Shown here in pieces: positions 1 to 64,000 of a stretch of DNA of 64,000 nucleotides. The stretch is from Muribaculaceae bacterium. Its GTDB lineage: Bacteria; Bacteroidota; Bacteroidia; Bacteroidales; Muribaculaceae. The notes under the pieces were generated by a model. The model was not told the DNA's origin and made no database searches. It saw only the letters and a list, made by a program, of their open reading frames with translations. The first letter of the stretch is position 1; each line of letters begins with the position of its first letter. Made by a program: the position numbers and the translations under genes. The stretch spans positions 20,603-84,602 of the forward strand of contig JAFUKL010000025.1 in the NCBI GenBank assembly GCA_017473615.1, written 5' to 3'.

Positions 1-1185
1 TATCCTGATGGTGATAAGCGTGCAGCGAAAATCACATTTACCGCAGAGTTGCTCAATTCTCTTGGAAATGGTTCCTATTCTATAGGAATTAAGGTGGGCG
101 ACAATAAGGGTAAGTATCGTACGGCTACATTTAATCTTGAAGTCAGTGATGACGCTGTTAAGACAACGCAAGTGGCTGATGCCGACGTGTGGGCTACAAG
201 AGCTGTTCTTACTGCAACATTGGCAAAGGAAAATGCTACAGGAATCGGAGTGGAATACCGTACAGGCAGTGGCGATTGGAATAAGATTTATGTTGAGACC
301 GAAGCTGCCCGAAGTACATCTTTCACAGTAGAACTTACAGAACTTACACCCGGAACGAAATATGAATATCGTGCATTTGCCGATAATGACGGTGACGGTA
401 ATCCGTTCACCTCGGGAACTATATATACCTTTACAACTGAAACAGCATCTCAATTGCCTAATTCGGGATTTGAGGATTGGTGTCAGCCGGCCAAGGTGGT
501 GTTGCCTGCTGCAACCGAAGGAACGTTGTATTGGGATAGCGGTAATCACGGTTCTGCCACACTTGGAAAGAATATCACCAATAAAGATGAATCGGTGAAG
601 AACAGCGGAAACTATTCGGCTAAGCTGCAGTCTCAATTTGTAGGGCTTGGTGTGATTGGAAAGTTTGCTGCAGGAAATATCTTTACCGGTAAATATCTTG
701 CTACCGATGGAACCGATGGCGTATTGGGATTCGGCAGAAGTTCGTTTACGTCTCGTCCTAAATCGCTTTCCGGTTATGTGAAATATAATCCTTCGGCAGT
801 GGATAATATAACCAATGATGCCAAGGCTAACGGTTGCGTTGAAGGTGCGAACGATAAGGGACACATCTATGTGGCTCTGCTTACCGATTATACCGAGACT
901 TACAGCGACAACACATACCCGATGATTATCAAAACCAAGACGTCTGATCGCAGATTGTTTGACAAGAACGGAAGTAATGTGATAGCTTACGGTGAATGGA
1001 CAAGCCAAGAGGCTACAAGCAGCGATAATACGATGACGCCGTTTGAAATTCAACTCACCTATAAGCGTACCGATGTTAAGCCTTCGGCTATCCTTGTAGT
1101 TTGCTCGGCAAGTTATTGGGGCGACTATTTCTCAGGTGGTGAAGGCAGTGTGATGTATATAGATGATTTCACGTTGAATTATTAA
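1..1185 (+). CDS. PCMD-domain surface protein, 5' end outside window
   Basis: The frame is open from base 1, so the gene starts upstream of the window. The visible 394 codons hold a fibronectin-like segment (strands ending near GTKYEYRAFADND) followed by a C-terminal putative carbohydrate metabolism domain (PCMD, PF13201) beginning at NSGFEDW. Its landmarks (GLGVIGKFAAGNIFTG, LGFGRSSFTSRP, YIDDFTLNY) recur in the lipoprotein at 2851-4443, so the two are paralogs. PCMD proteins are Bacteroidota surface proteins of unproven function; the name reflects a predicted carbohydrate-binding fold. The stop codon overlaps the next start (taATG), so the genes are translationally coupled. The signal peptide or lipobox is not visible. 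Family call is good; substrate is unknown. Confidence 0.8.
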   Translation, partial: YPDGDKRAAKITFTAELLNSLGNGSYSIGIKVGDNKGKYRTATFNLEVSDDAVKTTQVADADVWATRAVLTATLAKENATGIGVEYRTGSGDWNKIYVETEAARSTSFTVELTELTPGTKYEYRAFADNDGDGNPFTSGTIYTFTTETASQLPNSGFEDWCQPAKVVLPAATEGTLYWDSGNHGSATLGKNITNKDESVKNSGNYSAKLQSQFVGLGVIGKFAAGNIFTGKYLATDGTDGVLGFGRSSFTSRPKSLSGYVKYNPSAVDNITNDAKANGCVEGANDKGHIYVALLTDYTETYSDNTYPMIIKTKTSDRRLFDKNGSNVIAYGEWTSQEATSSDNTMTPFEIQLTYKRTDVKPSAILVVCSASYWGDYFSGGEGSVMYIDDFTLNY

Positions 1186-1919
1186 TGAAAAAAAGGAACG
1201 TAATACTGATGTTTTTCTTTGTGATGGGGGTGCTTGCATCCTCATCACAGGAAAAATTCAAGCGCAATCTTGAATCGGTCAATTTCATTCCTAAAGGGCA
1301 ATGGATAACCGGTGTGAGTGTGAGTTACAGCCAGTCCAATCAAGATAATTACCAGTTTCTGATAATAGAGGGTATGGACGGTGATATTTACTCGTTCAAG
1401 GTAAGCCCCACGTTGATGTATGCTTTCAAGGATAACCTTGCCATAGGTGGAAAATTCGGTTATTCAAGGTCTCGCAGCAATTTGGATAATGCCACTATAG
1501 TAATAGATTCGGAAACCGATTATACTGCCGATAACTTCTATATGATTACTCAGGACTATTCGGCTATGGGGGTATTGCGCAATTATTTCAGTTTCGGACG
1601 TTCCAAGCGTTTTGGTATGTTTGGCGAGATGCAGCTTGAACTCGGTTTAGGGCAGTCGAAGCTGCGTAATGGTACGGGTGAAGACTTTACCGGTACTTTT
1701 CAGGATCATTTTTCGCTAAATGTGGGTATTGCTCCCGGATTGGTTATGTTCTTGAACAATTACTCTGCAATAGAGGTGAATGTGGGTGTGCTGGGATTCT
1801 CCTATAAGCATACCAAACAAAAGACCGACCAAGTGTATGTGTCAAGTTACAGTTCTACCAATGCGAATTTTAAAATAAATATATTTTCCATATCATTCGG
1901 TGTGTTGTTCTATTTGTAA
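1185..1919 (+). CDS. outer-membrane beta-barrel protein
   Basis: A 244-residue protein with an N-terminal signal peptide (MKKRNVILMFFFVMGVLASSS) and alternating amphipathic strands ending in an aromatic terminus (FGVLFYL), as expected of an outer-membrane barrel. It shares the pattern FIPKGQW-TG--VSYSQ with the next gene (FVPKGQWVIGATASYGE), so the two are tandem paralogs. The ATG overlaps the previous stop by one base. No enzyme motif is visible. It may form or anchor a surface complex with the flanking PCMD proteins; that is inference from gene order only. Confidence 0.7.
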   Translation: MKKRNVILMFFFVMGVLASSSQEKFKRNLESVNFIPKGQWITGVSVSYSQSNQDNYQFLIIEGMDGDIYSFKVSPTLMYAFKDNLAIGGKFGYSRSRSNLDNATIVIDSETDYTADNFYMITQDYSAMGVLRNYFSFGRSKRFGMFGEMQLELGLGQSKLRNGTGEDFTGTFQDHFSLNVGIAPGLVMFLNNYSAIEVNVGVLGFSYKHTKQKTDQVYVSSYSSTNANFKINIFSISFGVLFYL

Positions 1920-1931
1920 CTGATTTAGAGT

Positions 1932-2837
1932 ATGCTTAGGAAGATAATATTTGTTTTGTTGGTGTCAATCCTAATTCCGGCTGCGGCATCGGAGGCGGAT
2001 AGTCTTGCGGTGATACCGGAAACCAAGAGGGTGGTGGCAGGCGACAGCATTGTGTCGATGATTGTTCCTCATGCACCTATAGTCGTAAAAGATTCGATAA
2101 ATGACCATAGCCGTGTGATAGTGGGCAAGGATACAATAAGTGTGATATTGCCCGGAAAGAATTACAGCCGTTTTGACCGAGGTTTACTTAATTATCTGTT
2201 TGTTCCCAAGGGGCAGTGGGTGATAGGAGCTACGGCTTCTTATGGGGAATTTGATGCTGAGGATGTGCGCGTACTGTCTTTTATGAAAGATTTTGATTTT
2301 AAAGGAAAATCGATGTCGGTAAAACCGTATGCGGCTTATTTTTATCGCAGTAATCAATGTGTGGGTCTGAAATTGGGTTTTTCCCGCGATATATTTAAAC
2401 TTGGCAGTTTGAGTGTAGACTTTGATGATGATATAAACTTTACGTTGAAAGATGTGGAGTATTCTTCGGAGAACTATGCGGCTGCACTTTTTTACCGCTT
2501 TTATGTAGGACTTGACAACAACCGTCGCTTTGCAGTGTTTAATGAGGTTGATTTGGCTGTGTCGGCGGGTTATGGGAAATTCTTGCGCTATTATAATGAA
2601 GAACCACGCGATACGCGTACCAAGTCCACTGAGGTTAATCTGAACTTTTCTCCGGGACTGTGTATTTTTGTGCATGAACATGTGAGTTTCAATATGTCGT
2701 TTGGTGTATTCGGTTTATACTTCAAGAATGAAAAGCAGACCACCAATAGTGTGGAAGAGGGAAAACGATTTTCCAGCGGAGCTAATTTCAAGTTTAATAT
2801 TTTCAACTTGAACATGGGTATTGCTGTGCATATATAA
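1932..2837 (+). CDS. outer-membrane beta-barrel protein, paralog of preceding gene
   Basis: A 301-residue protein with a signal peptide (LRKIIFVLLVSILIPAAASEA), then a linker of about 75 residues rich in Val, Asp and Ser that the paralog at 1185-1919 lacks. A barrel-like domain follows, starting at FVPKGQWVIGA and ending FNLNMGIAVHI. It begins 12 nt after the preceding stop, and the next gene begins 13 nt after its stop, so all four genes are probably one operon. The N-terminal extension could reach into the periplasm to contact a partner. Function unknown. Confidence 0.68.
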   Translation: MLRKIIFVLLVSILIPAAASEADSLAVIPETKRVVAGDSIVSMIVPHAPIVVKDSINDHSRVIVGKDTISVILPGKNYSRFDRGLLNYLFVPKGQWVIGATASYGEFDAEDVRVLSFMKDFDFKGKSMSVKPYAAYFYRSNQCVGLKLGFSRDIFKLGSLSVDFDDDINFTLKDVEYSSENYAAALFYRFYVGLDNNRRFAVFNEVDLAVSAGYGKFLRYYNEEPRDTRTKSTEVNLNFSPGLCIFVHEHVSFNMSFGVFGLYFKNEKQTTNSVEEGKRFSSGANFKFNIFNLNMGIAVHI

Positions 2838-2850
2838 TAATGGGCTGATT

Positions 2851-4443
2851 ATGAAGAAAGTGATACTGCGTTATATTTCCTGTGTTGCAGCAGCTGTTGC
2901 TATTGCTATGGTGATGACAGGTTGCTTGAAGAATGATATACCTTATCCTACAGTAAAGGCTGCTTTCCTGTCGATGGCGGCTGAGGGGGAGGTTTCAGGA
3001 GCGGTAATCGATGAGTCGGTTCGTAACGTAACTTTAAATCTTGGAGAAACCGTTGATTTGACCAATGTGAAGATTCTCACCTATGAAGTGACTGAAGGAG
3101 CTAACCTGTCACATGTGATAACCAACGGCATAAATCTTACAGAACCGTTCAGTGTGGTGCTTACGCTGTATCAAGAATACTTTTGGACTATTACAGCCAA
3201 TCAGATTATAGAACGCCATTTTACCGTAGAAGGTCAAGTGGGGGAAAGTATTATCGATGTACCCGGGAAGCGTGCCATTGCTTATGTGACAAAGAATGCG
3301 GGTGTGTCGGAGGTGAAAATCACATCGTTGAAATTGGGACCGGCAGGTATTACGACGATGACACCTGATTATATAGGTAAAACAGTGAATTTTGCCGGTG
3401 GCTCTATAGATGTAGATGTGACATACCACGGTAAAACTGAGAAATGGAAACTCTATGTAGAAACCGCCGATGCCGATGTATCTATAACGTCAGCCGATGC
3501 TTGGACCAATGTGATATGGGCGTATGGCTCGGCTGAAGAAGGCAAGTTGAACGGTTTTGAGTACAGAAAGGCAGGAACCGAGACGTGGGAAAAAGTACCT
3601 GAGACGTGGATTACGGTTAATGGAGGTACTTTTACTGCGTGTATACGCCATTTGGCAGCCAATACTGTTTATGAGGTGCGAGCGTTCAGCGGAGATGCTT
3701 ATACTTCGGCGGTGGAATTGACTACAGGCGGATTCTATGAAATTCCCAATGCGTCTTTTGATAACTGGTGGAAAGACGGTAAAGTGTGGTGTCCTTGGAC
3801 TGAGGGCGATACTCCTTATTGGGGTACGGGAAACAAGGGTGCGACAACACTTGGAGACAGCAATACATTTCCGTCATCGGATACATGGGACGGCGGTCCC
3901 GGATTCAGTGCCGAATTAGATACGAAATTCGTGGGTATAGCTACCGTGGGTAAATTGGCGGCAGGAAATATGTTCTCAGGCGATTATGTCAAGACCGATG
4001 GCACTAATGGTATACTTGATTTCGGGCGGGAATGCCATGAACGTCCTACTCGTCTCAAAGGGTATTGGAAATATAAGAGTGTACCGATAAGTCATTCTTC
4101 TTCGGATGATTACAAGTATATGATAGGGCAGCCTGACACAGCTAACATTTATGTGGCATTGACCGATTGGACTGCACCATATCAGATTAGGACAAATCCT
4201 AAAAACAGACAATTGTTTGACAAAAATGCCGATTATGTAATTGCTTATGGGGGAATACAGTCGGGAGAGACTATCCCTGCATGGACCGAATTCACTATAG
4301 AATTGGAATATAGGGATACGCATAGAGTTCCTAAGTATATTCTTATCGTGAGTTCGGCGAGCAAATACGGTGATTTCTTCACAGGAGGTTCGGGTAGTAC
4401 GTTGTTTATCGACAACTTCAGTCTTGAATGGGATTATGAATGA
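2851..4443 (+). CDS. PCMD-domain lipoprotein
   Basis: The start is taken at ATG 2851 because it gives a clean lipoprotein signal (MKKVILRYISC...MVMTGC, lipobox Cys near residue 28); the upstream in-frame ATG at 2821 lies inside the previous gene. The mature protein has an N-terminal region of Ig-like strands (about 30-290), including a stretch like the DUF4493-type modules often linked to PCMD. A C-terminal PCMD domain runs from IPNASFDNWW to the end (IDNFSLEWDYE). It parallels the truncated protein at 1-1185. Predicted to sit on the outer membrane. Downstream, a weak -7-like TAACTTTA precedes the next gene, which is therefore likely separate. Confidence 0.78.
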   Translation: MKKVILRYISCVAAAVAIAMVMTGCLKNDIPYPTVKAAFLSMAAEGEVSGAVIDESVRNVTLNLGETVDLTNVKILTYEVTEGANLSHVITNGINLTEPFSVVLTLYQEYFWTITANQIIERHFTVEGQVGESIIDVPGKRAIAYVTKNAGVSEVKITSLKLGPAGITTMTPDYIGKTVNFAGGSIDVDVTYHGKTEKWKLYVETADADVSITSADAWTNVIWAYGSAEEGKLNGFEYRKAGTETWEKVPETWITVNGGTFTACIRHLAANTVYEVRAFSGDAYTSAVELTTGGFYEIPNASFDNWWKDGKVWCPWTEGDTPYWGTGNKGATTLGDSNTFPSSDTWDGGPGFSAELDTKFVGIATVGKLAAGNMFSGDYVKTDGTNGILDFGRECHERPTRLKGYWKYKSVPISHSSSDDYKYMIGQPDTANIYVALTDWTAPYQIRTNPKNRQLFDKNADYVIAYGGIQSGETIPAWTEFTIELEYRDTHRVPKYILIVSSASKYGDFFTGGSGSTLFIDNFSLEWDYE

Positions 4444-4551
4444 TATTTTGTGGAGAATTGCAGCAGAATTGTACGAATTTTATTAACTTTAGCGCAGAAA
4501 ATTAAAACAATAACTTATTACCAATTATAGTTTAATAACTAACACACAATT

Positions 4552-6798
4552 ATGTTTACAAAGAACCGGTTCTGTGCAGTGCTGAGGACATTGATGTGTA
4601 CAGCTCTGTTTAGTGTTGCTTTTGCAGGTCATGCAGAAGTGGATATGTATGATATTGCCGATATGGGTTATTTACGCAGCCCAATGGAGGCAAAGAGCGG
4701 CATTGTACTGACGAATAATTATTTTTCGGAAATATATTTGCTGAAAGACGGCAAACTCTCGACAATGGTTAGCGGTCGGGGTTGCGGAATCTATACCAAG
4801 ATGAGCAAGGATAAGACGCTTGTAGGTTTCAAAAGTATAAATGATGAGGATATGCAAGCACCGGCTGTCTTGAATGTACTCACCGGCAAGGTTACCCTTC
4901 TTGAGGAATACAGCCGGCAGTGCGGGCAGGTGTCATTCAGTGATGACGGTACTATGGCTTATACCGTAGGAAATAACCTTATTATCAGGAAAGGGGAAGA
5001 ACGCAATAGCTATGACTTGGGCTTTTATACCAATATTGCCAATATTTCGCCTGATGGTACGCAAGTGGCATATAGTAATATCGATGGAAGAATGTTTATA
5101 ATAAATCTGTTGTCAGGAAAGAGTGAACAGATTGATGTGCCGGGCGGATATGATGGAGTATGGTCGCCGGATGGCAAGAAATTGGCAGTGCAGACAGCTC
5201 AAGGTACGTTTTCCGTTTTAGACAGGAGTGATGATAAAATTTACAATATAGGTAAAGGTGTGTCGGTGTCATGGGCAAATAATTCCAATGAATTGGTCTA
5301 TACTACGATAGAGGGCATAAACGAAATGCAAGTAACGGGTAGCAGTATCAGAAAAGTGAATTTTGACGGAACTAATTCGGTTGCATTGATTGCTTCATCG
5401 GAAGATATGCCTACCGATGCCGTGATAACATCCGACAATAAACTGCTTATACCGTATTCGACAGGAACAAAAAGGGGCTTGATGATGCGTACATTGCCGG
5501 TTGCTGCTATAACTCCGCATTCTGTTACATCGGTATCAGATCAATCACTGTTTTCTATAAGTGAAGAGTCTTTTGGAGAGCGTTTGGATGACATTTGCGA
5601 TTCTCCTGTTGCCGTACGCAATGAAATAGAGCCAAAGGCTTTTCAGCAGAAAATAGGAGCACTCGATATACCATATTTGAGCCAAATCTATGATGTGCCG
5701 GCTGTGAATGGCTGTACAAAGTGGGGATATGTGGCATGTGCGCCTACTTCGGCTTGTATGTTCCTCGGGTATTACGGTCTTCTTGATCCTGTTGCATTGG
5801 CTTCTCGTTATTCGGGGAAAGGTATTACATACTATGCTTACCATGTGGGAAGTGTATATACCAATCAGGCAGGAACAAAAACTTTCAGTGCAACGGCTTC
5901 GGGTAACGGATGCAGTAGTATCCCGGGTGCGTATGGTTATATGTGGAATACGGCATCACCTCAATCTCATATCGAGAACTTCATGAAACTTAATGGATGT
6001 ACTTCAGCCGGTAAAACGTATGATGGCGGTACGGCATGGTCTAAATTTCAATCGGAGGCTACCGCCGGACGTCCATATATAATATGTGTAAAATTAGGTT
6101 CTAATGGTCACGTCATTCTGGGATTCGCCACTAATTGCAAATACCGATCTGCAACCGGATTCTCTGAACAGACAGGTTCTTTTGTGTGTCATGACCCTTA
6201 TGGCGATTATAACGATTCCTATTGGGCTGACGGCGACGGACAGCATTCAACTTATGATTGGGTAGGCTATAATAACGGACAAGGTAATATAGGCGTGTAT
6301 TATTGGAGTGTGTATGCTATACCATCTACAACTCCGGTAGAACCGGGTGAACCAAAATTGGAGGTGGATAAGAAAAATATTACATTGACCGGAGTGTATA
6401 AATCTTCTGATGTAATTTATACTGATGTGAAGGTTACCGGAGAACTGTTGTCTAATAGTATCAATGTAACAAGTTATACACAAGCAGTCAAAGTATCAAA
6501 ATTATCGGATTGGAACGATGTTACCGGAGGAACAATTCGCTTAACGCTGAACACAAATTTCAGACAAGGAGTTGGCACTTATACTAACTATGTTGCAGTT
6601 GTGAGTGGTGAACATAGAGTGGAAATAGGAACCACTGTTAATTTGACTGAAAACGGTACAAATGCGATCGATAATGTAAGTATAGATGAAAATGTTTCTG
6701 TTGAATACTATAATTTACAAGGGGTGCGTGTGATAAATCCTGAAAAAGGTATATATATCAAACGCCAAGATGGAAAGGCTACAAAAGTCGTGCTTTGA
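4552..6798 (+). CDS. secreted beta-propeller / C39-like cysteine peptidase with T9SS tail
   Basis: 748 residues. A signal peptide (to about residue 27) precedes a TolB/PD40-like propeller (about 40-320; repeats such as YSNIDG and VWSPDGKKLAVQ). A papain-like C39_2-type peptidase domain spans about 365-585. Its likely catalytic residues are Cys396 in CAPTSACMFLGYYG, His520 in GHVILGF and Asp548 in CHDPYGD. A linker with Ig-like strands leads to a T9SS sorting tail ending IKRQDGKATKVVL, which nearly matches the tails of the genes at 30173 and 41276. This points to export across the outer membrane and surface attachment. The propeller-peptidase fusion is unusual; the propeller may present the substrate. 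The A-rich leader before the ATG is typical of Bacteroidota. Confidence 0.78.
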   Translation: MFTKNRFCAVLRTLMCTALFSVAFAGHAEVDMYDIADMGYLRSPMEAKSGIVLTNNYFSEIYLLKDGKLSTMVSGRGCGIYTKMSKDKTLVGFKSINDEDMQAPAVLNVLTGKVTLLEEYSRQCGQVSFSDDGTMAYTVGNNLIIRKGEERNSYDLGFYTNIANISPDGTQVAYSNIDGRMFIINLLSGKSEQIDVPGGYDGVWSPDGKKLAVQTAQGTFSVLDRSDDKIYNIGKGVSVSWANNSNELVYTTIEGINEMQVTGSSIRKVNFDGTNSVALIASSEDMPTDAVITSDNKLLIPYSTGTKRGLMMRTLPVAAITPHSVTSVSDQSLFSISEESFGERLDDICDSPVAVRNEIEPKAFQQKIGALDIPYLSQIYDVPAVNGCTKWGYVACAPTSACMFLGYYGLLDPVALASRYSGKGITYYAYHVGSVYTNQAGTKTFSATASGNGCSSIPGAYGYMWNTASPQSHIENFMKLNGCTSAGKTYDGGTAWSKFQSEATAGRPYIICVKLGSNGHVILGFATNCKYRSATGFSEQTGSFVCHDPYGDYNDSYWADGDGQHSTYDWVGYNNGQGNIGVYYWSVYAIPSTTPVEPGEPKLEVDKKNITLTGVYKSSDVIYTDVKVTGELLSNSINVTSYTQAVKVSKLSDWNDVTGGTIRLTLNTNFRQGVGTYTNYVAVVSGEHRVEIGTTVNLTENGTNAIDNVSIDENVSVEYYNLQGVRVINPEKGIYIKRQDGKATKVVL

Positions 6799-6843
6799 TG
6801 GGGATTACCCTTATCGATTTCTGAAATACCGATGTATGAAAAA

Positions 6844-6877
6844 GAAGAGGCGCACTGTTAACGGTGCGCCTCTTCTG
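6844..6877 (-). terminator. intrinsic terminator of pckA
   Basis: A perfect 13-bp stem (6844-6856 with 6865-6877) closes an 8-nt loop. On the minus strand it is followed by CTTTTTC, so it mainly ends the leftward pckA transcript. It lies between convergent genes and could also slow rightward transcription from the peptidase gene, though no T-run follows on that side. Confidence 0.85.
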
Positions 6878-6920
6878 ATTGAATTTATATAGTCTTGTTT
6901 TATTATAAATTGCCGGATAA

Positions 6921-8525
6921 TTATAGTTGAGGACCTGCGGCAACAAGAGCCTTACCTGCTTCGTTTGTAGTGTACTTGCTGAAGTTCTTGATGAAACGTC
7001 CTGCAAGATCCTTAGCCTTTTCTTCCCATTGAGCAGCGTCAGCGTAAGTGTCGCGCGGGTCAAGGATATTAGGATCAACTCCCGGAAGAGCAGTAGGCAC
7101 TTCAAATGAGAAGTAAGGGATAGTCTTGGTAGGAGCAGCATTGATGCTACCGTCAAGGATAGCGTCGATGATACCGCGTGTATCCTTGATAGAGATACGC
7201 TTACCTGTACCGTTCCATCCTGTGTTTACCAAGTATGCCTTAGCACCGTTAGCTTCCATCTTCTTCACCAATTCTTCTGCATATTTAGTAGGGTGCAATT
7301 CAAGGAATGCAGCACCGAAGCATGCAGAGAAAGTAGGAGTAGGTTCAGTGATACCGCGTTCAGTACCTGCCAATTTAGCAGTGAAACCACTCAAGAAGTA
7401 ATATTTAGCTTGTTCCGGGTTAAGGATTGAAACCGGAGGAAGTACTCCGAATGCGTCAGCTGAAAGGAAGATAACTTGCTTAGCAGCCGGACCCTTAGAA
7501 ACAGGCTTAACGATGTTTTGAATGTGGTCGATAGGATAAGAAACGCGAGTGTTTTCTGTAACGCTCTTGTCAGCGAAATCGATCTTGCCGTTAGCGTCAA
7601 CTGTTACGTTCTCAAGAAGAGCGTTGCGCTTGATAGCGTTGAAAATATCCGGTTCTGATTCCTTGTCAAGGTTGATAACCTTAGCATAGCAACCGCCTTC
7701 GTAGTTGAATACACCTTCATCGTCCCAACCGTGTTCGTCGTCACCGATAAGTTTACGCTTAGGATCGGTAGAAAGGGTAGTCTTACCTGTTCCAGAAAGA
7801 CCGAAGAAGATAGCTGTACTCTTTTCTTCCATATCGGTGTTAGCTGAGCAGTGCATTGAAGCGATACCTTCAAGTGGCTTGAAGAAGTTCATCATAGAGA
7901 ACATACCCTTCTTCATTTCGCCGCCGTACCAAGTATTGATGATAACTTGTTCCTTAGAAGTAAGGTTGAATACTACTGCTGTTTCAGAGTTTAGACCGAG
8001 TTCCTTGTAGTTTTCAACTTTTGCCTTAGAAGCGTTATATACGATGAAGTCAGGTTCGAATGTTTCAAGTTCTTCAGCTGTAGGGCGGATGAACATGTTG
8101 GTTACGAAGTGAGCTTGCCATGCAACTTCAACGATGAAGCGCACTTTCAAGCATGTAGCTTTGTTTGCTCCGCAGTAACCGTCAACAACGAACAATCTTT
8201 TGTTAGACAATTCTTTCTTTGCAATTTCTTTTAGGGCTGCCCAAGTTTCTTCAGTTACAGGCTTGTTGTCATTCTTGTATTCATCGGTAGTCCACCACAC
8301 TTTGTCTGCGCTGTAAGCGTCCTTAACGATGTATTTGTCCTTAGGAGAACGTCCGGTGTAGATACCGGTCATCACGTTCACTGCTCCAAGTTCAGTTTCC
8401 TGACCTTTTTCGAATCCTTCAAGACCTGCTTTTGTTTCTTCTGCGAAAAGTGTTTCGTAAGAAGGGTTGTGTACAATCTCAGGGGTGCCTTCGATACCGT
8501 ACTTAGTTAAATCAATCTTTGTCAT
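6921..8525 (-). CDS. pckA: phosphoenolpyruvate carboxykinase (ATP)
   Basis: 534 residues, the normal length of the ATP-dependent enzyme that interconverts oxaloacetate and phosphoenolpyruvate in the cytosol. Visible signatures include [18 protein letters not shown] near the N terminus, the kinase loop [11 protein letters not shown], the metal-binding GDDEHGWDD and the substrate segment [14 protein letters not shown]. In Bacteroidales it usually runs toward oxaloacetate, fixing CO2 on the route to succinate and propionate. Single-gene unit: its own -7 box TAAATTTG (8593-8600) lies upstream and a strong hairpin follows. No anomalies. Confidence 0.97.
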
Positions 8526-8592
8526 TACTTTTTTTGTATAATTAAGAAGTTAATAAATTCTATCCAATAAACGGAATTTCTAAATTCCGGTG

Positions 8593-8600
8593 CAAATTTA
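8593..8600 (-). promoter_or_regulatory. -7 promoter element of pckA
   Basis: TAAATTTG on the minus strand matches the Bacteroidota -7 consensus TAnnTTTG and lies 67 nt upstream of the pckA ATG. No clear TTTG is seen at the -33 spacing. The rest of the 8526-8840 interval is AT-rich and shows no open gene. Confidence 0.6.
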
Positions 8601-8840
8601 GCTGAAATTTTTTGAATCATAATAATATTATGGAAATTTTTCTGCAATTAAAATGTGAAGAATTTATAACAGACCTCAGAAGTGTGTTTAAATTACACAT
8701 TGTCAACTCCTAAATATGCATATTGAGAGAACTTATATGATATATATGTAACGCTATTTAGTGTTCTAATGTTCGGAGTAGACTTGTTATTCCGTTTTTT
8801 TTGCCTTTTTTTGTGGTTTTTGAAAAATGTACCGAAAAAG

Positions 8841-8871
8841 TTTGCGGTTAACGAAAAAATGTGTACCTTTG
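8841..8871 (+). promoter_or_regulatory. promoter of tRNA-Leu
   Basis: TTTG (8841-8844), exactly 19 nt, then TACCTTTG (8864-8871): a textbook match to the primary sigma factor promoter of Bacteroidota. The mature tRNA starts 11 nt after the -7 box. Confidence 0.85.
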
Positions 8872-8881
8872 CAACGCAAAA

Positions 8882-8963
8882 GCCCAGATGGCGGAATCGG
8901 TAGACGCGCTGGTCTCAAACACCAGTGGGGCGACCCATCCCGGTTCGATCCCGGGTCTGGGTA
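8882..8963 (+). tRNA. tRNA-Leu (anticodon CAA)
   Basis: An 82-nt tRNA. The acceptor stem pairs GCCCAGA with TCTGGGT (one G-T pair). The anticodon stem CTGGT/ACCAG encloses loop CTCAAAC with anticodon CAA. A class II variable arm and the T arm CCCGGTTCGATCCCGGG are present. The discriminator is A and no CCA is encoded. Confidence 0.96.
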
Positions 8964-8966
8964 CTG

Positions 8967-9008
8967 AAAGCGGAGGAAGTTGAAAAACTCTCTCCGCTTT
9001 TATTTTTT
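8967..9008 (+). terminator. intrinsic terminator of tRNA-Leu
   Basis: Stem AAAGCGGAG/CTCCGCTTT (8967-8975 with 8992-9000) followed by TATTTTTT. It begins 3 nt after the tRNA, so the tRNA is a single-gene unit. Confidence 0.88.
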
Positions 9009-9023
9009 CCCTCTAATAAAAGA

Positions 9024-9059
9024 ATGAGGCGCATCAACATTCCGATTGATGCACCTCAT
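9024..9059 (-). terminator. terminator of the adhesin operon
   Basis: A 14-bp stem with one mismatch (ATGAGGCGCATCAA / TTGATGCACCTCAT) lies 28 nt past the stop of the leftward gene at 9088. On the minus strand it is followed by a T-rich stretch. Confidence 0.75.
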
Positions 9060-9087
9060 GAGTGTTTACTATATGGTTTTTATCAGG

Positions 9088-12078
9088 TTATTTGATTACA
9101 ACCTTGAAGTTTTTGTCGCCGATTGAAACGATATATATGCCGGCATTCAGCGCCATTGTTTCCATATCATTTTCAACAGTCTTGCTTACGACGGCTTGTC
9201 CGCTTACGAGATAAACGTTCAATTGTTCGCCTGCGTATCCTATTACTTTCAGCATACCGTTGTTGGCATAAACAGCCTTGTTGTCGGTTATATCTTCAAT
9301 GCCGGTTACCGGGTTTTCTATCGTGACAGCATCAGTTGTCAGAGATTCGCCTGTTTCGTATAGAGCCGATACTGCATAAGAATATAGCATGTAGCTGTCA
9401 GCCATGTCGGAATCGGTGAATGTGGTCGATGTCTTATCTTCGATTGTGGCAATTTTCTTTTCATCGCGATATACGTTGTATCCGGTGTGAACAAATTCTA
9501 TGCTTGCCGGTTGGAATTTAATATCGTCGATAGCAAATGCCTCACTTGCCGTAACAGAACCATCGTCACATACGTGGATCGCAAAATACTTGGCATTTTC
9601 AGGTAGTGTGAATGAGTATTCTTTCCATGAAGTAGATTTGTCAACAATCTTATCACCAATTGCAGTAAAACTTTCTACATTGTTATCGGTAGTTGAGTAA
9701 CATATTTCAAATGTTGTTCCATAGCTTGAATTCCAACTGTAATTGCAAACATTGAGGGAGATCGTTTGACCTCCGGCTACTTCAGGAGATATAGCCCAAT
9801 CATTACGATAAGAATAATAAGAGTTATTCTTAATTGAAACAAGATAGTTATTACCGCTTAGTGGATTGAATTTGCTGTTACTTGAAGTTAGGAATGCCAT
9901 AGCGCCTGAAGTTTCAAAATACGCATAATCATAAGTCTTAGCACCGTCACCGTCAACAAATTTCCAGCCTGCAAAAGGTTCTGTTGAACCTACTTCCCAA
10001 GTTTCAAAACTTTCGGTTTGTACCGGTTGAATTTCCACTTCAGGAACAACCGGAGCTGTCCAACTTAAAACTACCGTATATGGGTCTGCTGTATCATTAG
10101 CTTTCAAGTCGGTAGGAACCGGCAGGTCATTGGTGTTTACCGGAACGGTTACCGCTGCTGTGTTGTCATCTTTATTCAAGTCATTGGCAAATACAACTTC
10201 TGCACTAAATTCAAGTTCCTTACCTGCCACAAATGGGGTAGCTGTGTAAGAGAACACTACATTAGCTGTTGTTTCAGATGCTAATTCTTCACCATTGATG
10301 CTCGCTATTTCTTCGCCGTTGCAGGATAGAACCACTTGATAACCGGTAGTTGTATTTACGCCTGTATTCTTAATGCTTACGGCGATTTCAGCCGATTTTC
10401 CTACGTTAAGAGTTGCAGGAGCAGTGATTCCTGTAACAGCCAAGTTGTAGGTAAGGGCATCCTTTATAGTGATGTTGTCGATAGCTGCATTATAACCGTA
10501 TTGTCCGGCAACGCCCTTGAATGAAAGTTGAAAATCCTTGGCAACTTGTTCTTTGGTAAGATCAAAATGATATTTAGTCCAGCCGGTAGTTTCACCTTTT
10601 ATTGCAATACCTTCTCCAAGTGCAATATATTCACCATCTATAAGCAATTCCGGAACTATGTTGGTTGTATAAGAACAATCTGCAGAGTGGTAAATGTAGA
10701 ATGAAAGACGAGGATTTTGCATATCGCTTACATTAATAATAGGTGAGATTAAGCGAGACTCAGCGTAAGAATCCGTATTGAATTTGGCAAATGCTCCGGA
10801 ACCATCTTGGTCGGCTGTTATTTCAGGGTTATAATAGGAGCTTGGTGTTGTACTCCATCCGTTTCCTTGTTGCCATGTACTTGTAGTATAGTAAGGACTG
10901 TAGTTGCTGAATGATTCGGCATATTCACCCGTATAAGGATTACCAACCAATAAGCCGTTACTTGAAGTGCCGGCAGAGCTTCCTCCTTCATTAATAGCAG
11001 TCACTGTATATGAAATCAGGTCTTGACCTTCACCTTCCTTAGTGTAGGTGTCGGTTATGGTACATACGGTGATACCTTTTGCGATTTCAACGTTATCACT
11101 ACGAGTAATAGTGTAAGTCACATTCTCGGGGATAAACAATTCCGATGTACTTGTGCCGGTGGTAACAGCATCCCAAGTGATGGTTTGACCCTCTTCGGTT
11201 TCGGTAAGAACCACATTTGCAGGAGCTGCCGGTTTGCTGAACGATAAAAAACCGTTTTTGGTGGCTTCTGCACCTTCGCCGGCTGTATTTACGCAGATTA
11301 CTTTATAAGCGTTAGAACCTGTAGCCGGTGCGTTGTCGGTATATTCTACTGTTGCGCCCGGAGTTTGTTCTCCCATATCGGCAATCTTTTCTGTACCGCG
11401 ATATACCATGATATTGGTGATTTCAGTAAGGTCAGCACCACTATTGGTCTTGTCAGGAGCAGTAAATGCCAGTTTCATTACAGCCTTTGCTTCTTCAACA
11501 GCAGGAGTGGCAGTAAATGCACTTACTGCAGCCGGAGCAGCAGCTAAAAGTCCTGCCTCTATTGTTATGTCATCTACATAGATAGCTCCTTGGTTTGCCT
11601 CAGCTGTTAAATGAAGACCAATATAGTATGTACCGTCACTTGTTACAGAAATTTCGCCATAATACGCATTTTTTACTTTTTCTGTAAGTACAATTTTTTC
11701 GGTTACGCTTGTATTCATTGCATCTGCTGTTGCTGCATTACCCAAAAGAACCTCAAGATTATTTGTATATCCTGTTACACCGATTGCATTTATTGAAAAT
11801 TTGTAAGTATAACCGGCTTTAAGTTCTAAAGCGGGTGTTATCATCCATTCATCAGCTCCATTATCGGTCGAACCTGTATAACGCCCGGCGGAACTCCATG
11901 TTATCGGGTCATAACTTGCGAGAGTCCACGTATTACCATCGCTATTTGCATCGATTATAGTAAGTTCTGATAAATCATCGAACCATTGTGTGTACGGAGG
12001 GGTTGTTGTTTCCTGTCCGTTCACTGCCGCACTCCCCAATGCGAGGAATGCGGCAATAATTAGACTTTGTTTTTTCAT
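9088..12078 (-). CDS. adhesin-like multidomain surface protein with T9SS tail
   Basis: 996 residues. A signal peptide ends at AAVNGQ (about residue 21). Domains in order: a choice-of-anchor-J / cleaved-adhesin jellyroll (about 28-175), two fibronectin III-like modules (about 180-385), a second jellyroll (about 393-545), a CARDB-like module (about 548-655), then a third jellyroll inserted in a fibronectin module (about 660-890). The C-terminal sorting tail ends IYIVSIGDKNFKVVIK. The jellyroll family includes the haemagglutinin/adhesin repeats of Porphyromonas gingipains, so carbohydrate or protein binding at the cell surface is likely; the ligand is unknown. It follows the larger paralog by 19 nt on the same strand, so the two are co-transcribed. 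Confidence 0.82.
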   Translation of the reverse strand: MKKQSLIIAAFLALGSAAVNGQETTTPPYTQWFDDLSELTIIDANSDGNTWTLASYDPITWSSAGRYTGSTDNGADEWMITPALELKAGYTYKFSINAIGVTGYTNNLEVLLGNAATADAMNTSVTEKIVLTEKVKNAYYGEISVTSDGTYYIGLHLTAEANQGAIYVDDITIEAGLLAAAPAAVSAFTATPAVEEAKAVMKLAFTAPDKTNSGADLTEITNIMVYRGTEKIADMGEQTPGATVEYTDNAPATGSNAYKVICVNTAGEGAEATKNGFLSFSKPAAPANVVLTETEEGQTITWDAVTTGTSTSELFIPENVTYTITRSDNVEIAKGITVCTITDTYTKEGEGQDLISYTVTAINEGGSSAGTSSNGLLVGNPYTGEYAESFSNYSPYYTTSTWQQGNGWSTTPSSYYNPEITADQDGSGAFAKFNTDSYAESRLISPIINVSDMQNPRLSFYIYHSADCSYTTNIVPELLIDGEYIALGEGIAIKGETTGWTKYHFDLTKEQVAKDFQLSFKGVAGQYGYNAAIDNITIKDALTYNLAVTGITAPATLNVGKSAEIAVSIKNTGVNTTTGYQVVLSCNGEEIASINGEELASETTANVVFSYTATPFVAGKELEFSAEVVFANDLNKDDNTAAVTVPVNTNDLPVPTDLKANDTADPYTVVLSWTAPVVPEVEIQPVQTESFETWEVGSTEPFAGWKFVDGDGAKTYDYAYFETSGAMAFLTSSNSKFNPLSGNNYLVSIKNNSYYSYRNDWAISPEVAGGQTISLNVCNYSWNSSYGTTFEICYSTTDNNVESFTAIGDKIVDKSTSWKEYSFTLPENAKYFAIHVCDDGSVTASEAFAIDDIKFQPASIEFVHTGYNVYRDEKKIATIEDKTSTTFTDSDMADSYMLYSYAVSALYETGESLTTDAVTIENPVTGIEDITDNKAVYANNGMLKVIGYAGEQLNVYLVSGQAVVSKTVENDMETMALNAGIYIVSIGDKNFKVVIK

Positions 12079-12097
12079 ATCGTTTTTTGATTATAGA

Positions 12098-15000
12098 TTA
12101 TTTGATAACAACTTTAGTTGTTGTACCGTCTATGCTTACAGCATAAACACCGCCCGGAAGGCTGATTGCCTTGATGTCGCTTCCGATGATGCCTTGATAG
12201 TAGTTGATACCGTTTACGGCATTTACAGAAACGGCTTTGCCCTCAGCATTCTTGATGTATAGGGTGTTGCCTTCAACGAAAATCATGTGCAGTGATTCCA
12301 GTTCTTCTATTCCTGAAGTGCCTATAACGGTTACTTCATTGGAAAGAGCCGATTCACCCTTGTCGTAGATTGTAGACACCTTATATGTGTAGCTCTTGCC
12401 GTTTTCCAATTTTCTTGAATCGGTGTAAGCGAGGTCTTCCACAATAGATGATGTAATCAATTCGTTGTTGCAATACACGTTAAATCCTTGAAGTTCAAGC
12501 AACATAGGTGTCATGCTTTCATACTCGATGTCGTCTATGAATAGAGCAAATTGCCCATAGCCTACATAGTTGATAGCGAAGAATTTGGCTTCTTCGGGAA
12601 GCGTGTATGAATACTTGACCCATGAGCCGTAAGGAACTTTTTCCAAATCGCTAAGCGGCTTGAAACTTGTGTATGTGCTGTCGGTTTCAGAGTAGCAGAA
12701 GTAGAACGGTTCTTCACCGTACCACATAGATGGGGTCTTAGCATAGAACGAAACCGTCTGTCCGCCGTTGATACGTGGGGAAATCAGCCAGTCGTTGTTT
12801 TGCCCGCCTACCGAAGCGAAAGCAACAGCCATTTGATTGCCTGAGAACGGTGTCCAAAGTTTGTGGGTAATGCCTGCCTTTGTCGGATTGAAAGCCATGA
12901 AAGCCATTTGAAGGCAAGCATTAGGATATTCATAAATTCCTGTTTCAGATTGAGAATTGGAGATACCGTAGGTTTCCAATGCATCAATATCTGTCAGTGT
13001 CCAATCATTGAAGTCGGTGATGGTGAACGCTTCGAAATTCTCAAATCCCTCGGTTGTAATGCCGTCGGCAGAAGATGAAGCCGGTTCGCTCCAAGTCAAT
13101 TCCACTTTACCGTTGCTTATTACGGCGTTAAGGTCGGTTACTCCCGGCAATTCAGGAGCAGGGATTTCAATGGTCTTTTCTTCGCTCTTGTTGTTGCTTA
13201 GGTCTTCATCGTTGGTAGCGGTGACTTCAGCCATATATTTAAAGATACTTCCGGCATCGATAATAGTGGCACTTACCGGGAATGTGAAAGTTTCCTCTTC
13301 ACCGAATGCCAGTGTCTTGATGCCGGCAGCTTCCTTAAATATTTCTCCATCGCGGTAAAGAACTACCTTGTATCCGCTTGCCTGTAGCGCACCTTGATTG
13401 CGAACCGTAACGGTGATGTCACGTGAAGTACCTACAGCCAGACGTTCGCTCAATTCAAAGTCGGCTATGCGCAAGTCGTTGTCCAATACACTTGTTACGG
13501 CGATATTGTCGAGGTGCATATTATATCCTGTTCCACTTGTTCCACAGAATGCGATTTGGAATACTTTGTCGGCAACAAATTCGTTCAAAAGAATTTCATA
13601 TTTGTACCAACCGTTACCATTAATTAGTAATAGAGGCTTTTCTGTCAGATTAGTATATTTACCATCAACAAATACCTCAGGTTGGATAATGTCTTGGTCG
13701 GTTGACCATCCGTTTTCCAAATCAGGATTATAGTAATGGTGCATCCAGAAACTTAATACCGGATTTTTCAAATCACCCTTTTGCAATTTCGGAGAAAGAA
13801 TACGTGAAGCAGCCCAAGGTGTATTACGTGTACAGGTAACAAGACCGTTGTCTCCGTCTTGTGCCGATACTACAGGATTTTCACCTTTTGTCACCACTTG
13901 CCAGTAAGGAATAGCTCCCGGATTCAAACTTTCATTTACAACTTCAATAACCCAAGGTCTTGTTTCAACAGCTCCACCCTTGAATGATTCGTGGTATTCA
14001 CCTACGTAAGGATCGCCGTAAATGATAAACATTGTTTTGGCTTTGGCTGAAGTTCCTGCTTCGTTTACGGCTTCAATTTCGTAGAATACGTTCTTTTGTC
14101 CTTCGGTGGTATCGATTGTGGTATCAACAAAACGTGTTTCAGACAGACCGGTAACGACAACAACACCGTCATTACGTGTTATTGTGTAAGTAAGTTTGCT
14201 ATAATCAAGACTACCGCCGTTAACACCTTGCGCCGGAGCTTCCCATGTTACGATTGCTTCTTTGCCGTTCTCAGTAGAGTGTACAGGTTTGGTAGGAGCT
14301 TGCGGTGCGTCGATACCTGCCCAGCATTTCACTTCGATAGGATTACCGTCTCCTGATGAATTGCTGCATACAATCTTATAGGTGTTGAATCCTTGCTTGG
14401 CTTCGATGTCGTCAAATGTCAATACTGTGCCCGGAGCAGTAGTGCCATAAGATTTGATTTCGGTGTTGTCGCGATAAACAGTGATTTTAGTGATTTCATT
14501 CAATGTATTACCTGAGAAATCTTTTGTAGGAGCAGTGAATGTCACTTTAGTGGCAAGTGCTGCGTTAGGAGCAGGAGTTACGGTAAACTCTTCGGCAAGA
14601 CCCGGAGCCGTTGCCGCCGGTCCGTTCAATACTTGAACATCGTCAAGATACAACCAGTATTCGCCACGTGTGGTTGTAGCATGGAATGCGATGAAATAAG
14701 CTCCGGTTTCGGTGATGTTTTCGATAACAGCCTCATATTCTTGGTATTTATCGTGAGGATAAGGCTGATCTTCTATGATTGTAACGGTTAAATCGGATAT
14801 TTCCTGACCTCTACCCATTTTCACTTCCATACGTTCAGGATAAAGGAATCCACCGTAAGAACGTGCTTTGAATTTCAGTTTGTAGGTCTGTCCTGCTTCA
14901 AATTTCACCGCAGGAATCAACAGGTAATCATCGGCTTGATTGAATGTGTCATATTTATAAGCGGCACATTGATATTGCTCATACCATCCCCAGAATCCGT

Positions 15001-16639
15001 TGTCTTTATTGGCATTGTAGATTATACAATTCATATAATCTTCCATTGTGTCAAATGTGATGCTGTAGGGGATTGCGCGAGGTTCGCCGAAAGCCACTTT
15101 ATTGGATGTGGCAACATCTCCTTCAACGCCTTTGTAGAATCCCACCACTTCGTAGTAGTAGCTGCGATATAGGTCGCTTGCAATGGTTTCGCTCCAAGTG
15201 TTTCCGTCTACGTCTTCGCCTACCAATACGTTATCGGGCATTCTGTAGATGTTGTAGTAAAGCAAGTTGGGCTTTATTACACCGCCATGTGCGCCGGTTG
15301 TCGGAGTATCCCATGTAAGGGTAGCGGTATTGCCGTCTTTAGACAAAGTGAGGTTTCCTACCGCCGCCGGTCCGTCAGTACCGATGAAGATGTTGATTTC
15401 TTTCTTTTGACTTTTGCCTAAGGTAGGGTGTGTTGCCATAGCCTCAAGCTTGTGTGAGCCGTTTTCAAGGGTGACTTGTTGTGTTACTGTAGCACCCGGT
15501 GCAGCCGAAAGTGAGAACAGCAATTTGTCATTGTCGTAAACAACGATTGTTACATTTCCGGTAATGGCAGTGCCGTTAATGTCGGTTGTAGGAGCAGTTA
15601 CTGAAATCGTGCCTGTACTGGCTTGTTCGAAATCGGCTGTGAAATTTTCAACGTCGTTCAATTTGTACTCGTTTTCAGCACGTGGAATGTAAAGACATGT
15701 GAACATTTCCTCGTTAGGGAAATAAGAAATCAAAGTGGCTTTTCCTGTGTTTACATCTATTTCATACAGACCGCTTTGTTCATCTATGGAATTTAATGTG
15801 GTAGTCCAGTATAATTTACCGGTTTGGCTATCGAAAGTACCGGTACCAATGTATTTAGGGGTGACACCTGTCGCTCCTATTTCGGTCAAGTGACCGGTTT
15901 CCTTATTGATTTTGCAGAACATACCATCGCTGTAACGTACACCGTACATTGTTCCGGTGATGTCGCAAGCAATGAATGACATGCGTGCCAAAGAAGCTAT
16001 GTTGGTTGCTTTTCCTGTTTCGGTATTGATGACCGATAGGGTATAGGATTCTCCGGTTTCGTCGACATAAGATTGAGAATACAATTGTTTGCTGACAGGA
16101 TCGTAAGTCATGTCAAGACCTATAGAAGAATAAGTGTCCAACGGTAATGCGATGGTCTCTATCTCCCATGTGTTGACGTCAAGGATACAGAAGTACAGAT
16201 AGTATAAACCTACCGGCCCTTCGTAATAGCTTGTGAAATAAAGTTTGCCGTTGTGATATGCACCACCGCCGTTAGCTTGAAGTGATTGATGGATGAATTG
16301 TTTTGTTACAGACGTGTTGGCTTGTGCAGGGAAAGACCATACACCCCAGTCTAAAACGCCGTCATCATCTACGTTCCATAAAGAAGAGTAGCATAATTCT
16401 CCGTAGATGGTGGTTCCGTCGCCGGCTTTCATCACAACAGGAGCTTTCTCTTTACCTCCCATAACTTCAAGATTAGTCACTTTCCGTTCGCTGTCGCGAA
16501 AAGTTTCTTTGCCAAGAGAGAATACAGAAGTGCCTGTATTTCCCGAATCACCCCCTCTGAGCGCCTTGAATTGCCCTGTGTTGGCAAAAGTGCTCAATAC
16601 GGTGAAAAGTAATGTTAATGAAATTATCAATTTTTTCAT
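12098..16639 (-). CDS. giant adhesin-like surface protein with T9SS tail
   Basis: 1513 residues. A signal peptide ends near TFA (residue 19). A beta-propeller-like region covers about 75-335 (repeats such as GLYEIDVNTGKATLISYF). Fibronectin/Ig-like modules then alternate with three jellyroll cleaved-adhesin domains (about 520-670, 870-1055 and 1190-1375) and a CARDB-like module (about 1060-1160). The C-terminal tail ends GGVYAVSIDGTTTKVVIK, typical of T9SS cargo. It shares module order with the downstream 996-residue protein, and the pair probably arose by duplication and domain loss. First gene of the leftward operon, with a -7 box at 16695-16702. Ligand unknown. Confidence 0.82.
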   Translation of the reverse strand: MKKLIISLTLLFTVLSTFANTGQFKALRGGDSGNTGTSVFSLGKETFRDSERKVTNLEVMGGKEKAPVVMKAGDGTTIYGELCYSSLWNVDDDGVLDWGVWSFPAQANTSVTKQFIHQSLQANGGGAYHNGKLYFTSYYEGPVGLYYLYFCILDVNTWEIETIALPLDTYSSIGLDMTYDPVSKQLYSQSYVDETGESYTLSVINTETGKATNIASLARMSFIACDITGTMYGVRYSDGMFCKINKETGHLTEIGATGVTPKYIGTGTFDSQTGKLYWTTTLNSIDEQSGLYEIDVNTGKATLISYFPNEEMFTCLYIPRAENEYKLNDVENFTADFEQASTGTISVTAPTTDINGTAITGNVTIVVYDNDKLLFSLSAAPGATVTQQVTLENGSHKLEAMATHPTLGKSQKKEINIFIGTDGPAAVGNLTLSKDGNTATLTWDTPTTGAHGGVIKPNLLYYNIYRMPDNVLVGEDVDGNTWSETIASDLYRSYYYEVVGFYKGVEGDVATSNKVAFGEPRAIPYSITFDTMEDYMNCIIYNANKDNGFWGWYEQYQCAAYKYDTFNQADDYLLIPAVKFEAGQTYKLKFKARSYGGFLYPERMEVKMGRGQEISDLTVTIIEDQPYPHDKYQEYEAVIENITETGAYFIAFHATTTRGEYWLYLDDVQVLNGPAATAPGLAEEFTVTPAPNAALATKVTFTAPTKDFSGNTLNEITKITVYRDNTEIKSYGTTAPGTVLTFDDIEAKQGFNTYKIVCSNSSGDGNPIEVKCWAGIDAPQAPTKPVHSTENGKEAIVTWEAPAQGVNGGSLDYSKLTYTITRNDGVVVVTGLSETRFVDTTIDTTEGQKNVFYEIEAVNEAGTSAKAKTMFIIYGDPYVGEYHESFKGGAVETRPWVIEVVNESLNPGAIPYWQVVTKGENPVVSAQDGDNGLVTCTRNTPWAASRILSPKLQKGDLKNPVLSFWMHHYYNPDLENGWSTDQDIIQPEVFVDGKYTNLTEKPLLLINGNGWYKYEILLNEFVADKVFQIAFCGTSGTGYNMHLDNIAVTSVLDNDLRIADFELSERLAVGTSRDITVTVRNQGALQASGYKVVLYRDGEIFKEAAGIKTLAFGEEETFTFPVSATIIDAGSIFKYMAEVTATNDEDLSNNKSEEKTIEIPAPELPGVTDLNAVISNGKVELTWSEPASSSADGITTEGFENFEAFTITDFNDWTLTDIDALETYGISNSQSETGIYEYPNACLQMAFMAFNPTKAGITHKLWTPFSGNQMAVAFASVGGQNNDWLISPRINGGQTVSFYAKTPSMWYGEEPFYFCYSETDSTYTSFKPLSDLEKVPYGSWVKYSYTLPEEAKFFAINYVGYGQFALFIDDIEYESMTPMLLELQGFNVYCNNELITSSIVEDLAYTDSRKLENGKSYTYKVSTIYDKGESALSNEVTVIGTSGIEELESLHMIFVEGNTLYIKNAEGKAVSVNAVNGINYYQGIIGSDIKAISLPGGVYAVSIDGTTTKVVIK

Positions 16640-16694
16640 AATGTATAAAAATAGATATTAATTGTATATGTGTTAGTCCTATCGTTAAAGTGTG

Positions 16695-16702
16695 CAAATT
16701 TA
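16695..16702 (-). promoter_or_regulatory. -7 promoter element of adhesin operon
   Basis: TAAATTTG on the minus strand fits TAnnTTTG and lies 55 nt upstream of the first adhesin ATG. No clear -33 TTTG is present. Confidence 0.55.
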
Positions 16703-16813
16703 ATCAAAATATGAATTTATAGCATCTTTTTGTTAAGATTTTTTGTTTTGTGGATTAAAAAAGTGAGATTGTATTAAAAAAACGTGCGTTTGGGTTAAAA
16801 ATAAGAACTAAAA

Positions 16814-16845
16814 TTTGTGTGTGCATTTGATTAGTACTATTTTTG
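16814..16845 (+). promoter_or_regulatory. promoter of M6 protease gene
   Basis: TTTG (16814-16817), 20 nt, TATTTTTG (16838-16845), ending 25 nt before the protease ATG. Good match to the Bacteroidota consensus. Confidence 0.7.
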
Positions 16846-16870
16846 TCAAAATTTTAAAAACTTCATAAAT

Positions 16871-19702
16871 ATGAATTGTAAATCAATAGCTGAAAAGAGC
16901 TTGAAAATGTATATTGCAGCGGCTATGCTCCTTATGTCGGGCATTGCCTATGCAGTACCTGCGAAACCGGGAAAAATAGAGTATGAATTACCTGACGGGA
17001 ATACGATTTCGGTGCTGTTGCACGGAGATGAGTCGGGATATTACTATACGTCATTGGACGGACATGCGTTGTCACGATGTGAAGACGGGTATTTCAGATA
17101 TTTGGAATCGGAAAACAATATTAATAAGGTGGCATCTGTGATAGCGTCGGATATAGAAAGACGAACGACAGCTGAAGTGGGATTCTTGAAAACGGTAAAC
17201 AGAAAATCAGTCTTGGCTAATATCGAGGCACAGCATAAAATGTCGTTAAAAAATCACAAGATACAACGTACGGCGGTAACTAAAGGTACTACTTATCCTA
17301 CGACCGGAGTACAAAAGGGAGTTGCCATATTGGTGGAATTTTCCAATAATTCGTTTACGCTGTCTGATCCGAAACAAAAATTTTATGACCAGTTGAATAA
17401 AAGAGGTTATAACGACAGCGGTGCTACCGGTTCGGTTAAGGATTATTTTATGGAAAGCAGTAACGGATTGTTTATTCCGGAATTTGACGTGTATGGTCCG
17501 GTGAAAATTTCGCATCCTCTGAGCTATTACGGAGAGGACACCAAGAATATGGTGGACGAGAAAGCTCATGAGATGGTGATTGAGGCTTGTACTTTATTGG
17601 ATGACCAGATCGATTTTACACAGTATGATAGGGACGGAGATGGTTTGATAGATAATGTATATATCTTTTATGCCGGCTACGGACAGGCTGACGGTGGTGC
17701 GGCAGAAACCGTGTGGCCTCATTCGTGGGACGTTATAGATGCAGGACGCACATTCTATTACGATGGTGTGAGGTTGGGACATTATGCTTGTTCCAGCGAG
17801 TTGCGAGACGGAAAGGGTAGTACTATTTCCGGAATCGGGGTGTTCTGCCATGAGTTCAGCCATGTGTTGGGTTTACCGGACTTGTATGCCACATCCTATA
17901 CCGGTGCTTTTACTCCCGGAGCGTGGAGTTTGATGGATTCCGGTTCTTATAACAACAATTCATGGACACCGCCATATATGTCGGGCTATGAGCGTTATGC
18001 GCTTGGCTGGGTAACTCCTAAGGTTCTTGAAGAACCGGAAAATGTCACGTTGAGACATATTACCGATGAAGGCGGAACTCAGGACGTTTATATGATAAAG
18101 ACCGATAAGGAAAATGAATATTTCATTTTGGAAAATAAGCAGAAAAGAGGTTGGGACGCATATTTGCCGGGACATGGTATGCTCGTGTGGCATATTGACT
18201 ATAATGAGACTGTGTGGGATGGAAATGTGGTAAACAATACGCCATCGCATCAATATGTCGATATTGAGGAGGCGGACAATGACCCTTCTTATTATTCTGT
18301 GGAAGGTGATGCTTTCCCGGGTACGGCTAATGTAACATCGTTTACCGATGATACAACACCGTCGATGAGAACTTGGGCTGGAACCTCTGTTTATTCACCT
18401 ATTACGGAGATAAAGGAAAGTTTAATAGGAGAAATCAGCTTTGTGTTCCGTGGCGGTGTGGATATATTCGGTGAGATAACAGCTTATGAGGCTACGAATA
18501 TAGGTGCAGACAAGTTGACTGTAAGCTGGTCGACAACAGAAAATGCGACTGCTTATTTGATAAGCGTATATGAGAGAAAGGAAAATGGTGATAAGGAATA
18601 TGTGGAAGGATATAACTATAAGAACGTGGGTAACGTTTCTTCTGTGGAAATCACCGGTCTTTATCCATTGACTACATATTATTATGTGGTGTATGCCACC
18701 AATGGGCAATTTAATTCCAAGGCATCTAACGAGGTGGTGTTGAAAACAGGAGAACCTACGTTGAATTATATGAAAGTGAATGCGCTGGAGGCAACAAATG
18801 TGAGTGCAACCGGGTTCACTGCAAACTGGGAAACTCTGGCTGAGGCTGACGGCTATACGCTTACCGTTTATACATCTCAATTGGGTGAACCGGAGTATGA
18901 AACACTTGATTTCACAGGAAAACTTGAGGCATTACCCGAAACATGGTCTACTTCATGTACCGGTACTTATGCTTTGAGTGGATACTGCGGAGAGGCTGCT
19001 CCGTCATTGAAAATGGATGCCGATAATTCATATTTGCAATCTCCTGTGTATGCAAAAGGTTTGCGCTCATTGAAATTCTGGTATCGAGGAAGTAATGCAG
19101 CGGCTGAAAATTCCTTAAAAGTGTTGGCTCTCAGTGGTGATAATTGGGAAGAAATCTGTAATATTACCGGTATCTCAAATGCTGCCGGAGGTCAAACCGT
19201 GGAAATGGAGCTTGATAGAAAATATACATGCTTGAAATGGGTTTATTCAAAGCCGGGAAGTGGAAATCTTGCAATCGATGATATAAAAATAGGCTATGGC
19301 GGAGAAATGGAAGAGTTGCCCGTACTTGGCTATACCGATATTGCAGTGGGTGACGTCAGCAGTTATAGTGTTACCGGTTTGCAAGGAAATACATTATATG
19401 CCTATGACGTGAAAGCATATAACGACGAATTTGTTTCTATCCCGAGCGATAGAGTGCGCGTGCAATTAGGCAATTCAAGCGCGATAAATGAGTTGTCAAA
19501 TGATGTGGATGTGATTTGTTGGGCGGCTTCGGGCAGAATCCATGTGAAGTCGGATAATAAATGCCGTATTCAAGTGACTGATTGCAGCGGAAGAATATTG
19601 TTTGCAGGAGAACAAACCGAGGGCTTACAAACTTATGATATTGATGCAAGCGGTGTGATAATCGTTCGTGTTAATGCAAAGGTCTATAAGTTGATATTGT
19701 AA
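16871..19702 (+). CDS. M6-family secreted metalloprotease with T9SS tail
   Basis: 943 residues. The signal peptide ends near AYA (residue 28) and a propeptide-like region reaches about residue 125. The catalytic domain has the zinc motif HEFSHVLGLPD at 327-337 (His327, Glu328, His331), followed by GAWSLMDSGSYNN, the M6 (immune inhibitor A-like) pattern. Two fibronectin III modules (about 535-635 and 637-690 plus its return near 825) flank a jellyroll (about 690-815), and a T9SS-type tail closes the protein (VIIVRVNAKVYKLIL). Predicted surface or secreted protease against host or dietary protein. It has its own promoter and terminator. Confidence 0.88.
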   Translation: MNCKSIAEKSLKMYIAAAMLLMSGIAYAVPAKPGKIEYELPDGNTISVLLHGDESGYYYTSLDGHALSRCEDGYFRYLESENNINKVASVIASDIERRTTAEVGFLKTVNRKSVLANIEAQHKMSLKNHKIQRTAVTKGTTYPTTGVQKGVAILVEFSNNSFTLSDPKQKFYDQLNKRGYNDSGATGSVKDYFMESSNGLFIPEFDVYGPVKISHPLSYYGEDTKNMVDEKAHEMVIEACTLLDDQIDFTQYDRDGDGLIDNVYIFYAGYGQADGGAAETVWPHSWDVIDAGRTFYYDGVRLGHYACSSELRDGKGSTISGIGVFCHEFSHVLGLPDLYATSYTGAFTPGAWSLMDSGSYNNNSWTPPYMSGYERYALGWVTPKVLEEPENVTLRHITDEGGTQDVYMIKTDKENEYFILENKQKRGWDAYLPGHGMLVWHIDYNETVWDGNVVNNTPSHQYVDIEEADNDPSYYSVEGDAFPGTANVTSFTDDTTPSMRTWAGTSVYSPITEIKESLIGEISFVFRGGVDIFGEITAYEATNIGADKLTVSWSTTENATAYLISVYERKENGDKEYVEGYNYKNVGNVSSVEITGLYPLTTYYYVVYATNGQFNSKASNEVVLKTGEPTLNYMKVNALEATNVSATGFTANWETLAEADGYTLTVYTSQLGEPEYETLDFTGKLEALPETWSTSCTGTYALSGYCGEAAPSLKMDADNSYLQSPVYAKGLRSLKFWYRGSNAAAENSLKVLALSGDNWEEICNITGISNAAGGQTVEMELDRKYTCLKWVYSKPGSGNLAIDDIKIGYGGEMEELPVLGYTDIAVGDVSSYSVTGLQGNTLYAYDVKAYNDEFVSIPSDRVRVQLGNSSAINELSNDVDVICWAASGRIHVKSDNKCRIQVTDCSGRILFAGEQTEGLQTYDIDASGVIIVRVNAKVYKLIL

Positions 19703-19741
19703 TCAAATCTTATAAAAATAACTTCTTAAAGTGATAATATG

Positions 19742-19774
19742 GTCGTGGAGGAGATTTCTTCCACGACATTTTTT
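19742..19774 (+). terminator. terminator of M6 protease gene
   Basis: Stem GTCGTGGA/TCCACGAC with an internal purine-rich loop, followed by six T. The T-run overlaps the stop codon of the convergent DUF1232 gene. Confidence 0.8.
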
Positions 19775-20090
19775 ATTTGCCGAACCAATCGGTCAGTTTC
19801 TTTTGTGTTTTTCTTTTGATTTCCGGGGTTGCATTGATGTATATGGTGCGTATTGCCCATATCAGCGTGGCAAAATCATCGCCGTAACCGGCGATTGGGA
19901 TGAAATCGGGGATGAAGTCAAATGGGAAAATGATGTATATGAGCGACCCGCAAATTTTTGCTTTATCGGCAATAGATACATCTTTTGATTTAAGAATGTA
20001 ATAAATGATGAGAGGCGGTGTGAGAATTTTGCCTCCTATGCGGTGGATTAGCGATTTGTCTTTTGTCTTGGGTAACTCGGTGTTGCTCAT
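19773..20090 (-). CDS. DUF1232 (YkvA-type) small membrane protein
   Basis: 105 residues with a central hydrophobic segment and the family motif FDFIPDFIPIAGYGDDFATL, which marks DUF1232 (PF06803). Members are small membrane-associated proteins of unknown biochemical role. It follows the GH13 gene on the same strand but a strong hairpin separates them, so it may have its own weak promoter. No anomaly. Confidence 0.85.
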   Translation of the reverse strand: MSNTELPKTKDKSLIHRIGGKILTPPLIIYYILKSKDVSIADKAKICGSLIYIIFPFDFIPDFIPIAGYGDDFATLIWAIRTIYINATPEIKRKTQKKLTDWFGK

Positions 20091-20096
20091 GATGGG

Positions 20097-20149
20097 AAAA
20101 AAGTAAGGAAGTGTACCAATCCGGTGTTATGAACGTTGGTACACTTCCT
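20097..20149 (-). terminator. terminator of GH13 lipoprotein gene
   Basis: A 14-bp stem (20106-20119 with 20136-20149) followed on the minus strand by TACTTTTTT. It lies 14 nt past the GH13 stop codon. Confidence 0.85.
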
Positions 20150-20162
20150 CTTGTTTATGAGA

Positions 20163-21596
20163 TTATTTTAAGATGAAAACTTTGTATTCGCCGGGTTTAA
20201 GCGATGCAGGAAACTCTTCGGTTGCACCTGTAAAGAAATTAATCATCTTGTCGGCTTCGGTTGGTGCATCTGCAGTGTATTCAACCGGTTGTTCTGTGCT
20301 GCCTAAATTTACAAAAGTGAGAACTGTAGAGCCTTCAACACTGCGGCTGAATATGTACAGGTCATTGCTTGCTGTTGCATAACGAACCATGTCGCCACCT
20401 TCGACACCTGCTTTCAACGCTGCTTGGGTGTGCTTTAACTCATTCAGTTTCTGGTAGAATGTGAAGAATTCGTTGCGCGGTTCCCATGTCGGACATTCGT
20501 CTTTCTTAAAGAATTCAAATGCACGGTTCAATCCTGTTTCCTGACCGGTGTATATGAGCGGCATGCCCGGAAGCGTGTAAGAAAGTACAGCAAATGCATC
20601 GGATAAGTTTCCGAGACGTTCAAATTCCGTTCCTTCCCATGAATTCAAGTCGTGGTTGGTAATCATGTTCATGAGATATGTGTCTTTCGGGTAATTTACT
20701 GCTTGATCGGCAAGAAGAGAATCGATGGCAACCGCGTGCTTAATCGGGAATGTGCGCATAGGTTCGCCTTCTTTCTTGAATGTATATTGTCCTGAAGTGG
20801 CTGCGATTTCGCTGAACAAGTCTTTCATAGGCCAGTTGTAACCCATGTTGAATGCGTGCTTGTGCAACTCGGGCTTACTTGCTTCGGCAAGCATGAAAAG
20901 TTCGGGTTTTACCGAATCCAATTGAGGACGGGTTTCGTTCCAGAAGTCGGTAGGTACTTCACCGGCCACATCGCAACGGAAACCGTCTACATCTACGTCG
21001 GTAAGCCAAAATTTAAGAGCGTCTACCATAGCTGCACGCATCTCGCGGTTGTCGTAATTCAATTCATATACATCGGTCCAGTCAAATGGTCCATACATTT
21101 TGCCCTCTTCGTTGAGTGTGAACCATTCGGGATGCTCGGTAACCCAAGCGTTATCGCAACCGGTGTGATTTGGAACCCAGTCAAGAATGACTTTCATGCC
21201 GAGTTCGTGCGCTTGCTTTACTACTTCTTTGAAGTCTTCTATCGAGCCAAACTCAGGGTTGAATCCTTTGTAGTCTTTCACTGCATAATAACTGCCGAGT
21301 TCACCCTTTCGGTTAAGCTCTGAAATAGGGTGGATAGGCATGAACCAAAGGATGTCTACTCCTAATTCTTTAAGACGTGGAAGATGTGTGGCAAACTCCT
21401 TGGCAGATGCCGATGGCGTGTATTGGCGAAGATTCACTTCATAAATAACGGCATTTTTGCTCCATTCAGGATGTTTTACCGTAGTGAATGTAGAGTCGCG
21501 TTCAACAGTGTTTTCTGACGCTTTTTTTGCACTGCAGCCGGTGGAAAATAAGGATATGGCTGCGCTGATGATTGAAAAGAAAATAATTTTTCTCAT
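20163..21596 (-). CDS. GH13 alpha-amylase-family lipoprotein
   Basis: 477 residues. The lipobox FSTGC places the acylated Cys at 21. The (beta/alpha)8 GH13 catalytic domain shows the usual regions: VPNH (151-154), GFRCDV with nucleophile Asp209, LAEAS with acid/base Glu238, and ITNHD with Asp316. A short beta-sandwich C domain ends the protein. It should hydrolyse alpha-1,4-glucans at the membrane surface or periplasm; exact specificity (amylase, neopullulanase, maltodextrin hydrolase) cannot be read from sequence. It is divergent from the SusC/SusD operon, so the two could form an alpha-glucan locus, which is inference from position. A -7-like TATCTTTG (minus strand, 21633-21640) precedes it. 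Confidence 0.9.
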   Translation of the reverse strand: MRKIIFFSIISAAISLFSTGCSAKKASENTVERDSTFTTVKHPEWSKNAVIYEVNLRQYTPSASAKEFATHLPRLKELGVDILWFMPIHPISELNRKGELGSYYAVKDYKGFNPEFGSIEDFKEVVKQAHELGMKVILDWVPNHTGCDNAWVTEHPEWFTLNEEGKMYGPFDWTDVYELNYDNREMRAAMVDALKFWLTDVDVDGFRCDVAGEVPTDFWNETRPQLDSVKPELFMLAEASKPELHKHAFNMGYNWPMKDLFSEIAATSGQYTFKKEGEPMRTFPIKHAVAIDSLLADQAVNYPKDTYLMNMITNHDLNSWEGTEFERLGNLSDAFAVLSYTLPGMPLIYTGQETGLNRAFEFFKKDECPTWEPRNEFFTFYQKLNELKHTQAALKAGVEGGDMVRYATASNDLYIFSRSVEGSTVLTFVNLGSTEQPVEYTADAPTEADKMINFFTGATEEFPASLKPGEYKVFILK

Positions 21597-21632
21597 GATA
21601 ATGTAAATAAGTGATTTATTATAGATTTACTG

Positions 21633-21640
21633 CAAAGATA
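21633..21640 (-). promoter_or_regulatory. -7 promoter element of GH13 lipoprotein gene
   Basis: TATCTTTG on the minus strand, 36 nt upstream of the ATG. The -33 region is not recognisable. Confidence 0.5.
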
Positions 21641-21673
21641 ACTATAAAATTGAAAATGAGGGGAGGAGGAGGC

Positions 21674-21694
21674 GCAAAAACGCTCCGTTTTTGC
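21674..21694. repeat. perfect palindrome between divergent GH13 and susC-like genes
   Basis: GCAAAAACG, loop CTC, CGTTTTTGC: a 9-bp perfect stem with a 3-nt loop. Because it lies between two divergent promoters it is not an ordinary terminator. The stem/3-nt-loop design resembles the hairpins flanking the transposase gene near 32 kb. Confidence 0.55.
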
Positions 21695-21843
21695 CGAAAA
21701 GCGTTTTGTGGAGCGCTTTGTGCTATAGTTATAATATATAATAGGTGTAAGTGTGATTAAATATTATTTTGTTAAGAACACTCAGATAAGTTAAAAATAT
21801 AATCTTTTTGATGTTTTAGGATGTATTTTTTAAAATATTGTAT

Positions 21844-21851
21844 TACTTTTG
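21844..21851 (+). promoter_or_regulatory. -7 promoter element of SusC/SusD operon
   Basis: TACTTTTG, a full match to TAnnTTTG, 80 nt before the susC-like ATG. The -33 element is weak. The leader between is A-rich, as in highly expressed Bacteroidota genes. Confidence 0.6.
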
Positions 21852-21931
21852 TACTCGTGTAAATATGCATGAAAACAAGAGAGAAGAAATTGGATCTAAA
21901 AAACTATAGTATTAATAAACAAAATTAAATT

Positions 21932-24900
21932 ATGAAGAAACAGCTATTGCTATTGTTATTTTCCTTATTCGCGGTGGCTGGTTATGCTCGTGTTATTACG
22001 GGTACTGTAATCGCAGAAAGTGACAATTTGCCTGTCATTGGAGCGACTGTTATGGTACAAGGTACACAACGCGGCGTAGCTACTGACTTCGATGGAAAAT
22101 TCTCAATCGAGGTTAAGGATGGTGATGTCCTTAACGTTTCTTATGTGGGAATGATTCCACAAAAGGTGAAAGTAGGTAACCAACAGACGCTCAACATCGT
22201 GTTGAAAGAGAACGCTCAAGTTCTTGGCGAAGTTGTGGTTACTGCTATGGGTCAAACTCAAGAAAAGAAGAAATTGAACTTTGCGGTTCAGTCTTTGGAT
22301 TCCGAACAGTTGACTGCAGGTGCTACTACAAACATTGCAAGCACTTTGCAGGGTAAAGTTTCCGGTCTTCAGATTCAAAGCACCGGTGGTTCTCCAAACT
22401 CTTCTTCAACTATCCAAATTCGTGCAATTTCGTCAATCAACACAGGTCAGAACAACGAACCTTTGGTGATTCTTGACGGTGTTGCTGTGCGCGGCGGTGG
22501 TTCTACACTTAGCGACATCAACCCTAACGATATCGAACACATGTCGGTGTTGAAAGGTGCTGCTGCATCTGCTCTTTACGGTCAGGATGCTGCCAATGGT
22601 GTCATCATGATTGTGACTAAGAGCGGTAAGAACGGTAAATTGCAAGTGAACGCTAACGCAACATTTGAAATTTCAAATGCTACACGCGTTCCGAAAATCC
22701 AAAGCCGTTACACTCCGGGTACTCGCGGATTTTATGTTGAGAATGCCGGTAGCGGCGGTTGGGGACCTCTTTTGTCTTCTACCGATAAGGTTTATGACAA
22801 TGTGGGCGAGTTCCTTGGCACAGGTTTCTTGCAGAAATATGACATCTCAATGACCGGTGGTACTGAAAAGGCTAATGCTTACGCTTCAGTATCTTACTCA
22901 ATGAACGATGGTGTCGTTCCTGAAGACTATAGAAATCAGATTAACGTTTTCTTGAAAGGCGAATTCAAGCCGTCTGATAAAGTGAAGATCCAACTTACAT
23001 CAAGTTTCAAGGAAAGCAAGTCTCGCGGTTTCGGTAACTCAATGAGTACAGTATATAGCTGGGGTATTACCAAAAATATGGCTGACTATGAAACATTGGA
23101 AGGCTATCCTAACTGGGATGCTTATTATGATGCATGGGAAAACAAAATTATTGAAGACAAAATCGGTGCTACAGTGTCTCCTTACTTCGGACGTTACAAT
23201 GATAAGAGTGAGACTACAAGCACCCGTATCATGTTGAACGGTCAGATTTCATACGAGCCTATCAAGGACTTGGTAATTACCGGTAAAATCGGTTACGATA
23301 AGGGCTACTCAATGTATGACTCTTATACAGTACCTCGTTTCCGCGTGAGCGACTTCCCGGCTGATGCAGCTTATCTTGCAGATAATCTAAGTCGTTTTGG
23401 AGCTTATTCATTCCAACCATCTCGTTCTGAACGCTTGAATGCACAAATGCTTATCACTTATCAAAAGGAATTGTTCAATGACTTGAATATTAATGCACTT
23501 GTCGGTTTGGACTATGTTGAAAACAACTCTTTGAGTGCTACACTTGCAGGTCAGAAGTTTATGCTTGAAGGTGATTTCTATAGCTTTACCAATATCGATC
23601 CTACAACATTTACAAATTCGGGTGATTATAGCATGTCTTTGTCACACACAAAGAACAATAAGTTTGGTTACTTTGGTGAATTGCGTTTCGATTATAGAGG
23701 TATCGCACAAGTATCTGTAACAGGTCGTGTTGACGGTTCTTCTACATTGAAGCAAGTGGATTGTACATATTTCTATCCTTCAGTAACCGGTGGTTTGATG
23801 TTCTCTGAATTGTTCGGTCTTGCCAATGACTGGTTCTCTTACGGTAAAATACGCGGTAACTGGGCTAAGGTAGGTAAGAGCGGTCCTGCTTACAAGTTCT
23901 CTGACACATTCAAGCAGTGGTCTACATTCCCTGATGGTGGTTGGGGTAACGACCCGACGGTGGGTAAAGCGTTGCTTCTTGAGCCTGAAATGACAAGCTC
24001 TTGGGAAATCGGTGCCGACTTGCGTTTCTTTAAGAGCCGTACACGCTTGGATTTGGCTTATTATTCAACAACTGTAGACAACCAAATCGTAACAGTGCGT
24101 GTGTCTCCTGCAGCAGGTATGATTCTTCAAACACGTAATGAAGGTTCTGTAGAAAACTATGGTGTTGAAGCTACTTTGGCACAAGACATCATCAAGACTA
24201 AGGATTTTGATTGGACTGCAACAGCAAACTTCTCACTTAACCGTGGTAAAGTGAAGTCATTGCCTGATCAAATCCAACAAATCGACGGTACTAACTATGG
24301 TGGTATCTATCCTACAGCATTCCTTGGTGGTTCTACTACAGGTATCACAGGTAAGGATTACTTGCGTGACCCTAACGGAAATGTGATTTGTGACGAAAAC
24401 GGTTATCCTATGATCGATACTTCCAAGCAACTTTACATCGGTAACCGCGAACCGGATTTCTTGTTAGGTCTTGGTTCTTCTTTCCGTTGGAAAGACTTGA
24501 CAATGTCATTCTTGTTTGACGGTCGTTGCGGTGGTGACGTAGTGAATATCACAGGCTCAAGCTTGATTTCTAACGGTCAACATCATCTATATGACAAATA
24601 TCGTAACCGTGAAGTAATATTCAATGGTGTGGTTGCTAATGCTGACGGAACATATTCAAAGAATAAGACTCCGATTATTCTTGACCAAACTTTCTTGAAT
24701 AAATATTTCTATCCGGTTTCTTCTAACTTCATAGAAGATGGTTCTTATATCCGTTTGAGCTATGTGACTATAGGTTATGACTTGAGCAAACTTTTGGCTA
24801 AGAATTGTCCGGTTAAAGGTCTTAACGTTTCTTTTACAGGACGTAACTTGTTCTTATTGACTAAGTATTCAGGCTCAGATCCTCAAGTACAAGAAAGCGG

Positions 24901-24991
24901 TAGCTCTTACGGTTCAGGTACAGGTGGTTTCGACCGTTATAATGTGCCTAACACACGCAGCTTTAATCTATCACTAAAAGCAACATTCTAA
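21932..24991 (+). CDS. SusC/RagA-family TonB-linked outer-membrane transporter
   Basis: 1019 residues. A signal peptide (to about residue 19) precedes a carboxypeptidase-D regulatory-like domain (RVITGTVIAESDNLPVIGATV to about 95). A plug domain (about 100-235; GKVSGLQIQSTGG and LDGVAV) and a 22-stranded barrel ending FNLSLKATF follow. It imports a ligand across the outer membrane with energy from TonB-ExbBD. Its partner SusD-like lipoprotein starts 12 nt downstream. Codon use is strongly biased (GGT, CGT, AAC), unlike the flanking adhesin genes, which suggests very high expression. The ligand is unknown; no glycosidase is in this operon, though a GH13 lies divergently upstream. Confidence 0.95.
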   Translation: MKKQLLLLLFSLFAVAGYARVITGTVIAESDNLPVIGATVMVQGTQRGVATDFDGKFSIEVKDGDVLNVSYVGMIPQKVKVGNQQTLNIVLKENAQVLGEVVVTAMGQTQEKKKLNFAVQSLDSEQLTAGATTNIASTLQGKVSGLQIQSTGGSPNSSSTIQIRAISSINTGQNNEPLVILDGVAVRGGGSTLSDINPNDIEHMSVLKGAAASALYGQDAANGVIMIVTKSGKNGKLQVNANATFEISNATRVPKIQSRYTPGTRGFYVENAGSGGWGPLLSSTDKVYDNVGEFLGTGFLQKYDISMTGGTEKANAYASVSYSMNDGVVPEDYRNQINVFLKGEFKPSDKVKIQLTSSFKESKSRGFGNSMSTVYSWGITKNMADYETLEGYPNWDAYYDAWENKIIEDKIGATVSPYFGRYNDKSETTSTRIMLNGQISYEPIKDLVITGKIGYDKGYSMYDSYTVPRFRVSDFPADAAYLADNLSRFGAYSFQPSRSERLNAQMLITYQKELFNDLNINALVGLDYVENNSLSATLAGQKFMLEGDFYSFTNIDPTTFTNSGDYSMSLSHTKNNKFGYFGELRFDYRGIAQVSVTGRVDGSSTLKQVDCTYFYPSVTGGLMFSELFGLANDWFSYGKIRGNWAKVGKSGPAYKFSDTFKQWSTFPDGGWGNDPTVGKALLLEPEMTSSWEIGADLRFFKSRTRLDLAYYSTTVDNQIVTVRVSPAAGMILQTRNEGSVENYGVEATLAQDIIKTKDFDWTATANFSLNRGKVKSLPDQIQQIDGTNYGGIYPTAFLGGSTTGITGKDYLRDPNGNVICDENGYPMIDTSKQLYIGNREPDFLLGLGSSFRWKDLTMSFLFDGRCGGDVVNITGSSLISNGQHHLYDKYRNREVIFNGVVANADGTYSKNKTPIILDQTFLNKYFYPVSSNFIEDGSYIRLSYVTIGYDLSKLLAKNCPVKGLNVSFTGRNLFLLTKYSGSDPQVQESGSSYGSGTGGFDRYNVPNTRSFNLSLKATF

Positions 24992-25003
24992 AGAATATAA
25001 ATT

Positions 25004-26908
25004 ATGAATAAGCTAAAATATCTTTTATTGGCAGTAATCGTGGGCTTGGGGGCTACAAGCTGTGAGGATATTCTTGATGACAACATCAATCCCGATAAGG
25101 CACATGCGATAACTGCACAAAATAGCTTGCCTGTTATCGTGTTCTATGCTCAACAGGCTACTTACGACCATGCAGAGTATTACATCTATTTGTCGCAATG
25201 TCTTACTACAACAGGTAAGAGTGCTATCGGTACTTACTCTTATAAGAGTGAGTGGGAATTCTTGACTATGAACCGTCACCCACAGTGGCGTCGTCACTTC
25301 TATGATATAGGTTCTAATGTTAACAATATGATTGCCAATTCACAGGCTATGGGATCTCCTAACTATGAGTTGATAGCACGTACCATTCGTTTGCTTTCTA
25401 CTCAGTTGGCAACCGATATGTTTGGTGAAATGCCTTTGGAAAATGCATATAAGTCAAACTCACCTACATACGATTCTCAGCCAAGCATTTATGCTTGGAT
25501 GTTCCAAGAAATCGATAATTTGATTAAGATGTATGAAGATCCTGCTTATACTCAGGCTTCAGGCAACCAGACTATCGACGTTGCTCAAGATCGTGTATAT
25601 GCAGGTGACTTGAATAAGTGGAAAGGTCTTGTATATGCTGTGAAGGCTCGCCTTCTATTGCGTAACATTCCTAACATCGATACTACTCCTGCTAAATGTC
25701 AGGAAATCATCGATGCCGCTGATGCAGCTATTAAGCAATGGCGTACAGGTGACCTTCTTTACGGAGCTTGGTTTGGTAACGAACCTCGTTACAAATTCGA
25801 TGGTGGTACAAACGAACAAAACTGTGTGTGGAGTGAAGCTCAACCTATCATCAACTCTTGGGAATCTCGTAAAAACTTGCTTGATGGTGCTGTTCCTTCT
25901 AAATATTTCGTAGTTGACTGTCTTGGTCTTCTTGAATATGGAACAAAAAATGAAGGTCTTTACAATGCGTCTCTTGATGCAAAATCTTATGAAGGTTATG
26001 CTAACGACCCTCGCCTTCCTTTGTTGATGATTCCTCGTACAGGACCTGACACGGATAAGACTGCGAGAGTTCGCCACGTAGAAAATAATATCGGTATTGG
26101 TACTTCTTATAAGGTGGAACACTTCCCAAAATTGTATATGGGTGCATACGCAGGTGCTAACGAAGCATATAACCCTATCTTTACAATGGAAGAACTTTAT
26201 TTCATCAAAGCTGAAGCATTGTACTGGAAGGGCGACAAAATTGGAGCTTGTCAATTGGCTAAAGAAGCTACTGAAAACAATATCCAACGTCACCTTGACT
26301 TCTTCTTGGAAAAATATCCTAACCCGGCTTATAATGAAGCTGACGATAACAAGTATCCGGGTGCTGCAAGTGGAAGCGGTGTAGGCTTTACTACTGCAGA
26401 ACAATGGCATGCTCAAGTAGATGCTTTCTTGAATAATAAGGAATATTATACACTTGACCGTAAGGGTAAACGAATTGATCGTGTTCGTCCTGTATCTGAT
26501 CGCGGTAATGAAATTTGGTTCTTCGATGAATCTAACTTCGACTTGGAACGTTTGATGAAGCAAAAGTATATCGCTATGTATATGCAGCCGGAGCAGTGGA
26601 CCGATATGCGTCGTTATCACTATAGCAACAAACGTAATAACTATGGTATTGGTGACGCTAACGAAATCGTGTATAAGGGCTTGCGTCGTCCATATAACTT
26701 GTATGCTTCTTACTGGATTGACGGTTTGACTGACGAACAACAGGAAAACACATGGGTACAACGTATACCTCAAGACCCTGATACTGAAGGTAAGTACAAT
26801 CGTCAGGAACTTGAAAAGCTTGATGCTTTCAACAACTACAAATGGTTGCAAAAACCGATGATTTGGGCGTTGGAACGTGGTGCTCGCACTTCGTTGACAG
26901 CCGAATAA
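25004..26908 (+). CDS. SusD/RagB-family nutrient-binding lipoprotein
   Basis: 634 residues. The lipobox GATSC gives an acylated Cys at about residue 20. TPR-like helices and the SusD C-terminal signature are present (EQWTDMRRYHYSN). It forms the lid over the SusC barrel on the cell surface and binds substrate. Its length is in the longer (SusD_2-like) range. It uses the same highly biased codons as the upstream gene; this bias also leaves a long empty frame on the opposite strand, which is not a gene. Confidence 0.93.
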   Translation: MNKLKYLLLAVIVGLGATSCEDILDDNINPDKAHAITAQNSLPVIVFYAQQATYDHAEYYIYLSQCLTTTGKSAIGTYSYKSEWEFLTMNRHPQWRRHFYDIGSNVNNMIANSQAMGSPNYELIARTIRLLSTQLATDMFGEMPLENAYKSNSPTYDSQPSIYAWMFQEIDNLIKMYEDPAYTQASGNQTIDVAQDRVYAGDLNKWKGLVYAVKARLLLRNIPNIDTTPAKCQEIIDAADAAIKQWRTGDLLYGAWFGNEPRYKFDGGTNEQNCVWSEAQPIINSWESRKNLLDGAVPSKYFVVDCLGLLEYGTKNEGLYNASLDAKSYEGYANDPRLPLLMIPRTGPDTDKTARVRHVENNIGIGTSYKVEHFPKLYMGAYAGANEAYNPIFTMEELYFIKAEALYWKGDKIGACQLAKEATENNIQRHLDFFLEKYPNPAYNEADDNKYPGAASGSGVGFTTAEQWHAQVDAFLNNKEYYTLDRKGKRIDRVRPVSDRGNEIWFFDESNFDLERLMKQKYIAMYMQPEQWTDMRRYHYSNKRNNYGIGDANEIVYKGLRRPYNLYASYWIDGLTDEQQENTWVQRIPQDPDTEGKYNRQELEKLDAFNNYKWLQKPMIWALERGARTSLTAE

Positions 26909-26939
26909 TCAAATTATTAATAATTAAGAAACAAAGTAT

Positions 26940-28019
26940 ATGAAAATATATAATAAATTAGGACTTTTTGCGGCAGGAACGTTGTTGATGGCTTCATGTG
27001 CCGTGAATGACCCTTTTGCTGACAACATGGATATGGGTGCGGTTGTGCCTACTGTTACATGGGAGCTTAACAGCTCTGTCTGCAAGGCGGGTAATGATGC
27101 CGGTTTCTTGGCAAAATATTATACCACAGAGGAAGGTGTGAATATCGATCGCTCTGAAGTGTGGGGTATGATTACCCGTACCGAGAGTGCTGCTGCTACT
27201 GTGAAGCTTGTGACTTCTCCTGCATATACACAAACGGTGAATTTTACAGATACAGTGCGCGGTTTTCACCTGATGGCTTCTTTCCCTCATAGTGAAGAAT
27301 ATTTGAATGGAAAAGAATATCATTTAAATGCTTCTTTCCCTACTTCTCGTACTTTGAGTCCTATCTCATGGGCTAATATTACAGAATGGGATGAAGAGAA
27401 CTTCACTAATTACTATCCTGCTACGTTTAAGGAAGAATTTTGTGCTACAATGGTTGATTATTTGACCGGTAGTGATACATATCTTTCAAGTTTGCGTCTT
27501 GTTTATACCAATTATGCGTATACTCAAGAAGATTTTGACGCTGTAAACGCTGCGTTCCCTGAAAATGAACCACTTCCTTTCTCTGATTCAGATGTTGCAG
27601 GCGAAACAAGAGGTGATTTCTGGTTTGATGTAGACACTGAGACTGTCGTGGGTTACTACTACATTAGACTGAAAGAAGACGGAACTGCTGAAGAAGTGCA
27701 GATAGAGTCTCCTGAAATGGCTCCGGAAGGCGTTTCTCAAGACAAGGTGTTCCCTGTTTATAAAGCTCCGCACTGGTTGTACAGCCGTTATTCCGACAAT
27801 ACCGGTGGTGCGGTGACTACAATGAAGGAAGAATATCGTCCTATGTGGAAAGCATTGGTGGAATTGATTCCGTTTGAGTCATGGATATATAACAGTGGAG
27901 ATCAAAACTATGCTGTCGAATTTACTCGCAAATATGCTATTGTGTCACAATTCAGAGTAATCGATACAGTTGACGGTGTAGGTAAAGATACTGACTATAA
28001 AACTGTTGAGCTAAACTAA
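26940..28019 (+). CDS. SusCD-operon lipoprotein (DUF4843-position)
   Basis: 359 residues with lipobox LMASC (Cys about 20). The rest looks beta-rich and soluble with no enzyme motif. Its position, third after SusC and SusD and before a PKD-like lipoprotein, matches the DUF4843 slot of a common Bacteroidota operon type, but I could not confirm the domain from sequence alone. Probably a surface accessory lipoprotein of the transporter. Gaps of 31 nt upstream and 15 nt downstream support one operon. Confidence 0.72.
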   Translation: MKIYNKLGLFAAGTLLMASCAVNDPFADNMDMGAVVPTVTWELNSSVCKAGNDAGFLAKYYTTEEGVNIDRSEVWGMITRTESAAATVKLVTSPAYTQTVNFTDTVRGFHLMASFPHSEEYLNGKEYHLNASFPTSRTLSPISWANITEWDEENFTNYYPATFKEEFCATMVDYLTGSDTYLSSLRLVYTNYAYTQEDFDAVNAAFPENEPLPFSDSDVAGETRGDFWFDVDTETVVGYYYIRLKEDGTAEEVQIESPEMAPEGVSQDKVFPVYKAPHWLYSRYSDNTGGAVTTMKEEYRPMWKALVELIPFESWIYNSGDQNYAVEFTRKYAIVSQFRVIDTVDGVGKDTDYKTVELN

Positions 28020-28034
28020 TAAAAAGCGAAGATT

Positions 28035-29852
28035 ATGAAAATGATAAAAAATATTTTAATTTTAATATTGGCAGTCTTTGCGGTTTCTTGTGTTGAAAAA
28101 GAACCGGATTACCAAAATTTCCCGGGAAAGGACGTAGATTTCTCTTTCTCGGTGGATGGTGATGAATATGCTGTCGATTACTATTATGTGTCAACAATCA
28201 AGTTTGTTAACACATCTGAAAAGAAAGGTAATGTTACATGGGACTTTGCTTCTAATATCAACCACACTAATGGTAAGATAAAAGATGCAGAAGGTAATGA
28301 TAAGGTGGTTTATGAGATCTTAGATGATTCAGAACCGGATGTAGTTAAAGTGAAATATGCAGGTTCAGGTAATTACACTGTAGCTCTTACTGTCGATGGT
28401 TATGGTACACGTACTTATCCTGTTCAAATCATGGACATCTCTCCATCTTTGAACATCGTGGAGCAAAGCACTGATACAGTAGTAATCGGCGAAACTCAAA
28501 TTACTATGGGTGTGGCTATTCCAAACCCTGATAATTTGCAATGTGCGTTCACTTGGGTTATGCCTGAAGGTACAACTCTTGCCGATGGTACTCCTATTGA
28601 AACCTATGAAGGTAGAATCGATGAAAACGGTAATATCACTACTCCGGGTGCTTTGAAATTTAAGAACGTGGGTTCTAACAAGATCACTTTGAGAACAGTG
28701 TTCGACGTGCCTACTGCAGAACGTCCTGAAGGAACTGCTGAAAACCGTCGTCTTGCCGATTCTTATGTAAACGTTCAAGTTGGTTTCACTGAAGAAGTTC
28801 CTACATTGTATTATGCTTCTTACGGTGGTAATATCAAGGCTTTGAAATTGATTCCTGAAGGAAATCTTCCTGAAGGTTCTAAGAACCTGCCATTCGATAT
28901 GGGTGTGTCAAGTGGTGTAACTCCACAAAGTATCGTATTTGCTCCTACAAAGGACGGCGACTTCATCTTCCTTCTTGACTGTGGTAAGAAGTTTACTTAT
29001 CAAAACGATACCGACGGTGTGCTTGGTGATGGTAAAATCACAGTGATGAGTGCAGATGGTACATACGCTAATACTGTAATTACTAACGTAGGCGGACATG
29101 CATTCTCTGACCCATTCCACGGATGTGTAAGAGATAACGATGGTGATGGTTATGCTGATGATCTTCTTTACACTGACCGTAACAATGGTGTAAGCTCTAT
29201 AGCAGTTACAGAACGTGGTAAAGTAGAAACTCGTCTTCAAGCAACAACAAGCAGCTACAATGTAGTAAACAATGCTACTCTTGGATACTATGGTCGCGGT
29301 ATTGCTTACGGTGCTGTGCACTCAGCTATTGCATTGGATAGTAAGGGCGTTTATTATTGGCCTAAGTCTTACAACGCAGCAGGTGTGTTCCGTTTCCGTC
29401 AAAGCGATATCGGTGTAACCGATAAGATTCCTTGCCCTATCTTGTTGGATGGCGCTCTTCCTAAGGCATTTGCTATCGATGAAACTAAGAAACACATGTA
29501 TATTTGGAGTACCGGTGGCGGTGGTGTAGAAGAAGGTTTCGTACAATATCCTCTTGTTGACTTTGAGGGTACTTTGAAAGCTACTGAATACACTAAGTAT
29601 GTGAAGATGGATGTAGCAGAAACTTCAGGTTCTTCTGTAGAAGCATTGCTTGTATCTCAATTTGCAGTACATTCTGCAACAGGTAATGTTTACTTCGGTT
29701 TCAATCCTGATGGCGATACAACACGTCCTACTGCAGGTATCTACTACTTTGATTACGCTGCTTCAGATGTAACAAAGACTCCGTTGGTAGGTACTGAAGG
29801 TGATAAGGTATTCGGTATCTGTATCAATCCTCGCGGAACAAAATTGTTCTAA
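28035..29852 (+). CDS. PKD-like / propeller surface lipoprotein
   Basis: 605 residues. Lipobox FAVSC (Cys about 19). The N-terminal half holds PKD/Ig-like modules (about 35-255; KFVNTSEKKGNVTWDFAS, then a second ending GFTEEVP). The C-terminal half reads like a repeated propeller (about 260-605). This fits the PKD-like family lipoproteins found last in SusC-SusD operons. Likely a surface glycan-binding or accessory protein; ligand unknown. A second in-frame ATG two codons on (28041) is possible. Followed by a strong terminator. Confidence 0.75.
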   Translation: MKMIKNILILILAVFAVSCVEKEPDYQNFPGKDVDFSFSVDGDEYAVDYYYVSTIKFVNTSEKKGNVTWDFASNINHTNGKIKDAEGNDKVVYEILDDSEPDVVKVKYAGSGNYTVALTVDGYGTRTYPVQIMDISPSLNIVEQSTDTVVIGETQITMGVAIPNPDNLQCAFTWVMPEGTTLADGTPIETYEGRIDENGNITTPGALKFKNVGSNKITLRTVFDVPTAERPEGTAENRRLADSYVNVQVGFTEEVPTLYYASYGGNIKALKLIPEGNLPEGSKNLPFDMGVSSGVTPQSIVFAPTKDGDFIFLLDCGKKFTYQNDTDGVLGDGKITVMSADGTYANTVITNVGGHAFSDPFHGCVRDNDGDGYADDLLYTDRNNGVSSIAVTERGKVETRLQATTSSYNVVNNATLGYYGRGIAYGAVHSAIALDSKGVYYWPKSYNAAGVFRFRQSDIGVTDKIPCPILLDGALPKAFAIDETKKHMYIWSTGGGGVEEGFVQYPLVDFEGTLKATEYTKYVKMDVAETSGSSVEALLVSQFAVHSATGNVYFGFNPDGDTTRPTAGIYYFDYAASDVTKTPLVGTEGDKVFGICINPRGTKLF

Positions 29853-29877
29853 TAACAATTTAAACATGATATTATTA

Positions 29878-29916
29878 AATAGGAGCGTCCCTCGTTGGGT
29901 CGCTCCTATTTCTTTT
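29878..29916 (+). terminator. terminator of SusCD operon
   Basis: 10-bp stem AATAGGAGCG/CGCTCCTATT (29878-29887 with 29901-29910) followed by TCTTTT, 25 nt after the last stop codon. Confidence 0.85.
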
Positions 29917-30172
29917 AAGCCCGATTGAGCTAATCGATCCAATAAGGCAAATAACCGTCTTTGCTGATGATTTTTGTTTTATCTCACCCCCTTTTCATTA
30001 GCCATATAAGCTCAATAAGCCTAATTGGGCTTATGAAGTGAATTTTTTTGTGAAAATATTTGTGGGTTATGGAAATTTTACTTTAATTTGCGGTGTAAAA
30101 TATATTGTTGTGTGGACTGTAAAAGGATATACAGCATAAAACTAAAATTATTAACTAAAAACATTAATTATT
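29917..30172 (+). other. intergenic region with AATAAGGC-type repeats
   Basis: Holds the short repeat CAATAAGGCAAATAA (about 29940), variants of which recur at about 31410 and 32390. A palindrome ATAAGCC...GGCTTAT lies at 30015-30034. A -7-like TTAATTTG (one mismatch) near 30083 is the likely promoter of the next gene. No open gene is seen. Confidence 0.5.
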
Positions 30173-31345
30173 ATGAAGAAATTTTTACTTTTTGGTGCTG
30201 CTGCAATGATGGCTACTGCAGCTAACGCACAACTTCAACAACTATGGGCTCACGATATGGCTGCTGCCGGTGCTGCTGTTCGTAACATTGTATTGGTAAG
30301 TGGAACTGAAGTTGCTGCAACTAACATCGGTTTCTCTGGTGGAAATGATAATGTGATTTTCTTTGACGCTAACGGCCAAACTGCAAAAGCTCATGATGTA
30401 GTTGCGTATACTAAATCAATTGAATTAGGTTCAACCGGTGAAGATGGCGTATTTACTCCGCTTGCACTTGGTCGTGGTATCGATACTGATGCTGTAGGTA
30501 ACATCATCGTTAACTTAGGTTTCCCTAATGCAACTCAAGGTACTGATTTCGTAGTTATAGCTCCTGACGGAACTATGAGACATATCCACTGTGAAGTTCC
30601 TGCTCCCGGAGAATCTGCTCGTGCCGACTTCTTTGCTTGTGCTGGTGATATCAATACAAATGGTTACCTTGTTCTTGCACCAAACGGAAAGAGCTATTTA
30701 GGCGTTTACAATATCTTTGACGGCGAACAAGACTCTGACTATAGCTACCTTATAGATGCTGACGAAGGTACTACACTATCTAACGAAGCAAAGGTTGTTT
30801 TCCCGGTTAAGACAGTTGCTGAAGACGCTGAAGCCGCTCCTGAACTCTTCGTATATCACCGTTCAGTAGCTGGTATACGTTACTCTGATGGTGCTGCTGC
30901 ATTGACAGTGTTGTCAGGTGATAACTTCCTACAAAAAACAGCAACTTGTACAGGTGTTGCTGCATTCCAAGTAGATGGTGTTAACTACATCGTAATGCCT
31001 ACTCTTGACGCTTCAGGTGTTCGTGCTAACGCATTCAACGTAGTAAACGTTGCTACAGGTGAAGTTGTTGCTAACTCTCAAGGTGCTGCAGGTTTCACTG
31101 CAAACTATGCTCAAGACTATTCTGCATGGGTTAACGAAGACGGTACAGTAAGCATCGCTCAATTGGTACAAGGTAAATACTTGGCTATGTTCAAACTTAC
31201 TCTTGGTTCTTCTGCAATCGAAGAAATCGCTGCTGACAACGCTGCTGTAGAATACTACAACCTACAAGGTGTTAAGGTTGCTAATCCTGAAAACGGTATC
31301 TTCGTTAAGAAGCAAGGTGCTAAAGCAACTAAGGTGGTTCTTTAA
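30173..31345 (+). CDS. highly codon-biased secreted protein with T9SS tail
   Basis: 390 residues. Signal peptide MKKFLLFGAAAMMATAANAQ. The body (about 21-355) is propeller-like with NHL/PD40-type strands and no catalytic motif. The final 30 residues form a T9SS sorting tail (VEYYNLQGVKVANPENG...ATKVVL), almost identical to those at 4552 and 41276. Codon use is as extreme as in the SusC/SusD genes (GGT, GCT, AAC, CGT), and its leader is A-rich, so it is probably abundant on the surface. It has its own terminator. Function unknown; proximity suggests a link with the upstream transporter. Confidence 0.72.
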   Translation: MKKFLLFGAAAMMATAANAQLQQLWAHDMAAAGAAVRNIVLVSGTEVAATNIGFSGGNDNVIFFDANGQTAKAHDVVAYTKSIELGSTGEDGVFTPLALGRGIDTDAVGNIIVNLGFPNATQGTDFVVIAPDGTMRHIHCEVPAPGESARADFFACAGDINTNGYLVLAPNGKSYLGVYNIFDGEQDSDYSYLIDADEGTTLSNEAKVVFPVKTVAEDAEAAPELFVYHRSVAGIRYSDGAAALTVLSGDNFLQKTATCTGVAAFQVDGVNYIVMPTLDASGVRANAFNVVNVATGEVVANSQGAAGFTANYAQDYSAWVNEDGTVSIAQLVQGKYLAMFKLTLGSSAIEEIAADNAAVEYYNLQGVKVANPENGIFVKKQGAKATKVVL

Positions 31346-31372
31346 TCAACGAATTGAAGATATAGCTTATAG

Positions 31373-31406
31373 GGCTGCGACAATGGTCGCAGCCTTTTTG
31401 TTTTTT
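31373..31406 (+). terminator. terminator of the secreted-protein gene
   Basis: 9-bp stem GGCTGCGAC/GTCGCAGCC with a 4-nt loop, followed by TTTTTGTTTTTT. Confidence 0.9.
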
Positions 31407-31442
31407 ATCAGGCTAATAAGGCAAATAGCACGTGAGGAAAAT

Positions 31443-31615
31443 CGTTCGCAAGGACGGTATGTATGAACCTTTAGTTCACCGAGACTTGTTCGAGGTAAAA
31501 ACCGTATGTTTTCAATAGCGATAGTTCGGCTGAAAGCCGATATTTCCATAACCGTAAGTCAAACGCAGTGCGACTTACGGAAAGAAGAGTACAGAGTCTG
31601 CACCTGAAAGGTGCA
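31443..31615. repeat. left hairpin array flanking the transposase gene
   Basis: Successive palindromes: CGTTC-GCAA-GGACG (31443-31456), TGAAC-CTTTA-GTTCA (31464-31478), TCGGCT-GAA-AGCCGA (31526-31540), a 9-bp stem CCGTAAGTC/GACTTACGG (31552-31580) and TGCACCT-GAA-AGGTGCA (31599-31615). The last three recur in reverse order on the other side of the transposase gene. Confidence 0.8.
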
Positions 31616-31618
31616 ATT

Positions 31619-32068
31619 TCAGTCAGCCAGAAAGTATTTGTCATTAGGGGTTATGTCATTATCTTCTAAAAAACGACGATATTCTTCACTGAATGAGATT
31701 TTCTTATGATGTTCTTTCTGATTCTTGATATACTCAATAATGGCATTCTTATTATCTAATGAATATGTAAATGCGGCATAACTTTCGCCCCAGCCGATAA
31801 AAGCAGGAAACGATGGATTTCCTTTCAGCCACTTGCTTGTTGATTCTTTTAGCCCTCTCATAAATTCGGATACAGCTATGGTTGGAGGAATGTCAACCAA
31901 CATATGTATATGATCCGGCATCCCACCTATACGATATAATTTAGCCTTTTTATTTCTTGTATATCCTAAAATATACGCATACAATTCTCTTTCGTAGCAT
32001 TCAGAAATCGCCGGTGTGCTACGTTTAGTGCGAAATACGATATGGTAAAGGAATCGAGTATAACTCAT
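31619..32068 (-). CDS. IS200/REP-associated Y1 tyrosine transposase
   Basis: 149 residues, the usual size of Y1_Tnp (PF01797). It shows the HUH motif PDHIHML (His53, His55) and the catalytic Tyr113 in IIEYIKNQKEHHKK. It starts from an ATG with a -7 box TATCTTTG 15-23 nt upstream. Both sides carry hairpin arrays, so it may act as a RAYT that mobilises or maintains the short palindromes rather than as a simple IS. The frame is intact, so it is probably active. A cellular role cannot be read from the sequence. Confidence 0.88.
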   Translation of the reverse strand: MSYTRFLYHIVFRTKRSTPAISECYERELYAYILGYTRNKKAKLYRIGGMPDHIHMLVDIPPTIAVSEFMRGLKESTSKWLKGNPSFPAFIGWGESYAAFTYSLDNKNAIIEYIKNQKEHHKKISFSEEYRRFLEDNDITPNDKYFLAD

Positions 32069-32083
32069 AGTGTTGTTTTTTTA

Positions 32084-32091
32084 CAAAGATA
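32084..32091 (-). promoter_or_regulatory. -7 promoter element of the Y1 transposase gene
   Basis: TATCTTTG on the minus strand. The position where -33 would lie is occupied by the TGCACCT/AGGTGCA hairpin (32110-32126), which could let hairpin binding control transposase transcription (inference). Confidence 0.55.
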
Positions 32092-32109
32092 CGAAAACTC
32101 ATGAGTTGT

Positions 32110-32372
32110 TGCACCTTTCAGGTGCATTTGATATGTGTTACTCTGTCCGTAAGTCGCACTACGTTTGACTTACGGTTATGAAGATATCGGCTTTCAGCCG
32201 AATTGTTTTTCGCACTCTTCGAGAGCAAGTTGAGTGTGGTCTCATAGTCCGAGGGTTCACTATGTTCACCCTCGGTTACTGAAATAGCGTCTTTGCAGAC
32301 GCATAATTTTAATGCATTTGTCCCGTAGTTTAAAAACCTACGGCTATTCGTATATGCCGTCCTTGCGGACGG
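32110..32372. repeat. right hairpin array flanking the transposase gene
   Basis: Palindromes in order: TGCACCT-TTC-AGGTGCA (32110-32126), CCGTAAGTC/GACTTACGG (32147-32175), TCGGCT-TTC-AGCCGA (32187-32201), CTCT-TCG-AGAG (32215-32225), CCGAGGGT/ACCCTCGG (32249-32275), GCGTCT-TTGC-AGACGC (32287-32302), CCGTAG/CTACGG (32323-32343) and CCGTCC-TTGC-GGACGG (32357-32372). The first three mirror the left array, and the last resembles the outermost left one. An 88-codon open frame through this block is an artefact of the repeats. Confidence 0.8.
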
Positions 32373-32401
32373 GTATAAGCTCAATAAGTCTAATAAGGCA
32401 G

Positions 32402-32437
32402 ATAAGCCGTATAAGAAGTATAAGCCGTATAAGAAGA
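32402..32437. repeat. 18-bp tandem repeat, two copies
   Basis: ATAAGCCGTATAAGAAG(T/A) occurs twice in direct tandem with one difference. Looser AATAAG/TAATAAGGC units precede it from about 32376. Confidence 0.75.
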
Positions 32438-32440
32438 TAT

Positions 32441-32464
32441 GCCCTATGGGGCTTTTCTTTTTTT
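32441..32464 (+). terminator. terminator-like hairpin before the secreted-enzyme operon
   Basis: GCCC-TATG-GGGC followed by TTTTCTTTTTTT. It would stop rightward readthrough from the hairpin array before the promoter at 32499. Confidence 0.6.
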
Positions 32465-32498
32465 GTACTTTCTTTAGAGGCTGTAATGAAAATTTTTA

Positions 32499-32506
32499 TA
32501 TCTTTG
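32499..32506 (+). promoter_or_regulatory. -7 promoter element of the secreted-enzyme operon
   Basis: TATCTTTG matches TAnnTTTG; an imperfect -33 TTTA lies 22 nt upstream. The A-rich leader to the ATG at 32580 is 73 nt. Confidence 0.65.
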
Positions 32507-32579
32507 TAAATTGATAATTTATGTTTAATTTACCTATATTGTAACTTAGCAGAAAAACTAATAAACACAATACTACACA

Positions 32580-35078
32580 ATGAAGAAATTTACAGTATTA
32601 TTATGGGCTGTGGTTGCTTGCTTTATGCAACTCAACGCTCAGGTGGAGTTAAACGGTACAACCTATAAGGTGGATACTTTAATGGAACGCAGTTTAGGCC
32701 CGGGTGTAAAGCACTTGCGAGTGCGTATCCCTGATTATCCGTTGAACATTTTTATGCTCGAAGTGGATATGACACACCCTTATAGTCGTGTGGAAACCAC
32801 GCAGGGAAAAGGTGTTCTTGGAAAGACCGAACTGCTTGCCGATGCGTATAATCGCCACAAGGCAATGGGAAAGAAACCTATTGCCGGCTGTAATGCTTCA
32901 TTCTGGTGTGTATCGTCGCAAGTTCCATGGTATAACTTCATGCCGGGCGTACCTCATGGAGCAGAAGTGGTAAATGACACGATATATGTGAATACCAATC
33001 GCAATGGGGTGTTTGACTTCAATGGAGGTACTGTAAACACTGCTTCTACTATTATTACCAAGGACGGAAGAGCACTTGTGGCACGTCATGAATGGTATGG
33101 CTGTGTGAAATCACCTAAGTTCAGTGCCGATCAAGAAATCATTCAAGTGAATAAGTGCTGTGATTACAATCAGTTGGTGCTGTTTAATCATGCTCGCGGC
33201 AGAAACAGTAAATTCTTTACATACCCAACCGGTTGTGATTATATTTTCTTGAAATTGAAAGAAGACTCTAAGTGGGCTATCGCAAAAGATATAAAATTTG
33301 AGGTGGCAGAAATAAAAACTGGCGTTGATGATCAGGTGCTTGGCAATTATGATGCTTGTCTTGTAGCTGATGGCGACTATAAGGCAGAAATGGCAAAACT
33401 TGCAGTGGGTGATGAAGTGGCAATTAATACTTATTGGTTTGACATCGACGGCGACAGAACTCCTATCGAAGTTGAAAACATGACCGAGGGTGAAGCTCAT
33501 GTGATGTTGAAAGGGGAAATCACCAATCGTGCCACAGCCGACTATGGTGCAAAGGTGTACTCACGTACAGCATACGGAAATAATGCCGACGGAACAAAAC
33601 TATATATGATAGTGATAGAAATGGCTACCAATCCTGAGTATGGTCGCTCAAAGGGTTGTACAGCCACAGTGATGTGTCAATTGTGGAAACAATTTGTTCC
33701 CGACCTATGGAACGTGGCAAACATGGATGCCGGTGGCTCTGCACAAATGTTGATAGACGGAGCGGTTGTAAACAAAACTACCGAGGCCACTGCTCGTGCC
33801 GTGGCAAACGGTATGATGTTGTTCTCTACTGCTCCTGCCGAAGATGCTGACGTGATAGCGTCGTTGGCATTTGAAAAGCCCAACTTGAAAACTCCGATTT
33901 ATTATAGTACATCACCTAATGTACTTGGCTATAACAAATATGGTGAATTGATTTCGGAAAATGTAGATGTGACTTACACTTGTTCGGAGTCAGTAGGTGC
34001 ACCAAGTGCCAACGGCAAGGTAATCGAGGTGGGAGCAACTCCGGGTTATGGCACAATCACAGCACATTATAACGGAGTGGAGGTAACTGCTCCTATTCAA
34101 GTACAAAACAGTGAGTTTGCAATTCGTCTGAAACCGATGATACTTATCGATACCAATCGTGAATATCCGATAGAAATCACGACTGAAGCAAACGGAGAAA
34201 CATTGACATACGACCCGGCTCGTTTCACTTGGGAAATCGAAGACGAAACGGTGGTTTCTATCGAAAACGGCGTGCTTAAAGGCTTGGCAGAAGGAACAAC
34301 CAAGATAAAAGGAACACTTGGAACATATACCGATGAAGTGACAGTGAAAGTGGAAGTAGCTCCTTCGCCGGTGATGAATCAGACTTGGGACGGCTGGACA
34401 GTGACAAGTGCCAATCTATCGGCTGACGCTGTGCTAAGTGCCGACGGTGTGGCAACATTCTCTTATGCCGGTAAGCGTAAAGCAACTATCACGCTTGAAA
34501 AAGACGTGATGATATACAGTCTTCCGGACAGTGTTATATTTGAAGTGACAACAAGTACTCCACTAAACGACCTTACAGTGGATATACGCACGTCGTTGTT
34601 GCCTGAAACCAATGAGGTGATATTTGCAGAACAAGTGGGGCTGCCAATAGGAACACACAAGTGGGATTTGATGGATTATATAGGAGGTAGAGAAGATATA
34701 GGCAACTATCCGGTTAATATAAAGAAGATTATATATAATCTAAGTTCAAAGAGCGGCTATGTGAGTGGCGAAAATGCTATCTCGGCTAAGTTGTATAGCG
34801 TTTATAAGAGTTATACAAGTGGTGTAGAAGCCGTAAACGGTGTGGTGAAGTCGGTGAACATATATCCACAAAACGGGAACTTTGTGGTGAGTGCGTCAGG
34901 CATCGATGAAGTGACTGTGGAAGTGTATAACATATCGGGAGTGGTAAACTATCGTGAAGTGGTGACTGTGAACGGAGGAAGTGCCGTAGTATCTCCCAAT
35001 CTTGCTAACGGTATGTATATAATAAAGGTTACAGGTGGTGGCGATACCGCTGTATGTAAAATGGTCGTAAAAAATTGA
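32580..35078 (+). CDS. phosphodiester glycosidase (NAGPA domain) with T9SS tail
   Basis: 832 residues. A signal peptide ends at LNAQ (about residue 21). The NAGPA/phosphodiester glycosidase domain (PF09992) covers about 60-420, with GCNASFW, YSRTAYG and NMDAGGSAQMLIDG (Asp383-Ser387). A bacterial Ig-like (BIG2-type) module (about 510-600), a jellyroll-like region (about 600-740) and a T9SS tail (VNIYPQNGNF...ICKMVVKN pattern) follow. The family removes GlcNAc from phosphodiester-linked sugars. First gene of a five-gene operon; the next gene is a paralog 17 nt downstream. Possible substrates are phosphosugar-linked polymers of foreign walls or capsules (inference). Confidence 0.85.
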   Translation: MKKFTVLLWAVVACFMQLNAQVELNGTTYKVDTLMERSLGPGVKHLRVRIPDYPLNIFMLEVDMTHPYSRVETTQGKGVLGKTELLADAYNRHKAMGKKPIAGCNASFWCVSSQVPWYNFMPGVPHGAEVVNDTIYVNTNRNGVFDFNGGTVNTASTIITKDGRALVARHEWYGCVKSPKFSADQEIIQVNKCCDYNQLVLFNHARGRNSKFFTYPTGCDYIFLKLKEDSKWAIAKDIKFEVAEIKTGVDDQVLGNYDACLVADGDYKAEMAKLAVGDEVAINTYWFDIDGDRTPIEVENMTEGEAHVMLKGEITNRATADYGAKVYSRTAYGNNADGTKLYMIVIEMATNPEYGRSKGCTATVMCQLWKQFVPDLWNVANMDAGGSAQMLIDGAVVNKTTEATARAVANGMMLFSTAPAEDADVIASLAFEKPNLKTPIYYSTSPNVLGYNKYGELISENVDVTYTCSESVGAPSANGKVIEVGATPGYGTITAHYNGVEVTAPIQVQNSEFAIRLKPMILIDTNREYPIEITTEANGETLTYDPARFTWEIEDETVVSIENGVLKGLAEGTTKIKGTLGTYTDEVTVKVEVAPSPVMNQTWDGWTVTSANLSADAVLSADGVATFSYAGKRKATITLEKDVMIYSLPDSVIFEVTTSTPLNDLTVDIRTSLLPETNEVIFAEQVGLPIGTHKWDLMDYIGGREDIGNYPVNIKKIIYNLSSKSGYVSGENAISAKLYSVYKSYTSGVEAVNGVVKSVNIYPQNGNFVVSASGIDEVTVEVYNISGVVNYREVVTVNGGSAVVSPNLANGMYIIKVTGGGDTAVCKMVVKN

Positions 35079-35095
35079 TGATAATTTGATAGGAT

Positions 35096-37597
35096 ATGAA
35101 AAAGGTTGTTACTCTGTTGGTTGTTGCAATGGCAAGTACATTTCTTGCTAACGCAAAAATAACACTTAATGGAAAATCGTGTAGTGTAGATACTATATTA
35201 CACCGTCAAATAGGTCCGGGCGTGGTGCAAACAATAGTGCGTGTGCCTGAGTATCCATTGAATGCTTACGTGCTTGAAATGGATATGAATAATGAGTATA
35301 ATCGTGTGGAAACTACGCAGGCAAACAACACACTTGGCAAGCAGGAATACTTGGTAAATGCCTATAAACGTCATCAAGGATATGGCAAAAAACCGTTGGC
35401 GGCTTGTAATGCGTCGTTCTGGGTAGTATCGGGTACAGGTAAGCCTTACACCGATTTTATGATGGGTGTACCATTTGGCGGCGTGGTTGTGAACGATACA
35501 CTTTATACCAATACCAACGATGCTGCTATCGACGGCTGGAACGGAGGTGGTGGTTATACAGGTTCGGCTATTGTGGATAAGAATAATAAAGTTCATGTAG
35601 GGCGTCACATGTGGTATGGCTGTGTTAAATCGTCAAAATTCAGTGCCGACCAAAGCATAATACAAGTGAATAAACGTTGTAATACCGGGCAGTTGGCATT
35701 GTTTAATCACGCAGTGGGTCGCAGTCACACATTTTACGCAGTTGCCGATTGCCATTACATTTACTTGAATTTTAAGGCAGGTGAAAAATGGGCAATTGCC
35801 AAAGATGTGAAATTTGAAGTGGCTGAAATAAAATTATCGGCAAACAATCAAGTGCTTGGCAATTATGATGCTTGTCTTGTAGCTGATGGCGACTATAAGG
35901 CAGAAATGGCAAAACTTGCAGTGGGTGATGAAGTGGTACTAAACAACTATTGGTACACAGCCGATGGCGATGGAACACCTATCGCTGTGGAAAATATGGT
36001 GGAAGGAAATGCATACGTGATGCTGAATGACGAACTTACGGCTCGTAATACCAATGAAACATACAATTCTCAAATCTATTCTCGTACTGCATACGGAACA
36101 AATGCCGACGGCTCAAAACTATATATGATAGTAATAGATAAGGCTACACATCCGGTATATGGTACATCGGCAGGTTGCAGTACTACTGTGATGTGTAATT
36201 TGCTGAAATATCTTGTTCCTGATGTATGGAATGTGGCAAACTTTGATGCAGGAGGTTCTGCTCAAATGCTTGTGAGTGGAAAGGTAATCAATAAGACGAC
36301 AGAGGCCTCTCCTCGTGCTGTTGCCAATGGTATGATGATGTTTTCTACAGCACCGGTCGATGGTAACGATGTAATTACATCGATTGCATTTGAACACCCT
36401 CACATGAAATCTCCTATTTGTAACAGATATGAGCCTAATGTACTTGGTTACAATAAATATGGTGAATTGATTTCGGAAAATGTGCCTGTGGTTTACACTT
36501 GTTCCGAAAATGTAGGTATAATAAGTGAAGACGGAAAGGCTGTAGAAGTGGGAAGCACTCCGGGATATGGTACAATTACAGCAAAATATAACGGTGTAGA
36601 AGTAACAGCTTCTATAGAAGTGATTAATTCTGAATTTGCAATAAGAGTGAAACCGATGATTCTTATCGATAACAAGCGAGAATATCCTATTGAAATTTCT
36701 ACTATAATAGGATTGGATACTATCGCATATGACCCTGCTCAATTCACATGGGAAATCGAAGACGAAACGGTGGCTACTATCGAAAACGGTGTTCTTAGAG
36801 GCTTGGCTGAAGGTACAACAAAAATAAAATGCACGCTTGGTAAATACAGCGATGAAACATCTGTGAAAGTGGAAATGATACCGGCTTATGTAGTAAATCA
36901 AGATTGGAATGGCTGGACAGTGACAAGTACCAATCTATCGGCTGTCGCTGTTCTAAGTGCCGACGGCGTACTATCATTCGGTTATTCCGGTAAGCGTAAG
37001 GCAACGATTACTCTTGAAAAAGATATAATGATTTACAGCCTTCCGGACAGTGTGATATTGGAAGTGACAACAACAACTCCGTTGAATGACCTTACTGTGG
37101 GTGTCAGCACAGCATTGTTACCGAAAACCAATGAAGTTATATTTGCCGAGGGAGTTGGACTTCCAATAGGAACTCACCGATGGGACTTGATGGACTGTTT
37201 AGGCGGATCTGAGGATATTGCTAACTATCCTGTTAACATCAGTAAATTGCTTTATAACATCAGTTCAAAGAGTGGCTATGTGAATGGCGAAAATACAATA
37301 TCAACAAAGTTATATAGCGTTTATAATGGTTATACAAGTGGTGTAGAAGCCGTAAACGGTGTAGCGAAGTCGGTGAACATATATCCGCAAAACGGAAACT
37401 TTGTGGTGAGTGGTTCGGGTATCGACGAAGTGATTGTGGAAGTGTATAACATATCGGGAGTAATGAATTATCGTAAGGTGTTGACCATAAACGGTGGAAG
37501 TGCTGTAGTCTCTCCAAATCTTGCCAACGGTATGTATATAATAAAGGTTATAGGCGGAGGAGATACTGCCGTATGCAAAATGGTGGTGAATGATTGA
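35096..37597 (+). CDS. phosphodiester glycosidase (NAGPA domain), tandem paralog
   Basis: 833 residues with the same architecture as the gene before it: signal peptide, NAGPA domain (about 60-420; FDAGGSAQMLVSG), Ig-like module and T9SS tail. An 85-nt block (35852-35936) is identical to 33336-33420 although most of the two genes differ clearly, a sign of recent gene conversion. The duplicate may have a different phosphodiester specificity. The next gene follows after 33 nt. Confidence 0.85.
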   Translation: MKKVVTLLVVAMASTFLANAKITLNGKSCSVDTILHRQIGPGVVQTIVRVPEYPLNAYVLEMDMNNEYNRVETTQANNTLGKQEYLVNAYKRHQGYGKKPLAACNASFWVVSGTGKPYTDFMMGVPFGGVVVNDTLYTNTNDAAIDGWNGGGGYTGSAIVDKNNKVHVGRHMWYGCVKSSKFSADQSIIQVNKRCNTGQLALFNHAVGRSHTFYAVADCHYIYLNFKAGEKWAIAKDVKFEVAEIKLSANNQVLGNYDACLVADGDYKAEMAKLAVGDEVVLNNYWYTADGDGTPIAVENMVEGNAYVMLNDELTARNTNETYNSQIYSRTAYGTNADGSKLYMIVIDKATHPVYGTSAGCSTTVMCNLLKYLVPDVWNVANFDAGGSAQMLVSGKVINKTTEASPRAVANGMMMFSTAPVDGNDVITSIAFEHPHMKSPICNRYEPNVLGYNKYGELISENVPVVYTCSENVGIISEDGKAVEVGSTPGYGTITAKYNGVEVTASIEVINSEFAIRVKPMILIDNKREYPIEISTIIGLDTIAYDPAQFTWEIEDETVATIENGVLRGLAEGTTKIKCTLGKYSDETSVKVEMIPAYVVNQDWNGWTVTSTNLSAVAVLSADGVLSFGYSGKRKATITLEKDIMIYSLPDSVILEVTTTTPLNDLTVGVSTALLPKTNEVIFAEGVGLPIGTHRWDLMDCLGGSEDIANYPVNISKLLYNISSKSGYVNGENTISTKLYSVYNGYTSGVEAVNGVAKSVNIYPQNGNFVVSGSGIDEVIVEVYNISGVMNYRKVLTINGGSAVVSPNLANGMYIIKVIGGGDTAVCKMVVND

Positions 37598-37630
37598 TTC
37601 GAATATAATAACAACTAAAAAATATATATA

Positions 37631-40312
37631 ATGGGAAAATTAGGTAAAAAGATTTTTGCATTAATGCTTACTTTGAGTTTTTTGCCTGCATTTGCGGCTG
37701 AATCTTATGTGGAAATGAAGCATGAAATGCGTTCTGTATGGTTGACCACCGTTTGGGGTATCGACTGGCCTTCTAGCCAAGGTACATCAGAGGCGATGGC
37801 TGAAACCCAAAAGGCACAAATGATCAAGATTCTTGATTCATTGGCTGTGAATAATTTCAACTCGGTGTGTTTCCAAGTGCGTGGTATGAGTGATGCGATG
37901 TATAAATCAACGTATGAACCATGGTCAAACTATTTGACCGGAAAACGTGGGGCAGAACCGGCCTGGGATCCATTGGCTTTTGTTGTTGAAGAATGTCATA
38001 AGCGTGGTTTGGAGTGTCTTGCATGGGTGAATCCATATCGTTATGCAAGTGAATCTGCCGACTGGAAAGAAGGTGGAGATATGACCGGATATGTGGAAAA
38101 GGGTTGGATTATCGATGCCAATTCCGGAACAAAGATTTTGAACCCGGGAAAACCTGAAGTAATAGATCACATCGTTAAAGTTCTTGAAGAAATCGTAGTG
38201 AAATATGATATAGATGGTATGCTTTTCGATGACTATTACTATAATAGTGCTCCTGACACAGGTGATGCTGCCGACTATACAGCATATAAAACAGCCGGTG
38301 GCTCAATGACAAAGGCAGACTGGCGTCGTGATAATGTACACAAATTCATTAAAGGCGTGTATGAAATGATACAAAAGCATAAACCTTGGGTACGTTTCGG
38401 TCAGGCACCTCCGGGAACCACATATACAACTTCTTCTTTAGCATCAAAATATGATTTAGAAGCTTGTCCGGGAGGTTATGAACTATGCTACAGCAGTCAA
38501 TATGTTGATATTTTGCGATTGATGGACGAAGGTGTGATAGACTTTATCTCACCGCAAGTATATTGGGGTATAGGTTCAAGCCCATCTGATTATTCAAAAA
38601 TTACACCTTGGTGGGGAAAAGTGTCAAAACGATTTAACCGTCATTTGTTTGTAGCTCAAACAATACAGTACCTAAAAAATAATGGTACTGCAACGAGTGG
38701 TAATACTTCATTTGCTGAATTTTATGATCAAGCAATGATTAATCGTAGAACAGCTCAACTTGGCTCGGCAGGTTCTATATACTATTCACAAAAGTATATG
38801 AATTATAAACAAGGCGGTCAGACATTTGGTAACTTTATGAAAGCTAAAGCATATCAAAAACAAGCGATAATGCCTGCAATGGATTGGAAGACTGTGACTG
38901 ATCCGGGAAAAGTTGAAAATTTGAGCTTTGATGAATCAACAAGCCTACTTTCTTGGACTGCAAAGACCGGAACAGAAAATATGCGTTACACAGTGTATGC
39001 CGTACCTACCGGAGTAGACCCGTCTGCATTTGCCAAAGAACAAGATTATTTGGTGGGTGTAGCTTATAGCAATTCTTGCACTATTCCTGACGACTACAAG
39101 AGTGGCTACTATTATGCAGTGTGTGTATATGACCGTTATGGCAATGAATGGGCTGCCAATACATGGAAACAAAATTATGCTGAAACATTGGCTGCTCCTA
39201 CATTGGTTTCACCGGCAACAGGTTATGAAACCGATAAAGTTTTTGAATTTTCTTGGAATACCGTAGCAGGAGCAGAGAAATATGCTCTTGACATAGCTTC
39301 TGACGCTTCTTTCTTGAATGTGGAAAAGTCGGTACAGACTACAGCTACTTCTATTTCAATAGAAGAAGTGTATGGCTCAATTTCAAAGAATAAAACTTTA
39401 TATTGGAGAGTGAGAGCTATTGCAAAGGGAAAGAATGACGGAATTTCTGAAAGTAGAACATTTAAATTTAAAGTGGCACAACTACTTACACCTGCTAATG
39501 AAGAAGAAGGTCTTGACCCTAAGGTTAATTTCACATGGGCTGTTACAACCGAAGGCGCTCCTGTAACGTTGGTTGTTGCAGAAGATTTGAATTTTGAAAA
39601 TGTAGTATTTGAAAGAGAATCAACAACCGGTAGCTATACCGCAAAAGTATATGAATTGCATCCATTGAAGAGTTATTATGCACGCGTTATACAAGATGGA
39701 AAGCAATCTGATTATGTGAAATTCTCAACAAAAGCAATGCCTTGTACTCCTCCTACATTTAAGTTCCCTCTAAACGGTGGAATTTGTTATGCTAATTCAA
39801 TGATAGAAATAGCTCCCCAAGATGGTGCTGAAATAGTGTTGATTCAAGTAGATAAGACCAATGCATTCGGTGCTAGCAAGAGCCAAAAGAAAAATGAAGG
39901 TTATATACCGGGCGTAGCCGCTACTGAATTCTTGCTATCTCGCAAGTATCCGATGGAGGATGGTGTTACTTATTATGCACGTGCTCAGGTTCAATATTAT
40001 GACGAAGCAAATGAAATGCAAACTACCGATTGGGGTGAAACAATTTCGTTTGTATATTCATCTAACCAAAGTGCAATAGACAATGTTACAACCGCTGCAG
40101 ATGTGAAACTTGTCGGAAGAAGTGTGGTAATCAATGCCGACCGTGAAACCAGTGTTAAAGTCTCGGTTGTCTCAATGCTTGGTAATGAAGAGGTTTTATA
40201 TGAAGGTAAGACATCAAGCGAACAAGTATCTCTTGAAGGCTTGTCACATGGAATGTACATTATCAAGGTGGTACTTGACAACGAAGTGCGTACATTGAAA
40301 TACATGAAATAA
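37631..40312 (+). CDS. GHL10 (DigH/YngK-type) glycoside hydrolase with T9SS tail
   Basis: 893 residues. A signal peptide ends near AFA (residue 23). The GHL10 domain (PF02638) covers about 30-400, with MRSVWLTTVWGIDWP, CFQVRG, LAWVNPYR and an acidic DGMLFDDYYYN strand. Fibronectin-like modules (about 430-525, 525-620 and 615-720) and a T9SS tail ending HGMYIIKVVLDNEVRTLKYMK follow. E. coli DigH, of the same family, cuts peptidoglycan glycan strands lacking stem peptides. A co-transcribed amidase would make that substrate, so peptidoglycan is a reasonable target (inference). Confidence 0.87.
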   Translation: MGKLGKKIFALMLTLSFLPAFAAESYVEMKHEMRSVWLTTVWGIDWPSSQGTSEAMAETQKAQMIKILDSLAVNNFNSVCFQVRGMSDAMYKSTYEPWSNYLTGKRGAEPAWDPLAFVVEECHKRGLECLAWVNPYRYASESADWKEGGDMTGYVEKGWIIDANSGTKILNPGKPEVIDHIVKVLEEIVVKYDIDGMLFDDYYYNSAPDTGDAADYTAYKTAGGSMTKADWRRDNVHKFIKGVYEMIQKHKPWVRFGQAPPGTTYTTSSLASKYDLEACPGGYELCYSSQYVDILRLMDEGVIDFISPQVYWGIGSSPSDYSKITPWWGKVSKRFNRHLFVAQTIQYLKNNGTATSGNTSFAEFYDQAMINRRTAQLGSAGSIYYSQKYMNYKQGGQTFGNFMKAKAYQKQAIMPAMDWKTVTDPGKVENLSFDESTSLLSWTAKTGTENMRYTVYAVPTGVDPSAFAKEQDYLVGVAYSNSCTIPDDYKSGYYYAVCVYDRYGNEWAANTWKQNYAETLAAPTLVSPATGYETDKVFEFSWNTVAGAEKYALDIASDASFLNVEKSVQTTATSISIEEVYGSISKNKTLYWRVRAIAKGKNDGISESRTFKFKVAQLLTPANEEEGLDPKVNFTWAVTTEGAPVTLVVAEDLNFENVVFERESTTGSYTAKVYELHPLKSYYARVIQDGKQSDYVKFSTKAMPCTPPTFKFPLNGGICYANSMIEIAPQDGAEIVLIQVDKTNAFGASKSQKKNEGYIPGVAATEFLLSRKYPMEDGVTYYARAQVQYYDEANEMQTTDWGETISFVYSSNQSAIDNVTTAADVKLVGRSVVINADRETSVKVSVVSMLGNEEVLYEGKTSSEQVSLEGLSHGMYIIKVVLDNEVRTLKYMK

Positions 40313-40357
40313 AAAAGCAACTATTATAAACTAAATCTAAAAAAAACGAGAAAGAAA

Positions 40358-41263
40358 ATGAAAAAATTGCTATTATCATTAGCCGTTTTTGCAAGTTCTT
40401 CCGCATTTGCTCAGGTGTTTGACGTGGCATCGGTTGAAAAACTGGACATGTCCGCTACCGGAGTGAATTATGTGGCAGGAATCAGCCCGAAGGGTGATTA
40501 TATCCTTTTGACGGGTTCGTCGCTCGAAGGGCTTGTGAAGTATGATCTTGCCACAGGCAGGAGAGATGTTTTGTCAACAGCTTTAGGTGCCGGCAACGAC
40601 GCCAAGATTTCTGCTGACGGCAAGAATGTGGTGTACCGCGAAGACAAGATTGTCAAGGGGCTTCGCTATACCGATGTGGTGGATGTGAATACAACCACCG
40701 GAGTGTCTACGAGACTGCTGAAATCCACTCGCAACCTTAATGCAATCAATTTGCAGGGAGGACGTGCGATGATGGTAAACGGAGGACGCATTACTCAAAA
40801 GAGAGTGGCAAAGACTGTAAGCAATGCAAGTGTTGCGCCTATAGTATCCATCGATAACCGTCAGTTGATGATTACCAAAAACGGTACTACAAGCGTGCTT
40901 TCACCTAATGGAACTCAGCACAGCTACATTTGGGCATCGGTGTCTCCCGATGGTACAAAGGTGTGCTATTATGTGTGCGGAGTGGGCTGCTATGTGAGCA
41001 GTATTGACGGAAACGATGTGAAATACTATGGTATTCTTCGCGCCGCTCAATGGTATGACAACAATACTATTGTGGGCATGAAAGACGTGGACGACGGACA
41101 CACAATCATAGCTTCGTCTATCATAGCCATGACACTTGAAGGCAAGTCACAATGTCTTACCGACAATTCATTGAAAGCAATGTATCCTTATCCGTGTCGT
41201 GAAGCCAAGAAGATAGTATTCTCTACCTATGAGGGTGAAAACTATATTATTAACGTTAAATAA
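40358..41263 (+). CDS. secreted propeller-like protein
   Basis: 301 residues. Signal peptide MKKLLLSLAVFASSSAFAQ, then PD40/WD40-like repeats (GISPKGDYILLTG, KISADGKNVVYRE, SVSPDGTKVCYYV) that probably form a small propeller. It ends NYIINVK with no sorting tail, unlike the other operon members, so it may stay in the periplasm or bind a partner. No catalytic motif. It begins 45 nt after the GHL10 gene and ends 12 nt before the amidase. Related in style to the propeller of the peptidase at 4552. Confidence 0.65.
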   Translation: MKKLLLSLAVFASSSAFAQVFDVASVEKLDMSATGVNYVAGISPKGDYILLTGSSLEGLVKYDLATGRRDVLSTALGAGNDAKISADGKNVVYREDKIVKGLRYTDVVDVNTTTGVSTRLLKSTRNLNAINLQGGRAMMVNGGRITQKRVAKTVSNASVAPIVSIDNRQLMITKNGTTSVLSPNGTQHSYIWASVSPDGTKVCYYVCGVGCYVSSIDGNDVKYYGILRAAQWYDNNTIVGMKDVDDGHTIIASSIIAMTLEGKSQCLTDNSLKAMYPYPCREAKKIVFSTYEGENYIINVK

Positions 41264-41275
41264 CCGGATTGAGCT

Positions 41276-44200
41276 ATGAAAAAATTGATTTTATCATTGA
41301 TAGCGGTAGTGATGACCGCAGGCGCAATAAATGCCGGACAGAATAAGTCTATTAAGGAGGCTCGCATTTATATAAATCCGGGACACGGTTCATGGACCGG
41401 AAACGACCGTAATATGCCTACAATCAATCACCCTACAGGTGACACCACGGGATTCTATGAGTCAAATACCGACTTGTGGAAAGGCTTGAAACTTCGCCAA
41501 ATCTTGATTGACTGGGGAATGCCGGCAGAAAATATCTGTATGAGCCGTGTAAAGAACGGTCCGTACCCTCATAATGATGCTGAAGCAGAAAAGTATAACA
41601 GAAATCTCACGGAAATAGCGAGAGAATGTAATAGCTTTAATGCCGATTATTTTATTTCTATCCACTCCGATGCAGGTTTGGAAAATCACACGATACTAAT
41701 TCATAAGGGATATACCGTCCCTGCCGAAGATGCCGATATGCACTGTGGCGGTGATGGTTGTGTGGCTGATTCAGAAGGTTGGCACACTCACTATGGAGAC
41801 TATTCTACTCCGGAAAATCCCAATACATACGGTTCAAAGGAGTTGATGCAGATATGCAGTGATATGGCTAATACCACATGGCCTTATCTGAATTCAAACG
41901 GAATCGATGTGATGAATTCGTCATATATGCAACCGGGCAGAGACCCTTATATCCGCGGTGATTATACCTTTTATAAAGGTTGGAATACTCCGGCAGATAA
42001 GAAAGGGCAGGTTTACACCGGTTATCTTGGAGTGCTGAACAGAAACATTACTCCGGGATTCCTATCGGAAGGTTTTTCTCACCAGTATTATCCTGCCACA
42101 CACCGTGCGTTGAACCCCGACTATTGCGGTCAGGAAGGTCTGCGTTATGCACGTGGTATGGCTGAATGGTTCGGATGGGAAAAAGACCCGAAAGGTTATA
42201 TAATGGGTTCTGTAAAAGACATGCATACTCGCCTTGAACACCAATATTACAATTATGCCGAAGGTTCAATCGACCAATGGATGCCTATCAACAATGTAGA
42301 AGTTACATTGTATAAAGGTGGAGTTGAAATCGCTACTTATAAGGGTGATAACGAGTGGAACGGTGTGTTCGTGTTTGAAAAACTTGAACCGGGTGATGAT
42401 TATACAATTTTGGCAAAGGCTCCGGGTTATAAATCAAATTATGAACTTGCAGAGATATTAGGTAAGGAAAATGAAATGCCTGTTTATACAGTAGTGGCAA
42501 ACGAAACCACTTATCCTATTATCTATCTTGAAACAGAGGATTATGAACCAAATCCTTGTTACAACTATCCTGATCCGGAACAAGAAAGATGGTTGAAGGT
42601 GGCGGGTAAATATGAAATGCGTCAAGATTATGTAAACAAGTCATTTGCTGAACTTGAAGGAAAGACTATCCGTCGTGAACTTGCTCATGGCGATTCAATC
42701 TATGCCCTTGCTATCGATGCTGAAAATAATCCTCACATCTATTGCTATAATGCAAAAACTCAAGAATTGTATTTTGAATTGAGTACAGAAGGTGTGGGTG
42801 ATGCAAGCGACGAACGTGAGATGATGAAGATTTCTGATATAGCATTCACAAGTGACTCTGTTCTTGTAGCTTGTAACCTTGAACACATGTCATTTGCGGC
42901 AGTAGGTGAAGCGAATGGTACTTTACGTTTTTATAAGTGGGCTAAAGATGATGTTACTCGTTCTCCAATAGGAAACCCCGAAATATGGTTTACTTCTACA
43001 CATAGTAATGCTGCCGGTAATTTCTCAAATGCAACAACCGGTCAATCATTAGCTATCAGTGGTCGTTTGGAAAATTGTAAGGTAATAACAACAGCAAAAA
43101 CACAGTCCGGAGTCAAGATTCGTATTCCAATATTCACAATTTCACGTAAGGGGTTAGTTGAACAAATACGAAATCAAAGTGATGATATTACAACCGAAAC
43201 AATAGGTGAAGATTATCGTATAGTAGTATCTCCTCGTGATGATAATGCTATCGTATTAGATGGCTCTATCTGTACTCCGAGTGAATTTGCTTTGAATAGC
43301 ACTGATGTGGGAGCTCCAACAAAGTTGGGTGCTGTAAGCGCTGATTTGTTACCTGTTGCAACTGTAGGAGCAAATTACTTTAAGTATGCTAAGCATGCAT
43401 TGATGGTAACTCCGAAACTAAATGCTGAAGGAAAGGTTACCGGAGTGGAATTGTATGATGTACAAGATGGTTTTGATAAAGCGAAATTGATAGAAACCAC
43501 CAATACCGACATTGACGCTGCTGAGTGTGCTTATGTAATGGTAAGTTCTCATGTGGAAGAGGATGATATTACATTGTATTTGAATAAGGATAATACAGTG
43601 AGCCGATTTACAACTCAAGATGTAGAACAAACTTACTATGGCAATGTATATGCATACGATTTGGATGTGACTGCTGCCGATGGTAACTATACATTCACAT
43701 TTAAAGCAAACGAAGATTGCTTGAAGGGAGGAAAGTTGATTTTCTACGATGAAACATCTAAGAAAGTTGGCGAAATTGCACTTGATAATGTGGTAGCCGG
43801 AGCTAACGAAAAAGTGGTTGCTGCAACAGAACTTCCGGGTACAGTAGGACAAGTTCTTAGTTGGGCTGTTGAAGTATCAAGTTACAATGTAACACATATT
43901 CTTCCATTGTTGTCAAAAGATGATTATAAGCTAAGTCGTGCTTATGTTACAGTAGATAACTCTCCAGTTTCAGCTACATTTGGTAAGACTTATGTATCTG
44001 ATTATCTTGGAGCAAGTAAGACCGGAAACGGTGTGTACGTTTATGACCAAGATTACGTTAAGGAAAATGAAACTGCTCATACAACCGGTGTGAAATTCAA
44101 TACTAACCAAGGTATTGCATTGGATATGTATGGTAATGTATATGTGGCTGATAATGCTGCAGCAAATTCAGGCGTTTATAGAGCTAATCAAAATGATTTC

Positions 44201-45055
44201 ACATTCTCTCAATTCTTTGAAGGAACAAGAACTTCAGGTGTGATTAGTAATAATGGCGTTGAAGTAGGCGGTATGACATCAAGCGTTGCTTTCATTGGCG
44301 ATAAGATGTACACTTACAGCAAGAATACAGCAGGCAAATATGTGATTAATATCTATGATATGTCATTAATTAACACATTCCCTGTGACATCATGGTCAGT
44401 TGCTCCAACTCAAACTATTGCAATGCCTAAGGATATGACAGCCGATGCATCTATCGCTCCTGTTGAGCAAGGTGTCTGGGTGGTACAAACACTTATTTCA
44501 ACCGGTAATAAGGAAACAAGTCCGGTACTTATGTTTGTTGACAATGATGGCAATGTTACATTCAACCAAGGTCTTGCTCAAAATCATTATCTGCTTTCAG
44601 GTGCTGCAGGTAGTGCTTTGGCTGCAACAAAAGATGGTAAAACTCTTGTAGTGAATGATGAAAACGGTGTATTCCAATTCTATGATGTGGAATGGAATGG
44701 TTCTACTCCTACATTGACATCTAAATATAGCTATGAACATGAAATCGGTGTAGGTGCTAAACGTATTCAAGACGGTGTTTCTATTGAACAAATGACATTT
44801 GATTATGCAGGTCGTTTGGTTGCTTCAGGACACTATCTTGGTGTATTCTCAATTCCTACAGAAAACAATGTGTGTGAGACACCGGCAAGAAGAACTGTAA
44901 CTTGCGGTCAGGCTTCTGTGGCTATAGAGAACGTGAAAGACGATACTGACGCACCGGTAGAATTCTATAACTTGCAGGGTGTAAAGGTAGCTAATCCTGA
45001 AAACGGTATCTTTATCAAGAAACAGGGTTCAAAAGCAACCAAAGTAGTGCTATAA
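41276..45055 (+). CDS. N-acetylmuramoyl-L-alanine amidase with large C-terminal region and T9SS tail
   Basis: 1259 residues. A signal peptide ends near INA (residue 20). An Amidase_3 domain (about 28-300) carries the zinc ligands His37 (INPGHG), Glu62 (FYESN) and His130 (SIHSDAG), with probable catalytic Glu265 (LSEGFSHQ). A carboxypeptidase-regulatory-like module (about 330-425) leads to a long propeller-like region (about 430-1210). The T9SS tail (VEFYNLQGVKVANPENG...KATKVVL) closes it. It should cut the bond between N-acetylmuramic acid and L-Ala at or beyond the cell surface. The surface tail argues against routine cell division and for an external wall substrate. Last gene of the operon. 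Confidence 0.9.
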   Translation: MKKLILSLIAVVMTAGAINAGQNKSIKEARIYINPGHGSWTGNDRNMPTINHPTGDTTGFYESNTDLWKGLKLRQILIDWGMPAENICMSRVKNGPYPHNDAEAEKYNRNLTEIARECNSFNADYFISIHSDAGLENHTILIHKGYTVPAEDADMHCGGDGCVADSEGWHTHYGDYSTPENPNTYGSKELMQICSDMANTTWPYLNSNGIDVMNSSYMQPGRDPYIRGDYTFYKGWNTPADKKGQVYTGYLGVLNRNITPGFLSEGFSHQYYPATHRALNPDYCGQEGLRYARGMAEWFGWEKDPKGYIMGSVKDMHTRLEHQYYNYAEGSIDQWMPINNVEVTLYKGGVEIATYKGDNEWNGVFVFEKLEPGDDYTILAKAPGYKSNYELAEILGKENEMPVYTVVANETTYPIIYLETEDYEPNPCYNYPDPEQERWLKVAGKYEMRQDYVNKSFAELEGKTIRRELAHGDSIYALAIDAENNPHIYCYNAKTQELYFELSTEGVGDASDEREMMKISDIAFTSDSVLVACNLEHMSFAAVGEANGTLRFYKWAKDDVTRSPIGNPEIWFTSTHSNAAGNFSNATTGQSLAISGRLENCKVITTAKTQSGVKIRIPIFTISRKGLVEQIRNQSDDITTETIGEDYRIVVSPRDDNAIVLDGSICTPSEFALNSTDVGAPTKLGAVSADLLPVATVGANYFKYAKHALMVTPKLNAEGKVTGVELYDVQDGFDKAKLIETTNTDIDAAECAYVMVSSHVEEDDITLYLNKDNTVSRFTTQDVEQTYYGNVYAYDLDVTAADGNYTFTFKANEDCLKGGKLIFYDETSKKVGEIALDNVVAGANEKVVAATELPGTVGQVLSWAVEVSSYNVTHILPLLSKDDYKLSRAYVTVDNSPVSATFGKTYVSDYLGASKTGNGVYVYDQDYVKENETAHTTGVKFNTNQGIALDMYGNVYVADNAAANSGVYRANQNDFTFSQFFEGTRTSGVISNNGVEVGGMTSSVAFIGDKMYTYSKNTAGKYVINIYDMSLINTFPVTSWSVAPTQTIAMPKDMTADASIAPVEQGVWVVQTLISTGNKETSPVLMFVDNDGNVTFNQGLAQNHYLLSGAAGSALAATKDGKTLVVNDENGVFQFYDVEWNGSTPTLTSKYSYEHEIGVGAKRIQDGVSIEQMTFDYAGRLVASGHYLGVFSIPTENNVCETPARRTVTCGQASVAIENVKDDTDAPVEFYNLQGVKVANPENGIFIKKQGSKATKVVL

Positions 45056-45060
45056 CGAGA

Positions 45061-45103
45061 ATTAAAGTCTTCAGAACATTTTAATGTCTCTGAAGACTTT
45101 AAT
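45061..45103 (+). terminator. 15-bp hairpin after the amidase gene
   Basis: A perfect 15-bp stem (45061-45075 with 45089-45103) starts 5 nt after the stop codon. The following sequence is only moderately T-rich, so it may protect the 3' end as well as stop transcription. Confidence 0.65.
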
Positions 45104-45117
45104 GTAATTGAATAAAT

Positions 45118-45158
45118 TGAGAGCGCAGGGGATTTTCCTTGCGCTCTCATATTTTTTA
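45118..45158 (+). terminator. second terminator after the amidase gene
   Basis: Stem TGAGAGCGCA/TGCGCTCTCA with loop, then ATATTTTTTATC. A stronger intrinsic terminator than the hairpin before it; it may also serve the convergent porQ gene. Confidence 0.8.
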
Positions 45159-45227
45159 TCAGCCTTAAGATGATTCTTTATATAGAACTCATGTTAACCT
45201 TATTAACTATATATAGGCTTATAAGAA

Positions 45228-46253
45228 TTATCTTAGAAGTGATGCTAAACTCATAGTGAAGTTTGCCATGAAAGTGGTGGCTCCGGTATGCGGTTGTGCG
45301 ATTGCCACTCCTACACCCAATGACCGTGACTTGATTCCGGCTGCAACCGAGAAACCCGACACAAAGTTGCGGGAATAAGTACTCATATCGGTACGTGTTT
45401 TGTGATTGTAGCCTATACCGATGTAGAACTTGTCGGAAGGAACATATTCTGCCGCAAAAGTAAGATGGCGGAACAGGTTGCTTGTAAAAGAATTCTTTTC
45501 TATGAGTTCGGATGTGGTGCTGTTCTGATCCTCACGGGTGTAATATGGTAATTTCCACTTTGTGAGATGTGTGGCTGTAATAGATATTCTTATAGACGTG
45601 TTTTTTAAGAACTGTGAGAAGCCCAATTGAATATCCCAAGGCAGTCGGTCATAGCTTTCATGAAATTTACTTATTTGACCTCCAAGGTTTTTTAGTACCA
45701 TTGATAGTGATAAGTCGCTATCCGGATTGTAGTAATTAATACCGAGGTCGGCGCAGAGGGCAAAAGCAGAATAGTCTTCATATTTTGATGAAAGGGCTTT
45801 CATTGTGATACCGCCTCTCAATCGGTCGTTTATGTCATGTGAGTATGTAGCGGAAAAGGCTATATCATTGGCATTGAACGTACCGGTGATACTTCCATCG
45901 ATGTCGGCAGCCGTAAATTCGCCGTACCCGTAATACTGAATGCCTACTGCCCATGCGTTATGGTCGGTGATTCTGTTACCAAACCTTGCTCCCATAAAAT
46001 TGCTCTCTCCTATATAGCGCATGTAATTAACCCCTATTTGACGTTCAAATTCAGGTCCTAATAAGGCAGGATTCTGCTCGATAAGATTTATGTCATCATC
46101 AATTATCGAGATGTTATGCCCTCCCAATCCGTAAACATGGGTAGAGACAGGGATATTCAGATAGTTGTAAGCTGTGGAGCCGTCTTGCGCCGATGCATTG
46201 AATATGCATGCAGAGCCGGCAAGCAGAGATGTTATGATAGAACGTAATTTCAT
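45228..46253 (-). CDS. porQ: type IX secretion system protein PorQ
   Basis: 341 residues from ATG 46253, chosen over a start 33 nt upstream because it gives a clean signal peptide (MKLRSIITSLLAGSACIFNASAQ). The PorQ pattern is clear: NIPVSTHVYGLGG, LIEQNPALL, GIQYYGYGEF and a barrel C terminus. PorQ is an outer-membrane T9SS protein working with PorZ in the attachment complex that cleaves sorting tails and anchors cargo. It lies next to a cargo gene. Single leftward gene. Confidence 0.88.
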   Translation of the reverse strand: MKLRSIITSLLAGSACIFNASAQDGSTAYNYLNIPVSTHVYGLGGHNISIIDDDINLIEQNPALLGPEFERQIGVNYMRYIGESNFMGARFGNRITDHNAWAVGIQYYGYGEFTAADIDGSITGTFNANDIAFSATYSHDINDRLRGGITMKALSSKYEDYSAFALCADLGINYYNPDSDLSLSMVLKNLGGQISKFHESYDRLPWDIQLGFSQFLKNTSIRISITATHLTKWKLPYYTREDQNSTTSELIEKNSFTSNLFRHLTFAAEYVPSDKFYIGIGYNHKTRTDMSTYSRNFVSGFSVAAGIKSRSLGVGVAIAQPHTGATTFMANFTMSLASLLR

Positions 46254-46457
46254 TGCACAATTATATAACATAATAACGTGATTCAACCTGAAATAGTATA
46301 AGTAGGCATCTTAATCTTCCGATAAATCTGATAGAAACAGATTAGAAACGGGCTACTTCAACTTCTTAAAAAAAATAACGAAAGCCGTGATTTGGAGCTT
46401 ATTTTGTAAAAATAAACAAAACATTATTAATCAATACCAAATATGGCTTTGCCTGAA

Positions 46458-46488
46458 TTGGACGTTTCGGAATTGAAATATATATTTG
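46458..46488 (+). promoter_or_regulatory. promoter of the TonB_C-domain gene
   Basis: TTG (46458-46460), 20 nt, TATATTTG (46481-46488). It rules out the in-frame TTG at 46486 as a translation start. Confidence 0.65.
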
Positions 46489-46518
46489 CGATGTAAATCG
46501 GGAAATACAGAGAGATTT

Positions 46519-46992
46519 ATGGTGTTTTCCATGAAAAATTTATCAAGAATGCTGAAGAATCTATACATATCTCTTGTGGTGGCAGTGGCGGGACTGATTG
46601 CAGTTCCTGCATCGGGTCAGGTGAGAAGGGTAAAACTTAGCGATCCGTCTTCCCGCGTGCAAGATGCCTATGTAGATGTATATGAATATGATTACGTGGA
46701 TGTACGTCCCCAGTTTCCCGGTGGCGAACGAGGGCTTGTGAATTTTATTAACAAGACACGTGAATATCCTTACGAAGCGTATGAGGCAGGAATAGAAGGC
46801 AGGGTGCTATGTTGTTTTATTATCAATATAGACGGCTCTGTAAGCAATATCACCGTGATGCGCGGGTGTAATGAACAACTCAACCGCGAGGCGGTGCGTG
46901 TGATAAGCGAAATGCCTAAGTGGAAAGCCGGAAAAATTGGAAATAAGTCGGTTCCCGTACTGTATTTTTTACCGATAGCATTCCGTTTGTAA
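46519..46992 (+). CDS. TonB C-terminal-domain protein
   Basis: 158 residues from ATG 46519; ATG 46531 is an equally good start. An N-terminal hydrophobic segment (LYISLVVAVAGLIAVPASG) is followed by a TonB_C domain (PQFPGGERGLVNFI to PIAFRL). TonB proteins normally have a long Pro-rich spacer; here the domain follows the signal directly, so it may be a periplasmic or envelope protein rather than an energy transducer. It precedes the helicase gene by 13 nt. Role unknown. Confidence 0.75.
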   Translation: MVFSMKNLSRMLKNLYISLVVAVAGLIAVPASGQVRRVKLSDPSSRVQDAYVDVYEYDYVDVRPQFPGGERGLVNFINKTREYPYEAYEAGIEGRVLCCFIINIDGSVSNITVMRGCNEQLNREAVRVISEMPKWKAGKIGNKSVPVLYFLPIAFRL

Positions 46993-47005
46993 AAGCGATT
47001 TCAGA

Positions 47006-48433
47006 ATGAATGGAGGGGATGACAATATGCGAGAGTTTGGGAATGTTGTGCTGTCACATTTGCCCTACACTCCCAATAAAGAGCAGAATCTGTTGATTGC
47101 CGCTCTTTCTTTTTTTTGTATTGCATCTCCCGATGACTCCATCATGCTTATTAACGGCTATGCCGGAACGGGTAAGACTTCGCTTACCGGAGCTTTGGTA
47201 AAAGCTCTTACCGAGTGTCGCAGAAAAACTGTGTTGCTTGCACCCACCGGGCGTGCAGCTAAAGTGTTTTCAGAATATTCAGGCCATTCGGCATATACGA
47301 TACACCGTAAAATTTACCGTCAGAAAAACTATTCTCCGGAATACGGTAATTTTCAATTGGCAGAAAATAAGCACACCGATACATTCTTTATCGTGGATGA
47401 GGCATCGATGATACCTAATTCATCGGTTGAAGGGGCTGTGTTCGGAACCGGATGCCTGCTCGATGATTTAGTGCATTATGTCTATAGTGGCGTGCGATGC
47501 CGATTGATATTATTGGGTGATAATGCGCAATTGCCGCCGGTTGGGTTTAACGGCAGCCCTGCATTGAGTGTTGAACATTTGGAAAGTTATGGGTTGAAAG
47601 TATATGTGTCATATTTGACACAGACGGCTCGTCAGGCAGAAGAATCGGGTATTTTGTATAATGCTACTTCGTTGCGTCGCAATATGGAAAACGCAGGAGG
47701 CTTGGAAAAACCTTGCTTCCGGCTTTCCTGTTTTGATGATATAGAGGTGCTGTCGGGTGAATATTTGAGTGAAAAGATAGGGGATTGTTACGGTAAGGAT
47801 GGATTGGGCGAGACCATTGTCATAACGCGTTCCAATAAGCGAGCAGTAATGTTTAATACCGGAATACGCAATCAGATTCTTTACAGGGAAGACGAATTGG
47901 TGAGCGGAGATATGTTGCTTGTTGCAAAAAATAATTATTTCTGGAGCGAGCAGTATGAAGAACTTGATTTTATCGCCAATGGAGATGTAGCGCGGGTGAG
48001 TCGTGTAAAAGGTGTGTTTAAGATGTATGGGTTCAGGTTTGCCGATGTCACGCTCGAATTTCCGGATCACAATAATGTGGAGATGGATGCCAAGGTGATT
48101 CTCGATGGATTGTTTAGCGACAGCCCGGCATTGAGCAGGGAGCAGAACGAACGGCTGTTTCATGAGATATATTCGGAACTTGAGGGTGATAAGCGCACTC
48201 GTTATAAAGCTATGAAACAGAATGAATTTTTTAATGCCTTGCAAGTGAAATACGCTTATACGGTGACATGTCATAAGGCGCAAGGCGGTCAATGGAAGAA
48301 TGTATTCATAGATATGGGGTATATTCCCGAGGATGCGTTCACTACGTTGGATTTCTATAGGTGGCTATATACAGCGGTGACACGTGCGCGTTCGCATGTG
48401 TATCTTGTCAATTGTCCGTTAGATTATGAGTAA
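47006..48433 (+). CDS. RecD/UvrD-like ATP-dependent DNA helicase
   Basis: 475 residues. Walker A GYAGTGKTS (51-59), Walker B VDEASM, Gln-motif-like LLGDNAQLPPVG, and C-terminal motifs TCHKAQGGQW and YTAVTRAR mark a superfamily 1B helicase (AAA_30 plus UvrD_C_2). It is shorter than RecD2 and lacks its N-terminal HhH region. Small enzymes of this type are common in Bacteroidota and presumably act in DNA repair or recombination. A start at 47027 is possible. It converges with the next gene after only 4 nt. Confidence 0.88.
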   Translation: MNGGDDNMREFGNVVLSHLPYTPNKEQNLLIAALSFFCIASPDDSIMLINGYAGTGKTSLTGALVKALTECRRKTVLLAPTGRAAKVFSEYSGHSAYTIHRKIYRQKNYSPEYGNFQLAENKHTDTFFIVDEASMIPNSSVEGAVFGTGCLLDDLVHYVYSGVRCRLILLGDNAQLPPVGFNGSPALSVEHLESYGLKVYVSYLTQTARQAEESGILYNATSLRRNMENAGGLEKPCFRLSCFDDIEVLSGEYLSEKIGDCYGKDGLGETIVITRSNKRAVMFNTGIRNQILYREDELVSGDMLLVAKNNYFWSEQYEELDFIANGDVARVSRVKGVFKMYGFRFADVTLEFPDHNNVEMDAKVILDGLFSDSPALSREQNERLFHEIYSELEGDKRTRYKAMKQNEFFNALQVKYAYTVTCHKAQGGQWKNVFIDMGYIPEDAFTTLDFYRWLYTAVTRARSHVYLVNCPLDYE

Positions 48434-48437
48434 CAGG

Positions 48438-48857
48438 TTATTTCTGCTTGTTGAACGATAGCGGAAGGAGTGATACCACGGTCGATGCCAAAGCGGCAAT
48501 CAGTATCATATATCCGATATTAAACCCGTATCCGATTCCTGATATGGAGAACAAGTGAGGATTGGCTGCAACTGAAATGTCTTGTGCCAAATGGTAAAAG
48601 TATAGTCCCCCGGCGATGCATGCACAGGTGGCAAATCCCCAAAGTCGGCTTTTGAGACAGTTGAACAGAATTCCGCCAAAACATGCAGCAAAAGGAATCA
48701 GTACGAATAACTTTTCCTGCAATTCTTCGATGTGAGAGATAGTTTCGGACGTATATTTGAGACCGGTCCAAGCCCCTTCGAACGATAATTCGTAAAAAGG
48801 CAGGAATATGTAGCATATTATAGATGCAGTAAGCAGTATGTTGGTTACAAGTTTCAT
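48438..48857 (-). CDS. four-helix integral membrane protein, unknown function
   Basis: 139 residues with four hydrophobic segments (about 5-25, 50-70, 74-92 and 113-133) and no recognised motif. It sits alone on the minus strand, convergent with the helicase. An inner-membrane location is likely. Confidence 0.6.
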   Translation of the reverse strand: MKLVTNILLTASIICYIFLPFYELSFEGAWTGLKYTSETISHIEELQEKLFVLIPFAACFGGILFNCLKSRLWGFATCACIAGGLYFYHLAQDISVAANPHLFSISGIGYGFNIGYMILIAALASTVVSLLPLSFNKQK

Positions 48858-48939
48858 GAGATATTCAGTTTAATTCGTTGTCTTGTGATATGAAACCGGT
48901 TTTATTTGCGAAATTACAAATTAAATGTAAATGAACTTA

Positions 48940-48999
48940 GAATCTGTTTAAAATTTTCTTGAAATTTTTATTACAGTTCTACTTGGGACAAGTTTCGGA
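48940..48999. repeat. 60-bp dispersed repeat, copy 1
   Basis: Matches 60992-61052 in inverted orientation with about three differences. It contains the palindrome ACTTG-GGA-CAAGT (48981-48993) and a TTTAAACAGATTCTAA motif on the minus strand. The surrounding 48858-49141 interval has no gene. Confidence 0.75.
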
Positions 49000-49141
49000 T
49001 TCTTTAAGGCTCTTTTGACTGTCTTTTTCATTAAACCGCTTGGAAATAGCGAGCTATTACCTACGCATTTTGACGAAAAACACATTCAAAATACTGCTTA
49101 AAATAATCTTGAAATAAAATTTAAACAACTTCTAATTACAG

Positions 49142-49172
49142 TTGTTTTTTACGTCTACTTTAGCTACTTTTG
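49142..49172 (+). promoter_or_regulatory. promoter of the DUF3822-rsmD operon
   Basis: TTGT (49142-49145), 19 nt, TACTTTTG (49165-49172). A dispersed TTTAAACAACTTCTAATT motif (49120-49137) lies directly upstream. Confidence 0.65.
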
Positions 49173-49200
49173 CGCTAAAATTATAACATACAGTTTGATT

Positions 49201-50037
49201 ATGAGCAGTCTCTCCAATTCCACAACAGATATAGAAATCCGACAACCGGAACTATGGAATCTTATTTTACGTCTTGGGGAAACTGCCGTAAAATTCATCC
49301 TTTATAACGAAGAAGAGGAAAATTCGCTTATAAGCAGGGAGTTGCCTTTGGAAAGTCCCGAGGTCGATTATCTGAAAGCATTGGAGAATTGCATATATGA
49401 CAATCCTGTGCTTATACAGGATTATAAAAGGGTGGTGGTGTCGGTCTGTTCTCGGCATTTCGTTGTGTTGCCTGCCGATTTGACAGGGGAGGATGATATG
49501 AACGATATAATGTCGTGTATGTATGCCGGTGATGCCGGCGAGTATTGCCTGAGTGATCTTGTGGATGGTGAAAATTCTGTAGCGTTTACGATGCCGCGTG
49601 GGGTAATGTCCTTTTTGCAACGCACATTTAATATGTCGCTTATCGTCAGCCATTTAGTGCCATTATGCCGTTATGCGGCAGGAAAAAGCGAGAAAAGCGG
49701 AATCTCTAAAATGTTTGTGCATTTATACGATAACTGCATGGATATGTGTATATTCAGAAAAGGCGAACTTCTTATGACAAATACATTCCAGTACAGGAAT
49801 GTGGAAGAGACTGCTTACTATATGCTTAGTGCATGGCAACATTTCGGGTTGAATGCCGAGGATGACGAGTTGCAGTTGAGCGCGGATAAATCGGAGCGGG
49901 ATGCGGTTACTCCGATTCTGCGCAAGTATGTTTCTTATGTAATGCCGATAATGTTTCCTTCGTCTGCCATGAGAATAGGCAGGGATGCAATAAAGGCTCC
50001 GTTTGATTTAATATTGTTATCGCAATGCGTATTATAA
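49201..50037 (+). CDS. DUF3822 family protein
   Basis: 278 residues from ATG 49201; an in-frame TTG two codons earlier is less likely. Sequence patterns (WNLILRLGE near the N terminus, FVHLYDNCMDMCIFRKGELLMTNTF cut here to its first part FVHLYDNCMD) and position directly before rsmD match DUF3822, a Bacteroidota family with an ASKHA-like fold of unknown role. The stop overlaps the rsmD start by 13 nt, indicating coupled translation. Confidence 0.85.
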   Translation: MSSLSNSTTDIEIRQPELWNLILRLGETAVKFILYNEEEENSLISRELPLESPEVDYLKALENCIYDNPVLIQDYKRVVVSVCSRHFVVLPADLTGEDDMNDIMSCMYAGDAGEYCLSDLVDGENSVAFTMPRGVMSFLQRTFNMSLIVSHLVPLCRYAAGKSEKSGISKMFVHLYDNCMDMCIFRKGELLMTNTFQYRNVEETAYYMLSAWQHFGLNAEDDELQLSADKSERDAVTPILRKYVSYVMPIMFPSSAMRIGRDAIKAPFDLILLSQCVL

Positions 50038-50582
50038 GAGGAAAATACGGGCGGCGCAGGTTTGATGTGCCTTCCAATATCACGGCTCGTCCCACAACGG
50101 ATTTTGCCCGTGAGAATATCTTCAATGTACTTGAAAATATAATTGATTTTGAAGGATGTGAGGCTCTTGATTTATTTGCAGGAACCGGAGCTATCAGTTT
50201 TGAATTACTCTCAAGAGGATGCTCGCATGTGACGTGTGTGGAGAAATGCTCTACGCAGTATAATTTTATTAAGAAGGTAAAGGACATTCTTCATGATGAG
50301 AATTTGATAATGGTGAAAGGTGATGTGTTTCGTTTCTTGGAAACGTCATCACGCAAATATGACTTGATTTTTGCCGATCCTCCTTATGACCTTCCTGATT
50401 TTGCCGAAGTTCCTGAACGCATCTTGTCATCAAGGATGCTTAAAGACGGTACGATTGTCGTTGTGGAGCATTCCGGCAAATATGACTTCTCCGATTTGCC
50501 TCATTTCTATGAGCATCGGGCTTATGGGAGTGTCAATTTTTCTATTTTCCGGGTTGGCTGTAATGATGCGGATGGCGAATAA
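50025..50582 (+). CDS. rsmD: 16S rRNA (guanine966-N2)-methyltransferase RsmD
   Basis: 185 residues, usual length. It begins MRIIRGKYGRRRF, has the SAM-binding LDLFAGTGAIS (about 48-58) and the catalytic motif FADPPY (116-121). It methylates G966 of 16S rRNA in the 30S subunit. Second gene after DUF3822. Confidence 0.93.
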   Translation: MRIIRGKYGRRRFDVPSNITARPTTDFARENIFNVLENIIDFEGCEALDLFAGTGAISFELLSRGCSHVTCVEKCSTQYNFIKKVKDILHDENLIMVKGDVFRFLETSSRKYDLIFADPPYDLPDFAEVPERILSSRMLKDGTIVVVEHSGKYDFSDLPHFYEHRAYGSVNFSIFRVGCNDADGE

Positions 50583-50617
50583 GAAAAACGCTTAAAAACG
50601 ATAAATTTCAGAAATAA

Positions 50618-51532
50618 ATGTCAGTAAATAATCAGAATACGATTTCTGCCGTATCTCGGTGGAAAGGTGTCATTGCGGGAGTACTGGGCGCCGGATTTTT
50701 CGGGTTTATTCCGGTTTTCAGTAAACCTGTTCTTGCTGCCGGTATTTCACCTGCATGTCTGTTGTTTTACCGGTTCTTTTTTGCATCGATACTGATAGCC
50801 TTGATTTCATGGGCGCAGCGACAACCTATATCGTTACCCCGTGATTGCAGGAAGTGTATGGGGTTGATCGCAGTATTATATTGTTTCTCGGGAGGATTTC
50901 TTGTTCTGGGACTTAAATTTATGAGTGGAGGAGTTACTGAGGTTCTGCACTTTACCTATCCTGTGTGGGTGATGCTCATTTTGCTTGTATTCTTCAAGGA
51001 AAAAATAAGGTTGTCGAGTGCGATAGCCATAGTGATAGCCATCATCGGTATCTATTGTTTGGGCGTGCTTGGGGGTGCTGAAGCGTTCATGCCCGGAGCC
51101 GACCGCACTGCCGGAGTGGTGATTGTGGTTGCGTCGGGGCTTGCTTGCGGTTCGTATATTGTGGCTATAAACAAGAGTAATGCGCATAAATTATCATCTA
51201 TGAGGCTATCTTTCTGGATGCTGTTTTTAAGTGCTATAATCTTCGCCGTTCTTAGTCTTATCAGTGGGACATTTGAATTTATTTCCGATTGGCGAATATT
51301 TTTAAATTTATTTGGGCTTGCTTTGGTTGCTACTGTATTGAGCAACGTATTCCAAGTGTACTCGATAAAGTACATAGGCTCTACACAAGCTGCTATACTC
51401 GGAGCAGTGGAACCTGCGACAGGTGTAGTGCTATGTGTGATACTTTTCGATGAAGTGCTTAATCTGCCTATTCTTGCCGGAATTGCTCTGATCTTTACAG
51501 CCGTTATGATTGTAGTAACTCGAAATAAATGA
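50618..51532 (+). CDS. EamA/DMT-family transporter
   Basis: 304 residues with about ten hydrophobic helices in two EamA repeats (PF00892). Landmarks include LGAGFFGFIPVFSKP, FTYPVWVMLIL and the C-terminal IGSTQAAILGAVEPATGVV. Drug/metabolite exporters of this family move amino acids, nucleobases or similar metabolites; substrate unknown. It starts 35 nt after rsmD and may belong to that operon. Confidence 0.88.
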   Translation: MSVNNQNTISAVSRWKGVIAGVLGAGFFGFIPVFSKPVLAAGISPACLLFYRFFFASILIALISWAQRQPISLPRDCRKCMGLIAVLYCFSGGFLVLGLKFMSGGVTEVLHFTYPVWVMLILLVFFKEKIRLSSAIAIVIAIIGIYCLGVLGGAEAFMPGADRTAGVVIVVASGLACGSYIVAINKSNAHKLSSMRLSFWMLFLSAIIFAVLSLISGTFEFISDWRIFLNLFGLALVATVLSNVFQVYSIKYIGSTQAAILGAVEPATGVVLCVILFDEVLNLPILAGIALIFTAVMIVVTRNK

Positions 51533-51636
51533 TTTACAGACGTAAAACCGGCATAACATTTTTAAGAAAATTCAAAACAACTTCTTAATTTGGTTAGTTT
51601 TTAAGTGTAATTGATGTGTAGTTGTCAATTATTTCT

Positions 51637-51644
51637 TACCTTTG
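51637..51644 (+). promoter_or_regulatory. -7 promoter element of the secreted GH13 gene
   Basis: TACCTTTG, full consensus, 48 nt before the ATG. A dispersed AACAACTTCTTAATT motif lies about 55 nt upstream (51575-51589). The -33 is weak. Confidence 0.65.
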
Positions 51645-51692
51645 TGTCCATGAACCTATGACTTCGAGGGAAAACCATTAAAACTATATTAT

Positions 51693-54515
51693 ATGCTAAA
51701 AATTAAGACACTTTTGTTGGCTTTGTTTATGGTGTGTACTTGCGCATTGAGAGCGCAGGTGGTTTATACAGAGCCTCCTATGATTCAAAAATCAACAAAG
51801 AATTTTAAGGTTTATTTTAATGCGGCAGAAGGTGCTGCCGGGTTAAAGGGTTATACCGGTGATGTATATGCTCATGCGGGTGTCGTTACCAATAAGAGCA
51901 ATGGCTCTTGGGTGTATGTGAAAGCCAATTTTGGTACTGACCCTGAAGAGACTAAACTCACTCGTGAAGATACCGACTTGTATTCACTTACGATAAGTGA
52001 TATAAGGGAGTTTTATGGAATTACCGATGCTGATGAAATTGTAGAAAAACTGGCTTTTGTTTTCTATGGTTCAGGTGGTACTCCTGAAGGAAAAGATATA
52101 GGAAATCAGGATATTTTTGTGGAAGTCCATGAAGATGGGCTTGCCGTAGATATTTTGACTGCATCATCAAATGTGTTCACTGAGTCAAATAACAGTATTC
52201 CGTTTACTGTTTACAGCAGTGTGAACGCTGATATAAAGATATATGTAGGGGATTTGAATTCTACTCCTGTTGCGAGCGGTACAGGTACAAAACTTACTTA
52301 TACCCACACTTTCCCTCAAGGAGACTATACGGTATATGCTACAGCTACAGCAAACGGCGAAACCAAGACAGATGAAATAGACTTGTGCTGTCGCCGCAAT
52401 TCCAACGCTTTAGATTATAGCGGTGAGTTGAAACAGGGTGCTAATATGAATAGCGACGGAAGTGTTACGTTCTGCTTGTATGCGCCCAACAAGAGCAATG
52501 TTATGCTTGTGGGGGAATGGAACAATTACAAATATACCAATGAGCAAATGATGAACTATCAGGGCAGCAAGTATTTCTGGTATACTGTTCCGGCAGGTGT
52601 CATCGATGCTGACAAGGAATATGCTTATTGGTTTATCGTTGATGATAATATCTCTACCGGCGACCCATACGCAAAACTTGTCCTTGACCCGTGGAATGAT
52701 AAATATATCAACGAACATAGTGAGGTATATCCTAATCTGAAGCGTTACCCTGAAAAGGCAAACGGAAATTTTATCGTCTCTGTTTTTAATGCCAAAGCCG
52801 ACGAATATAACTGGGAAGTGATAAACTTTAAAGCTCCTGCCAAGGATAATCTGCTTATATATGAAATGCTTATACGCGACTTTTCAAGAAGGGAAGCTCC
52901 GGCATCATCTACAGGAACTACTTATGGAACATTGGAAACGGCTATGTCGCGTCTTGATTATTTGAAAGACCTTGGTGTGAACGCTATAGAACTTATGCCT
53001 ATTATGGAGTTCTCAGGTAATAATTCTTGGGGATATAACCCTAATTTCTATTTTGCTCCCGATAAGGCATACGGAACACCTGACATGTACAAGAAGTTCA
53101 TCGATGAATGTCATAAGCGTGGAATCGCTGTGATTCTTGATGTTGCATTCAATCATGCCGATAATCACCCTTGGTGTAATATGTATTGGAATCCTAACGG
53201 GACACCTTACGCTAAACCATCGAATGATAACCCATTCTTTAATGCCGATGCTCCGCACAATTTTAATGTGTTCAATGATTGGAAACATGAAAATGCGCAT
53301 GTTCAGCAATATTTCTGTGATGTCCTGAAATATTGGATAGAGGTGTATAAGATAGACGGTTACCGTTTTGACCTTGCTAAAGGTTTGGGAGAATCAAGCA
53401 GTTATGCAAGCGATTATGATGCAGGCAGATACAATTCTTCCCGTATTGCTATAATGAAGAAATATACCGACGCAATAAAAGCGGCTAATCCTAACGCATA
53501 CGCTATATATGAATATTTCGTTGATGGCGGTGAAGAGAATGAAATGGCTAACTATGGCGGTCTTTCTTGGAACAAGCAGAACACAAACTTTATCAATGCG
53601 GTGAATAATGTGCAGAGCGGCAGTTCCTTTGCCGGTATGAATGCTTACGGTAAAGTGGGTTATATGGAGAGCCATGACGAAGAACGCTTGGCATTTGCGG
53701 CAAGCTCTGTAGGATTGTCAAATCGTTTAAGACGATTAGCTTCGGTAGCGGCATTTATGATTTTGAGCCCGGGGGCGAAGATGATATGGCAATTTGGAGA
53801 AGTAGGTTATGATATTTCTATCGGTACAGATCGTACGGGAGAAAAAGAGTCTCCGTGGGGATGGATTATAAAGGATGAGGAAACAAGTGACTTCAAATAT
53901 TCTTCGGCACGTGTAAACTTGCAGAACAGCTATAAGGATTTATGCTGGATTCGTCGTAATAATCCTGATTTGTTTGACGTGGCTAATCAGTTCAACACAA
54001 GCCGATTCAGTTGGAGTGTAGCCGATTCAAACTGGAGTAATGGACGCTTTATCACGCTTCGCAATGAAGCAGGAACAAAGGAAATGGTTGTGGCATGGAA
54101 TCCGGGTACTAAAAAAGCTACATTGAATTATGCGTTTGATAAAACGAGCGGATATTATGTTAACAGCTATTTCGGAAGCGGAACTGCACCTGCATTTGAT
54201 GCTGCTGCCGGTACTATAACTCTTGCAGGACATACTTATGTGGTTATTTCCAATATGGAAAATGCATCGGTTGAAAATGTTGAGGACGGATTGACAGAAC
54301 CGAAAGTCAGGGTTTATCCTAATCCGGCTGTTGATTTTGTGAATGTAGAAGCCGATGGTGTGAAATCAGTTGAGGTATACTCTATGGCGGGTGCTTTGGT
54401 GGCAGCTGAAAAGAATTGTGACACTGTGGATGTGAGTGGTCTTGCTAAAGGTACTTATCTTGTGAAAGTGACTACAGTGTATGGTGTAAGTGTAGAAAAA
54501 TTGATTAAGAAATAA
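51693..54515 (+). CDS. secreted GH13 alpha-amylase with T9SS tail
   Basis: 940 residues. A signal peptide ends at LRAQ (about residue 23). N-terminal DUF4961/Ig-like modules (about 25-235), a CBM48-like module (about 240-345) and a GH13 catalytic domain (about 380-740) follow, with nucleophile Asp560 (GYRFDLAKG), acid/base Glu607 (IYEYFVDGG) and His661-Asp662 (ESHDEER). A C-terminal sandwich and a T9SS tail (VRVYPNPAVDFVNVE...KLIKK) close it. It degrades starch-like alpha-glucans outside the cell. It is separate from the SusC/SusD locus but could feed it. Strong terminator downstream. Confidence 0.93.
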   Translation: MLKIKTLLLALFMVCTCALRAQVVYTEPPMIQKSTKNFKVYFNAAEGAAGLKGYTGDVYAHAGVVTNKSNGSWVYVKANFGTDPEETKLTREDTDLYSLTISDIREFYGITDADEIVEKLAFVFYGSGGTPEGKDIGNQDIFVEVHEDGLAVDILTASSNVFTESNNSIPFTVYSSVNADIKIYVGDLNSTPVASGTGTKLTYTHTFPQGDYTVYATATANGETKTDEIDLCCRRNSNALDYSGELKQGANMNSDGSVTFCLYAPNKSNVMLVGEWNNYKYTNEQMMNYQGSKYFWYTVPAGVIDADKEYAYWFIVDDNISTGDPYAKLVLDPWNDKYINEHSEVYPNLKRYPEKANGNFIVSVFNAKADEYNWEVINFKAPAKDNLLIYEMLIRDFSRREAPASSTGTTYGTLETAMSRLDYLKDLGVNAIELMPIMEFSGNNSWGYNPNFYFAPDKAYGTPDMYKKFIDECHKRGIAVILDVAFNHADNHPWCNMYWNPNGTPYAKPSNDNPFFNADAPHNFNVFNDWKHENAHVQQYFCDVLKYWIEVYKIDGYRFDLAKGLGESSSYASDYDAGRYNSSRIAIMKKYTDAIKAANPNAYAIYEYFVDGGEENEMANYGGLSWNKQNTNFINAVNNVQSGSSFAGMNAYGKVGYMESHDEERLAFAASSVGLSNRLRRLASVAAFMILSPGAKMIWQFGEVGYDISIGTDRTGEKESPWGWIIKDEETSDFKYSSARVNLQNSYKDLCWIRRNNPDLFDVANQFNTSRFSWSVADSNWSNGRFITLRNEAGTKEMVVAWNPGTKKATLNYAFDKTSGYYVNSYFGSGTAPAFDAAAGTITLAGHTYVVISNMENASVENVEDGLTEPKVRVYPNPAVDFVNVEADGVKSVEVYSMAGALVAAEKNCDTVDVSGLAKGTYLVKVTTVYGVSVEKLIKK

Positions 54516-54570
54516 GAAAAGTATTTAGCGCAACAGTATAGTGTAGCTGAAGTACTTAACATGAAAATAC

Positions 54571-54613
54571 GGAGATGTGTCAAAGAAAAACAGACGCATC
54601 TCTGCATTTTTTT
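54571..54613 (+). terminator. terminator of the secreted GH13 gene
   Basis: An 11-bp stem with G-T pairs (GGAGATGTGTC/GACGCATCTCT) followed by GCATTTTTTT. Confidence 0.85.
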
Positions 54614-54639
54614 CGGGGTTTTCGGTTGCTCGGCTTTTG

Positions 54640-54954
54640 CTAAAAGGATAAAGCTGAACGCACCGTTTGTATAGTGAGTATGAACGAACCTATAGCTAAT
54701 GCAGCTATGTATATAAGGCTTCTTACTGTGATGACATCGAAGAAACCGCTTTTAAAAAGGATACCCCAACCGAGTACGCATAACAATAAGCCGATTACGT
54801 ATGCCCATTTCTCTATTGCGAATAAATTGCTGCCGACCGATTTTTCCGGCAGTCGGTTAAGCACGCGAGGAGTAAACCAGCGGTTTTCCCCGGCTTTATG
54901 AGCTTTTTCTTGAAAAAGCTTTTTAAATTCTATGTCGTTAAAGTCTTCTTTCAT
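54640..54954 (-). CDS. small two-helix membrane protein, putative anti-sigma partner
   Basis: 104 residues from ATG 54954; an in-frame TTG at 54972 is less likely. A short cytoplasmic region (MKEDFNDIEFKKLFQEKA, then NRWFTPRVLNRLPEKS) precedes two transmembrane helices (about 45-62 and 72-92). It follows the ECF sigma gene by 49 nt on the same strand. Such placement and the N-terminal cytoplasmic motif suggest an anti-sigma-like role, but no recognised anti-sigma domain is visible. Confidence 0.6.
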   Translation of the reverse strand: MKEDFNDIEFKKLFQEKAHKAGENRWFTPRVLNRLPEKSVGSNLFAIEKWAYVIGLLLCVLGWGILFKSGFFDVITVRSLIYIAALAIGSFILTIQTVRSALSF

Positions 54955-55003
54955 ATTATAATTTGTTGTCAAATATAGTGATTTTTTGGGAAACTGTTAA
55001 ATA

Positions 55004-55543
55004 TTATCGTTTCAGAACTTGCGCCATTTTTGTTCTTGCCCGAGAAAGGTGTGACTTTATCGTTCCTTCGGGCAGGTCGGTTATCTCAGTGATTTTCTTT
55101 ATGGGAATGTCCTGTAGATAGTATAATGTCACAACGCTACGCTCGGTTTCGTTGAGTGTTTGCAGTGCCGTGTTTATATCAAGGCGCGAGTTGCTGGTCT
55201 CTTCGTAGTTGCCTAATGGTTCATCGGGAGATTTGCTCCTGTTGTTTTCATCAAGTCGTTCTTCCTGTCTTTTTCGTGTATAAGAGTAGAACTCATTATA
55301 TGCTATGCGGTAGAGCCATGTACTGAATTTGCTTAATCCTTTGAAACTTCTGATACTTGTATAAGCCTTGATGAAAGTTTCTTGTGAAAGATCGTCGCTC
55401 AGGGATGCGTCTCCGAAAGTGAGGTTAAGGAAAAACCGCCTGATGTCGGTTTGGTAGGCTTCGACGAGCATGCCGAAAGCGTGCCGGTCATCACCAAGCG
55501 CACATCGGGCAATCAGTTTCAGTTCGTCAAACTTGCTAAGCAT
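55004..55543 (-). CDS. ECF-type RNA polymerase sigma factor
   Basis: 179 residues with sigma-70 region 2 (about 20-90; DDLSQETFIKAYTSIRSF and WLYRIAYNEFYSYTRKR) and region 4 (about 120-175; LNETERSVVTLYYLQD and PEGTIKSHLSRARTK). It directs RNA polymerase to a stress- or envelope-type regulon. Operon order on the minus strand: DUF6249 protein, sigma factor, small membrane protein. Confidence 0.93.
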   Translation of the reverse strand: MLSKFDELKLIARCALGDDRHAFGMLVEAYQTDIRRFFLNLTFGDASLSDDLSQETFIKAYTSIRSFKGLSKFSTWLYRIAYNEFYSYTRKRQEERLDENNRSKSPDEPLGNYEETSNSRLDINTALQTLNETERSVVTLYYLQDIPIKKITEITDLPEGTIKSHLSRARTKMAQVLKR

Positions 55544-55577
55544 CAGTTCTCGCGGTTATAGGAAAATTGAGATAGAA

Positions 55578-56453
55578 TCAGTTGTTCTCCGCTTTATTCT
55601 CGTCTTGGAATGGTGGAGGTGTGGCTGTTGTTTCGGTTGTTTGTTCCGTTGTGGTTTTGATATTGCCACATTCATTCCTAAGCTTGTATGCAACGAATAG
55701 CTTTGCCGCTCCTATTAAAGTAGGGATGATAGCGAATACCCAAACGGGAGCGTGCACTAATAGAAAGAACCACATGAAAGAAATACCCCATGCGCACCAC
55801 TTGATGCCGCTTCTGAAGTTAGCCCAGTCGGTGACGTTGAACTCTTGAGTAATCTTTTTTGAATTTGGTGCTATATATCCCTTTTGAGACTGTTCTTGTG
55901 TGTAGTGGATATGTTGAACCGTAGTTGTGGTCGGGCGCAGGTTTTTCTCAAGGAATCCCGGAGGCAACGGATAGTTGTTTTCAATAGCTTTTTCGATGAT
56001 TTTGTATTTTTGTCGACGTTTTAGGTATGTGCTGATTATGATAAGCAATATTATAATTATAATGATACATGCAACGCCTTCTCCGATACGTTCTAATATT
56101 ATCATGGCTCTATCCATCATTGCCAGCTCATGATTGCGTCGACTGTTGATACGGTTCATGTATTCATTGTTGCTGCTTTCGCTGCTGCTTTTTTCCTTGA
56201 TGGCTTTACCGTTTATTATGGTGTCGTCTAAGCGGCGATTGATTTTTGTTTTAAGCGTCTGTGAGTTTTCTTTAGCCTGCTTGATGGTTGCAGTAGCCAA
56301 TTCGATAGACTCAGCTGCCAGTTCTTTTGCCGATTTTTCAATACGCTGTTCTGTAGAAGACACTTTTGTGCTATCGTTTGATGCAAATGCCGAACTGTTG
56401 ATTCCTAATAGTAATGCACTTGCTGTTACGAATGATAAAATTTTAGCTTTCAT
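55578..56453 (-). CDS. DUF6249-type membrane protein
   Basis: 291 residues. Signal peptide (MKAKILSFVTASALLLGINSSAFA), a helical, possibly coiled-coil segment (about 30-110), a transmembrane helix (about 128-152), the DUF6249 signature KYKIIEKAIENNYPLPPGF, then two more helices (about 222-265) and a Thr-rich tail. Family members sit beside ECF sigma factors in Bacteroidales; function unknown. It lies 34 nt upstream of the sigma gene and may sense or modulate it. Confidence 0.78.
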   Translation of the reverse strand: MKAKILSFVTASALLLGINSSAFASNDSTKVSSTEQRIEKSAKELAAESIELATATIKQAKENSQTLKTKINRRLDDTIINGKAIKEKSSSESSNNEYMNRINSRRNHELAMMDRAMIILERIGEGVACIIIIIILLIIISTYLKRRQKYKIIEKAIENNYPLPPGFLEKNLRPTTTTVQHIHYTQEQSQKGYIAPNSKKITQEFNVTDWANFRSGIKWCAWGISFMWFFLLVHAPVWVFAIIPTLIGAAKLFVAYKLRNECGNIKTTTEQTTETTATPPPFQDENKAENN

Positions 56454-56579
56454 ATTGTTTTGTGTTTTGTTTTTTTCGTTAATCGTATGTAGGAATATTA
56501 AACAAAATGTTTCTTATTCCTTGTTTTTTGTGTATTAGACGAAATAAGAAATACATTTGGTTGCATGGAAATGAAAATT

Positions 56580-57497
56580 TTATTTCGTGAGCTCTAAAAC
56601 AAGCCCTTCTTTGGCAAGTGTTACATCAGGGAACACTTCCATTGCCTCGGTACGGAAACGAGTGTTGTCGTGGTATTGCGATGAAAAATGACCTAAAATC
56701 AAGTGCTTTGCACCAGCCTCCATAGCGGCTGTTGCCGCTTCGCGTGCAGTACTGTGTCCACGTTTACGTGCGGTGAGATACTTGTCATCGGCGTAGGTTG
56801 ATTCATGGTAAAGCCAGTCTACGCCTTTTATTGTTTCAATCACTTTTTTTGAGTATACTGTATCGGAGCAATATGCATAGCTGACAGAGGGGTCGGCAGG
56901 GCGGGTTAGAACTTCATTGGGGATGACGTTGCCGTCTTTTGTGATGAAATCTTCACCGTTGCGTATTCCGTTGAGTTTGTACACGGGAATGTTGTAGAAG
57001 TCGGTCATTTCCCGGTTGATATGCTTTTTTTTAGGCTTTTCTTCAAAAAGGAATCCTACTGCCGGGACACGGTGTGAAAGCGGTATGGTTGTAACCGTTA
57101 TAGCATCGTCCTCATATATGAGGGCTTTGGCGTTGGGGATTATATTGAATCTTACTTCAAAAGGCATATCGTATGCAAAAAAATCAAGCGCATTCTTAAA
57201 AAAATCGGCGCCTTCTTTAAATATGTGTATGGTCATGGTGCCCGTTTTTCCAAGCAATGCGAGAGTGGACAGCATTCCCAGTAGTCCGAAGCAATGATCT
57301 CCGTGCAGATGGCTGATAAAAATGTTGTTCAAACGTGCGAATTTTAATCTCATGCGTCTCATTTGCAGTTGTGTGCCTTCTCCGCAATCTATCATGAACA
57401 GATTGTCGCGTATGTCTAAGACCTGAGATGTCTGCATGTGCTGTGTGGTACATGTGGCAGAGCCACAGCCAAGTATATTTAAACGGAACTTTTCCAT
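56580..57497 (-). CDS. rnz: ribonuclease Z
   Basis: 305 residues from ATG 57497, the family's usual length; an upstream in-frame TTG is rejected. Metallo-beta-lactamase fold with the zinc motif HLHGDH (63-68), an early GSATCTTQHMQTSQ segment and late GHFSSQYHD. It cuts the 3' trailer of tRNA precursors. Since CCA is not encoded in the two tRNAs seen here, RNase Z followed by CCA addition fits. Single leftward gene. Confidence 0.95.
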   Translation of the reverse strand: MEKFRLNILGCGSATCTTQHMQTSQVLDIRDNLFMIDCGEGTQLQMRRMRLKFARLNNIFISHLHGDHCFGLLGMLSTLALLGKTGTMTIHIFKEGADFFKNALDFFAYDMPFEVRFNIIPNAKALIYEDDAITVTTIPLSHRVPAVGFLFEEKPKKKHINREMTDFYNIPVYKLNGIRNGEDFITKDGNVIPNEVLTRPADPSVSYAYCSDTVYSKKVIETIKGVDWLYHESTYADDKYLTARKRGHSTAREAATAAMEAGAKHLILGHFSSQYHDNTRFRTEAMEVFPDVTLAKEGLVLELTK

Positions 57498-57746
57498 AAG
57501 ATTCTTGTTGTATATATGCAAGCATAAAGATACGAATAAAAGAGAAAAAGAGAAAGGTTTGTGAAAAAAATATAAAAATCGGAAGGTTTGCAGGAATTTT
57601 TAAAACTTGGTTGTTTAATATACAAAAGAACATAGAAATGATAAAAAAAATTGCGGCTGCGGAGTTTTGTTAAGCGGCTTGCTTATAAAATGTTAATGAT
57701 AACATTTTTTTAGACAAAATTGTAGCTGCAATTAAGGATATAATAA

Positions 57747-57831
57747 TACTTTTGGACAAGTTTTTTCATAGGATTAGATTTTTAAGGTTTTTTGTGATGT
57801 GCGGATGTTGTGAAACAACCGCACTTTTTTT
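57747..57831 (+). ncRNA. candidate very short transcript or attenuator
   Basis: A -7 box TACTTTTG (57747-57754) is followed 45 nt later by an intrinsic terminator (stem GTGCGG/CCGCAC, 57799-57824, then seven T). No gene precedes it on this strand, so the terminator implies a transcript of about 70 nt. It could be a small RNA or a leader whose readthrough feeds the gene at 57919. No consensus -33 is seen. The rest of 57498-57918 has no gene. Confidence 0.35.
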
Positions 57832-57863
57832 ATAAAAAATCACAGTTTATGAGGCAAAATGGT

Positions 57864-57871
57864 TATATTTG
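57864..57871 (+). promoter_or_regulatory. -7 promoter element of the small lipoprotein operon
   Basis: TATATTTG, full consensus, 47 nt before the ATG at 57919. It lies just after the terminator ending at 57831. Confidence 0.6.
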
Positions 57872-57918
57872 CAATCAGTTAAAGAACGAATAATAAAAAC
57901 ACATAAAAGTTTATTTAT

Positions 57919-58335
57919 ATGAAGAAGAAATTGATGGATTTGAAATATTCATTGGTGGTAATACTTTCGGTGCTTATGCTTTCAACAGTTGTGGCATCAT
58001 GTGGTGACGATGAAGAAGAGCCGGGTGATAATATATACTATTCTGCTGTATTAAGTGCTGAATATGATGGTAGTGCCGATGTGCTTAGTCAGGAAATAGC
58101 AACGATAAGGAATGCTTTTTCAAAGACTTTGGGTGCTAATCTGGAAAAAGTACCTAACTTCCACTTCAAGGGAACTTTGGAAAGATGTGACAGCAAGGTG
58201 CGTAATGCATGTACAGAAGCCAAGGCGAGTTTGGCAGGAAAAACATGGCAAGGATATTATGTTATGACGGTGACAAATGAGAATACCGATACAAAGATAT
58301 TTGAATATGCTTTCGGCACAAACAAAGGCGAATAA
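57919..58335 (+). CDS. small lipoprotein of unknown function
   Basis: 138 residues. Hydrophobic signal with lipobox VVASC (Cys about 28) followed by the acidic GDDEEEPGD typical of surface-exposed Bacteroidota lipoproteins. The mature domain is about 100 residues with two further Cys that could form a disulfide (ERCDSKVRNAC). No recognised family. First gene of a run of three small lipoproteins. Confidence 0.72.
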   Translation: MKKKLMDLKYSLVVILSVLMLSTVVASCGDDEEEPGDNIYYSAVLSAEYDGSADVLSQEIATIRNAFSKTLGANLEKVPNFHFKGTLERCDSKVRNACTEAKASLAGKTWQGYYVMTVTNENTDTKIFEYAFGTNKGE

Positions 58336-58338
58336 GAT

Positions 58339-58635
58339 TTGAAGAAAGGGATTATATTATATGTTTTTGTCATTTCTTTGCTATGCTCTTGCGGCGGTGT
58401 GAAATCGAAATATGAGCAGGAGGCACGGGTGCGTGCTGTAGTTGCGGCGCAGGCTCTGATTGAGACCGATCACAAAGATATGATAAAAATGGAAGAGATG
58501 ATACTTGATGCCAAGGCGGTGCAAAGTGAGTATCTGCTTATGGGTGATACGGTTGCAGCGCAATCTTTTGACATAGCTTTCCGGGAATATTTAGCGGTGA
58601 ATGACTCGCTGCTGGCAAAAGAAATATTCAAGTAA
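58339..58635 (+). CDS. small lipoprotein with TTG start
   Basis: 98 residues. The start is TTG at 58339, 3 nt after the previous stop; no ATG is available before the clear lipobox LLCSC (Cys about 18). The mature part is a helical region (YEQEARVRAVVAAQALI...LLAKEIFK). No recognised family. Tight spacing suggests coupled translation with the gene before it. Confidence 0.65.
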   Translation: MKKGIILYVFVISLLCSCGGVKSKYEQEARVRAVVAAQALIETDHKDMIKMEEMILDAKAVQSEYLLMGDTVAAQSFDIAFREYLAVNDSLLAKEIFK

Positions 58636-58648
58636 TATAAAGGTTAAT

Positions 58649-59185
58649 ATGCGGTATCTGTCAAGTCTTGTCGTGTTCATAATAGTCGTATTGGTTGCAT
58701 GCAGTTCGACTAAACGAAATGATGGTAAGGCTGTAAGCGAATTGATACTAAAAACGCCTGTTGCCGATTCAAGTTTGATATACAATGCCGTGTATGAACT
58801 GGATTCATTGGTTACGCCTGAGATATTCGGACGGGATTTTGCCATGATACTTACGCTACTTGCAGAAAGTGATACACTGCTAAGCGGCAAGGAGATTAAT
58901 CGGCGTGTGGGAATGTTGCGGCATGCATATACGCTGAAAGTAGGTGGTTTTGCATATAATCGCTTTGATGAAGGGGTGCAGAGCTATATTGATGCTCTTC
59001 CGGTAGAAAGAAAAATGCGTGTGTATGCAGCAGTTGCTACTCCCGAACAGCTCGGTTCGGCATTACGGATAGAACGTTATCGTAATCCCGGTGATTCTAT
59101 GTCGATAAATGAACAGGCTGATGCGCTGTTGAAAATGTATGATACAAGCGACCGTGCCGTTTTCTTAAAATTTTTCAATCGCTAA
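58649..59185 (+). CDS. lipoprotein of unknown function
   Basis: 178 residues from ATG 58649, preferred over an ATG at 58601 inside the previous gene because it gives a lipobox signal (MRYLSSLVVFIIVVLVAC). The rest is mainly helical with no recognised domain. Third gene of the lipoprotein run, 29 nt before the polyprenyl synthase. Confidence 0.68.
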   Translation: MRYLSSLVVFIIVVLVACSSTKRNDGKAVSELILKTPVADSSLIYNAVYELDSLVTPEIFGRDFAMILTLLAESDTLLSGKEINRRVGMLRHAYTLKVGGFAYNRFDEGVQSYIDALPVERKMRVYAAVATPEQLGSALRIERYRNPGDSMSINEQADALLKMYDTSDRAVFLKFFNR

Positions 59186-59214
59186 GAGTAATTCATATAA
59201 ACGATAAGATAGGT

Positions 59215-60189
59215 ATGTTGTCTTTTAATGAGTATTTAGATATGGTAAATGCGGCTGTTGCTGCAATTAAGTATCCTGCCGCTCCTCGGGGGCTGTATGA
59301 GCCTATAGCTTATACGATGAGCTTGGGTGGTAAACGTATCCGTCCGTCTTTGGTGCTGATGGCGTGTGATGCTTTTGGCGGAAATGTGACTGATGCTGTA
59401 GCGCCTGCTGTAGGGCTGGAATTGTTTCACAATTTCACATTACTACATGATGATGTGATGGACAAGGCTGATATTCGCCGGGGCAAACCTACAGTGCATA
59501 TTAAGTGGAATGACAATACAGCAATCCTTTCGGGTGATGCCATGCTTACGACGGCTACCCGGTATATATCGAAGGCGCCTGTCCCGGTAATGCCTGAGGT
59601 TATGACTCTTTTTAATAAGACTGCGATGGAAATATATGAAGGTCAGCAGTATGATATGGAGTTTGAGAACCGTATGGATGTGAGGGAAGATGAGTATCTT
59701 AACATGATACGCTTGAAAACATCGGTACTGATAGGGTGTGCTTGCAAGATGGGTGCAGTTATAGCCGGAGGCGACAGCAACGATGCCTCATTGCTGTATC
59801 GTTTCGGAGAACTTATTGGTTTGGCTTTCCAGTTACAGGATGACCTGCTTGACGTTTACGGCGATGAAAAGTCATTCGGAAAGGCTATAGGAGGCGATAT
59901 AATGAATAATAAGAAAACATTTATGCTCATTAAAGCACTTGAGTTGTCGCAAGGAGCTGACAGGGACGAACTCCTATCGTGGATAAATGCCGATAATCCG
60001 GACAGAGCGGAAAAGGTAGCGGCTGTTACAAAAATTTATACTCATGCAGGCATTAGGGAAATAGCGGAGAAACGTATATCTGTATATACCGAGGAGGCTT
60101 TGGATACCTTAGCCGGAATTAATATGACTGATGAGGGTAAACAAGCGTTTCGTGCTTTTGCTAATATGCTTATGGAGCGTAAGAAGTAA
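59215..60189 (+). CDS. trans-polyprenyl diphosphate synthase
   Basis: 324 residues. GGKRIRP near 38, the first Asp-rich motif DDVMD (79-83) followed by RRG, and the second DDLLD (209-213) identify an all-trans prenyl synthase condensing isopentenyl diphosphate with allylic diphosphates for quinones and other isoprenoids. The absence of a two-residue insertion in the first motif and Phe74/Thr75 upstream do not settle the chain length. It runs 9 nt ahead of the TatD gene. Confidence 0.92.
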   Translation: MLSFNEYLDMVNAAVAAIKYPAAPRGLYEPIAYTMSLGGKRIRPSLVLMACDAFGGNVTDAVAPAVGLELFHNFTLLHDDVMDKADIRRGKPTVHIKWNDNTAILSGDAMLTTATRYISKAPVPVMPEVMTLFNKTAMEIYEGQQYDMEFENRMDVREDEYLNMIRLKTSVLIGCACKMGAVIAGGDSNDASLLYRFGELIGLAFQLQDDLLDVYGDEKSFGKAIGGDIMNNKKTFMLIKALELSQGADRDELLSWINADNPDRAEKVAAVTKIYTHAGIREIAEKRISVYTEEALDTLAGINMTDEGKQAFRAFANMLMERKK

Positions 60190-60198
60190 AAATGCTTT

Positions 60199-61011
60199 AT
60201 GATAGACACACATACGCATATTTATCTTGAGGAGTTTGACACTGACAGGGATGAGGTCATGGCTCGTGCAAAGGAGTGTGGCGTCAGCCATTTGGTATTG
60301 CCCAATGTAGACTTGACTACAATTGAGCCGATGCATAGTCTTCATGACAACTATCCGGAATACACGTCAATGGCTATGGGGCTTCATCCGACAGAGGTGA
60401 ATGCCGGATACAAAGAAAATCTGACAGAGATAGAACATTGGTTTGGTGTACGTGAGTATATTGCTGTAGGAGAAATCGGTATAGATCTTTATTGGGACAA
60501 GACATATCGAAATGAACAGAAGGAAGTGTTTGATATACAGTTGCATTGGGCTTCTGATATGAATCTGCCGGTAATTATTCATTGCAGGGAAGGACTTGAT
60601 ACGATATTGGAAGTGTTTGATGAGTTCTCAGGAGAGTTGCCTTGCGGTGTTTTTCACAGCTTTACCGGAACTGCGGAGGACGTGCAACGTATACGCCGTT
60701 ATGGAGATTTTTATTTTGGTATAAACGGAATTGTTACATTCAAGAAATCGCAGATACCGGAAGTTCTTCCGGAGATAGGCATAGACAGGATTCTGTTAGA
60801 GACCGATTCACCTTATCTTGCACCTGTTCCGAATAGAGGCAAACGTAACGAGAGTGCCAATATACCTCATATTTGCCGAAGTATTGCTGTGCATTTGGGC
60901 TTGTGTGAAAAGGATGTATCCATATTTACCGATAGAAATGCCGAACATTTGTTTTGCCTTTCAAGAAACTTGTTAAAAACAAATCAAAACTCCGAAACTT
61001 GTCCCAAGTAG
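60199..61011 (+). CDS. TatD family metal-dependent hydrolase
   Basis: 270 residues. Metal ligands: IDTHTH at the N terminus, VGEIGID, IIHCREG, FHSFTG and ETDSPYLAP. TatD proteins are metal-dependent DNases or phosphoesterases. The last seven codons (SETCPK and stop) lie inside a 60-bp dispersed repeat (60992-61052), so the C-terminal tail appears to have been rewritten by that repeat. Confidence 0.9.
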   Translation: MIDTHTHIYLEEFDTDRDEVMARAKECGVSHLVLPNVDLTTIEPMHSLHDNYPEYTSMAMGLHPTEVNAGYKENLTEIEHWFGVREYIAVGEIGIDLYWDKTYRNEQKEVFDIQLHWASDMNLPVIIHCREGLDTILEVFDEFSGELPCGVFHSFTGTAEDVQRIRRYGDFYFGINGIVTFKKSQIPEVLPEIGIDRILLETDSPYLAPVPNRGKRNESANIPHICRSIAVHLGLCEKDVSIFTDRNAEHLFCLSRNLLKTNQNSETCPK

Positions 61012-61052
61012 AATTGTAATAAAAAATTTCAAGAAAATTTTAAACGGATTCT
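60992..61052. repeat. 60-bp dispersed repeat, copy 2
   Basis: Inverted copy of 48940-48999 with about three differences. It overlaps the end of the TatD gene and includes the palindrome ACTTG-TCC-CAAGT. Followed by further TTTAAAC/TTCTAA-type motifs. Confidence 0.75.
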
Positions 61053-61114
61053 AAAAACAACTTCTGAATTTATTCTTATAAAAGTCTCGGTTATAAAATT
61101 ATTTTCAAATAACC

Positions 61115-61145
61115 TTTAACAGGTTCTAATTATTTGCTATCTTTG
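61115..61145 (+). promoter_or_regulatory. promoter of tRNA-Ser
   Basis: TTTA (61115-61118), 19 nt, TATCTTTG (61138-61145). The -33 also lies inside a TTTAACAGGTTCTAATT copy of the dispersed motif. The mature tRNA starts 60 nt downstream. Confidence 0.7.
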
Positions 61146-61205
61146 TAGTCCCAAACCATGATGTAGATAGCCAACCTGCAAATTTAAGGTTTGAATCGTT
61201 TTAAT

Positions 61206-61293
61206 GGAGTGATGCTCGAGTGGCTGAAGAGGCACGCCTGGAAAGCGTGTATGCGTCAAAAGCGCATCGGGGGTTCGAATCCCCCTCACTCCG
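61206..61293 (+). tRNA. tRNA-Ser (anticodon GGA)
   Basis: An 88-nt class II tRNA. Acceptor GGAGTGA/TCACTCC; anticodon stem CACGC/GCGTG with loop CTGGAAA, anticodon GGA; long variable arm; T arm GGGGGTTCGAATCCCCC. Discriminator G, no encoded CCA. Confidence 0.96.
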
Positions 61294-61294
61294 C

Positions 61295-61345
61295 AAACGA
61301 CACGCTAAAAGACAATGATGTCTGATGGCGTGTCGTTTCTTTTTA
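61295..61345 (+). terminator. terminator of tRNA-Ser
   Basis: An 11-bp stem AAACGACACGC/GCGTGTCGTTT with an inner hairpin (AGACA/TGTCT), followed by CTTTTTATT. Confidence 0.9.
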
Positions 61346-61349
61346 TTGC

Positions 61350-61377
61350 AAAAAAAAGTCCACTCAAAAGAGTGAAC
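61350..61377 (-). terminator. terminator of the leftward candidate small RNA
   Basis: Short stem CACTC-loop-GAGTG with flanking pairs, followed on the minus strand by eight T. It faces the tRNA-Ser terminator. Confidence 0.7.
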
Positions 61378-61520
61378 CAATCGTGCGTTAAAATGGGCTT
61401 AATATGCTCGTTTTTACTTCAGCTACTCTATACGACCGTATGGCGGCGGCACTATTGTATATTTCACGCAGTTTCCGTATGATGGCGGAAAGGGTATATT
61501 TTTCAACTGCTCATTATACC
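61350..61520 (-). ncRNA. candidate small RNA or mini-gene, about 170 nt
   Basis: A consensus promoter (61525-61555) and an intrinsic terminator (61350-61377) delimit a unit with no long open frame. It contains two copies of CCGCC-NN-CATACGG. A 27-codon frame with TTG start (61506 down to 61423) reads through both, giving PPSYG and PPPYG motifs. Either a structured RNA or a tiny peptide gene; sequence alone does not decide. Confidence 0.45.
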
Positions 61521-61524
61521 AATA

Positions 61525-61555
61525 CAAAGGTATGCAAAAAGTACAATTTAACAAA
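61525..61555 (-). promoter_or_regulatory. promoter of the candidate small RNA
   Basis: On the minus strand: TTTG (61555-61552), exactly 19 nt, TACCTTTG (61532-61525). A perfect match to the Bacteroidota promoter. Confidence 0.75.
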
Positions 61556-61577
61556 GTAAAAGTGTTTTTTATGTTTT

Positions 61578-61691
61578 AAAGAATGTTACGATACCGCGAC
61601 TGTTGGTGCCGACGAGGGCAGAATGAAGTTTACTTCAATTATGCCGAGTGCAGCCCAACTTGTGCGTAGCAAATGTACAGTAACATTCTCT
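61578..61691. repeat. 114-nt imperfect long palindrome
   Basis: Nested complementary pairs share roughly one centre: AAAGAATGTTAC/GTAACATTCTCT at the ends, GTTGG/CCAAC (61602-61606 and 61655-61659), GGCA/TGCC (61617-61620 and 61642-61645), and TGAAGT-TT-ACTTCA (61624-61637). It lies just past the 83-residue gene and could be a large terminator, a small mobile element or a structured RNA. A TACATTTG box lies in it on the minus strand (61670-61677). Confidence 0.65.
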
Positions 61692-61713
61692 ATACGTAAA
61701 AGACAAAAATTAT

Positions 61714-61965
61714 TTATCTCTCTCCATAATAGTTGCAAACATCATCGTATATGTCACTGGCAACAGACGTAGCCACTGCAGAAATCGCTGCAGCTCCAGC
61801 TGGAGAAGCAACTGAAGAAATTCCCAGCGTAATTGCTGACTTTAATGCGAGTTTCGTTAGATTTTTTGTCTTTTTATTACCACTAGCAAACTCATAAACC
61901 CATTCGCCAAGAGAGTTTTTAGTTCTATCAATTGTAACAATAATACAGACATTGCTATTACTCAA
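61714..61965 (-). CDS. small Ala/Ser-rich protein coupled to the Z1 gene
   Basis: 83 residues. TTG start overlaps the Z1 stop by 8 nt (gTTGAGTAA); an in-frame stop lies directly upstream, so no earlier start exists. A polar N-terminal third is followed by a hydrophobic Ala/Ser/Gly-rich stretch (about 42-70) that could be membrane-associated. No recognised family. Overlap with the Z1 frame suggests a linked function, possibly a small effector of the defence module (inference). Confidence 0.5.
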   Translation of the reverse strand: MSNSNVCIIVTIDRTKNSLGEWVYEFASGNKKTKNLTKLALKSAITLGISSVASPAGAAAISAVATSVASDIYDDVCNYYGER

Positions 61966-63604
61966 CTATATCGTAAAAGCATATTCCATCAGGAAACTTT
62001 ATATTTGAAATCCAAATTGGCATACCATCCCAACCCTTATCCGTAGAACCATTAACACGATAGATTGTTAATGTTATATCATCGTTAAACTTATCGCCCA
62101 ATTTTCTATCAGTTGGAGATAACAATGTTCCCGTACCCTTACTTATATCACGATTAACTCTAACAATTAAACGACACTTTATTGTTGGTCGTTTTTCTTG
62201 AAGAGCCTTTATGCATGAAATGTATTTTTTACTATCAAAGTCTGTTTGTTCGACACTTCCAGTTTTCTTCAGTATAGATATCAAAGTTTCAGCTGGCACA
62301 TCGACATACTCTAAATTCGTATATGCATCAACAATATTATCAACATCCTGCGTGTAATTAGAAATCGGATTTGAAGCAAACATATTTACTCCGCCTACAA
62401 TAAGATTCAAGTATTTATTATCGAGCACATTCTTTCTTGTAGGTTTAATACCCTCTGGATAAATAATTTGTATATTATCTATGCCGTTTTCTATTTGTTT
62501 GATTAGAATTTCATTGGATTCATTTAGCGAAACAAACAATGAGTGCAAGGTTTGTGGTATAAATATTCTTACTAATTCTTTTTCTCTGTCATACCCAAAA
62601 ATTCTTGAATGTTGCCAAAAAGTATCAGCTTGAGGTGTTTTAGAAGAACGACAATAATAAACTGTTTGCAAATGAGGAAAGGTAATACCTCGCCCTAAAG
62701 TATTTCCCCCAACTACAATATTGAAACCTTTTGATAAATCTAAAGCATCAGGATTGTTAGAATCACGGCAAATAAAACTTTTTGAATTAAGAGGAATAAC
62801 ACATATTAAAGTATTATCTAAAATCTCAACGACCTGTTCATATATATCATCATAATGAACTAAATCAGGTTTTGTTTGTTGCAAATCTGTCCATGCCTCT
62901 TTTAGTTGTTCTTTGAATCCATCATCTGAAGTAGATTGTTGTAATAAATTCAGGTACTCTTGTACACATTCAGTAAACTTATTATGTATGGCTATTCTGA
63001 TGCTTGGATGAATCATGAAATTACAATTTGTCTCACCTTTGATTCTCTTATATGCACATACAACCAAAAAGGACATAATACTTTTTCTCAAACCTTCTGG
63101 ACACAAAGCATCCCCATCTTCATTAATCTCCTCCAATTCGTTTTCAGATGTAAATCTTATACAATATGAAGTAGGATTAGAGTAAAAGAAGTTTCCACCT
63201 AAATAAGCATCACCTGGCTTGAAATAATTAACAAACGCAGGCTTCCACCCCGATATGCCAGATTGCAGTATAATAGACTGAGGTGTCGCAGTAACTTCAA
63301 AATAAAGTGATGAAGATGCAGTTTCTTTAATCTTTTGTAGGTGCTTATTTATTGTACTTGTACGATTCTTGTTTACCAATGTATTCAAACTTGCAGCATC
63401 TGCCTCATCATCAAAAATACAAAGACACAGTCCAGTATTCAATTGCGATGATGCTAATAGATTTCCCCATTTTCGCAATACACTTGTGTTTTTCTTTAGT
63501 ACGATTACAAATGGTTTTAATAAGTTCTGTGGATTAAATAATACAACATCACTTTCTGATAATACAGTAAATGTTGTTAATGCATCTTTAACTCGATTAT
63601 ATGT
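61958..63604 (-). pseudogene. Z1-domain helicase-like defence protein, 5'-truncated
   Basis: The frame is open from a stop at 63605-63607 for about 548 codons. It shows the helicase Walker B-like FDDEADAAS, TATPQS (motif III-like), GGNTLGRGITFPHL and a QADTFWQHSRIFGYDR block, matching the Z1 domain (PF10593). Complete Z1 proteins are around 900 residues with a Walker A ATPase region ahead of this point, which is absent. No ATG precedes the DEAD-like box; only a TTG at 63478 exists. So the gene has lost its 5' part. Z1 proteins occur in restriction-type defence islands. The region looks more AT-rich than the housekeeping genes, suggesting transfer. Confidence 0.75.
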
Positions 63605-63607
63605 TTA

Positions 63608-63742
63608 ACTTTTGCAAGAAAAGATAACTCGCTTAGAATAAATCGGTTGGTCGGATTGCTTGGAAATTGGGTAACGAGATAGCAACCGTTCGTATTTCTG
63701 AGTTCTTCATTGTTATGCTTCAATGTGATAACTCTGATGGTG
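63608..63742 (-). other. leader between the Z1 fragment and the nuclease gene
   Basis: Downstream of a -7 box (63743-63750), two overlapping short frames exist: 25 codons from ATG 63710 (MKNSEIRTVAISLPNF...) and a longer one containing ELRNTNGCYLVTQFP that ends just inside the Z1 frame. Neither is a recognised gene. The junction near 63605 is where homology to Z1 proteins stops. Confidence 0.35.
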
Positions 63743-63750
63743 CAAAGGTA
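63743..63750 (-). promoter_or_regulatory. -7 promoter element facing the Z1 fragment
   Basis: TACCTTTG on the minus strand, with TTTG 16 nt upstream (short spacing), inside the terminator stem of the preceding gene. It could still drive the truncated Z1 and the 83-residue gene. Confidence 0.45.
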
Positions 63751-63761
63751 ATAAAAGAAAT

Positions 63762-63800
63762 GCAGACAAAAGAGAATGATGATAATTTTCTTTTGTCTGC
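63762..63800 (-). terminator. terminator of the DUF1016-type nuclease gene
   Basis: An 11-bp stem GCAGACAAAAG/CTTTTGTCTGC (63762-63772 with 63790-63800) 8 nt past the stop codon, followed on the minus strand by ATTTCTTTTATT. Confidence 0.8.
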
Positions 63801-63807
63801 AATTGGA

Positions 63808-64000
63808 TTATAGTAATTTCTTTAACTCCTCAATATCGGGTAGCGCATTGCGTAATCGCTCTGGCATATCTTTCGTAGCCCGATAAGTCGCAACACCCAT
63901 AGGCTTGTCATAGTCTCGGATAGCAAACTCTACAAACGATTGATTCATATCACGACACAGCAATATGCCAATTGCTGGATTTTCGTGCGGTTTCCTTACA
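63808..64000 (-). CDS. DUF1016/YhcG-type PD-(D/E)XK nuclease, C-terminal part only
   Basis: The last 64 codons are in the window; the rest lies beyond its right end. The C-terminal sequence (ENPAIGILLCRDMN..., then EFAIRDYDKPMGVATY) is characteristic of the YhcG_C nuclease domain (PF06250). These proteins cluster with type I restriction-modification and other defence genes. Integrity of the N-terminal part cannot be judged. Confidence 0.8.
   Translation of the reverse strand, partial: VRKPHENPAIGILLCRDMNQSFVEFAIRDYDKPMGVATYRATKDMPERLRNALPDIEELKKLL

Follow-up and report, generated by a model that had tools for sequence, protein, structure and literature searches.

A SusCD locus of Muribaculaceae with amidase, GHL10 and NAGPA proteins that probably serves the use of foreign bacterial walls

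What would a bacterium do with two divergent phosphodiester glycosidases, a glycoside hydrolase, a beta-propeller protein and a zinc amidase encoded side by side? The question is raised by a block of genes in the window, a stretch of 64,000 nt from a Muribaculaceae bacterium (GCA_017473615.1, contig JAFUKL010000025.1, positions 20,603-84,602, forward strand). Five ORFs, all on the + strand, encode NAGPA1 (32580-35078), NAGPA2 (35096-37597), a GHL10 hydrolase (37631-40312), the propeller PROP301 (40358-41263) and the amidase AMI (41276-45055), separated by 17, 33, 45 and 12 nt. A first-pass annotation had listed the NAGPA pair, the hydrolase, the propeller and the amidase with gaps of 12-45 nt, and all five ORFs were found in place. 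Its five-gene operon was right in genes and gaps but too small as a unit: the five genes make up half of a SusCD locus with some nine or ten genes, and the importer, SusC-SusD-LP359-PKD lipoprotein directly upstream (21932-29852), had been missed. We consider it probable (about 0.65) that this block forms the enzyme half of a SusCD utilization locus through which foreign bacterial wall (peptidoglycan and the polymers attached to it) is used, its enzymes being exported.

The importer half lies on the + strand and starts with a SusC-type TonB-dependent outer-membrane receptor (21932-24991; TIGR04056 656.6 bits, over cut-off; Pfam Plug and TonB_dep_Rec). After 12 nt it is followed by a SusD-like lipoprotein, the lid or binding partner of SusC (25004-26908; PF12771 77.5 bits and PF12741 72.3 bits, over cut-off); an adjacent susC-susD pair, here with SusD-like_2 above cut-off, is a feature of PULs. 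The lipoprotein LP359 (26940-28019), which follows SusD in relatives too, served as marker of the locus. It was without match in Pfam and NCBIfam searches, and its AlphaFold model (pLDDT 87.9) matched general beta-sandwich structures only, at low TM-scores. PKD605 (28035-29852) is a lipoprotein with a PKD_4 match under cut-off (E 0.038), and its remainder appears propeller-like. TAIL390 (30173-31345), a secreted protein of 390 aa without match in Pfam or NCBIfam, ends in a C-terminal tail as in the amidase and has a homologue at the same place in a genome of the same genus (G042). No PUL-type regulator gene was noticed beside the locus on reading.

Between the halves, a hairpin followed by a T run (31373-31394, + strand) is a likely terminator of the SusCD half, and a Y1 (IS200-like) transposase is encoded on the - strand (31619-32068; PF01797 83.7 bits). 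The transposase ORF is absent in G042, where 368 nt separate TAIL390 from NAGPA1. Bacteroidota promoters carry a -7 box of the consensus TAnnTTTG, and a -7-like box, TATCTTTG, was read at 32499-32506 (+ strand). Of the single promoter claimed earlier this box stands, whereas the two-box promoter pattern gave no match there; one promoter for the five genes is plausible from the sequence. The unit is closed by a hairpin at 45064-45100 (+ strand; 12-nt arms 45064-45075 and 45089-45100) 3' of the last gene.

The family assignments of the enzymes differ in strength. GHL10 is above the PF02638 cut-off (196.9 bits, E 5.9e-58) and finds the Cwp19 structure 5oq2 at E 2e-66. Reading the alignment by hand against the active-site residues proposed for Cwp19 in the accessible part of PMC5765458, we found 10 of 13 identical and three deviating (S250A, G328A, F367Y), which places the protein in GHL10. 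NAGPA1 and NAGPA2, tandem copies of 69% identity, NAGPA1 with an Ig-like domain, belong to the NAGPA family on fold and PF09992 cut-off (44.6 bits, E 2.4e-11 and 49.6 bits, E 6.8e-13). The AlphaFold model of NAGPA2 (residues 19-425, pLDDT 93.3) matches NAGPA structures. Both copies keep the Asn of NxxF, the Arg of RT, the Asp/Glu, D-x-GGS and a later Arg, and have lost the Arg of VVDGR; the pair is divergent in that VVDGR reads VIEMA or VIDKA and DGGGS reads DAGGS. In the aligned members of genus g28, Lys takes the place of the conserved Arg in the RT motif.

AMI, an Amidase_3-type protein with a long C-terminal part that appears propeller-like, stays below the Pfam cut-off of 27 (PF01520 23.1 bits, E 8.2e-5). 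A profile built from 39 homologues picks up solved Amidase_3 structures (4rn7, E 3.5e-10), and H17, E42, H110 and E245 of the aligned domain are invariant in 39 of 39 rows; by family we take them to be the His-Glu-His zinc ligands and the catalytic Glu. The amidases in the corresponding position of two distant loci (L283 and L284) score 59.1 and 61.1 bits, above the PF01520 cut-off. Because of the structure matches of the profile, the invariant sites and these two passes, we regard AMI as a real member of the amidase family. For AMI as for NAGPA2, querying solved structures with one protein sequence gave nothing useful, and the profiles did better. PROP301 (301 aa, signal peptide by eye) sits directly 5' of the amidase in nearly all mapped loci. 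It has no Pfam match and no recognised T9SS tail; a profile built on 39 homologues matches TolB (4r40, E 8.3e-11) and makes it a TolB-like propeller. The catalytic residues, on whose loss the first-pass annotation would have dropped its reading, are largely kept.

With TIGR04183 (cut-off 23), T9SS tails were found in three of the five proteins (NAGPA1 38.7, NAGPA2 32.6, GHL10 26.6 bits), and AMI and PROP301 gave no match. The tail of AMI is nearly identical to the end of TAIL390 and resembles that of the gene at 4552-6798, which makes a fourth T9SS tail likely from sequence comparison. Hence, of the four tails annotated earlier, three are backed by the model and the fourth, that of AMI, is likely without a model match. 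The own genome encodes SprA (2767 bits) and two PorU-type sortases above cut-off, these being the T9SS parts searched.

The presence of proteins of the two halves was compared across Muribaculaceae. In 397 genomes NAGPA (E<1e-85, a threshold chosen after the lists were seen) and LP359 were both found in 102, NAGPA only in 4, LP359 only in 15 and neither in 276 (CMH chi2 of 75 when stratified by genus); at E 1e-40 the respective counts were 110, 14, 7 and 266. For the amidase (E<1e-30, likewise chosen afterwards) and LP359 in 149 genomes, both were found in 43, amidase only in 3, LP359 only in none and neither in 103. The amidase query at 1e-3 matches 126 of the 149 genomes, and E<1e-30 excludes hits such as G127 (7.9e-27), G074 (5.7e-22) and G032 (1.3e-21). 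A control gene from the same 64-kb window, a secreted M6 metalloprotease without T9SS-tail model match, was present in 100 of 149 genomes and showed no association with LP359 (both 30, control only 70, LP359 only 13, neither 36; p 0.70). General clade structure as sole cause was rejected on this control and on the strong test stratified at genus level. T9SS as hidden cause was ruled out, since SprA was found in 380 of 397 genomes.

The importer and enzyme halves are often unlinked in the family, yet they co-occur. Among 80 named LP359 loci a PKD605 homologue was found in 77, GHL10 in 60, NAGPA in 42 and the amidase in only one, with a 10-kb flank that, in collinear loci like L188, stops short of the amidase. 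The ORF maps were made by calling the longest ORFs, and an antisense ORF may take the place of a gene (SusD and the lipoprotein in L282, LP359 in L174, PKD605 in L166); gene-presence counts are lower bounds. In 20 of 43 mapped loci and 10 of 17 genera the amidase comes after NAGPA on the same strand, at a distance of up to 6 kb; several of the misses are contig ends. Six of the 43 loci, with 4 of the 20 positives, came from the amidase query, and the NAGPA-fetched loci alone give 16 of 37; the count leaves out 14 other amidase-query loci, none with NAGPA seen. Among all 20 amidase-query loci NAGPA was seen in 5. The association of the genes is conserved in relatives; a lack of conserved order there would have counted against the first-pass annotation. 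In genus g18 NAGPA adjoined PROP-AMI in none of six mapped loci (separation about 7 kb in L103). Among the mapped genera, g1, g19 and g28 are the only ones in which GHL10 comes after NAGPA; elsewhere it goes with the SusCD half.

Outside the family the halves are joined. A search of 295 genomes with the LP359 profile gave only four hits beyond Muribaculaceae. In two of them, from two other Bacteroidales families (L283, L284), the order SusC-SusD-LP-PKD-NAGPA-GHL10-PROP-AMI is found on one strand, with NAGPA, GHL10 and Amidase_3 all above Pfam cut-off; the other two (L281, L282) keep SusC, PKD, GHL10 and NAGPA. SusC heads the locus in all four (43-50% identical in L281, L283 and L284, 59% in L282). 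Position and inheritance tie the degradative enzymes to the SusCD pair, as in a PUL.

Like SusCD PULs of Bacteroidota, the locus combines a SusC-SusD pair, lipoproteins and secreted degradative enzymes; unlike them, it holds a set of amidase, GHL10 and NAGPA, with T9SS tails on its enzymes. The open literature searched gave no description of the locus, nor of a SusCD locus for peptidoglycan. MurNAc salvage of Tannerella forsythia is similar in being a Bacteroidales system for external wall sugars with a sodium-symporter-type transporter and a PF01869 kinase, counterparts of which occur near parts of the locus system; in the accessible part of the source, its components (MurT, MurK, MurQ; AmpG) cover transport and cytoplasmic steps, without the SusCD-NAGPA-GHL10-amidase set (PMC5790795). 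Cwp19 of C. difficile and DigH of E. coli, which according to the accessible text degrades denuded glycans (PMC12288456), differ from the locus GHL10 with its T9SS tail and its place beside amidase and importer. The NAGPA pair is closest to the NAGPA/DUF2233 protein BACOVA_00430 (3ohg; profile E 8.9e-19, Foldseek E 3.0e-12), with vertebrate NAGPA (uncovering enzyme) structures also matched, and departs from it in the changed VVDGR and DGGGS motifs.

The following path can be proposed. NAGPA1, NAGPA2, GHL10 and the amidase would leave via the type IX system and be surface-bound or released. The amidase, by its family and observed residues, would split stem peptides from MurNAc, and GHL10, to judge from DigH and Cwp19, would cut the denuded strands left behind. 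Wall polymers are joined to MurNAc through a GlcNAc-1-P link, and NAGPA may free sugars or polymers held by such sugar-1-phosphate diesters, the weakest step of the proposal. SusC-SusD, LP359 and PKD605 would bind and import the fragments, as known SusCD biology suggests, and NamZ, the sodium symporter and a BadF-type kinase may pass the sugars into salvage inside the cell. PROP301, the regular partner of the amidase, may bind substrate in the periplasm. A more specific version, an ancient, dedicated Bacteroidales peptidoglycan utilization locus with a SusCD for wall fragments, with amidase, GHL10 and NAGPA exported by T9SS (dockerin-tagged in rumen relatives), and with NAGPA as an 'uncovering enzyme' releasing MurNAc from wall polymers linked through GlcNAc-1-phosphate, is tentative, and we would put it somewhat short of even.

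The first-pass annotation had suggested attack on, or scavenging of, other bacteria's walls. The direction was right, and scavenging with uptake fits better, since the SusCD half co-occurs in the family and is joined in others. Surface hydrolases that lyse competitors, with uptake a mere by-product, are unlikely on this ground, even if both exported hydrolases, amidase and GHL10, could harm Gram-positive walls and the accessible part of PMC6016235 links Cwp19 to autolysis of C. difficile; no immunity or toxin gene was noticed in the unit on reading. The combination of amidase, GHL10 and NAGPA points to bacterial wall rather than to plant or host glycan. Another polymer, such as a host or plant glycopeptide or a phosphoglycan, with the amidase fold recruited to a different amide bond, would suit the divergent amidase below Pfam cut-off, the altered NAGPA motifs and the many relatives that are ruminant gut MAGs. 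We hold it to be quite improbable in view of the invariant catalytic positions of the amidase, of Amidase_3 and NAGPA scoring above cut-off in the corresponding position of loci from other families, and of the NamZ, symporter and kinase neighbours. A role in remodelling the producer's own envelope or surface polysaccharide recalls DigH, which works at the E. coli septum as far as the accessible text describes it (PMC12288456), but is very improbable: T9SS tails put the enzymes beyond the outer membrane, and the system's proteins are patchily distributed, in 117 and 124 of 397 genomes, compared with SprA (380 of 397).

Use of foreign wall remains our preferred reading. The gene set is real and conserved, and it looks like part of a toolkit by which some gut bacteria dismantle foreign walls extracellularly and take up the fragments as nutrients. 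With a defined, conserved set of genes and LP359 as marker the wider question can be put to the test, and the answer bears on how the host is supplied with muropeptides and on the cycling of nutrients in rumen and gut.

Salvage genes were seen around related loci. NamZ and a sodium symporter adjoin a PROP-AMI paralogue in the own genome (L061), both lie upstream of the SusCD block in G070 (L179), and kinases with weak NAGK/BadF matches occur near five NAGPA-PROP-AMI loci. NamZ is widespread in the family in any case (133 of 149 genomes); a second NamZ copy and LP359 were both present in 40 of the 149 genomes, NamZ only in 22, LP359 only in 3 and neither in 84 (unstratified), an association that looks partly clade-driven. 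Cohesin matches, candidate dockerin partners, were found in 6 of 15 genomes and not in the single-contig G172.

The enzyme half of the locus comprises the five packed genes that the first-pass annotation had claimed, and all five open reading frames were confirmed, separated by gaps of 17, 33, 45 and 12 nt. The window forms part of a 2.0-Mb assembly (own genome, G000) of 51 contigs and 78% completeness. NAGPA1 and NAGPA2 each carry a NAGPA domain, an Ig-like domain and a T9SS tail, and the GHL10 protein likewise has a T9SS tail. The 301-aa protein (PROP301) gave no match to Pfam and was found TolB-like by a profile of its homologues. The 1,259-aa protein (AMI) contains an N-terminal Amidase_3-like domain scoring below the Pfam cut-off; the profile of its homologues matched solved Amidase_3 enzymes. 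Its positions equivalent to the zinc ligands and the catalytic Glu of the family were invariant among 39 amidase domains. The predicted structure of NAGPA2 residues 19-425 (pLDDT 93.3) matched structures with the NAGPA fold, among them 3ohg and vertebrate NAGPA.

The window GHL10 protein matched Cwp19 with an E-value of 2e-66. Thirteen Cwp19 residues are discussed as active-site residues in the structure paper (PMC5765458). Aligned by hand, the window protein is identical at 10 of these (W36, Q77, W127, R132, D195, D196, Y197, Q295, Y297, S368) and differs at three (S250A, G328A, F367Y). Secretion signals on three proteins and kept catalytic positions in two enzymes are established. The window NAGPA copies retain Asn, Arg, Asp or Glu, D-x-GGS and a later Arg, with changed VVDGR and DGGGS motifs; in aligned members from genera g28 and g19 the Arg of the RT motif is replaced by Lys.

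Upstream of the enzyme half and in the same orientation lie SusC, SusD, the lipoproteins LP359 and PKD605, and the tail-bearing secreted protein TAIL390. TAIL390 is followed by a terminator-like hairpin and then by a stretch with a Y1 transposase and repeated sequence on both sides (31400-32480), which keeps the two halves of the locus apart. The same-genus genome G042 is collinear from the SusD end through AMI and is free of the Y1 transposase. The SusC-SusD-LP359 block adjoins the enzyme block in divergent orientation in G098, and in G018 (L169) it lies divergent beside the NAGPA gene start, at a contig end. Proteins of the alpha-amylase family flank the region at 51693-54515 (T9SS tail above the Pfam cut-off) and 20163-21596.

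The strongest result came from other families of the order. Among 295 genomes searched in the order, the LP359 profile matched five, namely the own genome and four from other families. Of these four, L283 and L284 encode SusC-SusD-LP-PKD-NAGPA-GHL10-PROP-AMI on a single strand, the genes being spaced 4 to 298 nt apart. L281 and L282 hold SusC, PKD, GHL10 and NAGPA, and in one of them a BadF-type kinase is close by. By model, GHL10 has a T9SS tail in L281, L282 and L284, and NAGPA has one in L282 and L284; the model recognised no tail on the L283 proteins. The NAGPA proteins of these families possess DGGGS and a DGR-type motif, with Glu replacing Asp in L284, and their Pfam scores reached 95.6 bits (L284) and 110.3 bits (L283). 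The gene order of the window is an old one, and the two halves have become separated in many genomes of the family to which it belongs.

Co-occurrence within Muribaculaceae was analyzed by searches with the amidase (149 genomes), NAGPA1 (397 genomes, 124 matches at E<=1e-40) and LP359 (a draw of 397 genomes with the same handles, 117 matches at E<=1e-15). NAGPA (E<1e-85) and LP359 were found together in 102 of 397 genomes, NAGPA solely in 4, LP359 solely in 15 and neither in 276 (Cochran-Mantel-Haenszel test stratified by genus, chi2 75). For the amidase (E<1e-30) in 149 genomes the corresponding numbers were 43, 3, 0 and 103. A secreted M6 metalloprotease used as control (16871-19702) yielded 30, 70, 13 and 36 (p 0.70). 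SprA was present in 380 of the 397. The core T9SS genes are established, as are gene content, order, conservation and co-occurrence.

In 20 of 43 mapped loci, from 10 of 17 genera, the amidase follows NAGPA on its strand at a distance of no more than 6 kb; six of the 43 came from the amidase query and contribute 4 of the 20 cases. Several misses were contig ends; the g18 loci are separations, as are loci of g7, g14, g24 and g30 in which NAGPA is of another type. GHL10 followed NAGPA under the same limits in 6 of 43 loci, only in g1, g19 and g28. Among 20 loci retrieved by the amidase query 5 contained NAGPA. PROP lay immediately 5' of AMI in nearly all loci with the upstream side covered, including genera without adjoining NAGPA or GHL10; L058, which has two amidases, departs from this at the first of them, and L286 does so at a divergent amidase-like protein. 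L116-L119 carry a second and shorter type of NAGPA (523-627 aa) beside a different SusCD pair, with a GDPD phosphodiesterase in L116 and a GDSL esterase in L117.

SusC-SusD-LP359-PKD605 was complete in 17 of 20 LP359 loci; in the rest it is interrupted, either by the end of the contig or by an ORF called on the antisense strand. GHL10 was found in 12 of the 20 and NAGPA in 4 (three g18 loci of the contig-22 type, and L169). For the best 80 of 98 LP359 relatives the counts were 60 (GHL10) and 42 (NAGPA), with an amidase in one, where the 10-kb flanks can stop short of it. Nearly all of these best 80 are labelled Muribaculaceae, Prevotellaceae, Porphyromonadaceae or Bacteroidales, with exceptions including Odoribacter, Limisoma and Rickettsiales, and many are from ruminants.

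In genus g18, type I dockerin C-termini above the Pfam cut-off were detected on GHL10 in L174 and L175, NAGPA in L174 and the amidase in L054, and companions of about 460 aa end likewise in L166, L174 and L175 (regions L174 12199-18848, L175 5471-11128, L166 3545-4924, L054 857-4627); further loci show dockerin-like tails by eye. The sharing of one alternative C-terminal module by three enzyme classes suggests joint delivery. Cohesin matches appeared in 6 of the 15 genomes tested; G172 had none.

As exported amidase, GHL10 and NAGPA proteins are co-inherited with an importer, the simplest account of the locus is SusCD-based utilization of foreign bacterial wall. Substrate, uptake, reaction order and NAGPA role are what we infer here. 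DigH cuts denuded glycans (PMC12288456). PMC12419801 describes Bacillota proteins in which NAGPA is joined to a TelC domain and to ligand-binding domains; some of them also have an NlpC/P60 peptidase whose predicted target is peptidoglycan, in line with a wall role. No paper among those listed in searches of the open-access literature for a peptidoglycan utilization locus, or for these families in Bacteroidota, describes the locus, subscription journals being mostly outside this scope.

A PROP-AMI paralogue pair of the own genome (L061) lies beside a divergent NamZ (exo-N-acetylmuramidase) and a sodium symporter; in G070 (L179) NamZ and a symporter precede the SusCD block, two other genes intervening. 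Kinases near five NAGPA-PROP-AMI loci (L097, L107, L109, L115, L132) gave weak NAGK/BadF matches below curated cut-offs. The families of these symporter and kinase neighbours both have members in Tannerella forsythia, namely MurT and MurK (PMC5790795). NamZ is common in the family anyway (133 of 149 genomes); with clades pooled, at least two copies occurred in 40 of 43 genomes with LP359 versus 22 of 106 others.

Four tandem NAGPA proteins of the own genome (L007 9821-19734, contig 22: 39821-49734) have the canonical DGGGS and DGR-type motifs, and the ORFs listed around them included no other gene of the system. Their relatives are located in a SusCD-GHL10 locus in g18. The own genome has three further long amidase paralogues, at C39:15912-19715, C39:77523-80528 and C43:886-3954. 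On its contig 15 (L286 2936-9018) a tail-bearing protein, an amidase-like protein and a GHL10 protein stand in a row on one strand, possibly a second wall-acting set.
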